Shown here: positions 1-64,000 of the stretch, piece after piece
How positions within the stretch are numbered: the first letter of the stretch is position 1
How the letters are laid out: the number at the start of each line of letters is the position of its first letter
NCBI GenBank assembly: GCA_019454045.1
Contig: SKCR01031871.1
Span: forward strand, 53,532 to 117,531
DNA length: 64,000 bases
Source: Zanthoxylum bungeanum
Taxonomy: Eukaryota; Streptophyta; Magnoliopsida; Sapindales; Rutaceae
Reading direction: 5' to 3'
Notes under the pieces: generated by a model
What the model was told of the DNA's origin: nothing
The model's database searches: none
Seen by the model: the letters and a program-made list of their open reading frames with translations, nothing else
Position numbers and translations under genes: made by a program

Positions 1-823
1 TCTGTTGATGTTGATTTCTTTGAAAATAAATTTCCTTTTATTTTGAAGAATAGTGGGGGCTCGTCCTCTAATATTAACCAAACAATAGAACATAATGAAT
101 CTGATAAAGAAATAGAATCTATACCTAGAATGAGCAAACGGTCTAGAACTATTAAAGATTTTGGTCCTGACTTCTATGCATACACCTTAGAAGAAGATCC
201 CACTACTCTAAAAGAAGCATTGTCATCTTTAGATTCTGATTTGTGGCAAGAAGCAATAGAAGATGAAATGAGTTCTTTAGAGACTAATAGGACTTGGCAT
301 TTAGTAGATTTACCTCCAGGCTGTAAAACCATAGGTTGTAAATGGATACTTAAAAAGAAATTAAAACAAGATGGTTCAGTAGATAAATATAAGGCTAGAC
401 TTATAGCCAAATTGTTTAAACAAAGAGAAAACATAGATTTCTTTGATTCTTTTTCACCAGTAACTAGGATTACATCTATACATGTGTTTATTTCTCTAGC
501 TGCAATTCATGATCTTGTTGTGCATCAAACGGATGTTAAAACATCTTTTTTAAACGAAGAATTAGAAGAAGAGATTTACATGAACCAACCTGAAAGTTTT
601 GTAATACCTGGTCAAGAAAATAAAGTTTGTAAACTTGATAAATCTCTATATGGCTTAAAACAAGCACCGAAACAATGGCATGAGAAATTTGATAACCTAG
701 TTATAGAAAATGGATTTAAGGTGAATGAAAGTGATAAGTGCATATATTATAAATTGGAAAATGGGATATGTTATATTATATGCTTGTATATGGATGATAT
801 GCTTATCTTTGGTTCCAATATTC
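1..823 (+). pseudogene. Ty1/copia pol fragment: reverse transcriptase, 5' end outside window
   Basis: Frame 1 is open from base 1, so the element starts left of the window. The protein is the N-terminal and central part of a copia reverse transcriptase, which copies element RNA into DNA inside virus-like particles. Motifs in order are WQEAIEDEM, CKWILKKKL, YKARL, SFSPVTR, QTDVKTSFLNEELEEEIYM, KSLYGLKQAPKQW, and the catalytic YMDDM at 787-801. Coding homology stops about 20 bases later, where the sequence becomes the start of a copia LTR (TGTCAGGGTTGGTGCTC at 824). The last 15 or so codons up to the stop at 879 are therefore LTR, not RT. The C-terminal third of RT and the RNase H are missing. 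The YKARL-AKLFKQRE stretch also looks altered from the usual AKGxxQ. A dead fragment. Confidence 0.9.
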
Positions 824-2330
824 TGTCAGGGTTGGTGCTCAGAGTGCCAATCTGGATCGTATTTATGTCCGATTTATAAATACGAGCAATTCTATTTTCC
901 ATAATATTACTAATCTAATAGTAGCTCCTTTGTCTTTTATACATTTATTCGATCTAATTACGATTAGATCGAAACTGAATCTAGTTCAGTGATACGTGTA
1001 TATTAGGCAAAGACCCTAGGATTTACAATATAGTGCGCAGTTACAACGTAGTTTGTAATTGATATTGGGAAGCACACTATAAGATGTATATCCTTAAAAA
1101 GTTCCTGGTCAAGATTTACTAACACGGGTCGGTTAGTAAAATCCGCTGAAACCAGTACATGTCGTCTATCGTGACTTGGTCCATTGGTTTATCCCAGTGA
1201 ACCATGAGTCTCAGGAGACTCGTACAGATATGTAGGTGTTTATTTGATAAGACACTAAACGACTCACTGAAGATTTCCTAATAGATGGTACACCAATGTC
1301 AATAGGAATCTTCTCGAGTTAAGCGAGCATAGTGGTCCTTCGACTTGAGATACCACAATGAGATATATGAGTTATCCTCCACACTTTGATGGCAGTCACG
1401 TCACTGATCTATTAATGATCAGACCCCCGCCTATTCGTTGGGTGTGGACTGATGCTCATGATATCCAGTGCGTATAAGATAGGATTCGTCAATCCTGTGT
1501 ACAGGGCATAGGAATCCTCACGTGTTTACGATCTAGTAAATCAATGGTTGTGGTATAACTTCGGAAATCAGTTCCAAGTGTTATTTAAAGATTGTAAATT
1601 GAAAGTTGACTATATTATACCGAACGGGTTTGACATTTTTATATATACCCCAAGTATAATATAGATAGCCTGTGACGGAGGGATTATACGTATGCAATGA
1701 CCTCGACTTGCATAGTTTAGAGAGATTATCTGTGGTCGTCATAATCCATGAGTGGGTGGATTATGGATACGAAATTGGATTTCGTGACGGATAAACCTAA
1801 ACTTAGAGAGTCCAACAATATGAAGTGTACTCGTTGAGCACTTGGGCAACGCGATATGAATAATACAGATTATTTATAATACTTCATCGGATTAAATGAG
1901 TTAATTCGGATCGTTTAATCGGTTAAACGATAACATATGCAATAGATATTTTGTTTTGTCCGATAATAATTATTTTGTATTTATATTGATACATAATATG
2001 ATTAGATACACATTAATTATCGTCAAATGAGATTTTGACACATGCCATAAATATATGTATCTGTTATTTATTGTAAATAATAATACATATATAATATTAA
2101 TTATATTAATTGATTATTTGGATATTTAATTGTTAAATATTTAAATGATTAATAATAACTCTTTTTCATAAATGTTATGAAAATTTGTCTAATTATTATT
2201 GGTTTGTATGGCATGATTTAATTGGATTTATTTGTCAAAATATGATTTGATAATATAAAGTTTAATTTGATTTTAATTTGATTAAATTTCTAAAATCCCA
2301 TTTTTACCCTTCAATTTTCACCCTCAGTGA
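824..2330 (+). repeat. Diverged copia LTR relic inserted in the RT
   Basis: The left end, TGTCAGGGTTGGTGCTC, matches the start of the copia LTRs at 12799, 19531 and 44320 (TGTTGGGGTTGGTG). Blocks further in also match: GTTCCTGGTCAAG, CAGTCACGTCAC, GTTGGGTGT, CTGTGACGGAG and GAAATTGGATTTCGTGACGG occur in the same order. Divergence is much higher than among those three LTRs. The right end is not defined: no CCCCTACA terminus or primer site is visible and homology fades in AT-rich sequence, so the end coordinate is approximate. No partner LTR is seen. Confidence 0.75.
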
Positions 2331-2650
2331 GTTCGTCCCACTATAAGTGGTGAGAAAATATCGAAATTGTTTCATCCATTTGGCTTTTGTGATACTTTCT
2401 TTAACCAATGTGGTGATTATGCAGATGCATACAATAAGAGAGGATCTAAATTTTTGTAGAGCTTTCTTAATTTACACCAGCACCATTCAGTAATTTTTCC
2501 ATAACCACTATATGTTTGCTATCTTATCATGAACAATTATAAGTATGCAAAATATTTGAAGTAAAAAGTTAGGTTAATTATCTAACAGAAGGCATTATGC
2601 ATCTTGTCACTTGGAGGAAAAAGAATCTCTTATAGCTTTTATGAATGCAT
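2331..2650. other. Spacer with no recognisable gene
   Basis: About 320 bases between the fading LTR relic and the left edge of the duplicated ARM-gene block. No ORF, terminal repeat or RNA gene is seen. It may include the tail of the LTR relic. Confidence 0.5.
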
Positions 2651-2715
2651 AATTACAAGAGTGTTCTCAAACATTTGTTTTCAAATGGTATATAGATTTT
2701 GGTAATTGGTGATAT

Positions 2716-5246
2716 TTACACATGTGTTAGCAACATCAAAGCAGTTTCAGCCAGTGAGTGAATTGATACACTGTGTCGGCTTACTCCCACAGTTCCTGAG
2801 AAAATATTAAAATTTTCAATCTCTGCTGTGGTTTCTATGACAGCTTCTAGCTCCATCTCGAAACCCAATTTCCTGAAAATATGTACATTCGTAGACTTAT
2901 CTCTCATCATCCAAATTGCCAGCTCTATGGCAAACCTCCTTATTCTTGGAACCTTAATTGGTGGTTGTTGGTATTTCCTCAGAATCTGGAATAGCGTATT
3001 AGCTAAATCAACTTCCATGATTCCTGTTCTTTGAAACATGATGCTGGATTCTTCAGGAGTCATGAATCTGAAAACATGTGCTGCTAGTCCAATCATCACT
3101 TCCTGTAGTTTGTATTCTTCTGATATGATTGCCTTGAGAATCTGCAACGGAGAATAGAATTAAACCTTGACTCTTGTTCCATTGGGACAAAGCTTTGGTG
3201 ATAGAAGAAAATAGTTTGTTGTAAGCACTTACTGTAGTGGCGGCAGCTGTGATTCCTCTTAACTGAGTGAAGCAATCTGCTCCGCTAGAGCTGCACAAAT
3301 TTCTCAAGATTCTTGCAGCATTTACTCTAATCAACGGAACCTCCAGTAATTCAACTAGCTTGTCCACCACCTTCAATTTCAAGATCCTGTGGCATTACTT
3401 TTGCTGTCCAATGCGAGCATTGCTAGTGCTTCTCCTGCAGCAATCCTTACATGTTTATGGTTTCTGGCATTCCCTCTTTGAAGAAAATGTGAACAACTCC
3501 TTCAGGATTCCTCCGGTGGCCCCAATCCTCTTGTTGCATCTGCTCTAGTGCAAGACTTGTTAGAATGTCTATGCCCAACTTTTGCAGCGATGGTTGTTTT
3601 TCTCCATGTATCAAAATATCCCTGATGTTCCTGATTGTGAAAACAACCTCCGAAATCTCTCTTCTAAGATGTTCCCCTGTTACACCTGTTGTGCTTGCCA
3701 GCATCTTCACCAGTTTCAGAGAACGTTTCACCGTCAAAATCTGAGATGATTTAGTATGTTCATTCCTCAACAAGCTCTCTTCAGCATGGGTAAAATCAAT
3801 AATCTTTGGTAGTAGCCCCGTTGTATTTCCAATCTTTCCGCAGTTGTCATGGTCGCGGGCAAGTTTCTTCATAATAAGAAGTCCTAAATGATTAAACGTC
3901 CAGAGTCCGTAATTTGCATGATCAAGAATGATCTTCTTTTCGCCAAGTTCATCTGTCGCAGCACCAGAGCTCCTATTTGTTTGTAGCAGAGATGATATTG
4001 ATGCCATTGCGCCAGGTATGCCAGCTACTCGAAGAGAGTTCTGCTTTTTGCCAGCTAATTTTAACAATATTTCTGCAGCTGATCGCCTGATCTCCTCCTG
4101 TTGTAGGTCTTTCCAATTCAACATTTCAACAAATCTTTCAATCAAAGACAGATTTATCCCAATCTTCTGAAGGGTATCATCAGAAAACCGCCCACTCGTT
4201 GCAAATTGGCGAAGAATTCTTGCGCCAATGAGTTGTTCATCAGGGGAATTTGAATCCAAAAGCTCCATACCAAAACTAACCATATCCATTTTCAACCCAT
4301 CGAATATGCTTCCATTAACACACTTTGAATATGCATCATAGAAAAACCTTCGAATCGAAACCAAACCTGATGGCCCAAAATCACATTCTCTGTTCACCTC
4401 TTCCAGTAGTTTACAGTATATGACCTTCCACTCCCAGTAAGCTTTCTCCATTAGAAACAACAAAGCTTCTGCCAAGGCCAAGGAATAGAAAATGATCAGA
4501 GCTGCTTCACGGTTCCTCTTGTCAGAATCTCCTTTAGCTACATCACCATAGTTATGTTTGATCAACTTCATCAGTGAGAGAGCCACACAAGTTGTTGCAG
4601 ATGCAAGCTGGAGCAAATAGAGAAGTTTACTGATATTTCTTGTAAGGAACACCCATTGAGCATAGGGTAGAAGCGGAACATCTTCACTTGCCCATGTCCT
4701 AGTTGGCTTCCTTTGCCAGTTTCTAGTTCCATCACTACTTTCTGCTATCTCCCTGCGCTTCCCAATAACTATTGGCCGGAACATTGATTTTGCAGCTTCA
4801 ATGAGATAATCAGAACCGGAATTTTTTTCATGAGAACTGTTGATTCCAGCATCTGCAAGTGACCATGTGGCTTGGTGCTGCCATTCTAGCTCTTGACTTC
4901 TGCTAAAAATACGAGCACCTTCGATCAACAAAATAAAGGTGATGAACCAGAAGTCAGTCTTGTCCAAAGTGATGGCGAAACCACCAAGAAGAACAACTGT
5001 TGCCCAAATGAATCCAAGAGTTCCAAGACCAGTTGCCGCCTTCTCAAGAATTGCAAGGTGCAGGGCGAAAAGGGTCAGTTTCTTTTCAGGTGCAGCAACC
5101 GCAGGTATCTTTGGAGAAACAGAACTTGCATTGCTGCTCTGAGGTTCAAAGATGGTGGTACTTGAACTACCAACTGTTTTACTAAGCTTTCGAAGCTCAT
5201 CGACATTCAAATGAAGCTCATCTTCTGTGGACGCCCCACTATCCAT
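2716..5246 (-). pseudogene. Membrane-anchored ARM-repeat protein, copy A (frameshifted)
   Basis: This resembles a plant family annotated as ARM repeat superfamily proteins with an N-terminal membrane region; the molecular role is unknown to me. Exon 1 runs from ATG 5246 to 3233, a 91-bp GT-AG intron spans 3232-3142, and exon 2 runs 3141-2716. The start is set by an in-frame TAG upstream. The first ~590 residues are open. Hydrophobic segments lie near residues 75-115 (two), 210-230 and 248-270. An alpha-helical armadillo-type region follows (LIGARILRQFA, RRSAAEILLKLAG, VKMLASTTGVTG). Between about 3545 and 3390 the frame breaks repeatedly through single-base losses relative to copy B, then resumes as LKVVDKLVELLEVPLIRVNAARILRN. 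Exon 2 is open. The stop lies beside a deletion of about 20 bp relative to copy B. It is either a recent pseudogene or a real gene with sequence errors. Confidence 0.8.
3142..3232 (-). other. Intron of ARM gene copy A
   Basis: On the minus strand exon 1 ends ...GCCACTACA and is followed by GTAAGTGCTTAC, a near-consensus donor. The acceptor is ...CCGTTGCAG before ATTCTCAAGGC. The junction is phase 0 and joins two ORFs with compatible repeat-like sequence. In copy B the donor GT is lost (position about 51174). Confidence 0.85.
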
Positions 5247-5486
5247 GCTACAGAATCAAAACTCAATGCTTGTTCTGTTTGGTCTTAGGTGGGGGGATTT
5301 GTTGGGTAGTTATAAGGAAAAAGAGGAAGAGAATGAGCTTTGTGGTGGACGTTTATTTTGTGAAGTGAAAATCAAAATATAAACGAAAATTATTTCTATT
5401 TCTGTCAATGTTCCTAGGAAGTGGAGGGTGATAAAATAGTGATTACAAAATACATATATATATAGCATACCTACATAAATACATAT

Positions 5487-5686
5487 TATGGAATTAATAT
5501 CCAAAATAGAATTCCTAGTACCTTTAGGATTTATGATTTTATTATATTTCCTTATTAGATACATATTTCCTATATTCATTATTATTACTCATTACTATAG
5601 GATTCCTTTTTTATTTTGGTTTCTATGTAGCCTATATAAAGACCCCTATCATTGTAAATTCATATAGAGTGAATTGAAGACTTTCT
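5487..5686 (+). repeat. TRIM LTR fragment upstream of ARM gene copy A
   Basis: From TATTATGGAATTAATATCC to GAAGACTTTCTT this matches the 5' LTR of the TRIM at 58891-59100 and the 3' LTR at 59588-59831. The first ~40 bases of the full LTR (beginning TGTTAAGGAG) are missing in the same way as in copy B. The LTR is in opposite transcriptional orientation to the ARM gene and contains a TATA-like CCTATATAAAG at about 5628. It lies about 240 bp upstream of the ATG and could contribute promoter sequence. Confidence 0.8.
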
Positions 5687-6300
5687 TAAGTGGAACACAT
5701 ATATAGAGACATAGATATATATATATATATAGAGATCTGGCCGGCGGTCCGGTTAATTCTGCTTCCACGCTTAAGTGGAACCAGAACCGAACCATTCGGT
5801 TTCGATTCCGGTTCTGGTTCCATTCTTTTCTTTTTTTTTACTTTTTTTTTAAAATAAAAATTTAAGATTGAAAAATTAATTTAATTTAAAATTATGAATT
5901 TGAATTTATATAATAAACTTACATAATTACATTAAATTACAAATAAAATTCTTATCTAAAAAAATTAAAAATAAAATTAGTAAATTAAAGAGCTTGAACT
6001 TAAATTTTTAAAAACTTAAGTTACCTACGTATCCTGTTTTACCTACGTATCCTACAGGATGAGAGGAATCAAAGCCCACGTAATTTCATTATAATATTAG
6101 TGGTTTATATCCTCCAGGGGTGAGAGGAATCAAGTTCTTAAATAGTGAAGTTCATAACAAGGTAATATATGTCGGAGTTTTTCAAAATATAAAAGCTATA
6201 TGGTTTTTCTCTAAAAGGGAAAATTGAGTCCCACATTGCAATATTAGTGGGAGGTGAGAGGGATGAAATAGCATTGCTTGAAATTTCTTCTCAAAGATAA
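5687..6300. other. Low-complexity AT-rich region with a hairpin and a TA repeat
   Basis: No gene is seen. A short TA run lies near 5715-5733. A perfect 13-bp inverted repeat, GGAACCAGAACCG (5777-5789) and CGGTTCTGGTTCC (5809-5821), encloses a 19-base loop with further CCGAACC and TTCGGTT motifs. Such subterminal GAACC motifs are common in hAT elements, but no terminal repeat or target duplication could be fixed. The rest is A/T-rich. Confidence 0.45.
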
Positions 6301-6456
6301 AGTGCAAGGCTTGAATCATATATGATCAACTGTATGATGGCGCCTCATCGTCCACGCATGACGCAATGTGGTGCTTTAATGGCGTACTTTGCACTTCGCA
6401 CATACGCTTCGTAACTGCGGATGGGTTCGGGTGACAGTACAGGTCGCGCCCAGCGC

Positions 6457-6466
6457 CTATAAATAG
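6457..6466 (+). promoter_or_regulatory. TATA box of a copia leader/LTR
   Basis: CTATAAATAG follows GC-rich CGCGCCCAGCGC and lies about 370 bp upstream of the gag ATG at 6836. The intervening sequence has no long ORF and looks like an untranslated leader. The LTR boundaries of this element could not be placed. Confidence 0.5.
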
Positions 6467-6835
6467 GCTTCTATCCAAGCCATTTTAATCATCCAAAAAT
6501 TCAAGCAATTTTCTTATATTCTCTCCAAATTCTTATCAATTTTCTACAGACACCACATGTTTTTACACTTCATCCAAAACATAAAAACACTATCGTATTT
6601 TTATTCTTCCTAATTTTCAAGGGATTTTCCGTTGATAGTACAATCGCCGAAAATACGTGAATATTGTTGTATCCTAAAGGAAATTCGTCGGTAACCTATT
6701 ATACTACCGATTTGGTGGGGGGAAATTTATCTTTAAGGGGAGTGACTTTATAACGAGCCTCAATACTCTTCTCTACTAGTCCATTTTATTCTTATATTTC
6801 CCAACAATCATAAGGGTAAGTATTGGTTTTATAAA

Positions 6836-7314
6836 ATGGACTTAACATCGCTTAACAAGCTTGTCAAGTTGAAGCAACTTGATGGAAACAACTTCAATCG
6901 TTGGCAAAAGAGGATGCACCTACTGCTTGCAACGTTGAAGGTGGTGTACGTGCTATCTACACCAAAGCCAACCCAATTCGAATATCCCCAAGAGGAGTCG
7001 CTACAAGTTGCACGTACTAGGCAGAAATATGAGATTGATGATTTGATGTGTCGTGGACATATCCTAAATTCAATGGCCAATGACTTGTTTGACACCTATC
7101 AACATATGACTACTGCAAACAAGATTTGGGATGCTTTGGAACAAAAGTACATTACCGAAGACGCTGCAAGTAAGAAGTTCCTTGTTAGTAAATTTAATTG
7201 CTATAAAATGGTTGATAATAGGTCCTTTTTTGAGCAATTCTATGAAATCCAAAGGATTATGGACCACAAGAATAACATAAATATGGATTAGGCTATCATA
7301 GTAACCTCGATCAT
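6836..7314 (+). pseudogene. Copia-type gag fragment
   Basis: Gag forms the particle shell of the retrotransposon. From ATG 6836 the protein begins MDLTSLNKLVKLKQLDGNNF followed by NRWQKRMHLLLATLK. This is the N-terminal pattern of plant copia gag (UBN2/DUF4219-type: LDGxNFxxWQxxM, then LWDALEQKY-like IWDALEQKYITED). An in-frame TAG at 7289-7291 interrupts INMD-AIIV; the usual residue there is acidic, so this is probably a GAG codon changed to TAG. Homology continues to about 7314, where an LTR beginning TGTAACGACC has inserted. The zinc knuckle and all of pol are absent. Confidence 0.8.
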
Positions 7315-8595
7315 TGTAACGACCGGGAATCTCAACTACTGTTATACTGTGAGACAAGTGTCACATAATATAAATCATGTTTGGAAACATATACCATCGT
7401 GAGATGACTTTAAGAACAATCGGTAAATTCTTCGAGAATCCGATATTAGATGGTACGATGTTCCACTCCGGATATCCCATAGTATTTGGGCCGTAACTTT
7501 CTCATACAAATTCTGATTATTATGAGCTTTATATTGTCGGAAAGCTAAGATCGAGACTACAACTTTTACGTTGAATATTTTTCCAAATTCGAACCAGAAA
7601 TGGGATAAAAATACATATCAAAAATTCAGATGAATAGTACCTGAGGGTCATTCTAGTAAATTCTCAAAGTTTCCCCAAATTTCTACACTTTTCTAATTTC
7701 AAATAGCCCTAGTATAAAAGGGGATACAATGCATGTATCCCTAAAATTCAAAAGAGAAAAAAGGGAAAACGTGAAGAATGAGAAGAAAAGAAGTAGAAGA
7801 AAGGAAGATGAAGAAGAAGAAGAAAGAAAAGGAAGCAAGAGGCAAATACCCATTCATCAAGCAAGGAAATAAGAAAAAAACAACCATGAGGGACTTTTAG
7901 GAGGATGGAAATCCAATAAAATGAGGTGAGATCATTTGACCCAAATCTTGGATTTTGAAATCTAGATAGTATGAAGTTATGATAATTATAGTAACATGCT
8001 AGGGATTGCATTTGGTGAGAAAATAGGCATGAAAGTTGATTGTGTTAAGAGTTGTCCAAACATTTAAGATCCTAAGTGTTGAACGTTTGGAGCCATAAGG
8101 TTAAAGAGTTAATTTGGATTGAGAAGTGTTGGTTTACTAAGTGTTTATAGTGAGTTTTAAAGAATTGTTGAGAAAAAGTGGTAGTATGGAAGTATGGGAA
8201 AAATATAGAGCAAACTAGGCATGGAGGGTCAGTGTTAGGCCCTCATTTTGGCCTAGTGTCACGAAGCTACAAGCCTAGCGTCACGACGCGTATTGGAAAT
8301 TTGCCACAGATTGTTTCTGGAATTATGAGCGTCTTGACGCCCGGGGCTTTGCGTCGCGACGCAGAGAAAGAAATGCTCACTGGAATTGCCAGCTTGTGTG
8401 AGTGTCGCGATGCCCAAGAGGCAGCGTCGCGACGCGTGATCAAAACTTTTCCCAAATCAGTTTCAGCTCATTCCGGTTTCACCCTAGCATGTTAGAGGCC
8501 GCCTTATAGGTCTCGTATTAGTTCGTATACATACCTTACATCAAGACACAAACATGATAAGCCTTGCAGTTAAAATATATTAGTGTATTAGTAAG
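7315..8595 (+). repeat. LTR fragment, probably Ty3/gypsy chromovirus type
   Basis: It begins TGTAACGACCGGGAATC, a start typical of Tekay/Del-type plant LTRs, and cuts the copia gag reading frame. It contains several copies of the palindrome-like GCGTCGCGACGC or near variants (about 8278, 8350, 8402, 8424). The right side is cut by the Athila-like 5' LTR at 8596, and no 3' remainder is found in the window. The family is inferred from the terminus only. Confidence 0.6.
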
Positions 8596-9067
8596 TGATG
8601 AGCGGAAAATATATCAATATTTACCGCCCATTTCACCTAATATTTTGTTTAGTTTCCTGGGTTTGATGAACGTTTTGATGTGTTTTAGTTTATTTTGCAT
8701 ATAAAATAAAATTGGGACTTAATGAAATCATTTAGGACGAAATTTGGAACAAATAAGGTCAAAAATTGGACTTGACGTGTTGATTTTGGAGATTGGAAAC
8801 TTGAAATGGCGATCTAACGAAGTACAATTTCGAAAATTCTAGCTTTGCACAATTGTCGTATTTTAGCCATAACCTTTTAATCCGATATCCGATTGAGGTG
8901 ATTCAAGTTCCAAATTAAAGAAGACTCAAAGATCTACAATTTTGACGTTCATAATAATTTCCATTTCTGAATAATTCATGACCGAAATTGATGAAACATT
9001 CAGAAGTGTGTTATGTGTAATTATTTAAGTCATTTTCAAAATAAGAAAAAAATAAAATTGTCAAACT

Positions 9068-9180
9068 TCCACCAAACATGCTTGCATGTTTGGTGGAGGA
9101 TTTGGTGCCATGTTTGGTGTCATGTTTGATGTCATGTTTGGTTTCATGTTTGGTGGAGCAATTGGTGGAGAAATTGGTGG
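9068..9180 (+). repeat. U3 palindrome and CATGTTTGGTG array in the LTR
   Basis: CCACCAAACATGC (9069-9081) and GCATGTTTGGTGG (9084-9096) form a perfect inverted repeat with a 2-base spacer. Directly repeated copies of the right half (CATGTTTGGTG and close variants, about 12 bp apart) continue to about 9157. The array ends roughly 20-40 bp before the TATA box. The 3' LTR keeps a shorter version (29201-29285). This layout suggests a transcription factor binding array in the promoter; the factor is unknown. Confidence 0.7.
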
Positions 9181-9196
9181 AAGCCTTTAGATTTTC

Positions 9197-9204
9197 TATA
9201 AATA
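9197..9204 (+). promoter_or_regulatory. TATA box of Athila-like LTR
   Basis: TATAAATA within TTTTCTATAAATACCAAGC, conserved in the 3' LTR at 29316-29323. It lies about 600 bp into the LTR and is followed by an AATAAA near 9320 and 29440. Confidence 0.75.
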
Positions 9205-9449
9205 CCAAGCTAAACTTTGTAAATTTCTCATGCTTTCTTTGGAAGAATTTTTCCATGAAAACCTAAAGGAAAGTGTCTTGTATATTTATTTAAGTTTTCT
9301 TGTATTTTTTTATTTAATTAATAAAATTTTGTATGTTTTCATTTACATCATGAACAGGTAATCCCATTCTACTGGGTTGAAAAGGTGAGACTTTTAATAT
9401 AATGAATTAGATTAATCTCCATATTTTTTAAAAAATTTAGATTAATTAG

Positions 9450-9632
9450 TTACCGCCTATATGGCCGGTTTAGGTGACAACCTTATTTACTACCTATATG
9501 GTCGGTTTTACATTTCAGATGTAGTTTCCGCCTATATGGTCGGTTTATGTCATAACATTGTTACCGCCAATATGGTCGGTTGGACTTAATTGAGACAAAT
9601 GAAATTTCCGCCTTTATGTTCTTGTTAAATAT
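9450..9632 (+). repeat. Array of ACCGCCTATATGGTCGGTT units in the LTR
   Basis: Five diverged copies of a ~19-bp unit (ACCGCCTATATGGCCGGTT and variants), spaced 30-45 bp apart, start near 9451, 9488, 9529, 9561 and 9606. The same array is present in the 3' LTR (29574-29750), and a reduced version with TACCGCCTGGTTGG-type units is in the related LTR at about 48730-48870. It lies downstream of the TATA box, so it would be in the transcript. Confidence 0.8.
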
Positions 9633-10536
9633 AATTAATTAATCGGTAAACATTGACAATAAGAGAGATTTCTAATTTTGAAATATTAAAAGTGGATCCT
9701 CTAACCCCCAGCATTTTTCTTTTATTGTACTTTTATCTTTTTAATTTCCAAGCATTTACTTTATGTCATTTACTTTATTTAAGTTTTTACTAGCCTTAGA
9801 TATGTTTCGTAACTAAACCAATTATCTGTGGTTGTGATGACTTCCAATATCACTTGTTAATAAGAGGTTGTTTTACGGTTTGGATAATATAAAAGTTTAT
9901 TTATTGAGTCTTAGTCTTAATGCATCTTGTTAACTGGCCATTAATAAGATTGAACTGGTAAACTTAAAATGAACTTGGAAAATGGATTTTAGGTTTAAGA
10001 CCATAGACTCAATAGCCCACGATATTATTTGAGGATATATAACCATTTAATAGATTTCCTTACAGGATATGAATATACCTGTCGGGCGGGGGTAGCCATA
10101 ATTGGAACTTAATCTTAATGAATTCAGGTAACTTGGTTGACATAGGAATATGATTAGTTGGGTTACACTGGGTATTTATATCTGACCATCAGAAGAGGCT
10201 TTTGCATATTTTCGTGTTCCAGGTTAGTAAACCAATATATTGCACAAACGTGAAATAACCGCTTCATCTTTAAAAGATATTGGAAAGATTCACAACCTTG
10301 GATAGTTTCTTAATATTGAATTTTTCTTAATTTACTTTCGTGCTATTTTAGTTACTTTTTTTTAATTTAAAGTCACCATCCAATCAAACGAACAATCCAT
10401 TAGATACTTGTAAAAGTTTGGCTTCATAAATTAATAGTTTAGGTATTAAGTCCTCGTGGGATCGATACTTTTTATACTACTTGAACGATAGGTGCGTTTG
10501 AGTTATACACGTGTGATTACACATCGGTCAAGTTTT

Positions 10537-10554
10537 TGGCGCCGTTGCCGGGGA
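10537..10554 (+). other. Primer binding site, tRNA-Asp type
   Basis: TGGCGCCGTTGCCGGGGA lies 6 bases after the 5' LTR end. It is complementary to the 3' end of plant tRNA-Asp, the usual primer of Athila elements. Confidence 0.88.
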
Positions 10555-10707
10555 CTTATTTATCTTTCACTATTAATTTTGAGGTTAGACACCTTTACCT
10601 GTGTCTAATTTTCTTTTATTTACTATTTTTATTTTCTTGTGTTTCAGGTTTTCAGACACTATATTAGACGAACCAGAAGCTTTGAAATCCGACCGCTTGA
10701 CCCAGAA

Positions 10708-12790
10708 ATGAAAAAACCATCAGACAGTTTTGAAGGGAAAGGTGAGAAGGCCAAGAATCACTAATCAACATAGAACCTGAGCCTTTGGAAGTTACACCAC
10801 CAATTCCCATTCGAGACAGAACTATTCCGGTGGTTGACGGCTTCATTTCTTGTATTGTACTTCCTCCCTTACCAACAAATGCGTGTGACATCAAAACATG
10901 CATTCAGATGATTCAACAGTCAGTTCAGTTTGGGGGGAATGAAACCGAAGATCCTAATGCCCACATCAGTAACTTCCTGGAAGTTTACGGCACTTTCAAT
11001 TACAACCGAGTGGCTGAAGAAGCAATGAGACAGCGTGTTTTCCCATATTCTTTGAAAGACAGAGCTAAAGCTTGGCTACATTCGCTACCAGCAGGTTCTA
11101 TCACAACTTGGAACTCTTTTGCCATCAAATTCCTTGCAAAATACTTTCCACCAGCCAGAACTGCAAAGCTGAGGATTGACATCACATCCTTTGTGCAACA
11201 AGATTCAGAATCTCTTTATGAGGCTTGGGAAATGTACAAGGATTTACTCAGAAAATGTCCTCACCATGAGATTGCAAAGTGGCTACAAGTCCAAACTTTC
11301 TACAATGGACTTTCTGGGCTAATGAGAACCACAATAGATGCTGCTGCTGAAGGAGCTTTAATTGCAAAATGAGAAGATCAGGCTTGGGACCTAATTGAAG
11401 AAATGGCCAACAACAATTCCTTGTGGCCAACAGAAATGAGCATGATCCAACGAATCGCAGGAATTTATGAAGTTAGAGCCAACACAGCAGTAAATGCCAA
11501 GCTAGATCAGATATGCAAATTCATGGAGACTCTCACCATACAAGGCAATATTAGGGGTGAACACAATTTCGGGTCAAACCGCGAACCGCACCGAACCGCA
11601 CCGCACGGAACCGAACCGCGCGGTTTGAAAAAATATTAAAAATGATTTTGAACCGCACCGAATCGAACCGTAAATTTTGGGTCGGTGTGCGGTTTTGACC
11701 CATGTCAAACCACGAACCGCCCAAACCGCAAATTTTGACTCGAACCGCGACCCGAACCGCCTAAACCGCCGACCCGCATTCAAATTAAATATTATTTTAT
11801 ATTTTTCTTCTTCTTTAACTATGAAAATTAAGATATTTAATGATCATATAACAATATGTGATGAATAAATGAAAATTATATAATTTTTTCTTCAATTATA
11901 ATGTGAAAACACACAAAATTTTCTTAAAAAATTTATAATCCAAACCGTCGACCCGAACCGCCCAAACCGCTAAACCGCCAACCCGAACCGCCGCAGTTTT
12001 CCTTATCAAATTTGCGATTTCGTTTTCTAATTTCCCAAACCGCCAACCCACGCGGTTTGAAGTAAAAAACGAAAAAACCGCCCCGAACCGCACCGCGAAC
12101 ACCCCTAGGCAATATAAGATCCACAAGTTCACCATATGGAGGAGCACCAGAGGCAAACCAACATGAAGAGACGGTGAATTATGTCAACAATTTCAACAGA
12201 CATGGGAACAATCAATATTCCAACACCTACAACCCAGGGTGGAGGAATCATCCTAATTTCATATGGAGCAATAATTCAGGGCAAATGAATAATCCACCAC
12301 CCGGATTCCAACAGCAAAACAAAGGCCATGAGTATGGAAAAGAACCAGGAATAGCAGAAGTGTTTACCCAGTTGAAAAAGCAAGAAGAAAAATACGACAC
12401 TTTAGCAGCTATGGTTCAAAATCAAGAAGCCAAATATGATGCTACGATTCAAAGTCAAGCAGCTTCTATGAAAACACTGGAAAATCAAATTATAAAACTA
12501 GCCAATGCTCAGAGTTACAGACCGCAAGGAAATCTTCCCAACAACATAGAACCAAATCCAAGAAACAGAGGGATTGAGCAATGTCAAGCCATTACTTTGA
12601 AAAGCGGTACTGAAATCAACAAAGATGTTGGAATCAAGGCATCCATTGAGGAAGTTTCAAAAGAAGCAGTTCCACATATGGAGGAAAAAGAAACAAATGA
12701 AAAAGATCAAGTAAAATTCACTCTACCTCTACTTTTTCCACAACGTCTCCAAAAAATAAGCTGGACAAGCAGTTTGCTCGATTCTTAGAG
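10708..12790 (+). pseudogene. Athila-like gag, split by a hAT MITE
   Basis: Gag makes the particle shell. A likely start is ATG 10708, with a frameshift near 10758. The frame then carries the retrotransposon gag domain (RQRVFPYSLKDRAKAWLHSLP, WNSFAIKFLAKYFPPARTAKL, SLYEAWEMYKDLLRKCPHH). A TGA at 11370-11372 interrupts AK-EDQAWDLIEEMA. The MITE at 11552-12107 splits the coding sequence; the frame resumes with NYVNNFNRHGNNQYSN, a glutamine-rich stretch, ENQIIKLANAQ and QCQAITLKSGT. A slip in an A-run near 12752 shifts the frame again before the copia insertion at 12799. Without the two insertions the protein would run on into the protease. Confidence 0.88.
11552..12107. mobile_element. Non-autonomous hAT element (MITE), 8-bp TSD
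   Basis: Terminal inverted repeats are TAGGGGTGAACAC at the left and GCGAACACCCCTA at the right. The 8-bp target duplication GGCAATAT is present at 11544-11551 and 12108-12115. The ends are packed with short GAACCG/CGGTTC motifs in both orientations (11577-11770 and 11939-12090), the usual subterminal transposase sites of this hAT group. The middle is AT-rich and has no transposase. Excision with one TSD copy restores the surrounding gag frame. Confidence 0.95.
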
Positions 12791-12798
12791 GTCTTTAT

Positions 12799-15208
12799 TG
12801 TTGGGGTTGGTGATCACAACGCCAATTCCCGGTTGTATTTCTTTATGAATACTTATGTAAAACATTATTATTTTGAATAATATATGCAGTTTCTATAATA
12901 TAATGTATCTTTTAATATGGTAAAGACGTAATGACCTTAGAATGACTAGTCATGGTACAGTTGCAAAAGCGTCGCAACTGACATTGAGTAGTATCATGAC
13001 GTTGTCATTCTCAGACAGTTCCTGGTCAAGGTTTACGCTACTTGGTCAGTATAGTAAACCCGTTGAGACCGGTACATGTCGTATACTGGAATATATGATT
13101 CCAATGGTTTCTCAATGAACCATAAGTCTTGGAGACTAGTATAGACGTGTAGGTGTTTATAGCGGATAAACACTGAATGACTCACCAAAGATTCTTAATG
13201 GATGGTACACCAACGTCAATAAGAATCTTGTCGGGTTGAGTAGCACTTGTGATTCTTAGACTTGAGATGCCATTGTGGGCACATGAGACATCTTCTACAC
13301 TTAGATGGCAGTCACGTCACCGATCTATTTAGATCAGACTTCCGCCTGTTCGTTGGGTGTAGATAGATCCTCAGGCTGTCCTGTGCGTATCAAGATAGGA
13401 TTTGTCAGTTCTGTGTAACAGAGCATAGGTAGTCCATATGATTAGCAATCAGATAAAATCCATGGGCCCGTGGTACAATTTAGAAGCTAGTTCTAAATGT
13501 TCTTTTTGAGATTGCTAATAGAATAGTCGACTGGATAATCCCTATAGAGATTTGACGTTTACATCTATATCTCTGGGATTTATCCGGATACCTGTGACGG
13601 AAGAATTATACATTTTCCATGACCTCGACCTGTATGATTCAGCGAGTTTATTCGTGATCGTCATAATTTACGGGTGGATAAATTATGGACACGAAATTGG
13701 ATTTCGTGACGGATATGCCTGAATCTAGAGAGTCTCAATAATGAAATATACTCGTAGAGCACTAGAGCAACATTTATAAATAATATTGATTATTTATAAA
13801 GTCGTTTAAAGGTTAAACACAAAATACATATTTAGGGACCCGATAGTCATTTCCTTAATTATTGTGTATTTACATTTAATACTTGATTAATTTAAATACA
13901 CATTAATTAATAGTCAAATTGAGATATTTAATTAATATCATAAATATATATATGTATTTAATATTTAATGTAAATATAATACATATATTTAATATATTTG
14001 TATTTAATTAATTAATTAATTATTTAATTGTTAAATGATTAAATTAATTAAAATATAAATATCTTAAGATTTAGATATTTGTTTAATAGCTAAGTTGCCT
14101 TTGTTAACTTTGTTAGAAATATCTTTAAAGTGTTTTTTTTTTTATATTTTAACAAGTTGATTACATGAAAACCAAATGAAATTGAAATTAATTGTCTTAT
14201 ATTTTGCTTAGGCCAAATTCGGCCAAGGCCAAAAGTTGGCAAGTATATATTATTTTAATTTCATTTGGTGAGATAACCTAATACACTTTATAAAAAAACT
14301 CCATTGATAGAAAGAAAAGAAGCTTGAGAGGAAGAAAAGAAAAACAAAGAAAAGCTTGGTTTTTAGTAAGTTTTCTTAACTTGCTATTAGAAAGGAAAAT
14401 GTTCCTTATGTTCTAGGCTACATCTTGTGATGTTCTCATTTTATTCTTTTCTTTATTCTTTGTGTTTTTTTTAATGGAAGTTTGTTGAAAGTGTTGAGCA
14501 TGTATGAACTTGGAAGATTGTTACTAGTGTAGTAATAAACTTTCTTTTATGGTTTTAGAACCTTGTTGCTAATCTAGAGTTATTGACCCACTCTTAAATG
14601 ACCTAGATTTGATCTATAGTTATTTCATTGTGTTGAGACTTTAATTGGATGGAAGAAACATGATTGAAGTAATTGATTTAACCAATTTGGTCTAATTTGT
14701 CCAATTTGAAGAAATTGAAAAATTAGGGTTTAAGACCTCATCCAAATTTAGGGATTTTAATTTATGTTGTGTATTTGGATGTGTATATGATACATATGAA
14801 ATCTTATGTTGATTGGATTTCATCTTGATGTGTTTTGAAGAATGGAAGTGCAAAATGCACATTAGGCCACCTTGGAGGGGCTTTCGGCCAAGGGCAAAAA
14901 TTTTGGGTTTTTTGTTGCTTTTTGTGTTTTGACATTTAGGACATGTTAAGTTCATCTTAGAAATGATTTAGAATCATTCAAAATTGATTTGAACAATTTC
15001 GGACTAAAATGAACAAAATGCCAAGTGTAAGGGCAATTCGGTAAATTAACAAAAATTTGATTTATTGAATTTGATTTCATAATTTTATTATCGGACAATT
15101 AAATAAATATGTTTATTTAATTTATCGGAGAAAAAGTTTTGAAATCGGAAAATTTGATTTTCCACCGTTTCCGCTGCGTTACCGGATATCCGCCATAAAA
15201 CCCCTACA
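12799..15208 (+). repeat. 5' LTR of nested copia element
   Basis: Begins TGTTGGGGTTGGTG and ends CCCCTACA. It is the same family as 19531-21941 and 44320-46623, with more distant homology at 824-2330. A TATA-like TTTATAAAAA lies at about 14287. There is no long ORF. The open frame at 14692-14955 (minus) is conserved in the other LTR only because the LTRs are copies of each other. Confidence 0.93.
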
Positions 15209-15211
15209 AAA

Positions 15212-15222
15212 TGGTATCAGAG
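15212..15222 (+). other. Primer binding site, initiator tRNA-Met type
   Basis: TGGTATCAGAG starts 4 bases after the LTR end CCCCTACA. It is complementary to the 3' end of plant initiator tRNA-Met, as in most copia elements. Confidence 0.9.
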
Positions 15223-15970
15223 AGAGTCTGATTCTAGGCCCCCTAAAATGATTAGCTTGTTTGATTCAATATTTAATCATGTTTTTAACTTTATACATGC
15301 ATGTTATAATCTAATTTGATTAGATTTAGGGTGTATGACATTTAGCGGAAAAACCCTAATTAATAAGGTTTTAATGTAATTATGTATTTGATGCATGTTA
15401 TGTGGTCCGTCTTGTCAATACGGTTTATAAATATTTCTTTGTGACTACATCCGAGACCGTTCCTCTGTTGTGAGGATGTAGCCGATAGAGATTTATTTAT
15501 ACCGGATGTATATCAGATACTAGATAAATTCAACTGAAAGAGGAATCTTGAACGTGCCCTAGCTGTCAGGGTTACGCAAGTAACTTGAGTTTATCATTGA
15601 CGAGTTTATCCTTGGTACGTCTCCTTGTGGGCCTGCCTTAGCAGCGACAACGAGAAACGACCAGGACCGGAAACCCATGAGTCACTTGTGAGTGATTGAC
15701 AAATGAGTTGTCTACCTGATGAATATACGTAGGCGAGACCGTGCCTCTGCTGTGAGCTGAAATATATTCACGGGATCCACTTTTCACTATTTGTATTTAA
15801 TTTAATTATTAAATCTATGTATTCTGTTTGGGGATTACAGTATTGCATGATATAGTGGAAGGGGCATTTTTAGATTAAAAATCCATGATCTAGTTTATGC
15901 TTTTGATATTATATGAAACTGCTTAAATTTCTGCTAACCATTTTTCGTGATCTATATGATAGATTTGCGA
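15223..15970 (+). other. Untranslated leader of nested copia
   Basis: About 750 bases without an ORF between the PBS and the gag ATG. The same leader is present at 46640-47386 in the deleted relative. The motif GAGACCGT(T/G)CCTCTG(C/T)TGTGAG occurs twice (15451 and 15739 areas) and may be a structured RNA region. Confidence 0.7.
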
Positions 15971-16735
15971 TGACGGCACCATCTACGAATCAGTTTGCGC
16001 GTATGCTTGATGCGAAAAAACTAAAAGGCGCAGAGAACTTCGCTGATTGGACTTGGATTTGAGGATTGTCCTCGATTCCGAGAAGTTGGGATATGTTCTT
16101 GAGGTTCTGTTGCCCATTGCTGTGGGTGAGGATGCTACACCGGAGGAACGCTACCTACCATGAGTTACATAGGATGTTGCTCACGGCGGAGGAGGACCTC
16201 AAGAAGGGAGTACCGAATCGCCCTCCGAGATCTACTTCTCTTTCAGCTTCTTCCCAGGCCTGGCCAAAAGGAAAGAAAAGAAATGGAAGAAGAAGAAGGG
16301 TTTCGGTCCTCAACCACATGCAAAGATATCTAAGCCCAAAAGGGTTTCTGAAGACAATTGCCATCACTGCAGCAAAGTCGGACACTGGAAAAAGAACTGT
16401 CCTGACTACATCGCCCAGCTAAGGAGGGAGAGAGCATCTACATCAGGTATATTTATTTTTCCAGTTATTGATATATCTTTGGCTTGTGAAGCCGTTGCAT
16501 CCAACTGGATTTTAGATTCTACTTATCTCATTCACATTTGCAATTCGTTGCAGGTGCTGAAGGAAAGTAGAAGACTGAAGCCTTGAGAGATGCAGTTGTG
16601 ATTCGGGAGTGGAGACTCTCTGGATGCAGTTACTGTGGGAGTATGCGAGATCTCATTGCCGAATGTGACACTTTTGTTAAATGAATGCCATTTTGTACCA
16701 GGATGTGTAGCTAATATTATATCACTTTTTGTATT
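15971..16735 (+). pseudogene. Copia gag and protease remnant
   Basis: From ATG 15971 the start reads MTAPSTNQFARMLDAKKLKG, then shifts frame at about 16049. An internal deletion near 16150 joins the N-terminal domain to the nucleocapsid region, compared with the longer gag of the copy at 47387. The zinc knuckle is recognisable at about 16365-16410 (CHHCSKVGHWKKNC, a CCHC motif). The protease follows: NWILDST-(Y)-LIHICNSLQ at about 16498 shows the catalytic DSG changed to DST, then frameshifts, and LNECHFVPGCVANIISL ends the domain near 16735. Not functional. Confidence 0.82.
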
Positions 16736-16841
16736 AGATACATAGTTCTTTTGTATTAATATTAAGAATTGTTCTTTATATTTATATGATAAAAGTAATA
16801 TTCAGATCCTTTGTTGTCCAAACCAGCATGGTCATTATACA

Positions 16842-17880
16842 TTGCAAACTTCAAAAGATATTTTAAATACTGGAGTTAATAAACGTAGTTTACCTGTAAT
16901 TAATAATACTGAACTTTGGCATATGTGGCTGGGTCACATAGGCGTTAAACGCCTTACCCAATTGGTTAGGAATGGTTTGATACCAGATCTTACTATTGAA
17001 TCCTATCCAACTTGTGAATCTTGTATTCAGGGTAAGATGACCAAAACCCCATTTTCTGGTGTTGGACATCGCGCCGCTAACTTACTGGAACTCGTACATT
17101 CTGATGTATGTGGTCCACTAAGTCAGACTGCTCACAGTGGTTATTCGTACTTCGTTACCTTTACCGATGATTTGTCACGGTACGGTTATGTGTATTTGAT
17201 GCGACATAAATCGGAAACCTTTGAAAAGTTCAAAGAATTCTGAAATGAAGTAGAAAAAAACTGGACAATATATTAAATGCCTTCGATCTGATCGAGGCGG
17301 TGAATATATGAGTGGTGAGTTCATGGATTATATGAAGGAGAATGGGATTCTCGCTCAATATACTCCTCCAGGTACTCCACAACACAATGGAGTGTCTGAG
17401 AGGAGAAATCGGACTTTATTAGATATGGTCCGATCAATGTTGAGTTTCACATATTTGCCCTATTATTTATGGGGCTACTCTATTTTAACAGCTGCACATC
17501 TTTTGAATAAGATTCCTTCAAAAGCTGTTCCTACGACACCGTATGAGATATGGTTCGGTAGGAGACCAAATCTTAGTTACATTAAGGTTTGGGGTTGTCC
17601 TGCCTATGTCAGGGTGGCTCAGCAAGATAAGCTTTCGCCTCAAGGGTAAAAGTTTAGGTTTGTCGAATATCCTTCGAATACGAGGGGATATCTGTTCTAT
17701 GATACCGAGCATCGAAATGTGTTCGTAGCTCGCTTCGTAATATTTCTAGAAGTAGAAATTTTGTCAGAAGGTGGTAATCATAGACAGGTTGAACTTGATG
17801 AAGTCCAACCTGAAAATAACGAACCAACGGAGGAACCTGAAGTTCAAGTAGATAAAGGACCTTCAACACACACTCCGTAG
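16842..17880 (+). pseudogene. Copia integrase
   Basis: Integrase inserts the cDNA into chromosomes. The GAG-pre-integrase/HHCC zinc site reads ELWHMWLGHIGVKRL ... CESCIQGKMTKTPF (about 16910-17055). The catalytic core has HSDVCGPL and FVTFTDDLSRYGY (first Asp at about 17100), then a TGA at 17241 and a TAA about 30 bases later. The core resumes at 17308 with MSGEFMDYMKENGI, QYTPPGTPQHNGVSERRNRTLLDMV (the catalytic Glu is in SERRN), YLWGYSILTAAHLLNKIPSK and the usual VWGCPAYVR. The frame ends at 17649. The linker to RT after it is broken by stops. Confidence 0.88.
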
Positions 17881-17939
17881 GTCAGAAAGGGTATCTAGAC
17901 CTCCTGAATGCTTGTATTTGATACAAGAAAAGAGTTTGG

Positions 17940-18678
17940 ATGTTCTCTTAGTTGAAGAGACTGATCCTTTCACCTATAGAGAATCGATGTTGGACATCGA
18001 CTCCGTGAAATGGCAAAGTGCCATGAAATCTGAGTTAGACTGAATGCATGAGAATCAAGTTTGGGACTTGGTTCCGCTTCCCAAAAGAATTGTTCCTATC
18101 GGTTGTAAATGGGTTTACAAGAGGAAGCGCGGGCCTGACGGTAAAGTTGAAACTTACAAGGCCCGACTAGTCGACCTGGCGTCGACTACGATGAAACTTT
18201 TTCACCAGTAGCAATGCTTAAGTCTATCCGGATTTTGCTTTCTATAGCTGCGTATCATGACTACGAGATTTGGCAAATGGATGTGGCTTTTCTAAATGGA
18301 TTTCTTGATGAAGAAATCTATATGGAACATCCAGAAGGTTTTACGTCCAGCGAAAACTCGGGTATGGTATGTAAGCTTAAGAAGTCCATTTATGGACTTA
18401 AACAAGCTTCACGAAGTTGGAATCTTCGATTCGACGAGATTATTAGATCGTCTGGTTTTCTCAAGAATTCGGAAGAATCCTGTGTGTATCAGAAGGCCAG
18501 TGGGAGCATGGTCGTATTTTTAGTCCTATATGTTGATGACATCCTAATCATTGGGAATGATTTAGGAATGTTACAAAGCGTCAAAGCGTACCTCTGTAAG
18601 AATTTCTCCATGAAGGACCTGGGAGAAGCTTCCTATGCTTTAGGGATAAAACTCTATAGAGATAGACAAAGAGGCTGA
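17940..18678 (+). pseudogene. Copia reverse transcriptase
   Basis: The domain starts with WQSAMKSELD, then a TGA at about 18042, then QVWDLVPLPK, GCKWVYKRKR and TYKARLV. A small deletion near 18170 removes the AKG-xxQ stretch and shifts frame. From 18214 the frame is open: MLKSIRILLSIAAYHDYEIW, QMDVAFLNGFLDEEIYMEHP, KSIYGLKQASRSW and catalytic YVDDILIIGND at about 18529. A stop at 18676 separates it from RNase H. Confidence 0.9.
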
Positions 18679-18686
18679 TTGGGTTA

Positions 18687-19514
18687 TCCCAATCAACGTA
18701 CATAGATAAGATCTTAGAACGGTATAATTTTGGTAACTGTAAGACAGCAAACATACCGTTCAGACATGTGATTCATCTTTCTAAGAAGATGAGTCCATAA
18801 ACAGAAGATGAGAAGGTTAGAATGTCTAACCAACCTTATGCTTCGTGTTTGGGTAGCATAATGTATGCCATGTTATGTACAAGGCCTGATATCAGTTTCG
18901 TTGTTAGCGTAACTAGTAGATATCAGTCCAATCCAGGTAATGACCATTGGATGGCCATTAAACATATCCTCAAGTATCTTAAAGGTACTAAGGATAAGTT
19001 AATAATTTATGGAGTAAACGAACTGCAAGTTAACGGGTATACGGATTCTGATTTCCAATCGGATCCCGATGATAGAAAGTCTACATCTGGATTCGTATTT
19101 ACCCTTAACGGAGGTGCAGTTTGTTGGAAGAGTTCCAAACAGGGATCAACAGCAGATTCCACCACTGAGGCGAAATATATTGCAACTTCTGAAGCTGCAA
19201 AAGAGGCTGTGTGGATAAAGAACTTTATCACAGAATTTGGAGTTGTCCCAAGTATTGAGAATACGATTCCGTTATACTGTGATAATACTGGAGCCATTGC
19301 ACAAGCAAAGGAACCGAGCGCGCATCAGAAGTCGAAGCATGTGGAACGCAAGTACCACATCATTCGAGAGATTGTGTCGCGAGGGGATATTATCGTGTGC
19401 AAGGTACCAAGTGAAGATAATGTAGCAGACCCGCTGACGAAGGCCATACCTCCGAAGTTGTTTGATAAACACATGGAGTCGATGGGTATTAGATACAATC
19501 GTTATTGGCACTAG
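18687..19514 (+). pseudogene. Copia RNase H domain
   Basis: RNase H removes the RNA strand during cDNA synthesis. The frame from about 18822 is open to 19514: SCLGSIMYAMLCTRPDISF, HWMAIKHILKYLKGT, GYTDSDFQSDPDDRKSTSGF, TTEAKYIATSEAAKEAVW, YCDNTGAI and HVERKYHIIREIV. The D-E-D catalytic residues are present in GYTDSD, TTEAKY and YCDNTG. The natural polyprotein end follows ADPLTKAIPPKLFDKH. This is the best preserved domain of the element. Confidence 0.9.
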
Positions 19515-19530
19515 AGCAAGTGGGAGTTTT
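19513..19530 (+). other. Polypurine tract before 3' LTR
   Basis: GAGCAAGTGGGAGTTTTT directly precedes the 3' LTR. The AAGTGGGAG core is the plus-strand priming tract typical of copia elements. Confidence 0.75.
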
Positions 19531-21941
19531 TATTGGGGTTGGTGCTCACAGCGCCAATTCCCGGTTGTATTTTTTTTTGAATACTTCTGTAAAACATTAT
19601 TATTTTGAATAATATATGCAGTTTTTATAATATAATGTATCTTTTAATATGGTAAAGACGTAATGACCTTAGAATGACTAGTCATGGTACAGTTGCAAAA
19701 GCGTCGCAACTGACATTGAGTTGTATCATGACGTTGTCATTCTCAGACAGTTCCTGGTCAAGGTTTACACTACTTGGTCAGTATAGTAAACCCGTTGAGA
19801 CCGGTACATGTCGTATACTGGAATATATGATTCCAATGGTTTCTTAATGAACCATAAGTCTTGGAGACTAGTATAGACGTGTAGGTGTTTATAGCGGATA
19901 AACACTGAACGACTCACCGAAGATTCTTAATGGATGGTACACCAACGTCAATAAGAATCTTGTCGGGTTGAGTAACACTTGTGATTCTTAGACTTGAGAT
20001 GCCATTGTGGGCACATGAGACATTTTCTACACTTAGATGGCAGTCACGTCACCGATCTATTTAGATCAGACCTCCGCCTGTTCGTTGGGTGTAGATAGAT
20101 CCTCAGGGTGTTCTGTGCGTATCAAGATAGGATCTGTCAGTTTTGTGTAACAGAGCATAGGTAGTCCATATGATTAGCAATCAGATAAAATCCATGGGCC
20201 CGTGGTACAATTTAGAAGCTAGTTCTAAATGTTCTTTTTGAGATTGCTAATAGAATAGTCGACTGGATAATCCCTATAGAGATTTGACGTTTACATCTAT
20301 ATCTCTGGGATTTATCCGGATACCTGTGACGGAGAAATTATACATTTTCCATGACCTCGACCTGTATGATTCAGCGAGTTTATTCGTGATCGTCATAATT
20401 TACGGGTTGATAAATTATGGATACGAAATTGGATTTCGTGACGGATATGCCTGAATCTAGAGAGTCTCAATAATGAAATATACTCGTAGAGCACTAGAGC
20501 AACATTTAAAAATAATATTGATTATTTATAAAGTCGTTTAAAGGTTAAACGCAAAATACATGTTTAGGGACCCGATAGTCATTTCCTTAATTATTGTGTA
20601 TTTACATTTAATACTTGATTAATTTAAATACACATTAATTAATAGTAAAATTGAGATATTTGACTAATATCATAAATATATATATGTATTTAATATTTAA
20701 TGTAAATATAATACATATATTTAATATATTTGTATTTAATTAATTAATTATTTATTTAATTGTTAAATGATTAAATTAATTAAAATATAAATATCTTAAG
20801 ATTTAGATATTTGTTTAATGGCTAAGTTGCCTTTGTTGACTTTGTTAGAAATATCTTTAAAGTGTTTTTTTGATATTTTAACAAGTTGATTACATGAAAA
20901 CCAAATGAAATTGAAATTAATTGTCTTATATTTTGCTTAGGCCAAATTCGGCCAAGGCCAAAAGTTGGCAAGTATATATTATTTTAATTTCATTTGGTGA
21001 GATAACCTAATACACTTTAATAAAAAAAACTCCATTGATAGAAAGAAAAGAAGCTTGAGAGGAAGAAAAGAAAAACAAAGAAAAGCTTGGTTTTTAGTAA
21101 GTTTTCGTAACTTGCTATTAGAAAGGAAAATGTTCCTTATGTTCTAGGATACATCTTGTGATGTTCTCATGTTATTCTTTTCTTTATTCTTTTTGTTTTT
21201 TTTTTGAATGGAAGTTTGTTGAAAGTGTTGAGCATGTATGAACTTGGAAGATTGTTACTAGTGTAGTAATAAGCTTTCTTTTATGGTTTTAGAACCTTGT
21301 TGCTAATCTAGAGTTATTGACCCACCCTTAAATGACCTAGATTTGATATATAGTTATTTCATTGTGTTGAGACTTTAATTGGATGGAAGAAACATGATTG
21401 AAGTAATTGATTTAACCAATTTGGTCTAATTTGTCCAATTTGAAGAAATTGAAAAATTAGGGTTTGAGACCTCATCCAAATTTAAGGATTTTAATTTATG
21501 TTGTGTATTTGGATGTGTATATGATACATATGAAATCTTATGTTGATTGGATTTCATCTTGATGTGTTTTGAAGCATGGAAGTGCAAAATGCACATTAGG
21601 CCACCTTGGAGGGGCTTTCGGCCAAGGGCAAAAATTTTGGGTTTTTTGTTGCTTTTGGTGTTTTGACATTTAGGACATGTTAAGTTCATCTTAGAAATGA
21701 TTTAGAATCATTAAAAATTGATTTGAACAATTTCGGACTAAAATGAACAAAATGCCAAATGTAAGGGCGATTCGGTAAATTCACAAAAATTTTATTTATT
21801 GAATTTTATTTCATAATTTTATTATTGGACAATTAAATAAATATGTTTATTTAATTTATCCGAGAAAAAATTTTGAAATCGGAAAATTTGATTTTCCATC
21901 GTTTCCGCTGCATTACCGGATATCCGCCATAAAACCCATAC
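19531..21941 (+). repeat. 3' LTR of nested copia element
   Basis: Begins TATTGGGGTTGGTGCTC (the terminal TG has become TA) and ends CCCATAC, where the 5' LTR has CCCCTACA. It is otherwise collinear with 12799-15208 with scattered substitutions and short indels in homopolymers. Confidence 0.92.
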
Positions 21942-21946
21942 TTTAT

Positions 21947-22946
21947 AAAGCTACACATCAACATTCCATTTGCAAAAGCGTTGGAAGAAATACCCAGCTG
22001 TGTCAAATTCATGAAAGATATTCTTTCACGAAAGCGGAGATTGGGAGATTATGAGACAGTAGCATTGACAGAAGAATGCAGCGCCATCATTCAGAGGAAA
22101 CTTCCCACAAAGTTGAAAGATCCTGTCTGTTTTACTGTCCCATGCACAATTGGAGAACATTATATCGGTAAGGCTTTATGTGATTTAGGTGCAAGTGTTA
22201 ATTTGATGTCTTTTTCTATTTACAGGAAACTGTAAATTGGAGAAGCAATGCCCACCTCGGTCTCTCTGCAACTTGCTGATATAACGCTCGCATTTTCGCG
22301 AGGAGTAGTTGAAGATGTGCTGGTGAAAGTCGACAAACTCATTCTCCCAACAGATTTCATTATCCTTGACATGGAGGAAGACAAAGATGTACCTATCATT
22401 CTTGGGAGACCATTATTGGCTACAGGTCAAACTGTTACTAATGTGCAAAAATGAGAATTAACCATGAAAGTGCAGGACCAAGAAGTTACCTTTAATGTTT
22501 TCAAAGCCATGAAATTCCTCAGTGATGAAAAGGAAGAGGAATGTTTCAGAATTGATGTTGTAGATAGTATCATCCAAGATACTGATGTAATGCCACCTCC
22601 CACAGATAAACTTGAAGCTTGCATCACTAACGTAATTGACAACGAGCTAGATGAAGAAATTCTGGAATATATCAAATATATTGACAGACCATTTCGCTTC
22701 AAATCGACACCACAAGTGGAAAATCTGGAACTACCGAAAAATGAGCGAATTAAGCCTTCGATTGAAGAACCACCACAGTTGGAGCTAAAGTTACTCCTGA
22801 GCCATCTCATGTATGTATTCTTAGGAAACTCTTCTGAATTACCTGTGATTATTTCTTCTTCGCTAACATTGGAGCAGGAAGAAAAGTTACTGAGAGTGTC
22901 ACGAGAACACAAGAAATCCATTAGCTGGACTATAGCAGACATTTGA
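21947..22946 (+). pseudogene. Athila-like protease and linker
   Basis: This is the continuation of gag-pol after the nested copia. The frame starts with KLHINIPFAKALEEIPS and FMKDILSRKRRLGDYE, then the retropepsin site LCDLGASVNLM at about 22180 (Athila elements usually have DLGAS). A TAA at 22233 splits it. The next segment (22248-22454) has VSLQLADITLAF and IILGRPLLATG, the second protease motif, ending in TGA. The third segment (22464-22946) is a linker of about 160 residues that ends in TGA just before the RT. Several stops fit CGA or CAA codons turned to TGA or TAA. Confidence 0.87.
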
Positions 22947-23890
22947 GGCATTAGTCCATCATTTTGCATGCACAAAATTCTAATGAACGATGAGTGCAAA
23001 CCTACAATAGAGCATCAACGGAGACTAAATCCAATCATGAAGGAGGTTGTGAAGAATGAAATCATCAAATGGTTGGATGCTGGCATCATTTACCCCATCT
23101 CTGACAGCATTTGGGTGAGTCCTATACAGTGTGTGCCAAAGAATTGAGGAATTATTGTAGTCACTAATGAAAAGAATGAGATGATTCTAACAAGAACGGT
23201 GACTGGATTGAGAGTATGCATGGACTATCGGAAGCTGAACAAAGTAACAAGGAATGATTATTTTCCGCTGTCATTCATTGATCAGATGCTAGATAGATAG
23301 GCGGGACATGAGTTCTATTATTTTCTGGATGGATATTCGGGGTATAATCAGATTTACATCGCTCATCATGAGAAAACCATATTTACATGTCCATATGGTA
23401 CTTTTGCTTTCCACAGAATGCCATTTGGATTATGTAAAGCTCCTGCTACATTTCAACGTTGCATAATGGCCATCTTCTCAGACATGCTGGAACAAAGTAT
23501 GGAGGTTTTCATGGATGATTTCTCTGTGTTTGGAGACTCTTTCGACCACTGCTTGCAAAATCTAGAACAAGTGTTACAAAGGTGCGAAGATACTAACATG
23601 GTACTCAACTGGGAGAAATGACACTTCATGGTGCATGAAGGCATTATCCTAGGACATCGGATCTCACAAAAGGGAATCGAGGTAGACAAAGAAAAGATCG
23701 AGACAATTGAAAAAATACCTCATTCAACATCTGTCAAAGGGATTCGGAGTTTTCTCGGACATGCAGGCTTTTACATGAGATTTATCAAAGACTTCTCAAA
23801 GATTGCTAAACCTCTGTGCAATCTTCTGGAGAAAGATGTGTCTTTCAACTTCACCAAAGAATGTCATGAAGATTTTGAGATCTTAAAATA
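22947..23890 (+). pseudogene. Athila-like reverse transcriptase
   Basis: Ty3/gypsy RT. Motifs in order are EVVKNEIIKWLDAGIIYPI, VSPIQCVPKN, TGLRVCMDYRKLNKVTRNDYFPL, FLDGYSGYNQI (first catalytic Asp), CPYGTFAFHRMPFGLCKAPATFQRCM-like, then VFMDDFSVFGDSFDHCL with the catalytic Asp pair. GILGHRIS-type and RSFLGHAGFYMRFIKDFSKIAKPL mark the RT end. In-frame stops lie at about 23146 (TGA), 23299 (TAG), 23619 (TGA) and 23889 (TAG). The frame is otherwise kept, so decay is mainly by point mutation. Confidence 0.93.
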
Positions 23891-24440
23891 GAAGCTGGTC
23901 TCTGCCTCCATCATAGTAGCACCAGACTGGACTCTTCCATTTGAGGTGATGTGCGATGCTAGTGATTTTGCTGTAGGTGCAGTTTTGGGACAACGCAAAG
24001 TAAAGATTTTCCATACCATTTACTACTCCAGCAGAACTCTGAATGAAGCACAACTCAACTACACAACCACTAAAAAGGAGTTGCTTACAGTTGTGTTTGC
24101 TTTTGATAAATTCCGCTCATATCTGTTTGGTCCCAAAGTGGTGGTCTACACAGATCATTCAGTAATCAAATACATAATCGCGAAGAAAGATGCCAAACCC
24201 AGATTTATCCGTTGGATACTTCTACTGCAAGAATTTGATGTGGGGATCAGAGACAGGAAAGAGATAAAAAACCAAGTGGCAGATCACTTATTGAGGCTTG
24301 AGAATGGAGAAACAGCTAGCAATGAACTGACATCAAAGAAAATTTTCCAGATGAACAGTTATTTTCCATGAAACAACATGATGTCCATTGGTATGCTGAC
24401 TATGTCTTTAACTACATAGTATCAGGAAAATGACCGTTAG
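23891..24440 (+). pseudogene. Athila-like RNase H
   Basis: The frame resumes with [20 protein letters not shown], then [15 protein letters not shown] (first catalytic Asp), [22 protein letters not shown] (Glu), [12 protein letters not shown] (Asp) and [20 protein letters not shown] stop or slip near 24370 breaks the linker to integrase, and further stops occur at about 24432 and 24495. Confidence 0.9.
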
Positions 24441-24499
24441 AATAGACAACTCAACAACGGAAGAAATTCTTCAAAGAAGTCAAGCACTATGACTAGGAT

Positions 24500-25690
24500 G
24501 AGACGTACCTGTTCAAACATTGTGCTGATCAATTACTAAGACGTTGTGTTCCACATGATGAGGTCAATAGTGTTCTGCAATATTGTCATTCATCACCATA
24601 CGACGGACACTTCAGCGGAAATAAAACTGCAGCCAAAGTCCTACAATTAGGTTTGTTCTGGCCCACTCTATTTAAAGATGCTTATCTTTTTGCTCTTCAA
24701 TGTGACATGTGCCAAAGAACGGGGAATATTTCGATGAGAAATGAGGGACCTTTACAAAACATTCTGGAAATGGAGATATTTGATGTGTGGGGGATTGATT
24801 TTATGGGACCTTTTGTTCCATCATTTAGAAACCTGTACATACTAGTTGCAGTAGAATACATCTCCAAATGGGTTGAAGCAATAGCATTGCCATCAAATGA
24901 TTCTAAAGTGGTGATAAAATTCCTTAAAAAGTATATTTTCACTCCCTTTGTAATACCTCGGGCGATTATCAGCGATGATGGCACATATTTCTGCAACAGA
25001 TACTTCGATGCACTCCTATCTAAATACAGAGTTACTTATAAAGTTGCAACTGCTTACCATCCACAATCAAATGGACAGGTTGAAGTTTCAAACAGGGAGA
25101 TCAAAATTTTTTTGGAAAGAACCGTTGGATCAACGAGGAAGGACTGGTCTGAAAAACTGAATGATGCACTATGGGCCTACCGGACAGCTTACAAGACACC
25201 CATCGGTATGTCCTCATATCGAATGGTGTTTGGGAAAACATGTCATTTGCCAGTTGATCTTGACATAAGGCATACTGGGCACCGAAGAAGTTGAATCTCA
25301 ATCCACAAGCTGCAAGAGAAAAACGGCTCCACCAACTCAACGAATTGGAGGAATTATGCCTACAAGCTTATGAGAATGCCAGAATATATAAAGAAAAGAT
25401 GAAGAAATGGCATGATAAAAAGATATTGCGTAGACAACTTGAGCCAGGGCAGCAGGTGTTGTTATATGATTCATGGTTGAAACTTTTCCCTGAAAAGCTA
25501 AAATCAAAATGGTCAGGTCCATTTGTGATTACTCAGGTTTTACCATACGGAGTTGTTGAGATATACAACCCCAAGTCCGACAACACATTCAAAGTTAATA
25601 GCCAGCGTGTCTAGCACTACTGGGAAGAATCAATTGAGCGACGAAAAGAAATTGTCACACTTTCAGATCCAGCCTAACATCCGGGCAGTC
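24500..25690 (+). pseudogene. Athila-like integrase
   Basis: The zinc site region includes [19 protein letters not shown] and [12 protein letters not shown]. The catalytic core has [12 protein letters not shown] (first Asp), [13 protein letters not shown] (second Asp) and [17 protein letters not shown] (Glu), then [23 protein letters not shown] frameshift at about 25292 leads into the C-terminal domain: ENARIYKEKMKKWHDKKILRR, PGQQVLLYDSWLKLFP and KSKWSGPFVITQVLPYGVVEI. A TAG at 25612 falls where other Athila elements have a Lys before HYW. No chromodomain is seen, as expected for this lineage. Confidence 0.92.
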
Positions 25691-25815
25691 ATGTCAAACT
25701 GACGACGTTAAACTTAGCGCTAGCTGGGAAGCAACCCATGCAATTTGTGTATATATTTAGATTTGGTGTGTTTTATTTTTGTGTTTAATTTGTGTAGGTA
25801 AAGTCACATTTTAGG

Positions 25816-26259
25816 ATGGAAGAAGCTCTCGCAAATCTTCACAAGTAATTTCCTTCTCTCCCTCAAAACTCCCTGATGAAAGTTTACAAAGCTCGCTTGG
25901 AACGGATGAGACTACTGATGATCAAAGGTATTCCTACTGACATTCGTTGGATTATTGAAGCACGGGTCCAATTATCAGGTGAGTCCTCTGACTCTTTTAT
26001 TTCAAATATGTCTGGTTTAGGAAGAAGCACAATTGCTAAAAAGATGAGAGCTAAAAGAATGGGTGTTTGTTATAAATATGCTCGCATGACATGTAATACT
26101 CGTTGTCGTTCTTTAGAAATGGTGTCTGATAACCGTGAATTTAAGATTAAATTCATTGAGGATGGCTTGAGTAAGGAGTATTTGAAAGAAATATCTAAGA
26201 CGCTTGAGGCGCATCCCAGTGGATATGTATATCACGCAACTCGTATGTTACATACATAA
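25816..26259 (+). pseudogene. Extra ORF: small basic Cys-containing protein, weakly like plant-virus nucleic-acid-binding proteins
   Basis: ATG 25816 is in frame with the long ORF; one TAA at 25846 interrupts it, and an internal ATG follows at 25876. The product is about 147 residues. From 25876 the first ~50 residues are rich in Arg, Ile and Leu. Then come a GLGRSTIAKKMRAKRMG basic stretch and a CYKYARMTCNTRC segment, followed by FIEDGLSKEYLKEI. The order GRS-x-x-A, Arg/Lys cluster, Cys pairs and a short helical tail is reminiscent of the small Cys-rich nucleic-acid-binding proteins of carlavirus-type plant viruses. Only part of a four-Cys finger remains and the similarity was judged by eye. 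It lies between integrase and the LOG-like ORF in the same orientation. It could also be a lineage-specific Athila protein. I do not assign a function. Confidence 0.55.
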
Positions 26260-26439
26260 TTCCGAAAAGAAAGACAACAGTATTGTCTCGGGAATCTGAC
26301 TCTAAAAGATCTCATTTGCCAATTTATAAGAAAATTGGATTGGAAGCTTGTCCCTGACGCATAGACATCATTCAAGTCGTTACATCCTGTAAATATTATT
26401 TTCCTTGTCTTTATCTAATAATTATGATTTGTTTGTTAT

Positions 26440-26556
26440 TTTATTTTCTCCGACAGGATCCAGACTTTTTGACTTTCACGATATATTTTACTATTCAGCT
26501 AATAATTTTCATTTGGCAGGTACTAGTGCTATTATTACTCACCTTTTTTCAGGTTC
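26440..26556 (+). promoter_or_regulatory. Cluster of candidate 3' splice acceptors before the LOG-like ORF
   Basis: Three pyrimidine-rich tracts end in AG within 120 bp: TTTTCTCCGACAG (to about 26457), TCATTTGGCAG (to about 26520) and CACCTTTTTTCAG (to about 26554). They lie 50-150 bp upstream of the LOG-like ATG. Spliced subgenomic RNAs are one known way for retroelements to express genes downstream of pol. Function here is inference. Confidence 0.3.
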
Positions 26557-26603
26557 TATAAATTCAGCTCATCATTGCACTTTTGAAGGCATCCAGAGTT
26601 GAA

Positions 26604-27257
26604 ATGGAAGCCACTTCAAGAAGACGAGTTGTAAACATCTGTGTGTTTTACGGTACTAGTGCTGGTTCTAAACCATTATTCATTGCAGCAGCACAGGAAT
26701 TGGGTCGAGTCATAGCTGAAAGTAATATGCACTTATTATATGGCGGTGGCAATCTTGGAATAATTGGGATCATTTCAAGGGCTGTACATGAAGGAGGAAG
26801 TCAAGTTTTGAGAATCATCTCAAAACCTTTGGCAGAGGCGAATCTTATAGGACCATCAAATGGAGAGGAACTTATCGTACCAGGTATGTCTGAATGACTG
26901 GTTGAAATGATTAACCATGCTGATGCTTTTATTACTTCGTCAGGTGGCTTGGGTACGATGAAGGAAATTTTTACAGTGTTATCTTGGGCGAACCTGAACA
27001 TACATCAGAAACCGATTGGACTGTTTAACGCTGATGGATTTTATGACTTTCTTTGTGTGTTTCTTGATGATGCTCGAAGAAATGGGTTCGTGTCAAAACC
27101 TGTAAAAAATCTCTTCTTCACTACCAGAACTACCCATGATTTAATTGACCAAATTTTAGCATTTGAACCACAAATTGACCCTATCATTTCCAAGATTAAT
27201 TGGTCCGATAATGATCGTGGTAAGAAGCGTCGGATAATTCTGGATCTTAACCTTTAA
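26604..27257 (+). pseudogene. LOG-like: LOG-family cytokinin phosphoribohydrolase-like gene carried by the retrotransposon
   Basis: LOG enzymes cleave cytokinin riboside 5'-monophosphates to free cytokinin and ribose 5-phosphate in the cytosol. From ATG 26604 to TAA 27257 the frame encodes about 217 residues, the normal LOG length, without introns. Family blocks are in order: VNICVFYGTSAGSKP near residues 10-25, LLYGGGNLGIIGIIS near 50, AVHEGGSQVL, DAFITSSGGLGTMKEIFTVL at about 110-130 (the PGGxGTxxE motif with Pro replaced by Ser), NIHQKPIGLFNADGFYDFL and DDARRNGFVS. One TGA at 26895-26897 stands where the family has a conserved catalytic Arg before the next helix (SE-stop-LVEM), consistent with CGA becoming TGA. 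The ORF lies after integrase and before the element's 3' UTR and PPT, in the element's orientation, so it is cargo and not a host neighbour. It reads as a decayed copy of a once complete gene. Confidence 0.85.
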
Positions 27258-27336
27258 TTTTCTTTTAAGACGTAGAATTTCAACTAATCAGGTACTATTC
27301 TCTAATCTCTTCTTCTACTTTTTAAGACATTGGGGA

Positions 27337-27370
27337 CAATGTCTCATTTAGGTTTGGGGGAGGGGAATAG
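27337..27370 (+). other. Internal polypurine tract
   Basis: GGTTTGGGGGAGGGGAATAG follows GACATTGGGGACAATGTCTC. Athila-type elements often have such a tract after the coding region as well as the one before the 3' LTR. It may act as a second plus-strand primer. Confidence 0.6.
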
Positions 27371-27831
27371 TTGATTAATATTTTTTTATGGTGTTGTTTT
27401 TATTTGATTTTTAGTCAAAATTTTTTAAAAATTCAAAAAATTAAAAAAATTTATAAAAATTAAAAAAATATTTTCTGTTTTTATGTTTTTAACATGATTA
27501 ATCAGGTGAAATTGGTGTGAGATAGCTGTGTAAGGAACTGTGTAAGGAATTTCCACTCCTGAGACGTATCTCAACATTTTTCGTAATAAGTTAATTTTTG
27601 TTTATTTCCTTTTGTATTATTAAATTTTTGAATTCTCCATAATACTGACTAAATTGGATCTTCATATGCTCAGTTGACAAGTATTATCAACATGCATGGT
27701 AACATACAGCCATGAGATGTATTTGAAAAATTTATAATATTCAGTGCTCTAGTTTAATTGGAGGAAACATCTAAGAAAAAGAAAAAGAAAAAAGAAAAAA
27801 GGAAAAAGAAAAAAGTGTGTATAAAATAAAA
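27371..27831 (+). other. 3' UTR of Athila element, A/T-rich, no gene
   Basis: Contains a TTTTTAAAAATTC/AAAAATTT run (27415-27475) and an AAAAAGAAAAAGAAAAAAG purine run (27776-27815). No convincing ORF is seen. Confidence 0.6.
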
Positions 27832-28220
27832 ATGTCTAAAATCCGAGTCATTAAGTCCGTAGGGGTATTTTAACACCTAGTGCCCTAAAGCAAACTGGTT
27901 TGGGAGTCACTGGCCCAAAGCTCGCTACATGGATCAAAGATGTTATAAAAATAAAAAGAAACATCTGAAATTCAAGTAATTAAGTCTGTAGGGGTGTCTT
28001 AACACCTAGTGCCCTAAAGCCAACTGGTTTGGGAGTCACTGGCCCAAAGCTCGTTACATAGATGGAAGATGTTGCTTTCTTTATTTTTTTTTTTAAAAAA
28101 AAGATAGAGATATCTGAAATCCTAGTAATTAAGTCTGTAATGGTGTCTTAACACCTAGTGCCCTAAAGCCAACTGGATTGGGAGTCACTGACCCAAAGCT
28201 CCCTACATAGATGGAAGATA
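27832..28220 (+). repeat. Three tandem copies of a ~110-bp unit in the 3' UTR
   Basis: Units at about 27832-27943, 27962-28074 and 28110-28220 share TAATTAAGTC(T/C)GTA, TAACACCTAGTGCCCTAAAG, ACTGG(T/A)TTGGGAGTCACTG and CCCAAAGCTC. They are separated by A- or T-rich spacers of different lengths. Each unit contains short complementary stretches and could fold in RNA. No coding sense. Confidence 0.9.
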
Positions 28221-28709
28221 TTGTATATAAATAAAAAAAATATTTCATTGCTAAAAAGTGTGAATTCTGATATAACTTTAGGACAAAAATATTACTCTCT
28301 TTTCAACTACACTAATGAATATTGTGGGCACAATGATTTGATTAATACCTTGTTGATTGTGTATATGAAGAATGGTAAAAATAATCTGAGAATTTACTTA
28401 TTTGGTAATTTAGAAAGAAAGAAAATATCTACTAACTTGGATAAGAAGTTTCACTTGTTTAGTCACTAACTTTTTTATTCTCTTTTCCCTTGTCTTTTTG
28501 CTTTTGTATGCATTAGATTGACGTTTGTGGGTATCGTCACTGTAAGCACTCACGAGACTACAACTCGTCCACTAGGGACACCTAGGGGTTTAAAGGCTTG
28601 TTGCATACGCTAAATGCAACTGTGATCCCTACGAAAGTGGCTTAGTTTAATTTTAATTATTTGTTGTATTTTATTTTGTTGTTTTGCTTGAGGACTAGCA
28701 AAATGTTAG
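28221..28709 (+). other. Distal 3' UTR of Athila element
   Basis: An 82-codon open frame (28221-28469) starts with TTG and resembles no family known to me; I do not call it a gene. The part from 28510 (ATTGACGTTTGTGGGTATCG) to the GCTTGAGGACTAGCAAAATG just before the PPT is a typical Athila 3' end. Confidence 0.55.
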
Positions 28710-28721
28710 GTTTGGGGGGTG
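28710..28721 (+). other. Polypurine tract before Athila 3' LTR
   Basis: GTTTGGGGGGTG directly precedes the 3' LTR start TGATGAGCGG at 28722. Confidence 0.8.
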
Positions 28722-29939
28722 TGATGAGCGGAAAATATATCAATATTTACCACCTATTTCACCTAATATTTTTTTTAGTTTTCGGGTCTGATGAACGTTT
28801 TGATGTGTTTTAGTTTATTTTACAGATAAAATAAAATTGAGACTTAATGGAATCATTTAGGACGAAATGTGGAACAAATAAGGTCAAAATCTGGACTTGA
28901 CGTGTTGATTATGGAGATTGGAAACTTGAAATGGTGATCTAACGAAGTACAATTTCAGAAATTCCAACTTTGTGCAATTATCGTATTTTAGCCATAACAT
29001 TTTACTCCGATATCTGATTGAGGTGATTCAAGTTTCAGATTAAATAAGACTCAAAGATCTACAATTTTGACGTTCATAATAATTTCGAATTATGAATATT
29101 TCATGACCGAAATTGATGAAATATTCGGAAGTGTGTTATGTGTAATTATTTAAGTCATTTTCAAAATAAAATTAAAATAAATAAAAATTGTCAAACTTCC
29201 ACCAAACATGCTTGCATATTTGGTGGAGGATTTGGTGTCATGTTTGGTGTCATGTTTGATGCCATGTTTGGTGGAGCCATTGGTGGAGAAATTGGTGGAA
29301 GCCTTTAGATTTTCCTATAAATACCAAGCTAAACTTTGTAAATTTCTCATGCTTTCTTTGGAGGAATTTCTCTATGAAAACCTAAAGAAAAGTGTCTTGT
29401 ATATTTATTTAAGTTTTCTTGTATTTTCTTTTTATTTAATTAATAAAATTTTGTGTGCTTTCATTTACAGCATTAGCAGGTAATCTCATTCTGCTGTGGT
29501 GAAAAGGTGAGACTTTTAATATAATGAATTAGATTAATCTCCCTTATTTTTTTTAAAATTTGGATTAATTAGTTACCGCCTATATGGCCGGTTTAGGTGA
29601 CAACCTTATTTACCACCTATATGGCCGGTTTTACATTTCAGACGTAGTTTCCGCCTATATGGTCGGTTTAGGTCATAACCTTGTTACCGTCTATATAGTC
29701 GGTTGGACTTAATTGAGACAAATGAAATTTCCGCCTTTATGGTCCGGTTAAATATAATTAATTAATCGGTAAACATTGATAATAAGGGAGATTTCTAATT
29801 TTGAAATATTAAAAGTGGATCCTCTAACCCCCAGTATTTTTCTTTTATTGTACTTTTATTTTTTTTAATTTCCGAGCATTTTATTTATGTCATTTACTTT
29901 ATTTAAGTTTTTACTAACCTTAGATATGTTTCGTAACTA
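28722..29939 (+). repeat. Athila-like 3' LTR, truncated
   Basis: Collinear with 8596 to about 9815. Homology ends at TTTCGTAACTA, after which the sequence is that of a minus-strand copia LTR (ACGATTCTCAATATACCC). The last ~700 bp of the LTR are missing. Confidence 0.92.
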
Positions 29940-30508
29940 CGATTCTCAATATACCCAGAAGAGGCGTACACAGAACCTGTTAAAGTCTCGGACGACCAAA
30001 ACCAAAGTATACTGATTGTCGCAAGTATTAGAGATGCAAGTCTCATGTTAAGACCAAATACACCTACCCTGATTCAGATTCCCATAGACACATGGTCATA
30101 CTACCAATGGGATTCTGATGGGTCTATCTAGAGCGAAGCTGTTTCCGTACCATCGGTAAACAGAACCTCCTGTTACACTTGCATGAGTATCCAATACCCA
30201 AATATATGAGAACTATGCTGTTACGCTTCTATAATACGCACAAGTGTAATACTAGCCTATTCTGTATTATTGATGTCCAGTCTCGATAATACTACGACTA
30301 GAGATATTTAATGATTAAACCTTAGTAGATTAATATTGTCTCATATCTTATTAATCCGGTACTAATCATATGGATTTTTATCATTTATATATCCAGGTAA
30401 TCCAATTACAAATTCCAAAAGATCAATTTCCTTTGTCACATAGTTAATTTGTACAACAACACTATGTTTTGTACAAATAATGATGCTATGGGTCATAATT
30501 ATCCAACA
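29937..30508 (-). repeat. Truncated 3' LTR of minus-strand copia
   Basis: It matches 39869-40441 with scattered differences. The minus-strand start TGTTGGATAATTATG is at 30508. Only the first ~570 of about 1946 bp are present; the rest was lost at the junction with the Athila LTR. Confidence 0.9.
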
Positions 30509-30525
30509 ATCTCACACTTGGCCTA
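30509..30525 (-). other. Polypurine tract of minus-strand copia
   Basis: On the minus strand GGCCAAGTGTGAGAT directly precedes the LTR start TGTTGGATAA. It matches the AAGTGGGAG-type copia tract with one change. Confidence 0.65.
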
Positions 30526-30699
30526 TAGCCAATCACTCAAGTGTCCAACACCTGAACTGTGTACAGGTCGCTCAAACTTCTGCTGATAAATAGCTTTCGT
30601 CAGCGGATTTGCAAGGTTATCATCTTATACGATTTATTTGATCATCACATCGCCACGATGTATGATCTTACGAATCAGATGAATTAGTCGAAGTACATA

Positions 30700-31255
30700 C
30701 TTGGATCACTGATGAGACCGCGGTTCTTTAGCCTATGTTGTAGCCTAGCTCAGCTGCTAACAGAACTACTCCTAATCTAATTAGGATTATATAGTTCCAA
30801 AGTGCTTCTTTTGTTGCCTCAGCTGCAGTAATATTCCGCTTTTATTGTTTAATCGGCAACAATATCTTGCTTGGAAGATTTCCAGCTCACTGTTCTGTTA
30901 TTCAAACTAAATATGTACCCTTATTGTGGCTTACAGTCGTCTTTCTCGGTTTGGAAACTTGCAGCGATAACCCAGTCACCTCAAGTTCTCATTTCCCATA
31001 TTCTCAGAAAGCTTCCTTAGTTCATCTAAGATACTCAAGGATGTTCTTTACTCAATCCAGTGACCATCACCTGGATGGGCCTGATTGTGACTGCATATGC
31101 TCAAAGAATATGAGACATCAAGTAGCGTACATATCAAAACGTACGAACTCTGGGAGGGTATCAACAACTTTCTAGATATATCCCAGTAGATCTTTATTCC
31201 CATAATAAATCCTCCTTCTCCCAGGTATTCCACGGAGAATTTTATGAAAGCCAAG
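30700..31255 (-). pseudogene. Copia RNase H remnant
   Basis: Scattered, frameshifted matches on the minus strand: a TRPD-like SYVLICTLLDVSYSLS segment, a TVSWKSSKQ segment near 30920 and an EAEYY-like segment near 30860. No frame is open for long. Identified mainly by position between RT and the 3' LTR. Confidence 0.6.
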
Positions 31256-31265
31256 CTTTCACCGA

Positions 31266-31880
31266 TTATACTATGGGAATGTCATTGCTAAAAAGCAATA
31301 CATCATCAATGTATAGGACAGTGATTGTCAGTGCGCTCCCACTAACCCTCTTATATACACAAGAATCATCTTCGTTTTTAATTAAATCATATACCATTAT
31401 GATTACATCAAAATGATGGTTCCAAGAATTCAATGCTTGCTTCAATCCAAAAATGGATTGATTTAATTTGCAAACCTTGTTTGTATATTTTGGTACGACA
31501 AAATCGTCAGGATATTGCATACAAACATCCTCCAAAAGGTTTTTGTTAAGGAAAGTGGTTTTGGCATCCATCTTCCATATTTCGTAAATGAAATATGCAG
31601 TTATAGCAAGCATTATCCGAATGGATTTAATCATGACAATAGGTGAAAAAGTTTCATCGTAATCGATATTATGTCGTTGACGATACCCTTTCTGTACAAG
31701 CCTAGCTGCGTATATTTGTATGTTGCCATCCATGTCTGTCTTCCTTGAAGACCCATTTAATACCAATAAGCACAATGCCTTTTAGTATATCAACCAGTGT
31801 CCAAACTTGGTTGTATACATGGAATCCATTTCGGACTTCATGGCACTTTGCCATAAATGGAGTCGATACCTTGTATCACT
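31266..31880 (-). pseudogene. Copia reverse transcriptase (minus strand)
   Basis: The open stretch 31775-31266 carries DGNIQIYAARLVQKGYRQR, IDYDETFSPIVMIKSIRIML, the DAKTTFLNKNL region, QSIFGLKQALNSWN and catalytic YIDDVLLFSND at about 31295. The N-terminal part upstream (to about 31880) is frameshifted. Several family residues have changed (KARL is AARL, GLKQAxRxW is GLKQALNSW). Confidence 0.87.
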
Positions 31881-31949
31881 TCCTCATACGTAGTCGGTCC
31901 ATCTTCCTCAATAAGATTAATATCTACATGAGGTGATATCAGAAACCCA

Positions 31950-32984
31950 TACCTCCCAGGTTATTTTCTGATTATCTCTGACATACGCGGTTCTTGTGTA
32001 TTCGAAGATTGTGGTACAGTTTCATCCCTGATGAACTGTTCATGTTCCGTAACGGTGCCTGGAATAGTATCACTCGATATTCATCGAGTTCTACTTTTCT
32101 CTCACTTACCACTGCATTTAGGAATTCCTATTCGAGGAAAACCACATGGAGAGCAACAATTATATTGTTCTCTTGTGAGTTGTATAAGTACTATACTTTG
32201 GTTTCCCTAGGATAACCAATTACAAATGGGCACTTATCCAATTTGGGTTGTAGTTTGGTATCATCCAAACATATGCCCAGCATTCCCAAATCTTCAGGAA
32301 TGAGAAATCCGGTTTCTTTCATATTCATATCTAATATGAAGCCTGTCTAACAGATTTTGACAGAACCTTTATTCAAAATAAGTATTGCACTATTTAATGC
32401 GTATCCTCAGAAGGAAATTGGTAGCTCAGAGCGACTCATCATTAACCTTACTATGTCCAACAAAGTTCGGTTTCTCCGTTCGGACACACCGCTCAATTGA
32501 GGTGTTCCAGGAGGAGTCCACTGTGAAAGAATACTATACTATTTCAAGTAATCTTGAAACTTATTGCTTAAGTATTCTTCACCACGGTCCTACCATCATA
32601 TTTTAATACTATTATCGGTATGTTTTCTTACTTCGTGTCGAAACTCTTTCAATTTCTCAAAAGTTTTCGACTTGTGTTTCATAAGATACACATAACCATA
32701 ACGCGATGCCACATCCGTAAAGTTTACGAAGTATTCATATCCACCTCTAGCCTAGCTAGACATGGGCCCACTTATGTCACTATAAACGAGGGCTAACAAA
32801 TCGGTGGCACATGCACATTTACCATGTAAAAGGTGTTTTAGGCACTTTGCCTAATAAACAAGATTCGCAGAAATCATTTGAATTAGGATCAAATCCGTCC
32901 TAGTATCCACTCTTCGAAAGTGTGGATATACAAGTCTTGTTAATGTGTCCCAGACAACAATGCCATAAATAAGTCTCATTTGAT
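31950..32984 (-). pseudogene. Copia integrase remnant (minus strand)
   Basis: On the minus strand the region around 32530-32400 reads, across frames, a TPPGTPQ stretch and a GVSERRNRTLLDIV stretch (catalytic Glu region). Around 32700-32600 a YGYVYLMKHKS-like and FEKLKEFRHE-like segment is recognisable. Stops and frameshifts occur throughout. The HHCC part lies near 32950-32800 but is poorly preserved. Confidence 0.7.
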
Positions 32985-33420
32985 TTACTCAGTTTGAGCC
33001 TTTTTATTTGTCATGTTATATGTTTGAGATTCATTTATATTCGAAATATAAATACTGTTATTCACATCTAATGTGTATATCTCAATATCATATTTATAGA
33101 TAAAACACCTGGTGTTTCGGAACATAAAGGTATACCCTAAACGGGTTAAACTAGATACAGAGATAATGTTCTTAGTCAAATTAGGTACATTATAACAGTC
33201 TCCTAATTTAAGTACATGCCTCAATGGTAGTTCCAAAACTTAGGTTCCTATGGCCAAAATAGTGACTCTCGTCCCGTTTCCGACTCGCAGGTCGATCTCA
33301 TTTGAAGCCAGTCTCCTGCTAATCAGCAGATCCCACACACCAGTACATATGTATTTTCCACATCCAGTATCAAAATCCAATTTTAAACCTGGTAGTGGAC
33401 ATGTTTATAACAAACATACC
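32985..33420 (-). pseudogene. Copia protease remnant (minus strand)
   Basis: A DSGCGKYICTGVW-like active-site region lies at about 33370-33340, followed by a NGTRVTILAIGT segment and an open stretch from 33236: LPLRHVLKLGDCYNVPNLTK, NIISVSSLTRLGYTF. This is the usual copia protease to GAG-pre-integrase order. It overlaps the end of the gag zinc-knuckle frame. Confidence 0.75.
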
Positions 33421-34215
33421 TGAAGCCGGAGCCTTGCCCCGCCTTCAATTCCTTCATGTCTGCCTTGTCCATACGGAAGTCACGCTTCCAGTGACCCCGT
33501 TTGCCACAGTTTAGGAATACATCTTGGGATATGTCATTTGTCTTCCCAGAAGACTGTGACGATTTAGCCTTGCCCTTTTTCTTCACATCCCCAGAAGTAT
33601 TCGGCCAAGCCTTGGGCTTCTGGAATGTCGAAGTAAGATGTGTCTTGCGCTTCTTGCCTTTTAGAAGTTCTGGCTCTGCCTCCTTGAGTATAGCCATTAA
33701 CTCTCCAAGAGTTCTCTATTGGTACATCATGAACCCGCCCCAGCATTCGGGCAGAGACTGTAAGATCAAATCTTTGGAAGTCTCGGCCTCGTAGGTAATG
33801 CCCAGCTAACCTAGATGTTCGATGTCAGCAATCATCTGCGACACCTAGTGCTCGATAGATGTACCCTCTGACATATGCGAGCGTAAGAGCTTCTTTTGCA
33901 ATTCGTACTTCTAGATCTAAGGTTAGATCTATGAAGATCCTTTAATTTCAACATCATGGTATAAGGATCTAATCCTTAGTTCTGACGATGAAATTAATGA
34001 GTCATTGCGGCAAGCATAACAGATTGAGCACTAAAGTTATCATCACGATGAGTCTTCCTAAGCTCATGCTATACTATTTTCTCAACTTCGGGCTCAGGCC
34101 CAATAGAGTAACTTCTCAGCTCCCAGGACTATCCTGAGATTCTTTTCCCAATCTAGAAAATTAAAGTCGTTAAATACATTTTCACCCAGGATTATGTCCT
34201 TTGACGCTAATCTTT
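33383..34215 (-). pseudogene. Copia gag remnant (minus strand)
   Basis: The N-terminal domain is recognisable at about 34215-34090 (LDWEKNLRIVLGAEKLLYW-like, compare DWELDLRIVLDSEKLGYVL in the copy at 47387). The nucleocapsid part, open at 33697-33383, has a Lys-rich stretch and NCGKRGHWKRDF, a CCHC knuckle with its last Cys changed to Phe and the first one lost. Confidence 0.78.
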
Positions 34216-34224
34216 CAAGTCACA

Positions 34225-34450
34225 TTGATTGCTATAGTCCAACTATCCAATCAACGATTTCGGGTACAATCTAATTTAATGATTACTATAGTCTAACTAT
34301 ATAATTAACTACAATTTGATTTGTTACTTTCAAATGTATTGATTACTATAGTCTAACTATATAACCAACTACAAATGAAGTAGTTTGAATACAGTCCAAC
34401 TGTTCAAATAAAACAATAATTGAATATTAGTCCAACTAATATATTTATAT
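34225..34450 (-). repeat. Short tandem repeat in copia leader
   Basis: Plus-strand units of about 45 bp, GATTACTATAGTCTAACTAT followed by ATAATCAACTACAA-like sequence, occur about four times (34229, 34278, 34338 and a diverged unit near 34395). Confidence 0.75.
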
Positions 34451-36327
34451 TTTAATGACGAAAAATTAAAATGAGCGCATATTGGTAAGTATTTAAACGA
34501 AATTACAAATTTAATACTTGTCTCCCACTATTTTTCGGTGAGCCTCTAACCCTCTGTGGAGAACTTGAGAAACCTAGTTTCCTAGTAGGCTAGGATCCCG
34601 TTAAAAGATACACAACCTTGACTTTGGCCAACAAGCTGTATAAAATTTAACTAGGTAGATATCTAAGATCAATTGGATCCCATCCAATTCCTAGATCCAG
34701 TAGGTGGACCTCCAAGTCCGAAACATATATCCAATATATGTAAATATATCCAATATATTTCCTAATTTTTTTCCTCTAAATCAACTAAGCCTTGGCTTTG
34801 GCTCAACAAGCTTAATGATTCCAGTTAAACGCGACCCATTGACAGTGGGAAAGCTTCGTAATCGAAGTCGATGAACAAGAAGTGACCTTTTTGGCCAACA
34901 AGTCACAACTGCCCAAGACATTCGATATGGAACAAAGCTTACGCGGTTCAAACACATCCGCGATGGACAAATGTCTTGACTTTTGGCCAACAAACCAATG
35001 TCAATCTTGGATCTTGAGAGAGAACCACTCAATAGTAGGAAAAACGTTTAATATTGAATGAGGGTTTTTTTTCCGCGTAAATTGGCAACCAAATTATTAT
35101 CTTTGATTAGGTCTCATCATACACCCTTAAACATGCATTCTAAAAGCATAATAAGGCGCGAATAAAATTAATAATGATATGCGGATGGATATATAACAAA
35201 TTTTTCCTAGAACAAATCTCTCTATTTCCTCTCTCACGCTGGCACTATTCTTACTTCTACCCAATTACATAATACTTCTAAAGAAACCTCATTTACATTG
35301 AGGGGAATTGGTGAGAATAGAAATACAATGAGAAAATAGGTAATAGGCTAGACTCGCATGTCCAATTTAATAAATTCTAAATTTATTACAACCATTTCCA
35401 AAATTGCCCTCACCCTTCTAATATCCATCTGATATACATTATTCATACAATACATCCAAGTATTCACACAAAGCATGTTATCAATCAATCTAATCCAATT
35501 AATTAATCTTTGATTAATGACCATCCAATGTTCAAACAACGATTTGATTTGCGCGAGTCAAACTCGTTTCAGAATAAATACTCAAAGTAAGTATTCTTGA
35601 ATTATATCGAAATACAATTTTAAATCCAATTTAAATTGTATCCAATGCTAATTCATATTTAATTCCAAATTAAATAATTACATTTTTAATAGTGCCTTTT
35701 AGACTTGGATTCCAAATCCAATCCAATTGGGTCTCAAAGGCCCAATTAGCATCCTATACTATTCAATTAAAGTCCAATGGGCTTTCAATTAATTATTTAG
35801 TCATGGGCTTTGGCCATTATGGATCAAACCCAAGATGCAAAGGCCCAATTAGGAATCACCATATGCCAAAAATCAATTTAGGTCCATTAGGCCCAATTAA
35901 ATCATTAAATGCCCAATGTCTTACTTTGGACTTTATGGAAATGGTTTTAGGCCCAATTGGATCCAACCCAATTGACCAAAACCAAACTTGACTCAATCAA
36001 GCCCATTAAGCCCAATTACAACAAATTAAATTAATACACCATTCCAAATTACATATTAATTCAATTAAAGTGCAATCACCATAATTAATTAATTAACCTA
36101 ATGTTTCCAAAACATCAATTTAATCTAATTAATCATGCATAATACCCAAATTCATGTCCAACATAAAATGGGGCAAAATCAATCGTCCAACAACATGCAT
36201 AGCTCACGGCAAAGGCAATAAAAAATCATTCAATTTGATTTAAATCCAATTAAATCAACATTCAATATTTCTATCATGCCACTTAACACATCCAATTGCT
36301 AATTTTCAAAAAAACAATTACCATAAG
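34451..36327 (-). other. Copia leader, distal part, no gene
   Basis: Untranslated leader on the minus strand between gag and the inserted solo LTR. Many GGCCCAATT-type repeats are seen between 35700 and 36020. Short open frames on either strand show no family motifs. Confidence 0.55.
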
Positions 36328-36879
36328 TGTAGGCACTGTATTTTTACATGTAAGTCCCTATGATGAGTCTCATTTAGAGGCACTACCTTTTAAGTCGCGG
36401 AAGTCGTGGGAAATGGACGTCGGAAGGGAAAAGTCAGAAATTGGTATTTTGTTGGATTTTAGTTCGCTTGTTTCGCTTCGGGTTCGCTTGTTGGACCTTT
36501 GTTTTAAAATACATTCTTAGCCCAAACCCCACCAAGCCCATCTTACCCAAGCCCAATCCAAAAATAATTAAAACATTTAAAATAAATGTGACAAATTAAA
36601 TTAAATTAAATTAAAACCAATTAAATTGAAATTAAATTGAATTAAAATCTAATTAAATTAAATTCCTAAATTAAATAAATCACTTCCTAAATCTCATAAA
36701 TCATCTTCCCTAATTAAACAAGATCAAATCAAATCATATCCCTAATCAAAAGAGAAGAAATCAAATTAAATCAAATCACTTCCCTAATTAAAAGATTTTT
36801 CCTTATCACATACTAATTTAAAAGATATTCCCTTTAATGCACAAATCATTCTCCTTCTCAAACAAGGAAAGCCCACATC

Positions 36880-37330
36880 CATTTGCCTATAAAAAGAACC
36901 CTTCACCAACACATCAAACCCCTAGCTAATTCATTCATGCCCAAGCCTCTAAATTTCCCGTCCATTGCCGCAAAATACAACAAGAAAACAGCCCCCAAAT
37001 CGCCCCATAAACCACCACAAAACAGTCCACAAATCAGCCCCCAAATACCACAAAAACAGAAGCCCAAACAGCCCTATAATCACGCCAAAAAACAGCCCCA
37101 AAACAGCCCCCATTCACCACAAAAAAGCCCCAAACTGCACCCTTAAACCACAAAAAACTGCACTCCAAAACACCTCAAAAATTACCAAAAAACTGCACTT
37201 TAAATCTCCCTTTATTACCAAAAAACTGCACTTTAAAACCACCGCAAAAACAGTGAAAACAGCAGTAAAAACAGCAAAAACAGCAGCAAAAATAGTGAAA
37301 ATAGCAAGACAGCGAAGAAAAATAACGAAC
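36880..37330 (+). repeat. Low-complexity CAAAAACAGCCCC region in solo LTR
   Basis: Repeated CCCCAAA, ACCACAAAA and ACCAAAAAACTGCACTTTAAA units create Pro/Lys/Gln-rich open frames in two frames downstream of the TATA box. Coding is unlikely; it would be the 5' part of the LTR transcript. Confidence 0.65.
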
Positions 37331-37674
37331 CGGTGAACCGGAGGAGTTGCGAAGCATTAACCCTTCCGACGGCCGTGTAACGCACTTCCAAAAGGCGACA
37401 TAAAAGGTTAGACCTGAGGGCACCTTCCTTATTTATTTTCACTCATCTTTTGATTATTTTATTTATTTTCTTCGCATGAGAGTCGTTTGTTGATGCATGT
37501 TGTGGCCTTTGGATGAATGAAATATGTGTTATCTCTTGTGGTATATCGGATGGAAACCCAGACGTAAATTCCGTAGCCGAATCTGAATGGACGGTAGTGC
37601 GGTTTGTACTTGGGAAATAATTCCACGTACCACTTGAGGGACACACATATTTCGTTTATCCAACCATGTATTCG

Positions 37675-37782
37675 AGCATGAGTTAGTCTAATATGTTATT
37701 TATTTTCTTAAGCATGATTTAGTCTAATATGTTATTTATTTTCTTAAGCATGATTTAGTCTAATATGTTATTTATTTTTTTA
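37675..37782 (+). repeat. Three 36-bp tandem units in solo LTR
   Basis: Units at 37675-37710, 37711-37746 and 37747-37782, each AGCATG(A/A)(G/T)TTAGTC followed by TAATATGTTATTTATTTTC. Nearly identical, so the amplification is recent. Confidence 0.9.
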
Positions 37783-38275
37783 TCATGATTATGTTATTAC
37801 TTTATGCATGATTTAGTTATTTTTCTTTTGCAATAGGAGTTTAATTTACGTTTGTGTTTAGGTTGTTATCTATTTTTCGTGCTTGATAATTCAACATGCT
37901 TATGAGATCATGGTGTGGTATCGTATGTTTGCTGTTATGATAACTTACTTTCAAAGCATGCAAATTTAGACGTAGGATTTACTTTCATGAATGCGAACTA
38001 GATCTAAGTCGCCTTTGAGCATATATGTTGATTAGATTCGGTTAGTTCATTGCACAAATCATATCATTACAAGTGACATAAGTAAGGGACCATTCCGAAC
38101 CCAACGGTTTGAGGTCTTCCCTTGCGAGGGGTGAGTGCGGCCTTAAATCTTTATCCCGGTTCACACCGGGTGGCGACTCCATGTTATTTCTCCGGTTTAG
38201 TTCCCCCGTGGGCTACTCCGTACTCCCAACTAGGCCGCGAGCCTAGAACAGCGTCGCCGATTTCTGTGTCCTACA

Positions 38276-38478
38276 ATAAGCAATTCCTATGGTGTATTTG
38301 GCCAAGGTATAGATTTTAGGGAAAATTAATCTAATCCATTTTTCACAAAATCAATCATGCATAACTCCAAGTCATCATCATCCAACCATGTCCAAACAAC
38401 CAATTTAGGCATTTACAAGCTCCAAGCAAAAATCCCCAAATAAAGTCTATAAACCTTAGAAATTAAATCATGTTTAGA
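38276..38478 (-). other. Copia leader, proximal part
   Basis: The continuation of the minus-strand copia leader between the solo LTR and the PBS. Nothing coding is seen. Confidence 0.6.
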
Positions 38479-38494
38479 TCTCGCTCTGATACCA
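38479..38494 (-). other. Primer binding site of minus-strand copia
   Basis: On the minus strand TGGTATCAGAGCGAGA, complementary to initiator tRNA-Met, lies one base after the LTR end ...GACACTAACA. Confidence 0.9.
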
Positions 38495-38495
38495 T

Positions 38496-40441
38496 TGTTA
38501 GTGTCCTATACATGCCACAGGATCTCTAAGCGTGATTCGTGTGTGAATAAAATCAAAAATAAGTTGCGGAGGACTTACATTGATCGGTTGAGTTCAAAAC
38601 TTTTTCTTGGATGATGGAAGCTCCAAGCCTTCTTTTGGTGTTTCCAACACTCGGGTGAGTCTCCCTATCACCTTCATTTGACTCCTTAATGTGCTAGCAT
38701 TGAAGAATTTTGCAACAAAATCCATGGACAGAAGGGAGAGAAGCTCATCATTTTGAGGGAGAAGAGAGAGCTTGTTGTGAATAGTGAAAAGTATGTTAAA
38801 TTCCAAAGTCAACAAGTCTTTTATATTAAGGTTGAGTGTTGGTTTTAGCTTGAGTGTTTTAAAAGCAAAGCCAAGCTTATCTTTCAACAAATCAAATCCA
38901 AAACCAAGCCTAACTACTTCCATCATTAGTCAAATAAATGATGTAAGTGAAGTGGGTCCCACCACTTTTAAATTCCGAATTTAAGTCGGTTAACTCAACA
39001 CGCAACTTCGCTCGGGCACGGGTTCGTTTAATCCGATTAAACGAATTTTTCGTTGCGACATAATTAAATCCAATTTAATTAAATAATAATGCCTAGCAAA
39101 ATTATTACGAAAGTCGCTTGCGAATTAATTCTAAATTAATTCTTTCGCCCGAATTAAAATCCAATTTTAATTCCGCTTTGAAATCTAATTTCATTTAATA
39201 TATCCAATATATTATTTTAGTCCAATTAAATAAATTAAATAGAAAAATCCAATTTAACTATTAAAATTATTTTTACCGATTAATTCAAAATTAATTTCGT
39301 TCTCTCTCTTATAGTCGAATTAATCCCAGATTAATTCTTGCCGTAATTAATCCTAGATTAATTTTCTCTCGCTTATAATTAATCCCAGATTAATTCTGTT
39401 CGAGTCAAATGTCATCGGTGAATCTTTAGGAGGCGACCCAAGAGATCCCTGGATATGTTGGCAGTAAATACGGTCATCGGACTGTCTAAATACGTACACA
39501 CCCGGTACCACGTTCTTATCGATTTACAAGACATGGTTGGCTTCTAGCAAAGCACCGTGCCTACCCAATTCTCCAGAAATATTCTTTTAAGGAATACAAG
39601 ATCTTTGACAGGCGTAGTATACATAGTATTGCGTATTACGATCCAGTATCGGATGTCACATGCTAGGCCTGGGGCTGGAGTTGTGTCTGCCTCGTACAAA
39701 GCATATATCGAATCACTGACAACTAGTCTCTTTATGATCGGAAAGTCATGACCTAGTCATACTTTCCCGATGGCTAAAGTACTATAGAGTACCAGTTCTG
39801 TATCCCTGTGTGATCATCATCTCCATATGACTGAAGTGATACTTCCATCTTGACATCACACCCAATACACTACGATTCTCAGTATACCCAGAAGAGGCAT
39901 ACACAGAACATGTTAAAGTCCCGGACGACCAAAACCAATATATACTGATTGTCGCATGTATTAGCGATGCAAGTCTCAGGTTAAGACCAAATACACCTAC
40001 CCTGATTCGGATTCCCATAGACACATAGTCATACTACCAATGGGATTCCGAGGGGTCTATCCAAAGCAAAGCTGTTTCCATACCATCGGTAAACAGAACC
40101 TCATATTACACTTGCATGAGTATCCAATACCCAAATATATAAGAACTATGCCGTTACGCTTCCATAACACACACAAGTATAATACTAGCCTATTTCGCAT
40201 TATCGATGTCCAGTCTCGATAATACTACGACTAGGGATATTTAATGATTAAACCTTAGTGGATTAATACTGTCTCATATCTTATTAATCTAGTACTAACC
40301 ATATGGACTTTTATCATTTATATATCCAGGTAATCCAATTACAAATGATAAAAGAGCAATTTCCTTTGTCACATAGTTAATTTGTACAACAACACCATGT
40401 TCTGTACAAATAGTGATGCTATGGGTCATAATTATCCAACA
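38496..40441 (-). repeat. 5' LTR of minus-strand copia, 1946 bp
   Basis: On the minus strand it runs from TGTTGGATAATTATGACCC (40441) to CACTAACA (38496). The first 570 bp match 29937-30508. The middle is AT-rich with many TAATTAA-type runs (39060-39400). No gene is seen. Confidence 0.9.
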
Positions 40442-43400
40442 AGAGCATGGTCTAGAGAGTCACTGACTGTAGTGGACAGAGTGTTGGGGTCTTGTATACA
40501 TAATATGTCTGGGATACTAGTATGTGAGACATTGCCTCTCCAGTATCTGATCCTCGAGTGTGAGTCATCCCAGATCATTCGAATAGTATTCATTATGAGT
40601 ACAATTATACTATAGATCCAAGTTGAGAATTTTCCTGAAGTTAATATGGCCTATTACCTGAAGTACAAACTAGCTATGAAATCAGATAGTAAAGATCTAA
40701 GAAAAGTTACCCAATGGAGTGGGAAAAGAAAGCTATAAAAAAAGTTTGTAATGATGCATAGATGTTTAAGCAGCTAGAGACAAAGAAAAGTAAAGAAACA
40801 GAATCATATAGTAAAGTTTTAAGGATACTCACCCAGGAATGTAAAAAGAGAAAGGTAAAAGATAAAAATTCAGATACTTAAGTAACCAGAAACAAGTAGA
40901 GGTAAGGATATAGAAACAGATAGATAAGGAAGTACCAGCATTTGTAATAGTAAACCGCTTATAGCAAGCCTGAGCAAAAGCAAAATATTGAGTAAACCTA
41001 AGTAAGATTTCTTCCTTCTTACTAAGATTCCATCTTTCATCAGAAAATTCCTTCAAGTAGACTCAATAGTCTTAAGTACCTCTTGTAGATAGTAAGTTCC
41101 CCAAATCATGAAGAATGGACAGAGAGGTAAAAGAAGCAAGAAATCAGGATTAGCTGTGAAGTTCCAATAGACACAAGATGTCACCAATGATGTAGGGGTT
41201 CTAGACACCCAAACTCAGACTCATAGGAATAAGAGTGGATGAACGTCGTAAAAGAAAGAGATTAGTTACCATACCTCAAGCAAACCCGACTTAGATATAG
41301 CCCCAAGTTACACAGATCCTCACCCCTTAAAAATACCGGTCGAAGAAATTATCCTGAAGCAGTATATCTCATACATATCTTACATGGGTAATAGACTCTA
41401 TCAAGACATAGATTATCAGAGCAAGCATAGATTACATCAATATCTGTAGAAACGTAAATGATTATCTCAGCTTGTGCCAGCATAGGGAAATATAACCATA
41501 CAAAAGCCCGGTTCACGTAGCATCAATATTCTAAGACAAAAATAGTAAGTTTGGAAGAATGGTTTACCCAAAAAAGACCTAAGAGTCTTCTAAGGTCAGA
41601 CACATGAGAACCCGACCTAAGTTAGATGAGTAAGTTCACAATATTAGTAAGAACTCATAGATCAGACTAATACCAGTAAGAATCCATGTAAGTTTAAAAA
41701 GAGTAGACTTATGGGATTTAAGTACACCAAGAGGTTAGCAAAAGTGCCAGTATGAACAGTAGGACATATGATCACAATCGTGATCTATAGCAAGAGCAGG
41801 GAGCAGAGATCTAAGAAGTAGTCTAAAAGGATGAACCACTAGGAGAAGGAATATGGAAACAAAAAGAAGGATGTAGGAAGCGACAAAATAGTTCAGTACG
41901 TATAGTAGCATGGGTAAAGTAACTTGAAGACGTAAACGATTATGGAGATTTCAGAATGTGTGGTAGAAATGGTGGAACCCTAAGACATTGAATAGTCGAC
42001 CAAAGCTCCAGCAGAACGAATGACAGCTTTTCCTTGCAGTGTTCCCGACTATAGTGAGTATATCGGCACCTAACCTTATCATCACCGAGCTTAAATGAGA
42101 AGTAGAAATGTGTATTCCTAGATTCATATGGAATGTATGTATCCAACCCCCCAAAGCTAGAACACAGTTAGAACACGAACAAGAAAAGAATGACACTTTT
42201 GGGGTAGGAAAATCATGAGCGAGCAAGATGGACAAACCCAGAAATTCAACGGAATATAGGTAGGAACTAGTAAAGAATCGTATTTGACATAATAGGCAAA
42301 TTGCAAGATAGCTAGGTAGCCAAACCAACAAGTATAACCACAACGCGGGTAACTAGAGAGATCACCGCGATCAGAAAGGCTTCAGGATCAAACCCCATCC
42401 TTCAAGCCCTCGTTATACTACAACAACAGAGATGAACCTCGATGATTGCCTCTAGATACTCCCAAAAATAAGTGAAAGTATAGTGGAAGAAGACCGGAAC
42501 ACAAGACTTTCAAACTTAGTTTAAGAGCAGAATAGAAGTGGGAAATAGCTATAGGTGAGAGATTTAAAAGAGAAGTTGTCCAGTTGAAACGATGCAGAGA
42601 TAAAGTATTAATCTAATAGTGACGGGAATATAAAGGAACAACATTAGACGTGGCTAAGGAAATGTAAGAAATGATATCCTTCGGATAAGGAAGTAGAGAC
42701 ATAGGCCATAAGAGTTCCAGGAATAGAATAGAGCAAGAGAGAAGATGAAAAGATCAACAAGTAAACAGTTGGAAATGAATATGTCGAGATACAACACAGT
42801 AGGAGAAAATACTAAGTAAGCAATAATATAAGTACGTAACAACCATGATTCTCAGTATCGGGATTAAAACCAAAGATCCATTACGTTTTAGCTCACGTAA
42901 TATTTACCAAGTACCCAGCCCCAGTCTTAGTTGACCAAACAACTACGGGTTTGGGATGGTCTAAGCCACGAGTATGGGTGGTTTGGTAGATATATAGTAT
43001 AGTGTGGAGTCGAAAAGATAAGTTACTGCAATGTTAAATTTAGCGTAGCGGTGAATCCTCAAGGTACGGTATGTGTACATGGTCATCAGATGAAGATAAG
43101 ATTTATAAATCATCAATATTTACATGTACTTGAGTAACAACCCTTGACAGCACTATACTATAGAATACAAGTCAGTGTGGAACACCGTAATCAGATTTGC
43201 GGTAGAAATGGAAGTAAGGGTATTAAGAAAGTATGAACTGTAGCTAGAATCGAATCGCCAACATCCACATCAATAACAAGAAATACGGTTTAACCAAAAG
43301 TATAATTATAGTTAGGCTCGAATTAAATGTAAGAAATGCGGTTTAACACTTTGTTTTAAGTCATTAGCCAATTGAGAAGGATCCCAGAGAAGCTACTAGA

Positions 43401-44026
43401 ACCAACCTCCTTAGTACAAGCCCATTGGGCAAACAACAATAGTGAGCAAGATGTACATGAAGAATTTGATTGTGTACTACAAGGTCTTAAGCTATACAGA
43501 TAGGAAAAGGTAAGAAAAGTTGTAGGGCGGAACTAATAAGCAGTCTGGTATGTATATATGTATGTATATACCTTCCAGAGTCAAGGCATAAGTGAAGAAA
43601 CCCTATTACAGGAGACACAATACCTTCAGAGATGAAAGGCCCTTAAGGAAAGGTTGAAAAGCCTAGCTCAATATTTGTACATAACATGTTAATAGGAAAT
43701 TGAATTATCAACAAGAAGACTCTTAGATATATCCTCTTGTAGATAGATATAAGAAGTTTAAACAACCAAGAATTGGGAGGTGTAGATGTAGACTGCGAAC
43801 CTAGTACCAACTCAAGACTGATAGCTCATGCAGGTAACGAGCTGGAGTAAGTAGAGTATAACAAAAGATCTAGGAATAAGATTCATTTGATACATCATAA
43901 GAGCTGTAACATGACCGTAGTATAAAGCAATCAGCAGGAATTTTATGAAACTAGGATGAGGAGTCCCTCTCGATCAAGAATTCAAAAAGTATTTGGCATG
44001 AAACAGAAGTTAAGATAAAAGAAAGA
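40442..44026. other. Unassigned 3.6-kb region
   Basis: No LTR, ORF family or RNA gene could be recognised on either strand. The plus strand is purine-rich with many GTAAGA/AGTAAG-like words and stops in all frames. The longest open frame (42343-41951, minus, 130 codons) is hydrophobic and has no motif. It could be a very old retroelement interior, but I cannot support that. It lies between the outer end of the minus-strand copia LTR and the next Athila-like LTR. Confidence 0.4.
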
Positions 44027-44319
44027 TGATGAGTGGTAAATGTATCACCATTTCTCACTTATTTGACCTAATATTTTGTATAGATTCTTGAGTTTTGTGA
44101 ATATTTTGATGTATTTTATGTTATTTTGTAGATAAATAAAGTTTCATGACTCTTTGGAAGTGATTCTGGGCCAAAACAGTAAAAAATGACAAAAATGGCA
44201 AAATGGTCATTTCGTGCGTCGCGACCGCTAACATGCGCCGGTTTACGCTAACGTGCACCGCTTCATGCTAAAATGCGCCGGGACAGTGTCACAATCAGAG
44301 AAGTTTTCTATCATGCGCC

Positions 44320-46623
44320 TGTTGGGGTTGGTGCTCTGAGCGCCAATTCCCGGTTGTATTTCTGTTGAATACTTCTATAAAATATTATTATTATGAATAA
44401 TATATGCAGTTTCTATAATATAATCTATCTTATTAAATGGTAAAGACGTATTGACCCTAGAATGATTAGTCATGATACAGTTGCAAAAGCGTCGCAACGG
44501 ACATTGAGTAGTATCATGACGTTGTCATTCTCAGACAGTTCCTGGTCAAGGTTTACACTACTTGGTCAGTATAGTAAACCCGTTGAGACCGGTACATGTC
44601 GTATACTGGAATATATGATTCCAATGGTTTCTCAATGAACCATAAGTCTTGGAGACTAGTATAGACGTGTAGGTGTTTATAGCGGATAAACATGAGACAT
44701 CTTCTACACTTAGACTGCAGTCACGTCACCGATCTATTTAGATCAGACCTCCGCCTGTTCGTTGGGTGTAGACAGATCCTCAGGGTGTCCTATGTGTATC
44801 AAGATAGGATCCGCCAGTTCTGTGTATCAGAGCATAGGTAGTCCATATGATTAGCAATCAGATAAAACCATGGGCCCGTGGTAAAGTTTAGAAGCTAGTT
44901 CTAAACATTCTTTTAAAGATTGCTAATAGAATAGTCGACTGGATAATCCCGATAGAGATTTGACGTTCATATCTATATCTCTGGGATTTATCCGGATACC
45001 TGTGACGGAGGAATTATACATTTGCCATGACCTCGACCTGTATGGTTCAGCGAGAATATCCGTGATCGTCATAATCTACGGGTGGATAGATTATGGACAC
45101 AAAATTAGATTTCGTGACGGATATACCTGAATCTAGAGAGTCTCAATAATGAAACATACTCGTAGAGCACTAGAGCAACATTAATAAATAATATTGATTA
45201 TTTATAAAAGTCGTTTAAAGGTTAAACGCAAGATACGTGCTAAAAGGACTAGATAGTCATTTGCCTAATTATTGTGTATTTACATTTAATACTTGATGAA
45301 TTTAAATACACATTAATTAATAGTCAAAATGAGTTATTTGACTTTTATCCTAAATGAATATATGTTTTTAATATTTAATGTAAATATTATACATATATTT
45401 AATATATTTGTATTTGATTAATTAATTAATTAATTAATTAATTGTTAAATGATTAAATTAATTAAAATATAAATATCTTATGTTAGGATATTTGTAGTAA
45501 ATGACATTAGTTGCTTTTGTTGACTTAAATAAATATCTAATAAAGTTGTTATTTAGATATTTAGGCAAGTTGACCAAATTAGTTTGAAATGAAAATGAAA
45601 TTACAAGTCTTATATTTTGTATATGTGAAATTCGGCCAAGGCCTTATTGTTGCAAGTATAAATTGATTTTCATTTCACTTTACACTTAACCTAATACACT
45701 TTACCAAATAAACTCCATTGAAGAAAACTAAGGAAAGCTTGAGAAAAGAAAGACATATCAAAGATAGCTTGGAATTTAGTAAGTTTTTCAAACTTGCTAT
45801 TAGAGAGGAAATTGTTCCTTAGGTTCTAGGCTTCAACATGTGATGTTCTTAGATTATTTCTTTCTTTATTTCTTTGTGTTTTTTGTTGATGGAAGTTTGA
45901 TAGAAGTGTTGAGCATGTATGGTGAAGGAAAGTTGTGACTATTGTAGTTGTAAACTTTCTTTTAAGGTTTTTGAAACCATGTTGCTAATCTAGAGTTATT
46001 GACCCACTCTTAAATGACCTAGATTTGATCTTGAGTTGTTTCATTTTGTTGAGACTTGGATTGGATGGAAGAATGATGATTGAAGTAATTGATTTAATGT
46101 ATTTGGTCTAATTTGTCCAATTTGTGGAAATTGAAAAATTAGGGTTCTTAACTAATTCCAAATTTGGGTCTTTTCATATATGTTGTATATTTGTGTGTTT
46201 ATATGATTCATATAAAGTTTCATGTTCATTGGATTACATTTAGATGTGTTTTGAGACATGAAATGACAAAGTGCACAATTGTGCTCCATTATGGTGCTCT
46301 CGGCCTTGTGAGAGAAATTTGGGGATTTTGGTGCTTTTGGTGTTTTGATGTTTTGAGCATCATAAGTTCATCTTAGAAATGATTTAGAATCATTCAAAAT
46401 TGATTAGATCAATTTCGGACTAAAATGGACAAAAATACAAAGCAATGGTAATTTGGTAAATTCACTTAAAAATATTTTATTGAATTTATTTTCATTATTT
46501 GATTATTGGAATATTAAATAAATATGTTTATTTAATTAATCCGAGAAAAAGTTTTGAAATCTGAAAATACGATTTTCACCGCTTCCGCTGCGTTACCGGA
46601 TCCACCCCCTAAAAACCCCTACA
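44320..46623 (+). repeat. 5' LTR of deleted copia
   Basis: TGTTGGGGTTGGTGCTC ... ACCCCTACA, 2304 bp. It lacks a ~70-bp block present in the LTRs at 12799 and 19531 (around 44692, where GATAAACA joins TGAGACATC). Confidence 0.92.
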
Positions 46624-46626
46624 AAA

Positions 46627-46638
46627 TGGTATCAGAGC
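46627..46638 (+). other. Primer binding site of deleted copia
   Basis: TGGTATCAGAGC, complementary to initiator tRNA-Met, lies 3 bases after the LTR end. Confidence 0.9.
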
Positions 46639-47386
46639 GAGTCTGATTCTAGGCCACCTAAAATGATTAGCCTTCATTGAATCAATGTTTAATCATGTTT
46701 TCTTGACTTTATGCATGCTTATTAGGATCTAAATCGGTTAGATTTAGGGTGTGTGATACTTAGCGGAAAATCCATAATTAATAAGGTTTGAATGTAATTA
46801 TGTATTTGATGCATGTTATATGGTCCGTCTTGTCAATACGGTTTATGAATACTTCTTTGTGACTACATCCGAAACCGTGCCTCTGCTGTGAGGATATAGC
46901 CGATAAAGATTTATTTATACCGGATGTATATCAGATACTAGGTAAATTCAAGTAAAAGCGGAATTCTGAATGTGCCCTAGCTGTCAGGATTACATAAGTA
47001 ACTTGAGTTTATCATTGACGAGTTTAACCTTGATACGTCTCCTTGTGGGCCTGCCTTCGCAGCGACAACGAGAAACGGCCAGGACCGGATACTTAGGAGT
47101 CATTAGTGAATGATCGACAAATGAGTTGTCTACCTGATGAACATATGTAGGCGAGACCGTGCCTCTGCTGTGAGCCGAAATATATTCACGGGATCCACTT
47201 TTCACTATTAGTATTTAATTTAATTATTAAATATTTGTATTCTGTTTTGGGATTACAGTATTGCATGATTTAGTGGGAGGGGCATATTAGATTAAAAATC
47301 CATGATCTAGTTTATGCTTTTGATATTATATGAAACTGCTTAATTTTCTACTAACCGTTTTTCGTGATCTATATGATAGATTGGCG

Positions 47387-47726
47387 ATGGCGGCACAATC
47401 CACAAATCAGTTTGCGCGTATGCTTGATGCGAACAAACTGAAAGGCGCTGAGAACTTTGCAGACTGGGAATTGGATTTGAGGATTGTCCTCGATTCTGAA
47501 AAATTGGGTTATGTTCTTGAGGGTCTGTTGCCCCTTGCAGTGGGTGCGGATGCTTCGGAGGAGGAACGCCAAGTTTTTGAAACTTGGAAGGATGATGATT
47601 TAAGGGTTAAATCATACATCCTTAGTTCACTCTCTCCGAAACTCAAGCAACAGTACTATGGTATGCTAGATTCATATACTATGATGACGCGATTGAGACA
47701 ATCGTTTGAGAACCAAGAAAAAGTGA
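47387..47726 (+). pseudogene. Copia gag fragment
   Basis: From ATG 47387 the frame is open for about 113 codons: MAAQSTNQFARMLDANKLKG, ENFADWELDLRIVLDSEKLG, then VFETWKDDDLRVKSYILSSL and YTMMTRLRQSFENQEK. This is the N-terminal copia gag domain and is better preserved than the copy at 15971. It ends where the sequence jumps into LTR sequence (TATTTGTGTGTGTATATGA), so the last five codons before the stop are LTR. No zinc knuckle remains. Confidence 0.88.
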
Positions 47727-48162
47727 CTATTTGTGTGTGTATATGATGCATATAAAGTTTCATGTTCATTGGATTACATTTAGATGTGTTTTGAGACATG
47801 AAATGACAAAGTGCACAATTGTGCTCCCTTATGGTGCTCTCGGCCTTGTGAGAGAAATTTGGGGATTTTGGTGCTTTTGGTGTTTTGATGTTTTGAGCAT
47901 CATAAGTTCATCTTAGAAATGATTTAGAATCATTCAAAATTGATTAGATCAATTTCGGACTAAAATGGACAAAAATACAAAGCAAGGGTAATTTGGTAAA
48001 TTCACTTAAAAATGTTTTATTGAATTTATTTTCATTATTTGATTATTGGAATATTAAATAAATATGTTCATTTAATTAATCCGAGAAAAAGTTTTGAAAT
48101 CTGAAAATACGATTTTCACCGCTTCCGCTGCGTTACCGGATCCCCCCCTAAAAACCCCTACA
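47727..48162 (+). repeat. Partial 3' LTR of deleted copia
   Basis: It matches 46187-46623 with very few differences and ends CCCCTACA. The junction lies at a TATTTGTGTGT word shared by gag-side and LTR sequence. Confidence 0.9.
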
Positions 48163-48724
48163 GCGCCCTTGCTAACATGCGCCTGCCACGTGTCAATATC
48201 TCAGCAACTCTGCTAACGTACGTCGTGCCACGTGTCGCCATCACATGCTGCCGACACTCATAATTGAAGAATGCGTCATTGCTGACGTCAGCATGATGTC
48301 TGCGTCGCGACATAAGAAGAAATTTCTGCGTCGCGACACGAAGCCAATAATTCGGAGCCGCCACATGTCAGCCGATCTAGAGAACGCGCCGCATTTGGCG
48401 CCGTAAATCATTACGCGTCGCGACGCGCCCCACCTATCCACCCCTATAAATTCAGCCGAAAATTCTCATTTCAGATGTACCTTCCTCTCTGTAATTCTCT
48501 GATAATACTAAGGAGTTTGTATCTAGTTTGTTTAAATTTCAGTTCTGTAGTTAATTTTATTTACTTTTTGTAATAGTAATTTACTTTCTTTTCTTTTTCA
48601 TTGCTTACTATTCAGCAATGAGGAGGTAACTTCCCCCTGCTAGGGTAAAAGGTAAAGCTTTTATTATTGCTAATTAGATTAATCTCCATTAATTATAATA
48701 TAATAACTACTTAAAACTTGACTT

Positions 48725-48875
48725 AACAAGGATACCGCTGTATTGGTCGGTTGGTAATTAATTATAAACTGGTTTTAACCTGACTAAACTTGGATACCGC
48801 CTGGTTGGTCGATTAGTAATTAATTATTAATTTGACTTAATCAGGTTACCGCCTATATGGATGGTTGGTAATATC
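48725..48875 (+). repeat. Diverged TACCGCC-GGTCGGTTGG array
   Basis: Three to four spaced units (TACCGCTGTATTGGTCGGTT, TACCGCCTGGTTGGTCGATT, TACCGCCTATATGGATGGTT). They correspond to the array at 9450-9632 of the other Athila-like LTR. Confidence 0.75.
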
Positions 48876-49781
48876 TGACAAGTTAATATATTATATTAAG
48901 GGAGATATCTAAAATAATAGTAATAAAAGTGGATCCTCTAACCCCTAGTATTTTCTTTTATTGTATTTTACCTTTTTAATTTTCAGTATTTACTTTTCAG
49001 CATTTACTTTATGTTTTTTTTTTAAGTTTTTACTAGCCTTAGATATGTGTCGTAGCTAAGCCCATTATCTGTGATTGTGATGAATTCCAATATCACCGGG
49101 TTATAAGGGGTTATTTTATAGTTTGGGTAATACAAATGTTTACTTATTAAGTCTTAAGCTTAATGCTTCTTGTTAACTGGCCACTAATAAGATTGATCTG
49201 GTAAACTTAAAATAAACTTGACAGAGGAATTTTAGGTTTCAGCTTTATACTTAATAGCCCACGATCTTCCTTGATGATGGATAACCCTTTAATAGATTTC
49301 CTTACATGATAGACATATACCTATCGGGCGGGGGTAACCACAATTAGAACGTAATCTTAATGAATTCAGGTAACTTGGTTAACATAGACATATGATTTAA
49401 TTGGGTTACAATGGGTATTTACATCTGACCATCGACAGAGGCTTTTGCAGAATTTCGTGTTCCAGGTTAGTAAATCAATATATTACACCAACATGAAATA
49501 ATCATTTCATCTTTAAATAGATATTGGAAGAAATCACAACCCTGGATAGTTTTATAAATTTGAATTTTCTTTAATCTACTTTCACGCCAATTTATTTACT
49601 TGTTTTAATCTTTAATTTTTAAGTCACCACTCAATCAATCAAAACAATCTATTAGATACTCGTAAAAAATTTGACTTCATAAATTAATAGATTAGGTATT
49701 AAGTCCTCGTGAGATCGATACTTTTTATACTACTTTAACGATACGTGCGCTTGTATTATACGCGTGTGACAACGCCGGTCA

Positions 49782-50391
49782 GTCATTCGAGGTGAATAGG
49801 CTTGAAACCTATAAATTAAGCATTGTCACTGTGGAAACCCAATCTAGCTAACTGGAGATCCCAAGATCTAGGTTCAAAAGGGACAACTGAAACTTTGTAC
49901 AATTCAAAACAAGCACTGTGGAGTTCTATATACTTTTTCCCATACCTATAATGACGCAGAGTGCTGTCTGTCAAGATTAGGATAAGCTAAGGTTTTTAAT
50001 GATCACTATATTTAGAGAAGAGTCCTAATGGGGGTATAAGTAGATACCTTTCATAGTAGATCACCTATTTCAAGTAAGAAGTGAGGCTGATTCCATGGGA
50101 ATTTTGAAGGCTGGATTCCCTAAGGTACTTGATGAATCCAGGATCGATGTTCATGGCCGAACTGAACACAACCGTAGAACGGGAAATGGTCGAAGTAAAG
50201 CTGTGTGATGGCTATTGTCTTGGTTTACACCAATAGTGGAACAGTTCAAGACTATGAGTCACTGGTTTGCCAAGTAAATCCGATTGTCATTTACTAGGAA
50301 AGATTCAAGGCGAAAGCTACCTATTCTGATACAATTTTTTCACAAAAACTCTTTTAAGTGTCTGCATCAATATTACAGAATTGTGGGGGAT
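49782..50391 (+). other. 3' end of a copia-type element, non-coding
   Basis: No open frame is seen. The stretch ends in GAATTGTGGGGGATTGTTGGAAATT, a typical copia polypurine tract (TGTGGGGGA, about 50382-50390) followed by an LTR start. The body is therefore inferred to be the 3' untranslated part of such an element. Its upstream part is missing. Confidence 0.55.
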
Positions 50392-50581
50392 TGTTGGAAA
50401 TTCTCTAATATATATATATATATATATATATAGTATAAGTATGGGAGACATGTCCTTAAGTAGTGCCTTATGGGAAGGCACAAGTTTGAAGGGACATATC
50501 CTCTAAATTGGAAGGATGCATCTCTAGAACTTCTTAGGCTTTAGGAAAGGGTATAACCCTTAGGAGGATTACATCCTCTAA
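50392..50581 (+). repeat. LTR start with (TA)n microsatellite, truncated
   Basis: TGTTGGAAATTCTC begins the LTR. A TA dinucleotide run lies at about 50407-50432. The LTR sequence ends where the duplicated ARM-gene block begins (AATTACAAGAG at 50582). Confidence 0.6.
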
Positions 50582-51270
50582 ATTACAAGAGTGTTCTCAA
50601 ACATTTGTTTTCAAATGGTTATAGATTTTGGTAATTGGTGATATTTTGCATGGTTATTACACTGACACGTGTGTTAGCAACATCAAAGCAGTTTCAGCCA
50701 GTGAGTGAATTGATCACTGTGTCGGCTTACTCCCACAGTTCCTGAGAAAATATTAAAATTTTCAATCTCTGCTGTGGTTTCTATGACAGCTTCTAGCTCC
50801 ATCGCGAAACCCAGTTTCCTGAAATATGTACATTCGTAGACTTATCTCTCATCATCCAAATTGCCAGCTCTATGGCAAACCTCCTCTTATTCTTGGAACC
50901 TTATTGGTGGTTGTTGTATTTCCTCAGAATCTGGAATAGCGTATTAGCTAAATCAACTTCCCTGATTCCTAACCTTTGAAACATGATGCTGGATTCTTCA
51001 GAGTCATGAATCTGAAACATGTGCTGCTAGTCCAATCATCACTTCTGTAGTTTGTATTCTTCTGATATGATTGCCTTAAGAATCTCTGCAACGGAGAAGA
51101 GAATTAAACTATGACTCTTTGTTCCATTGGGATAAAAGCTTTGGTGATAGAAGAAATAGTTTGTTGTTAGCACTTATGTGAGTGGCGGCAGCTGTGATTC
51201 CTCTTAACTGATTGAAGCAATCTGCTCTCCGCTAAGCTGCAAAGCAAATTTCTCAAGATTCTTGCGCATT

Positions 51271-51579
51271 TGTTGTGAATAAACACACAATAATAGAGGT
51301 GAATTGAGAGAAAACTCTTCTTTTATATATACCCACAAAAGAATTACAAAGCTTACAATCCAAGCTTTACAAAAAACTCTCAAACACTTTACTCTCTATC
51401 TTTCTCACATTTGGGATAATTTTCTAATGGACTTAGGGCTCCTTATATAATGCTCAAACCGCGTGAACAGTTCACGCGGTTTGAGCAAGTTGGCAACTTT
51501 GCCAACTTCTCAAACACTCTTTGCAGCTTGGCCAAGTTGGCCAGCTGCAACACAGCATGTTGCATGCTGTAATACATCA
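51271..51579 (-). repeat. 3' LTR of TNT1-like element
   Basis: On the plus strand TGTTGTGAATAAAC ... GTAATACATCA. It contains a perfect palindrome (51451-51487) next to a TATA sequence (CTTATATAAT on the plus strand, 51443-51452). Confidence 0.95.
51451..51487 (-). promoter_or_regulatory. 37-bp palindrome abutting the LTR TATA box
   Basis: TGCTCAAACCGCGTGAAC (51451-51468), one spacer base, then its exact reverse complement (51470-51487). On the element's strand it lies immediately upstream of the TATA box. The 5' LTR keeps a slightly imperfect copy (56623-56660). This suggests a dimeric regulator site or a hairpin; the factor is unknown. Confidence 0.7.
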
Positions 51580-51592
51580 AATCTCCCCCTGG
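51580..51592 (-). other. Polypurine tract of TNT1-like element
   Basis: On the minus strand CCAGGGGGAGATT directly precedes the 3' LTR (TGATGTATTAC). Confidence 0.85.
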
Positions 51593-51739
51593 TGAAGATT
51601 TCCCCAAAATCTGAGCCGACCATTAATCATCCAATCCGGATCCTCCAAAGGATCCTCCCCTGGCTGCATCTGTATGACTGCCTACGTACCCTGAGTTGGG
51701 ATCAAGCCAATCGTAGTTCTCTGAATCTCCCCACTCTGA

Positions 51740-52702
51740 CTATGTGGAGAGTTTTGTCATCCCGGCTATGGCACGACAGATTTCAAGCTTCTCCTTCGGT
51801 AAAACCTTCGTGAACATATCGGCACCGTTGTCGTCGGTGTGAATTTTCCTGAGTTCTAACAGCCTTGAGCTCAGGACGTCCCGTATCCAGTGATACCTCA
51901 CATCGATATGTTTTGACCTCGAATGAAAGTGGAATTTTTACCGAGATAGATAGCACTCTGGCTATCGCAGTACAAAATGTACTTCTCTTGCTTGAAACCC
52001 AATTCCTGGACGAATGTCTTCATCCACAGCAATTCCTTGCAAGCTTCTGTCACTGCAATGAATTCTGCCTCTGTTGTAGAAAGTGCAACACACCTCTGCA
52101 ACCTTGACTGCCATGCCACAGCTCCTCCTGAGAGAGTAATCAGATACCCCGAAGTAGACTTTCGGGTATCCACATCTCCTGCCATATCTGAATCGGTGTA
52201 GCCCATCAACACTGGTTTGTTGTGCTGCTTCCAAAACATAACCTCATTTGGATGTGCCTCGAAGATACCGCATAATCCATTTGACAGCATTCCAGTGTTC
52301 CCGTCCTGGGTTTGACATAAACCGGCTGACCAATCCAACTGCGTGTGCTAAGTCTGGCCTCGTGCACACCATGGCATACATAAGACTTCCCACTGCTGAG
52401 GTGTATGGAACCTGTTTCATTTCCTCCTTCCCTGTCTCAGTAGAGGGACTCTGCTGCGTACTCAATCTAAAGTGGGTAGCAAGAGGAGTGCTAACCGCTT
52501 TAGCCTTGTCCATCTGGAATCTCTGAAGTACCTTCTCGATGTACTCCTCCTGTGACAAGTATAATCTCCTGGCTTTCCGATCACGACCGATCCTGATGCC
52601 AAGAATCTGTTTAGCTGGCCCCAAGTCTTTCATCTCAAAAGACTTACTCAGTTGCTGCTTCAAATTATCAATCCTCGATTGATTCCTGCCAACTATCAAC
52701 AT
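51740..52702 (-). pseudogene. TNT1-like RT C-terminus and RNase H
   Basis: The frame 52702-52244 has MLIVGRNQSRIDNLKQQL, MKDLGPAKQILGIRIGRDR, LYLSQEEYIEKVL, YTSAVGSLMYAMVCTRPDLA and HWNAVKWIMRYLRGT. A frameshift at about 52250 leads to 52338-51898 with GYTDSDMAGDVDTRKSTSGY, LSTTEAEFIAVTEACKELLW and YCDSQSAIYL (RNase H D-E-D). A slip near 51900 breaks the HIDVRYHWIRD-type end, but DNGADMFTKVLPKEKL is still readable to about 51760. Typical of TNT1. Confidence 0.92.
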
Positions 52703-53500
52703 ATCATCTACATATAACGTAAGATGATAAAATCATCGTCAGAAAACTTTCTGAACGAAAACACAATGGTCTGAAGTAGTCTTCTTGTATCCCTGCTCCC
52801 CCATAACTGACTCAAACTTCACGTACCACTGTCTCGGTGCCTGTTTCAAACCGTAGAGGCTTTTCCTGAGTCTGCACACATAATCCTCTTTCCCGCTGAC
52901 TCTGAAGCCTTCTGGTTGCTCCATGTAAATTTCTTCTTCCAGATCCCCGTGAAGAAATGCGGTCTTGACATCCATCTGCTCAACTTCCAGGTCGAGGCTT
53001 GCTGCTAAGCTGAGTACCACTCTGATGGATGACATCTTCACAACTGGAGAGAAGATTTCATCGAAGTCAATGCCTTTCCTCTGATTGAATCCCTTGACAA
53101 CTAGTCTGGCTTTGTACCGGGGTTGTGAAGTATGCTCCTGTTGCTTCACCCTGTACACCCATTTGTTCTTCAAAGCCCGTTTGCCTCTTGGCAATTTCAC
53201 CAACTCAAAAGTGTGATTGTCATGCAAAGATTTCATCTCATCTTGCATGGCTTCCTCCCACTTTTCTCTGTCTTCTGTTTCCACAGCCTCCTGGTAGCTC
53301 TCGGGTTCTCCCCCGTCAGTAAGCAGCACATACTCATATGCAGAGTATTGGTTGAAGGTCGCCTCTCTCTGTCAGACCTTCTCTGTGGAACTGTTGGTGG
53401 AACTTCTGGTACTGGTGGTTGATCATGATCATCATCTCTGGGAGCTTCATCACCTGTACCCTCATGTCTGGGAACCTCATCTTCAACTCGAACTGGCACC
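52700..53500 (-). pseudogene. TNT1-like reverse transcriptase, N-terminal and catalytic part
   Basis: Open from 53329 to 52739: REKWEEAMQDEMKSLHDNHT, LPRGKRALKNKWVYRVK, PRYKARLVVKGFNQRKGIDF, EIFSPVVKMSSIRVVL, VEQMDVKTAFLHGDLEEEIY and KSLYGLKQAPRQWYVKF. A frameshift at about 52735 lies just before the catalytic YMDDML (about 52710-52690). The linker between integrase and RT (53550-53330) is also shifted. Confidence 0.93.
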
Positions 53501-53550
53501 GGGTGTCTGAGGTTCTGGATTCACATTTCTGTATTGCTGGGGCATTGTCT

Positions 53551-54338
53551 TCATCTCTTTCTGATATCTTCTATGGTCTGGTCTTCAACAAAGACAACAT
53601 CTCGGCTTCTGACGATCTTCTTCTCCACAGGATCATACAGTTTGTAGCCGAAATCATCCTGACCATAGCCAATAAAGACACACTGTCGCGTCTTTGCATC
53701 AAGCTTGGATCTCTCGTCCTTTGGGATGTGTACAAATGCTTTGCACCCAAAGACATGTAAGTGCTCGTACGACACTTCTTTACCTGTCCAAGCTTGGTTA
53801 GGAACATTACCTTTCAGTGCGACCGCTGGGGACATGTTCAAAACATGAACTGCTGTGATGAGTGCCTCCCCCCAGAATGTCTTCGGCAGCTTGGCTTGTG
53901 ACAGCAAGCTTCTGATCCTCTCGCACAAGGTTCTGTTCATCCTCTCAGCTAGGCCATTCAGCTGAGGTGTCTTCGGAGGTGTCGTTTGATGTCTGATTCC
54001 TTGCGTCTTGCAGTACTGATCAAACGGACCTCTGTATTCTCCACCATTGTCTGTTCTGATGCACTTCAGTTTCTTGCCGGTTCTCTCTCTCCCCACCAAG
54101 CATGAAACTCCTTGAACACTCCCAGCACTTGATCTTTTCTCTTCAAGGTGTATGCCCAGATCTTCCTTGAATGATCATCAATAATGTCACAAAATACAGT
54201 GACCCTCCGAGTGTTCGTATCTGCATCGGACCACATACATCTGAATGTATGAGATCTAGTACCTCCGGTCCGGTTTCCGTTGAGGCGGGGAGCTCTGGAA
54301 GGATACTCTGTTCTGCTTTCCAGCCATGCAGTGTTCAC
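53551..54338 (-). pseudogene. TNT1-like integrase catalytic core
   Basis: The frame 54338-54066 carries VFCDIIDDHSRKIWAYTLK (Asp region) and is shifted near 54070. It continues at 54099-53551 with KLKCIRTDNGGEYRGPFDQY (second Asp), TTPPKTPQLNGLAERMNRTL (Glu), WGEALITAVHVLNMSP, HVFGCKAFVHIPKDERSK and CVFIGYGQDDFGYKLYDP. This is the canonical order for a copia integrase. Confidence 0.93.
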
Positions 54339-55254
54339 ACTTCCGTAAGTGTGAGTTCTTCAATTCCGGAAGAACATTCCGCCTGCGTAGTATCTCCATC
54401 CCTGTTTGGCTCATGTGACCGAGCTTTTTATGCCATAACTCGGCTGCCTCATTACTGTTGACTGTATTTATGCTACTATTTGAAAGCTTAGCATGCATCA
54501 AATACAGGGTTGAGTCTTTCTTACCTCGTGCCACGACCATTGATCCTTTAGTGAGCTTCCAGCATCCGTCACTAAAGGTGCTGCAGAAACCTTCATCATC
54601 CAGCTTGCCTGTTGAGATCAGGTTTAACCGGATATCTGGGATGTGCTTGACTCCCTTCAACACTAGCCTTGTCCCGTTCTCTGTTTCAAGGCAGATGTCT
54701 CCAATACCGACGGCTTTGGACTGTCCGTCATTCCCCATCCTTACAGCACCGTAGTCCCCTGGTGTGTAAGATGAAAAGAAGTCTCTGCGAGATGTGGCGT
54801 GTATGGATGCGCCACTATCTATCACCCAACTGGTCTCGTGGCTGGCAAGATTCACAACATTTTCTTCATACATTATGCAGAAGTCTTTGGAGGTTTTCTC
54901 GGTGGTTGTAGCAACTCTTTCTTGATTAGAGTCACCATCTCTCCTGGACTGCTCGTTCTTCAGTTTGTAGCAATCCCGCTTCATATGGCCTTTCTTTCTT
55001 ACAGTGATAGCACTCAATATCCCTCTCGTTCTTGATTTCCCTCGGTTCTTGTCTGATCTCCCTGGGCCTCGGCTTTTACTCCTCCCCCTTCTGGTGTTCT
55101 TTTCTCTGTCACTAGAGCTTCTGAGGTTGAGGCTGATGCTGACTCCTGCATTCTCGTCCTCTTTTCTTCCTCGAAGATCCTGGTCTTTGCCATCTCCATA
55201 GTGACTTTCCCATCTGCGGCTGAATTGATCACCGTAGATCTGAACGTTTCCCAA
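54256..55254 (-). pseudogene. TNT1-like nucleocapsid, protease and GAG-pre-integrase
   Basis: The 332-codon open frame starts in the middle of gag. It has an Arg-rich SKSRGPGRSDKNRGKSR stretch, then a zinc knuckle whose first half is frameshifted (KKGHMKRDCYK intact). The protease follows: WVIDSGASIHATSRRDFF (catalytic DSGA), VLKGVKHIPDIRLNLIS. The HHCC region ends it: LWHKKLGHMSQTGMEIL ... CEHCMAGKQNRVSF. Matches TNT1-type elements throughout. Confidence 0.92.
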
Positions 55255-55716
55255 GATTCTGGTAACGTATTAAGGAGTATTAACCATTTACCTCATCTCC
55301 GAAGTCTATGCCCAATCCAGACAATTCCTTCATGGTTCCGAGGAAGTCATTGATATGATCTGCCACAGCTGTACCCTCCTGGTATTTCAAACCCATCATC
55401 TTCTTGATGTAGTACAGCTTGTTGTTTCCAGTCTTTTCTTGGAAAAGCTCCTCCAGCTTTCCCCATAAGGTACGTGCATTTGCATCTTCACTGACATGGT
55501 TGACGATACTATCGTCGATCCACTGACGAATAGTACTGCATGTTTTCTGGTGAAGATTAGCCCACTTCTCATCGGATATTCCTTCTGGTTTCTTCTCTCC
55601 AGAAATACCGGTCCATCATAGTCCTTCACATACAGAAGGTCTTTCATCCTTCCTCTCCATGTGAAATAGTTTGTACTGGTTAACAAAATCATTTTTCCGT
55701 TGCTCCCCTCCATCAT
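55255..55716 (-). pseudogene. TNT1-like gag N-terminal part
   Basis: The start MMEGSNGKMILLTSTNYFTW resembles the conserved copia gag N-terminus (LTSxNYxxWRxxMKDLL). A frameshift at about 55610 moves the domain to another frame, where NLHQKTCSTIRQW, LWGKLEELFQEKT and KMMGLKYQEGT can be read on to about 55370. A TAA-containing region near 55270 and another shift precede the next ORF. Confidence 0.85.
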
Positions 55717-55794
55717 AAAAATTCTAAGCAGAATTTCAAAAAACGGACCTCACCGTTGCGTCCGGAATGGTCGAAAATGGTGGAAATGACACTT

Positions 55795-56012
55795 CGTTTG
55801 TCAAAATCCGACACAGGGACCAAATTGCAAATTCCAGAAATTACAGGGGTCAAAGTGCAATTTCCGAAAGTTCAGGGGCCAAAGTGAAATTACGGAAAAA
55901 GTTCAGGGACTAAGTTGCAATTTACAAAAAGTTCAGGGACTAAATTGTAAATATCTGAAAGTATAGGGGCTAAACTGTAATTTTCAGAAAGTTAAGGGAC
56001 CTATCTGAAATT
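55795..56012 (-). repeat. Leader array 1: ~35-bp units
   Basis: On the plus strand about six diverged units of AAAGTTCAGGGACTAAATTG plus CAATTTAC-like sequence. It lies in the untranslated leader just upstream of gag on the element's strand. Confidence 0.85.
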
Positions 56013-56024
56013 TACCAGGCACCG

Positions 56025-56190
56025 CTGACGTGGCAGCTGACTGGGCTGCTGACTGTGCGCTGACGTGGCGCTGACTGGGCGCTGACGTGGCGGATGACTG
56101 GGCTGCTGACTGTGCGCTGACGTGGCGCTGACTGTGCGCTGACTGGGGCGACACGTGGCTTGACTGGACCGCTGACGTGAGTCGTCTTCT
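56025..56190 (-). repeat. Leader array 2: GCTGACGTGGC units
   Basis: On the plus strand repeated GCTGACGTGGC and GCTGACTG(G/T)GC units. Each GACGTGG contains an ACGT core, as in G-box/bZIP-type sites. GC-rich, unlike the surroundings. It may be regulatory or just an expanded leader repeat. Confidence 0.8.
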
Positions 56191-56428
56191 TCCTCAGGTT
56201 GGCGCGTGCAGGAGCGTGTGTGCGCGTGGAGCGCGTGAGAAACCCTCTGTCTGGCGCGTGCGGTCTCTCTGGACCTCCGATCGATCGCCGGAAAATATCA
56301 CCGTGCTCGTCTCTCCGTGAAAAGTCCGATGATATGCTCAAAATCGATTTTCGACAACTTTCGTCGGAATCGACTTTCCGAACCGAAACTTCGTTTCTGA
56401 ATTTCGGGATCCCTCCGTGGAACCGTAG

Positions 56429-56440
56429 CTCTGATACCAC
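56429..56440 (-). other. Primer binding site of TNT1-like element
   Basis: On the minus strand GTGGTATCAGAG follows the 5' LTR end ...TTCACAACA. Complementary to initiator tRNA-Met. Confidence 0.9.
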
Positions 56441-56441
56441 T

Positions 56442-56751
56442 TGTTGTGAATAAACACACAATAATAGAGGTGAATTGAGAGAAAACTCTTCTTTTATATA
56501 TACCCACAAAAGAATTACAAAGCTTACAATCCAAGCTTTACAAAAAACTCTCAAACACTTTACTCTCTATCTTCCTCAGGATTTGGGATAATTTTCTAAT
56601 GGACTTAGGGCTCCTTATATAATGCTCAAACCGCGTGAACAGTGTCACGTGGTTTGAGCAGTTGCAACTTTGCTAACTTCTCAAACCTCTGCTTTGCAGC
56701 TGGCCAAGTTGGCCAGCTGCAACACAGCATGTTGCATGCTGTAATACATCA
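56442..56751 (-). repeat. 5' LTR of TNT1-like element
   Basis: 310 bp, matching 51271-51579. The minus-strand TATA box ATTATATAAG is at 56623-56614. The palindrome next to it has one substitution and one indel compared with the 3' LTR. Confidence 0.95.
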
Positions 56752-58890
56752 GCATTTACTCTAATCAACGGAACCTCCAGTGATTCAACTAGCTTGTCCA
56801 CCACCTTCAATTTCAAGATCCTGTGGCAATTACTTTTGCTGTCCAATGCGAGCATTGCTAGTGCTTCTCCTGCAGCAATCCTTACATGTTTATGGTTTTC
56901 TGGCATTCCCTCTTTGAAGAAAATGTTGAACAACTCCTTCAGGATTCCTCCGGTGGCCCCAATCCTCTCAGTTGCATCTGCTTCTAGTGCAAGACTAGTT
57001 AGAATGTCTATGCCCAACTTTTGCAGCGATGGTTGTTTTTCTCCATGTATCAAAATATCCCTGATGTTACTGATTGTGAAAACAACCTCCGAAATCTCTC
57101 TTCTAAGACGTTCCCCTGTTACACCTGTTGTGCTTGCCAGCATCTTCACCAGTTTCAGAGAACGTTTCACCGTCAACAAGCTCTCTTCGGCATGGGTAAA
57201 TCAATAATCTTTGGTAGTAGCCCCGTTGTATTTCCAATTTTCCGCAGTTGTCATGGTCGCGGGCAAGTTTCTTCATAAGAAGTCCTAAATGATTAAACGT
57301 CCAGTCCGTAATTTGCATGATCAAGAATGATCTTCTTTTCGTCAAGTTCATATGTCGCAGCACCAGAGCTCCTATTTGTTTGTAGCAGAGATGATATTGA
57401 TGCCATTGCGCCAGGTATGCCAGCTACTCGAAGAGAGTTCTGCTTGTTGCCAGCTAATTTTAACAATATTTCTGCAGCCGATCGCCTGATCTCCTCCTGT
57501 TGTAGGTCTTTCCAGTTCAACATTTCAACAAATCTTTCAATCAAAGACAGATTTATCCCAATCTTCTGAAGGGTATCATCAGAAAACCGCTCACTCGTTG
57601 CAAATTGGCGAAGAATTCTTGCGCCAATGAGTTGCTCATCAGGGGAATTTGAATCCAAAAGCTCCATACCAAAACTAACCATATCCAATTTCAACCCATC
57701 GAATATGCTTCCATTAACACACTTTGAATATGCATCATAGAAAAACCTTCGAATCGAAACCAAACCTGATGGCCCAAAATCACATTCTCTGTTCACCTCT
57801 TCCAGTAGTTTACAGTATATGACCTTCCACTCCCAGTAAGCTTTCTCCATTAGAAACAACAAAGCTTCTGCCAAGGCCAAGGAATAGAAAATGATCAGAG
57901 CTGCTTCGCGGTTCCTCTTGTCAGTATCTCCTTTAGCTACATCACCATAGTTATGTCTGATCAGCTTCATCAGTGAGAGAGCCACACAAGTTGTTGCAGA
58001 TGCAAGCTGGAGCAAATAGAGAAGTTTACTGATATTTCTTGTAAGGAACACCCATTGAGCATAGGGTAGAAGCGGAACATCTTCACTTGCCCATGTCCTA
58101 GTTGGCTTCCTTTGCCAGTTTCTAGTTCCATCACTACTTTCTGCTATCTCCCTGCGCTTCCCAATAACTATTGGCCGGAACATTGATTTTGCAGCTTCAA
58201 TGAGATAATCAGAACCGGAATTTTTTTCATGAAAACTGTTGATTCCAGCATCTGCAAGTGACCATGTGGCTTGGTGCTGCCATTCTAGCTCTTGACTTCT
58301 GCTAAAAATACGAGCACCTTCAATCAACAAAATAAAGGTGATGAACCAGAAGTCAGTCTTGTCCAAAGTGATGGCGAAACCACCAAGAAGAACAACTGTT
58401 GCCCAAATGAATCCAAGAGTTCCAAGACCAGTTGCCGCCTTCTCAAGAATTGCAAGGTGCAGGGCGAAAAGGGTCAGTTTCTTTTCAGGTGCAGCAACCG
58501 CAGGTATCTTTGGAGAAACAGAACTTGCATTGCTGCTCTGAGGTTCAAAGATGGTGGTACTTGAACTACCAACTGTTTTACTAAGCTTTCGAAGCTCATC
58601 GACATTCAAATGAAGCTCATCTTCTGTGGACGCCCCACGATCCATGCTACAGCTCTCAAAACTCAATGCTTGTTCTGTTTGGTCTTAGGTGGGGGGATTT
58701 GTTGGGTAGTTATAAGGAAAAAGAGGAAGAGAATGAGCTTTGTGGTGGACGTTTATTTTCTGAAGTGAAAAACAAAATATAAAGAAAATTATTTCTATTT
58801 CTGTCAATGTTCCTAGGAAGTGGAGGGTGATAAAATAGTGATTAAAACTAATCACAAAATACATATATATAGCATACATACATAAATACA

Positions 58891-59831
58891 TATTATGGAA
58901 TTAAGATTCAAAATAGAATTCCTAGTACTTTAGGATTCATGATTTTACTATATTTCCTTATTAGATACATATTCCTACATTCATTATTATTACTCATTAC
59001 TATAGGATTCCTTTTATATTTGGTTTTCTATGTAACCTATATAAGACCTCTACCATTGTAAATTCATATAGAGTAAATTGAAGACTTTCTTTCATTATCT
59101 AATATGGTATCAGACAACGGGTTCTCACTTTTTTAGTTTCACTCTCTCTGTTTTCATCGGCGTGTGGGGATCACGGCCACCATCGGCACGTGAACCTCAC
59201 ACGCCACCCCTTCATAAGTGTGTTTTGGCCTGTTCCTTTCAGGTTCGACTCTTTTAAGATTTTGCTTCCGCTCTTTGTCGGGATTTCACTCCCTCTCTGT
59301 CGAGATTTAACTCTCTCTTTGGCTTTGGTTCTCTCAGGCTTCGGCTCTCTCAGGCTTCGCACCCTTTTAGGCTTCGGCTCCCCCTTTGGACTTCGTAGGT
59401 TAAAGCTCTCAGGCTTCGGCATCCTCTTGGGTTTCGGCTCTCCTTTCGGGCTTCGTAGGTTAAAGCTCTCCGGCTTCGGCTCCCCCTTCGGGCTTCGTAG
59501 GTTAAATTTCAGGACTCCGCTATCCGATTTCAAGATACAACCTCAAGCTTGTTCTTTCGTCACCAGCTTGAGTTTGAGGGGGGGGTTGTTAAGGAGTGTT
59601 AAGGAATATTATTATTGAAATCTATATTATGGAATCAAGATCCAAAATAGAATTCCTAGTACCTTTAGGATTCATGATTTTATTATATTTCCCTATTAGA
59701 TACATATTTCCTATATTCATTATTAGTATTCATTATTATAGGATTCCTTTTCTATTTTGGTTTTCTATGTAACCTAGTTAAAGGCCCATACCATTGTAAA
59801 TTCATATAGAGTGAATTCAAAACTCTTTCAT
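58891..59831 (+). mobile_element. TRIM-type mini LTR retrotransposon
   Basis: 5' LTR about 58891-59100 (its first ~40 bases missing), PBS-like TGGTATCAGACA at 59105, internal region of about 490 bp without pol, PPT (AGTTTGAGGGGGGGG, about 59571-59586), 3' LTR 59588-59831 starting TGTTAAGGAGTGTTAAGG. Total size under 1 kb, with no coding capacity: the hallmarks of a TRIM mobilised in trans by a copia element. Confidence 0.85.
59310..59515 (+). repeat. Tandem GGCTTCGGCTC / CTTCGTAGGTTAAAG repeat inside the TRIM
   Basis: Three units of about 55-60 bp, each with GGCTTCGGCTCNCCTTTCGG-type sequence and a CTTCGTAGGTTAAAGCTCTC end, preceded by shorter CTCTCAGGCTTCGG copies. They create a repetitive open frame on the minus strand (59533-59171) that is not a real gene. 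Confidence 0.85.
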
Positions 59832-59910
59832 TATGTATCAGACAACAAGTTCTCACTTTTCTAATTTCACTCTCTCTGTTTTCATCGATGTGTGGGGATC
59901 ACCTCTCTCC
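59832..59910 (+). repeat. Start of a second TRIM internal region
   Basis: After the 3' LTR the sequence repeats the PBS and first internal bases (TATGTATCAGACAACAAGTT, then TTCTCACTTTT and GTGTGGGGATCAC), as at 59103-59172. It then stops being TRIM-like. This is what a tandem TRIM array sharing one LTR leaves behind. Confidence 0.75.
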
Positions 59911-60375
59911 CTCTTCAGATTCTTTACAAGCACCTTTTTCCTTTTTATTGTTGTTGCTAAAAGAAAAGTAATTATTTTCTCCTCCTTTTCTTGTTCTTCT
60001 CTTTAAATGATCACCAGAAACAACCCTATTGGGGTAGCAATCAAATTCTGTCAAAGGGTAAAGAAAGGGGAAATTGTTTGGACTTTAATTATTCTTTGAA
60101 ACAAAACCATGATTTTTTTTCCCTAAGAGACATTCACTTTTACTTCCCTCCAACAATACCAGTTGCAACTAACAGCTTCAACACCATCCTTTTTACATAG
60201 CTTAGGTCCCATTGACCAGACTTTAGCTTGGAAATAAAAAGTCAACCTCACTGAGGCCCGTAAGGCAAGAGCCACTGACCAACTGGCACTTAATATGTAC
60301 CACAATCCATCTATATTCAGTAATATCTCTAAAATATCAATTGATTATGAACAAAATTGTAGAAACTAATTTTAA
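59900..60375. repeat. Unknown repeat, copy R1
   Basis: Shares ACCTTTTTCCTTTTTATT, AAATGATCACCAGAA, GGGGAAATTGTTTGGACTTT, CTCCAACAATACCAGTTGCAA, AAGGCAAGAGCCACTGACC and CCATCTATATTCA(G/C)TAAT with R3 and in part with R2. Non-coding. Not assigned to a TE family. Confidence 0.8.
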
Positions 60376-60649
60376 ATAATGAAATGGATTCCCTTATTCC
60401 GTCCAAATTGATTATTTTATTTCCAAGAGACGTTGTTTGGTAGTGTTGAGTTGAGATTTGATCTTCAGGTCCTGAATTCGAATCTAAAGAGTACGTTTCT
60501 TGTAAGAATTTGAGAGCCGGGGATTTTATTTGCTCCACTTGAGCCCGAAAGGAATGGTTTGAAGGTAGGGTTTCCAATAATTTCAAAAAAAAAATGTGTT
60601 AAAATTATCTTTAGTACTTTATGATTAACAGTAGTCATCATTATATCAC
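60376..60649. other. Spacer between repeats R1 and R2
   Basis: No gene or structure recognised. Confidence 0.5.
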
Positions 60650-60935
60650 CTTCACAATTTTATTATAGGGTTTTGCAATTCAAATACATTTACTAAATTT
60701 TGAGAACAGTGACTTACAAACTCCCCTCACTAACCTTTACAAACACCCCTTTTCCTTTTTATTCTTGTTGCTAGAACAAAAGTATTACCTACTTTTCTAA
60801 TTCTTTTTTTGTTCTCCACTTTAAATGATCACCAGAACAAACCTAACTGGCACTTATGTACCAAAATCCATCTATATTCACTAATATCTATCAATTGATT
60901 AAGAACAAAGTATGCAGAAACTAAATTGGCAAAGA
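60650..60935. repeat. Unknown repeat, copy R2 (internally deleted)
   Basis: Starts with TTTTATTATAGGGTTTTGCA / AAATTTTGAGAACAGTGACTT, shared with R3 upstream of the R1-like part. The middle (GGGGAAATTG to GAGCCACTGACC) is missing, and AACAAACCTA joins ACTGGCACTTATG directly. Confidence 0.8.
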
Positions 60936-61655
60936 ATTAGGAGAAAACATAATAACTTCGTAATCAGCAAATTAAAGTAAGTGACACGCGAATTATGTAG
61001 AATCCATCTGCATTACACTTCTAAGAACCCTCCAAGATAATTTTCGGTGGATGATTTTCTTCTTTAAATTTACGGTATAAGTTTCCAAATTACCTTTAGG
61101 TGATTTTTTTGTTTTGTTGACTTTTGAGTGGTGTATTCTCCTATAAATAGGGAGATCATTTAAGAACTCAAATCATCTCCAACAAAAAGCTCTAAGTAAG
61201 ATAGTTTAGAATGTAAGCTTTAAGAAAGAGAGTTTAGAGAGTGTAGTTAGTCTGCGAGTTTTTTTTTTGGTATAAGTTTTGTGATATTTATAAATTCTAT
61301 TTAAGTAGTAATAGAGAGCATATATTTGGAAAGATCATATGTAACCACTGTTGGAATTCTGAACTGTTTTATCGGAGTACAATACACATGGCCTGCATGT
61401 ACAAAATCTCATAAGAATGATGTGAATTGCCAAGTAATGAGGACAGATGGAAGTAGTAGAGATACACATATGACGATAGTACTTTTGTATATAAGTTTGA
61501 TATGTAAATGTGTTGATAATTACATTAACTTTAAAATAGTAATAATATTGGATGGTCTTATATTGAAATAATTTTATTATTATAAATTAATTTTAAAGTT
61601 AATATTTTTAGTCGTTGATTTTGGAAAAATTGTCAAATTTCTCTATTATTACTCA
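60936..61655 (+). other. Spacer with a promoter-like TATA box
   Basis: CTCCTATAAATAGGGAGATC at about 61138 is a strong TATA-like sequence with a small palindrome. It is followed by A/G-rich TCTAAGTAAGATAG sequence, as in plant retroelement leaders. No coding gene; the 81-codon open frame at 61326 shows no motif. Confidence 0.45.
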
Positions 61656-61659
61656 ATAC

Positions 61660-62180
61660 AAAAAACATCCTTCATAATTTTATTATTTGGTTTTGCAATC
61701 CAAAATACATTTTCTAAATTTTGAGAAACAGTGACTTACAAACTTGTCCACTCCCCTCACTAACCTCAAACACCTTTTTCCTTTTTATTCTTGTTGCTAG
61801 AACAAAAGTAATTTTTGCTTTACCTACTTTTCTAATCCTTTTCTTGTTCTTCTCTTTAAATGATCACCAGAACAAACCTATTGGGGGAGGCAATCAAATT
61901 CGGTCAAAAAAAAAGAAGGGGAAATTGTTTGGACTTTAATTATTATTTTTTTTTCTAAGAGACATTCACTTTTACTTCCCTCCAACAATACCAGTTGCAA
62001 CTGACAGCTTCCTATATTCCGTCCAGATTGAGTGGCACCATCCATTTTCCGTAAGGCAAGAGCCACTGACCAACTGGCACTTAATATGTACCACAATCCA
62101 TCTATATTCACTAATATCTCTAAAATACCAATTGATTATGAACAAAGTATGCAGAAACTAATTTTAAATTTATAAATGGA
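61660..62180. repeat. Unknown repeat, copy R3
   Basis: The longest copy. It carries both the TGGTTTTGCAATCCAAAATA / AAATTTTGAGAAACAGTGAC left part (as R2) and the full R1-like right part, ending TATGCAGAAACTAATTTTAAA. Confidence 0.82.
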
Positions 62181-62262
62181 TTCCCCTTTTCTACCACATT
62201 TAAATCCTATTCGCTCTTTGGCGGGTGAAACAGATGATGCATGGATTTAGGAATAACGTCTT

Positions 62263-62388
62263 TTATTGTTGCCTCAAATCAGCTCGAGTCCTCAAATCCA
62301 GTTCTGCTTGCACTTGCAGATGTATTATCGAACAAGTCTTCAAATTCATTAGGGGAATCTTATTGTTGCCTCAAATCAGCTCGAGTCC
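62263..62388. repeat. 97-bp spaced direct repeat at the end of the hAT gene
   Basis: TTATTGTTGCCTCAAATCAG plus CTCGAGTCC occurs at 62263-62291 and 62360-62388, 97 bp apart. The second copy overlaps the stop codon of the transposase, so the first is a local duplication of the gene's 3' end or a tandem shift. Confidence 0.8.
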
Positions 62389-64000
62389 AATCGTCCACGC
62401 ATATTGTTGCTTCTAGAGTGCTTGGATGTAATGAAGATTGTCTAACTTCCAATATATTGTCTCTCATGCTGAAAGCTTGCTCAACCGTAATGGTGGAAAC
62501 AAGTGCTGCCAATATCTCTTTAGCAATAATTGATAATACATGATATACATTTTGATGTCGATTCCACCATTCAAGGATTTGAAAATTTTTACTAAATAAA
62601 CTTTCAGTTGAAAACTCAAAATTTGTAAATAAATAATTATCTAATTCCGGATTATTAGTCGTGTTATCCCTATGTTTTTTATTTCGTTGTAGTAACCAAC
62701 GATCACCCGCACTAAGTCTTGTTTGCATCACGGATTCGCTACTACTGGATTGTCCTACTGATTGCAAGTTATATCCTTTAATATAATCATTAAATAACTC
62801 TTTAAATCAATTTTATTTTAGCTATTATTCTTGTAATATCAATTTCATCTAATATTCCTAAATATACATAGTAAGCTGTAAAGCACGATTCAAACCTTCT
62901 AATTTAAATTTAGGATAAAAAAACAGCAACGATAAGACAAAGTAAATGAATGTCTCTAAAATAATGCAATCATTTTTGTTTCATAACATTAATAGCTTCA
63001 AACAAAATAATATCATTAGGATCGGAACTTTCAACATGCTCATCGAGAGTACTGACAATATTCAAACTTTCAAGAATAAATAAATGTATTGTAGGATAAT
63101 AAACTCCGCTAAAAATATTTGTAGCATTATTAAAAAAAATTTAAATTTCTAAAATTTTAACACAAATTTCTCATTGATTAGGAAAAAGTGTGATATATTG
63201 AACATGTTGAGGAAAAAACTACATAATACATATTTGTATTGCAAAGCTTGACATAAAAGAAAATAAGTTGAATTTCAACATGTTGGAACATCTCGTGAAA
63301 ATTTTATCGGTTTAATACCATTTAATTTACAAAACTTGGCCCATTCTCTCCTAACTTGAGAATATGACCAAATATAATTAAGTGATTTCTTAATAGAATC
63401 AATGAAATGTGATAATTTTTCCTGACCATATTGAACACATAAATTAAGGATATGACATGTGCAACGAACATGAAAAAATCGACCGTCTAAATTTGGTTCA
63501 CATATTTCTATTAAATCAGTGATTGATGCAGTATTTGCAAATGCATTATCAAATCCAATAATTAAAATTTAACCTAATAAATCATATTCATAAAAAAATT
63601 ACTTTCATCATTCTATAAATATTTTGTGCAGTATGTTGTTCATCAAAAACTCTAGATGCAATAAGTCGTTTTTGCATGTTCCATGATGCATCAATCCAAT
63701 AACAAGTCACACCCGTGTATGAGTGTGTTTGCCAATGGTCACTCTAAATAACAGAACAAATAGAAAGACGACCTTCAATATCTCTAACTGTTTCATTTAA
63801 AATAATTTTATCATCTTTGTATAATTTAAAATTTTGACGTTTTGTTGTATTTCGAGTTATTCTACAAGCAGCAGGATTTAAAGCATTTTGAACGTATTTA
63901 GTAAAAGTAAGTTTTTCACCAAAACTTAAAGAAAGATGTGACATACAAGTTAATTTAGCAAATTCTTCTATATTTTTAGCATCATAATATTTAAATAAAT
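62360..64000 (-). pseudogene. hAT transposase, RICESLEEPER type, 5' end outside window
   Basis: hAT transposases cut and paste DNA elements. Read on the minus strand from the right edge: a LSLSFGEKLTFTKYVQNALN segment, RNTTKRQNFKLYKDDK, DIEGRLSICSVI with a stop, then HSYTGVTCYWIDASWNMQKR, RVFDEQHTAQNIYRM, IIGFDNAFANTASI, EPNLDGRFFHVRCTCHILNL, WSYSQVRREWAKFCKLNGIK and FSRDVPT-x-NST. The central part (about 63270-62770) has many stops. The C-terminal hAT dimerisation domain is open at 62767-62360: QILEWWNRHQNVYHVLSIIA, ALVSTITVEQAFSM, DDWTRADLRQQ, stop. The catalytic Asp in FDNA is present. A decayed copy; no terminal repeat is identified at the right side of the gene. Confidence 0.9.

Follow-up and report, generated by a model that had tools for sequence, protein, structure and literature searches.

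An intronless LOG-family gene and a NABP-like ORF in Athila-type retrotransposons of Zanthoxylum bungeanum

An intronless gene of the LOG family was identified in Athila-type Ty3/gypsy LTR retrotransposons of Zanthoxylum bungeanum, where it occurs in high copy number, is commonly accompanied by a NABP-like ORF and is retained in elements which have lost pol. We lean slightly towards the reading that this lineage keeps a captured LOG which would make active cytokinin and thereby keep the cells of the element dividing. Host genes captured by LTR elements are usually deemed debris, while in this case a hormone enzyme shows constraint at the protein level among divergent copies, pol-less elements included; with such constraint, whether transposons gain from host hormones becomes a directly testable question.

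The window, that is the whole stretch of 64,000 nucleotides which was analyzed, contains a carrier element at 8595-29939, divided by a nested element and showing the gypsy domain order gag-RT-RNase H-integrase between its LTRs (Table 1). The lineage name Athila rests on this layout and on known motifs; TGGCGCCGTTGCCGGGGA was taken to be the Athila-type primer-binding motif in its tRNA-Asp reading, and 0.01 matches with up to three mismatches would be expected in the window. In the LTR pair 1132 of 1232 columns were identical and 24 were gap columns, which corresponds to approximately 6% substitutions or, at an assumed substitution rate of 1.3e-8, to some 2.5 million years, so that the decay of this copy is unsurprising. 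The gag region is interrupted at about 11560-12110, other copies matching gag on both sides of this stretch and not across it, and no Pfam match to a protease was obtained within 21933-22943. The nested element was judged by eye, from its ORFs, to be copia-type. The LTR of a further element (29936-30509, partner 39869-40442) starts where the 3' LTR of the carrier stops, and this junction probably caused the loss of the LTR end.

Table 1. Features of the carrier element and of the sequences within it (window positions)
Feature	Position	Strand	Remarks
5' LTR	8595-10536	+	starts TGATGAGCGG; pairs with 28721-29939; far end set from where the primer-binding site starts (10537) rather than from LTR pairing
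Primer-binding site	10537-10554	+	exact TGGCGCCGTTGCCGGGGA; one exact match in the window
gag region	10746-12788	+	PF03732 (2.9e-20) on 10746-11369
Nested LTR element (not carrier)	12795-21941	+	LTRs 12795-15207 and 19527-21941, 97.3% identical
Reverse transcriptase and RNase H	23301-24371	+	several broken frames; PF00078 (1.6e-14), PF17917 (2.6e-34)
Integrase	24497-25614	+	broken; PF00665 (2.1e-12), PF17921 (9.2e-09)
Extra ORF 1, NABP-like (carlavirus-type)	25816-26364	+	two in-frame stops
Two acceptor-like AG sites	26455-26552	+	ends 26456 and 26552, before LOG start
Extra ORF 2, LOG-family gene	26604-27257	+	in-frame stop at codon 98
3' UTR	27818-28223	+	repeat unit of about 128 nt present three times, adjoining LOG
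3' LTR	28721-29939	+	end lost at about 29939

A preliminary description of this DNA had placed a LOG gene in an Athila-like element, in sense orientation between its integrase and 3' UTR; the NABP-like ORF, the nested element and the missing end of the 3' LTR went unnoticed there. This placement was confirmed, the gene lying downstream of the Ty3/gypsy integrase and in its orientation, as were the LOG length, the intron-free state and the order of the LOG blocks quoted there. The further claim of a full-length ORF did not hold, since the reading frame is divided by its stop into two ORF pieces (26583-26897 and 26907-27257). Both halves of the product matched TIGR00730 (4.8e-14 and 2.2e-19), each scoring below the whole-protein cut-off of the model, and the second half matched PF03641 above cut-off (1.3e-21), which upholds the family assignment. 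The window LOG is 80% identical, end to end and without gaps, to P0001, an uninterrupted protein of 217 amino acids. A chance likeness to the LOG family is excluded. Relative to its clade it differs at four of 50 columns which are at least 95% conserved, and its active-site motif is altered.

The host assembly (3.96 Gb, 51,709 contigs) contains at least 150 intronless LOG (PF03641) matches, a lower bound because scoring covered 150 out of 47,331 first-look candidates. All 150 exceeded the PF03641 cut-off, each as one stretch over domain positions 1-130 or 1-131, and three carried an internal stop. For orientation, Arabidopsis has nine LOG genes. Twenty-eight loci (eight, plus 20 drawn from the other 142 matches) were read and gave 29 LOG copies whose match exceeded 150 residues. 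Upstream and on the same strand, NABP sequence was found for 20 of these copies and some integrase for 16, while nine showed neither. In the 28 loci read, LOG is surrounded by flank and LTR sequence of the window element, and uninterrupted LOG copies are among those found. Neither of the outcomes which the preliminary description had named as speaking against it, an ORF carried by no other element copy and a failure of placement in the LOG family, was observed. An ordinary host LOG gene lying beside or under an inserted element was also considered; nothing in its favour was found, and it was ruled out, practically with certainty, by the enclosure of LOG within an LTR pair, the number of genome matches and the recurring flanks.

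Three layouts were distinguished among the loci. T1 has the order gag-pol-NABP-LOG (for example L035, L038, L041 and L051), the fetched stretches covering part of gag-pol and some frames being closed. In T2 (L042, L047, L048 and L052) the reverse transcriptase is gone, leaving gag, the start of the protease region, the end of integrase, NABP and LOG. T3, with nine loci, consists of LTR, primer-binding region, an ORF designated ORFX, LOG, 3' UTR and LTR, without capsid gag, pol or a whole NABP; five of its loci are longer (L039, L045, L046, L049 and L053), and four (L026, L027, L028 and L032) were assigned with no more than 1.3 kb of sequence upstream. From primer site to LOG the five longer loci are 79-91% identical to each other, with ORFX broken in some. 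The LTRs of L053 are 99.5% identical over their comparable parts (845 and 752 columns), and LTR divergence K was 0.007 for L049, 0.004 for L046 and 0.041 for L045. T3 elements have therefore moved recently, presumably by means of proteins of other elements. ORFX spans 377-415 codons in L046 (1434-2567) and L053 (2681-3928) and encodes an acidic protein; the L053 version contains a CxxCx4Hx4C motif. Its comparison to Pfam gave nothing above cut-off, and a weak BLASTP match with the latter half of gag (E 1e-5 for one comparison, 20% identity, 108 columns) hints that it may be a gag remnant. T1, T2 and T3 copies are intermixed in the LOG tree, as if the 3' part with LOG were moving between layouts.

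The ORF preceding LOG resembles the nucleic acid-binding proteins (NABP) of carlaviruses. Its window copy is 77% identical to P0123 over 182 residues, and 29 of 36 candidates were relatives at E<=0.01. PF05515 was matched by 22 of the 24 aligned members, and PF01623 likewise by 22 of 24 (E<=0.05). Three proteins (P0123, P0128 and P0141) exceeded both curated cut-offs and P0136 exceeded one and equalled the other, while P0140 fell below both, as did the window copy (21.5 bits against a PF05515 cut-off of 23). A basic stretch precedes a Cys cluster, and the genomic place is after the integrase of LTR elements, not in a carlavirus genome. Viral contigs scanned with P0001 and A2 yielded no relative, and with A1 gave 24 loci of 27-59% identity over the best segment. 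A structure model of poor quality (pLDDT 61.5) had no BFVD match at E<=0.001.

Genome contigs were scanned with NABP, not LOG, as the query. Locus L025 (DAIEQH010000041.1, 3330 bp) carries an integrase, an open NABP frame (1799-2344) and the conserved 3' UTR block, LOG being absent. DNA similarity between it and the window stops at 26383 and restarts at 27279; about 0.9 kb including LOG is therefore missing from L025, which has 159 bases instead. Its NABP scores above the PF05515 cut-off and below that of PF01623. The contig is filed under a Candidatus Nomurabacteria MAG, its content being that of a plant-type element, and is probably plant contamination of that MAG. Between the window and L025, dN/dS of NABP was 0.21 (bootstrap 0.12-0.33) at a dS of 1.19, which is strongly diverged; the same comparison of integrase gave no value, its synonymous sites being too diverged. 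Among copies picked by LOG the NABP value was 0.32 (25 pairs, eight copies including the window), and four of seven gap-free own-genome copies were stop-free. Athila-type elements appear to carry the NABP ORF as a conserved additional gene, which also occurs without LOG.

Selection on LOG was estimated from 25 gap-free copies, comprising 24 from the own genome (21 of them stop-free) and that of the window. The median dN/dS was 0.209 over 298 pairs, with 0.213 for T3 (28 pairs) and 0.194 for NABP-bearing copies (118 pairs), all of these being lowered because the copies were chosen by PF03641 score, which favours intact LOG. Pooling over the sequence beyond the scored stretch gave 0.346 (bootstrap 0.24-0.57), compared to 0.142 inside, and T3 alone gave 0.334 (0.20-0.55) outside. 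The ratio below 1 which the preliminary description had proposed to look for was thus found. In one T3 pair (L053/L046) dN/dS was 0.13 for LOG and 0.68 for ORFX next to it. Comparison of the window copy with the others gave 0.34 for LOG and 0.36 for NABP, the higher value being expected of a decayed copy. The dS of LOG was twice the 3' flank distance; use of this flank as a neutral yardstick was dropped, as it is itself conserved between copies. Taken at the level of these substitution ratios, LOG is under purifying selection.

Two further explanations were weighed against these values. A LOG cDNA caught once and then copied along as a passive passenger, without function for the element, would accord with the broken state of the window copy and with L025, in which NABP without LOG indicates that LOG is dispensable in that lineage. 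This explanation is nevertheless improbable, since dN/dS is about 0.35 even outside the scored stretch and LOG has been retained where RT, pol or NABP were lost. Moreover, the best 120 of 722 relatives, whole or partial LOGs of 45-81% identity, include uninterrupted proteins of 217 amino acids, whereas a neutral simulation left 1.9% of frames stop-free at 55% residue identity, so that neutral decay leaves at most 2% at or below that identity. The second explanation, that the LOG stretch is kept as a nucleotide signal for splicing, packaging or 3' end formation rather than as a protein, would suit the conservation between copies of the spacer and 3' flank adjoining LOG, but is very hard to sustain because the constraint follows the frame (0.21, compared to 0.72 and 1.37 in the two wrong frames).

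A custom acceptor score devised in this analysis places the two AG sites preceding LOG among the best 0.16% and 0.14%, respectively, of the 3659 AG sites of the window. An acceptor-like site of the top 1% was present within 260 nt of the LOG start in all 24 other copies, cases which are not independent because their spacers are related. LOG is perhaps expressed from spliced mRNAs.

A tree was constructed from the window LOG and 45 relatives, taken from 96 of suitable length among the best 120 of 722, with 15 LOG1/3 proteins, one LOG8 chain and two bacterial chains as references. The relatives and the window LOG formed one clade apart from LOG1/3/8 (96/94). The label TE in this tree marks relatives chosen by similarity, their location in elements being known for the own-genome copies and the published Citrus and Populus ones, and the Xanthoceras branch may therefore consist of host genes. 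As the tree lacks host LOG5/7-type proteins, a single capture is not proven by it. Relatives in the clade include the annotated Xanthoceras sorbifolium proteins P0016, P0017, P0063 and P0066, two of them with a doubled LOG domain, and P0063 and P0066 lie on an early branch. Populus proteins named LOGL10 also belong to the clade; lists of plant LOG genes may thus include element genes.

The motif PGGxGTxxE was taken to be the LOG active site. A pattern of the type PGGxG..xE is present in 103 of the 115 clade proteins in which the motif was located and is missed by 12. PGGLGTLEE occurs in 71 of the 115, the rest being mostly close variants, compared to PGGYGTLEE in 109 of 109 LOG1/3 proteins; the own-genome copies have PGGLGTLEE in 26 of 27 cases and PGGFGTMEE in one. 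At a site with Arg, presumably the catalytic residue, in at least 95 of 105 clade proteins, nine have Gln. The predicted model of P0001 shows a LOG fold (pLDDT 84.5) with a disordered tail, and its best PDB match was 2a33, At2g37210 (E 3.3e-20, TM 0.94 by target length). Fold and motif are shared with the plant LOGs At2g37210 and At5g11950, with which P0001 shares 40-46% identity across the matched structure; unlike plant LOGs, the element protein is encoded without introns, mostly has PGGLGT where LOG1/3 have PGGYGT, carries a basic LxLxL tail and falls in a separate clade.

The tail lies outside the stretch used for picking own-genome copies. Of the 106 clade proteins that extend this far, 81 have LxLxL, presumably an EAR-like motif, compared to none of 120 LOG1/3 proteins, while K[KR]x[KR] is found in 98 of 106 and one of 120, respectively. 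Among 27 own-genome copies, three of which have alignments that break off before the C-terminus, 19 keep LxLxL. These features would fit a LOG-fold protein kept for a role other than cytokinin activation, such as hydrolysis of other nucleotides close to reverse transcription, binding of the RNA of the element itself or engagement of nuclear co-repressors through the tail, by which silencing would be disturbed. The retention of LOG in pol-less elements also suits a role in cis better than a shared hormone: a cytokinin benefit could be common to all elements in the cell, so that this retention is not simply explained by it. Such a role is possible, if doubtful, as most clade members preserve the active-site motif, the tail is varied or missing in 25 of 106, and selection is tighter in the enzyme core than outside it, the core being the stretch used for picking.

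According to the slightly favoured reading, an Athila-type element would have captured a plant LOG as cDNA, which would account for the lack of introns, downstream of its integrase and beside an older NABP ORF, and would have retained it as one of its own genes. Most likely the LOG protein would act as a phosphoribohydrolase which converts cytokinin nucleotides to active cytokinin wherever the element is transcribed. Active cytokinin may keep cells dividing, also near the germ line, and thereby help integration and transmission; as in the preliminary description, we infer this benefit through cytokinin and meristem cells.

PMC7588395 describes chrysanthemum virus B p12 as a nuclear transcription activator and cytoplasmic silencing suppressor. 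The element NABP resembles this and other carlavirus NABPs in PF05515, PF01623 and the basic stretch before the Cys cluster, and differs in its coding position behind the integrase of an LTR element and in the lack of a viral fold match to its poor model. By analogy with p12 it might be a nucleic acid-binding protein that weakens silencing or alters host transcription, and host reprogramming and shielding as a joint programme of LOG and NABP are plausible. A wider proposal is made only tentatively and we regard it as rather unlikely: a two-gene module for host manipulation, comparable to that of plant viruses and gall bacteria, consisting of a virus-type NABP, perhaps anti-silencing, and a cytokinin-activating enzyme, the gene of the latter being so useful that non-autonomous elements retain it when capsid gag, pol and NABP have gone. 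If it were true, cytokinin balance in a genome with very many LOG copies would partly be set by transposons.

Steinbauerova et al. (2011) reportedly described two Athila-like elements with similarity to LOGL4. A YgdH/LOG domain was found in LTR-element consensuses of Citrus sinensis and C. clementina and, without the filter of that study, in LTR elements of Populus trichocarpa, in stated agreement with Steinbauerova et al. 2011 (PMC9289625). The LOG cargo, for which the preliminary description knew of no example, is therefore not new in itself; the Citrus and Populus cases are alike in having a LOG-family domain on plant Gypsy-type elements (PMC9289625). The relevant section of that work consists of domain detection, to which Zanthoxylum adds the number of copies, the three layouts, the selection on LOG and its tail, the NABP neighbour and the carriers without pol. 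Another host-type enzyme kept by Ty3/gypsy elements is the AlkB RNA demethylase of Phalaenopsis Gypsy elements, whose activity was tested in vitro (PMC9289625), whereas here a predicted hormone enzyme is known from sequence. Among the open-access matches listed, neither the NABP partner nor selection on LOG nor pol-less LOG elements were reported, and none of a virus-type nucleic acid-binding gene in plant Ty3/gypsy elements was found in the literature searched. As far as these searches show, the copy number, three layouts, purifying selection, separate tailed clade and NABP ORF are new. Athila and Calypso elements carry env-like 3' ORFs. The extra ORFs described here share with these the sense position between integrase and 3' LTR, and other extra ORFs have been described (PMC11728184, PMC7264820); unlike the Athila/Calypso extra ORFs, NABP and LOG are neither env-like nor transposase-like.

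Some loci departed from the three layouts in detail. L034 and L037 hold tandem copies, arranged head to tail, of a unit of about 3.5 kb which comprises a partial LTR, NABP and LOG. In L044 gag-pol runs in the opposite direction, and L036 has lost most of NABP. Self-comparison of the window also revealed related repeats of about 3 kb at 2651-5687 and 50581-59091, the latter apparently divided by an element whose LTRs (51267-51579 and 56438-56751) measure about 315 bp.
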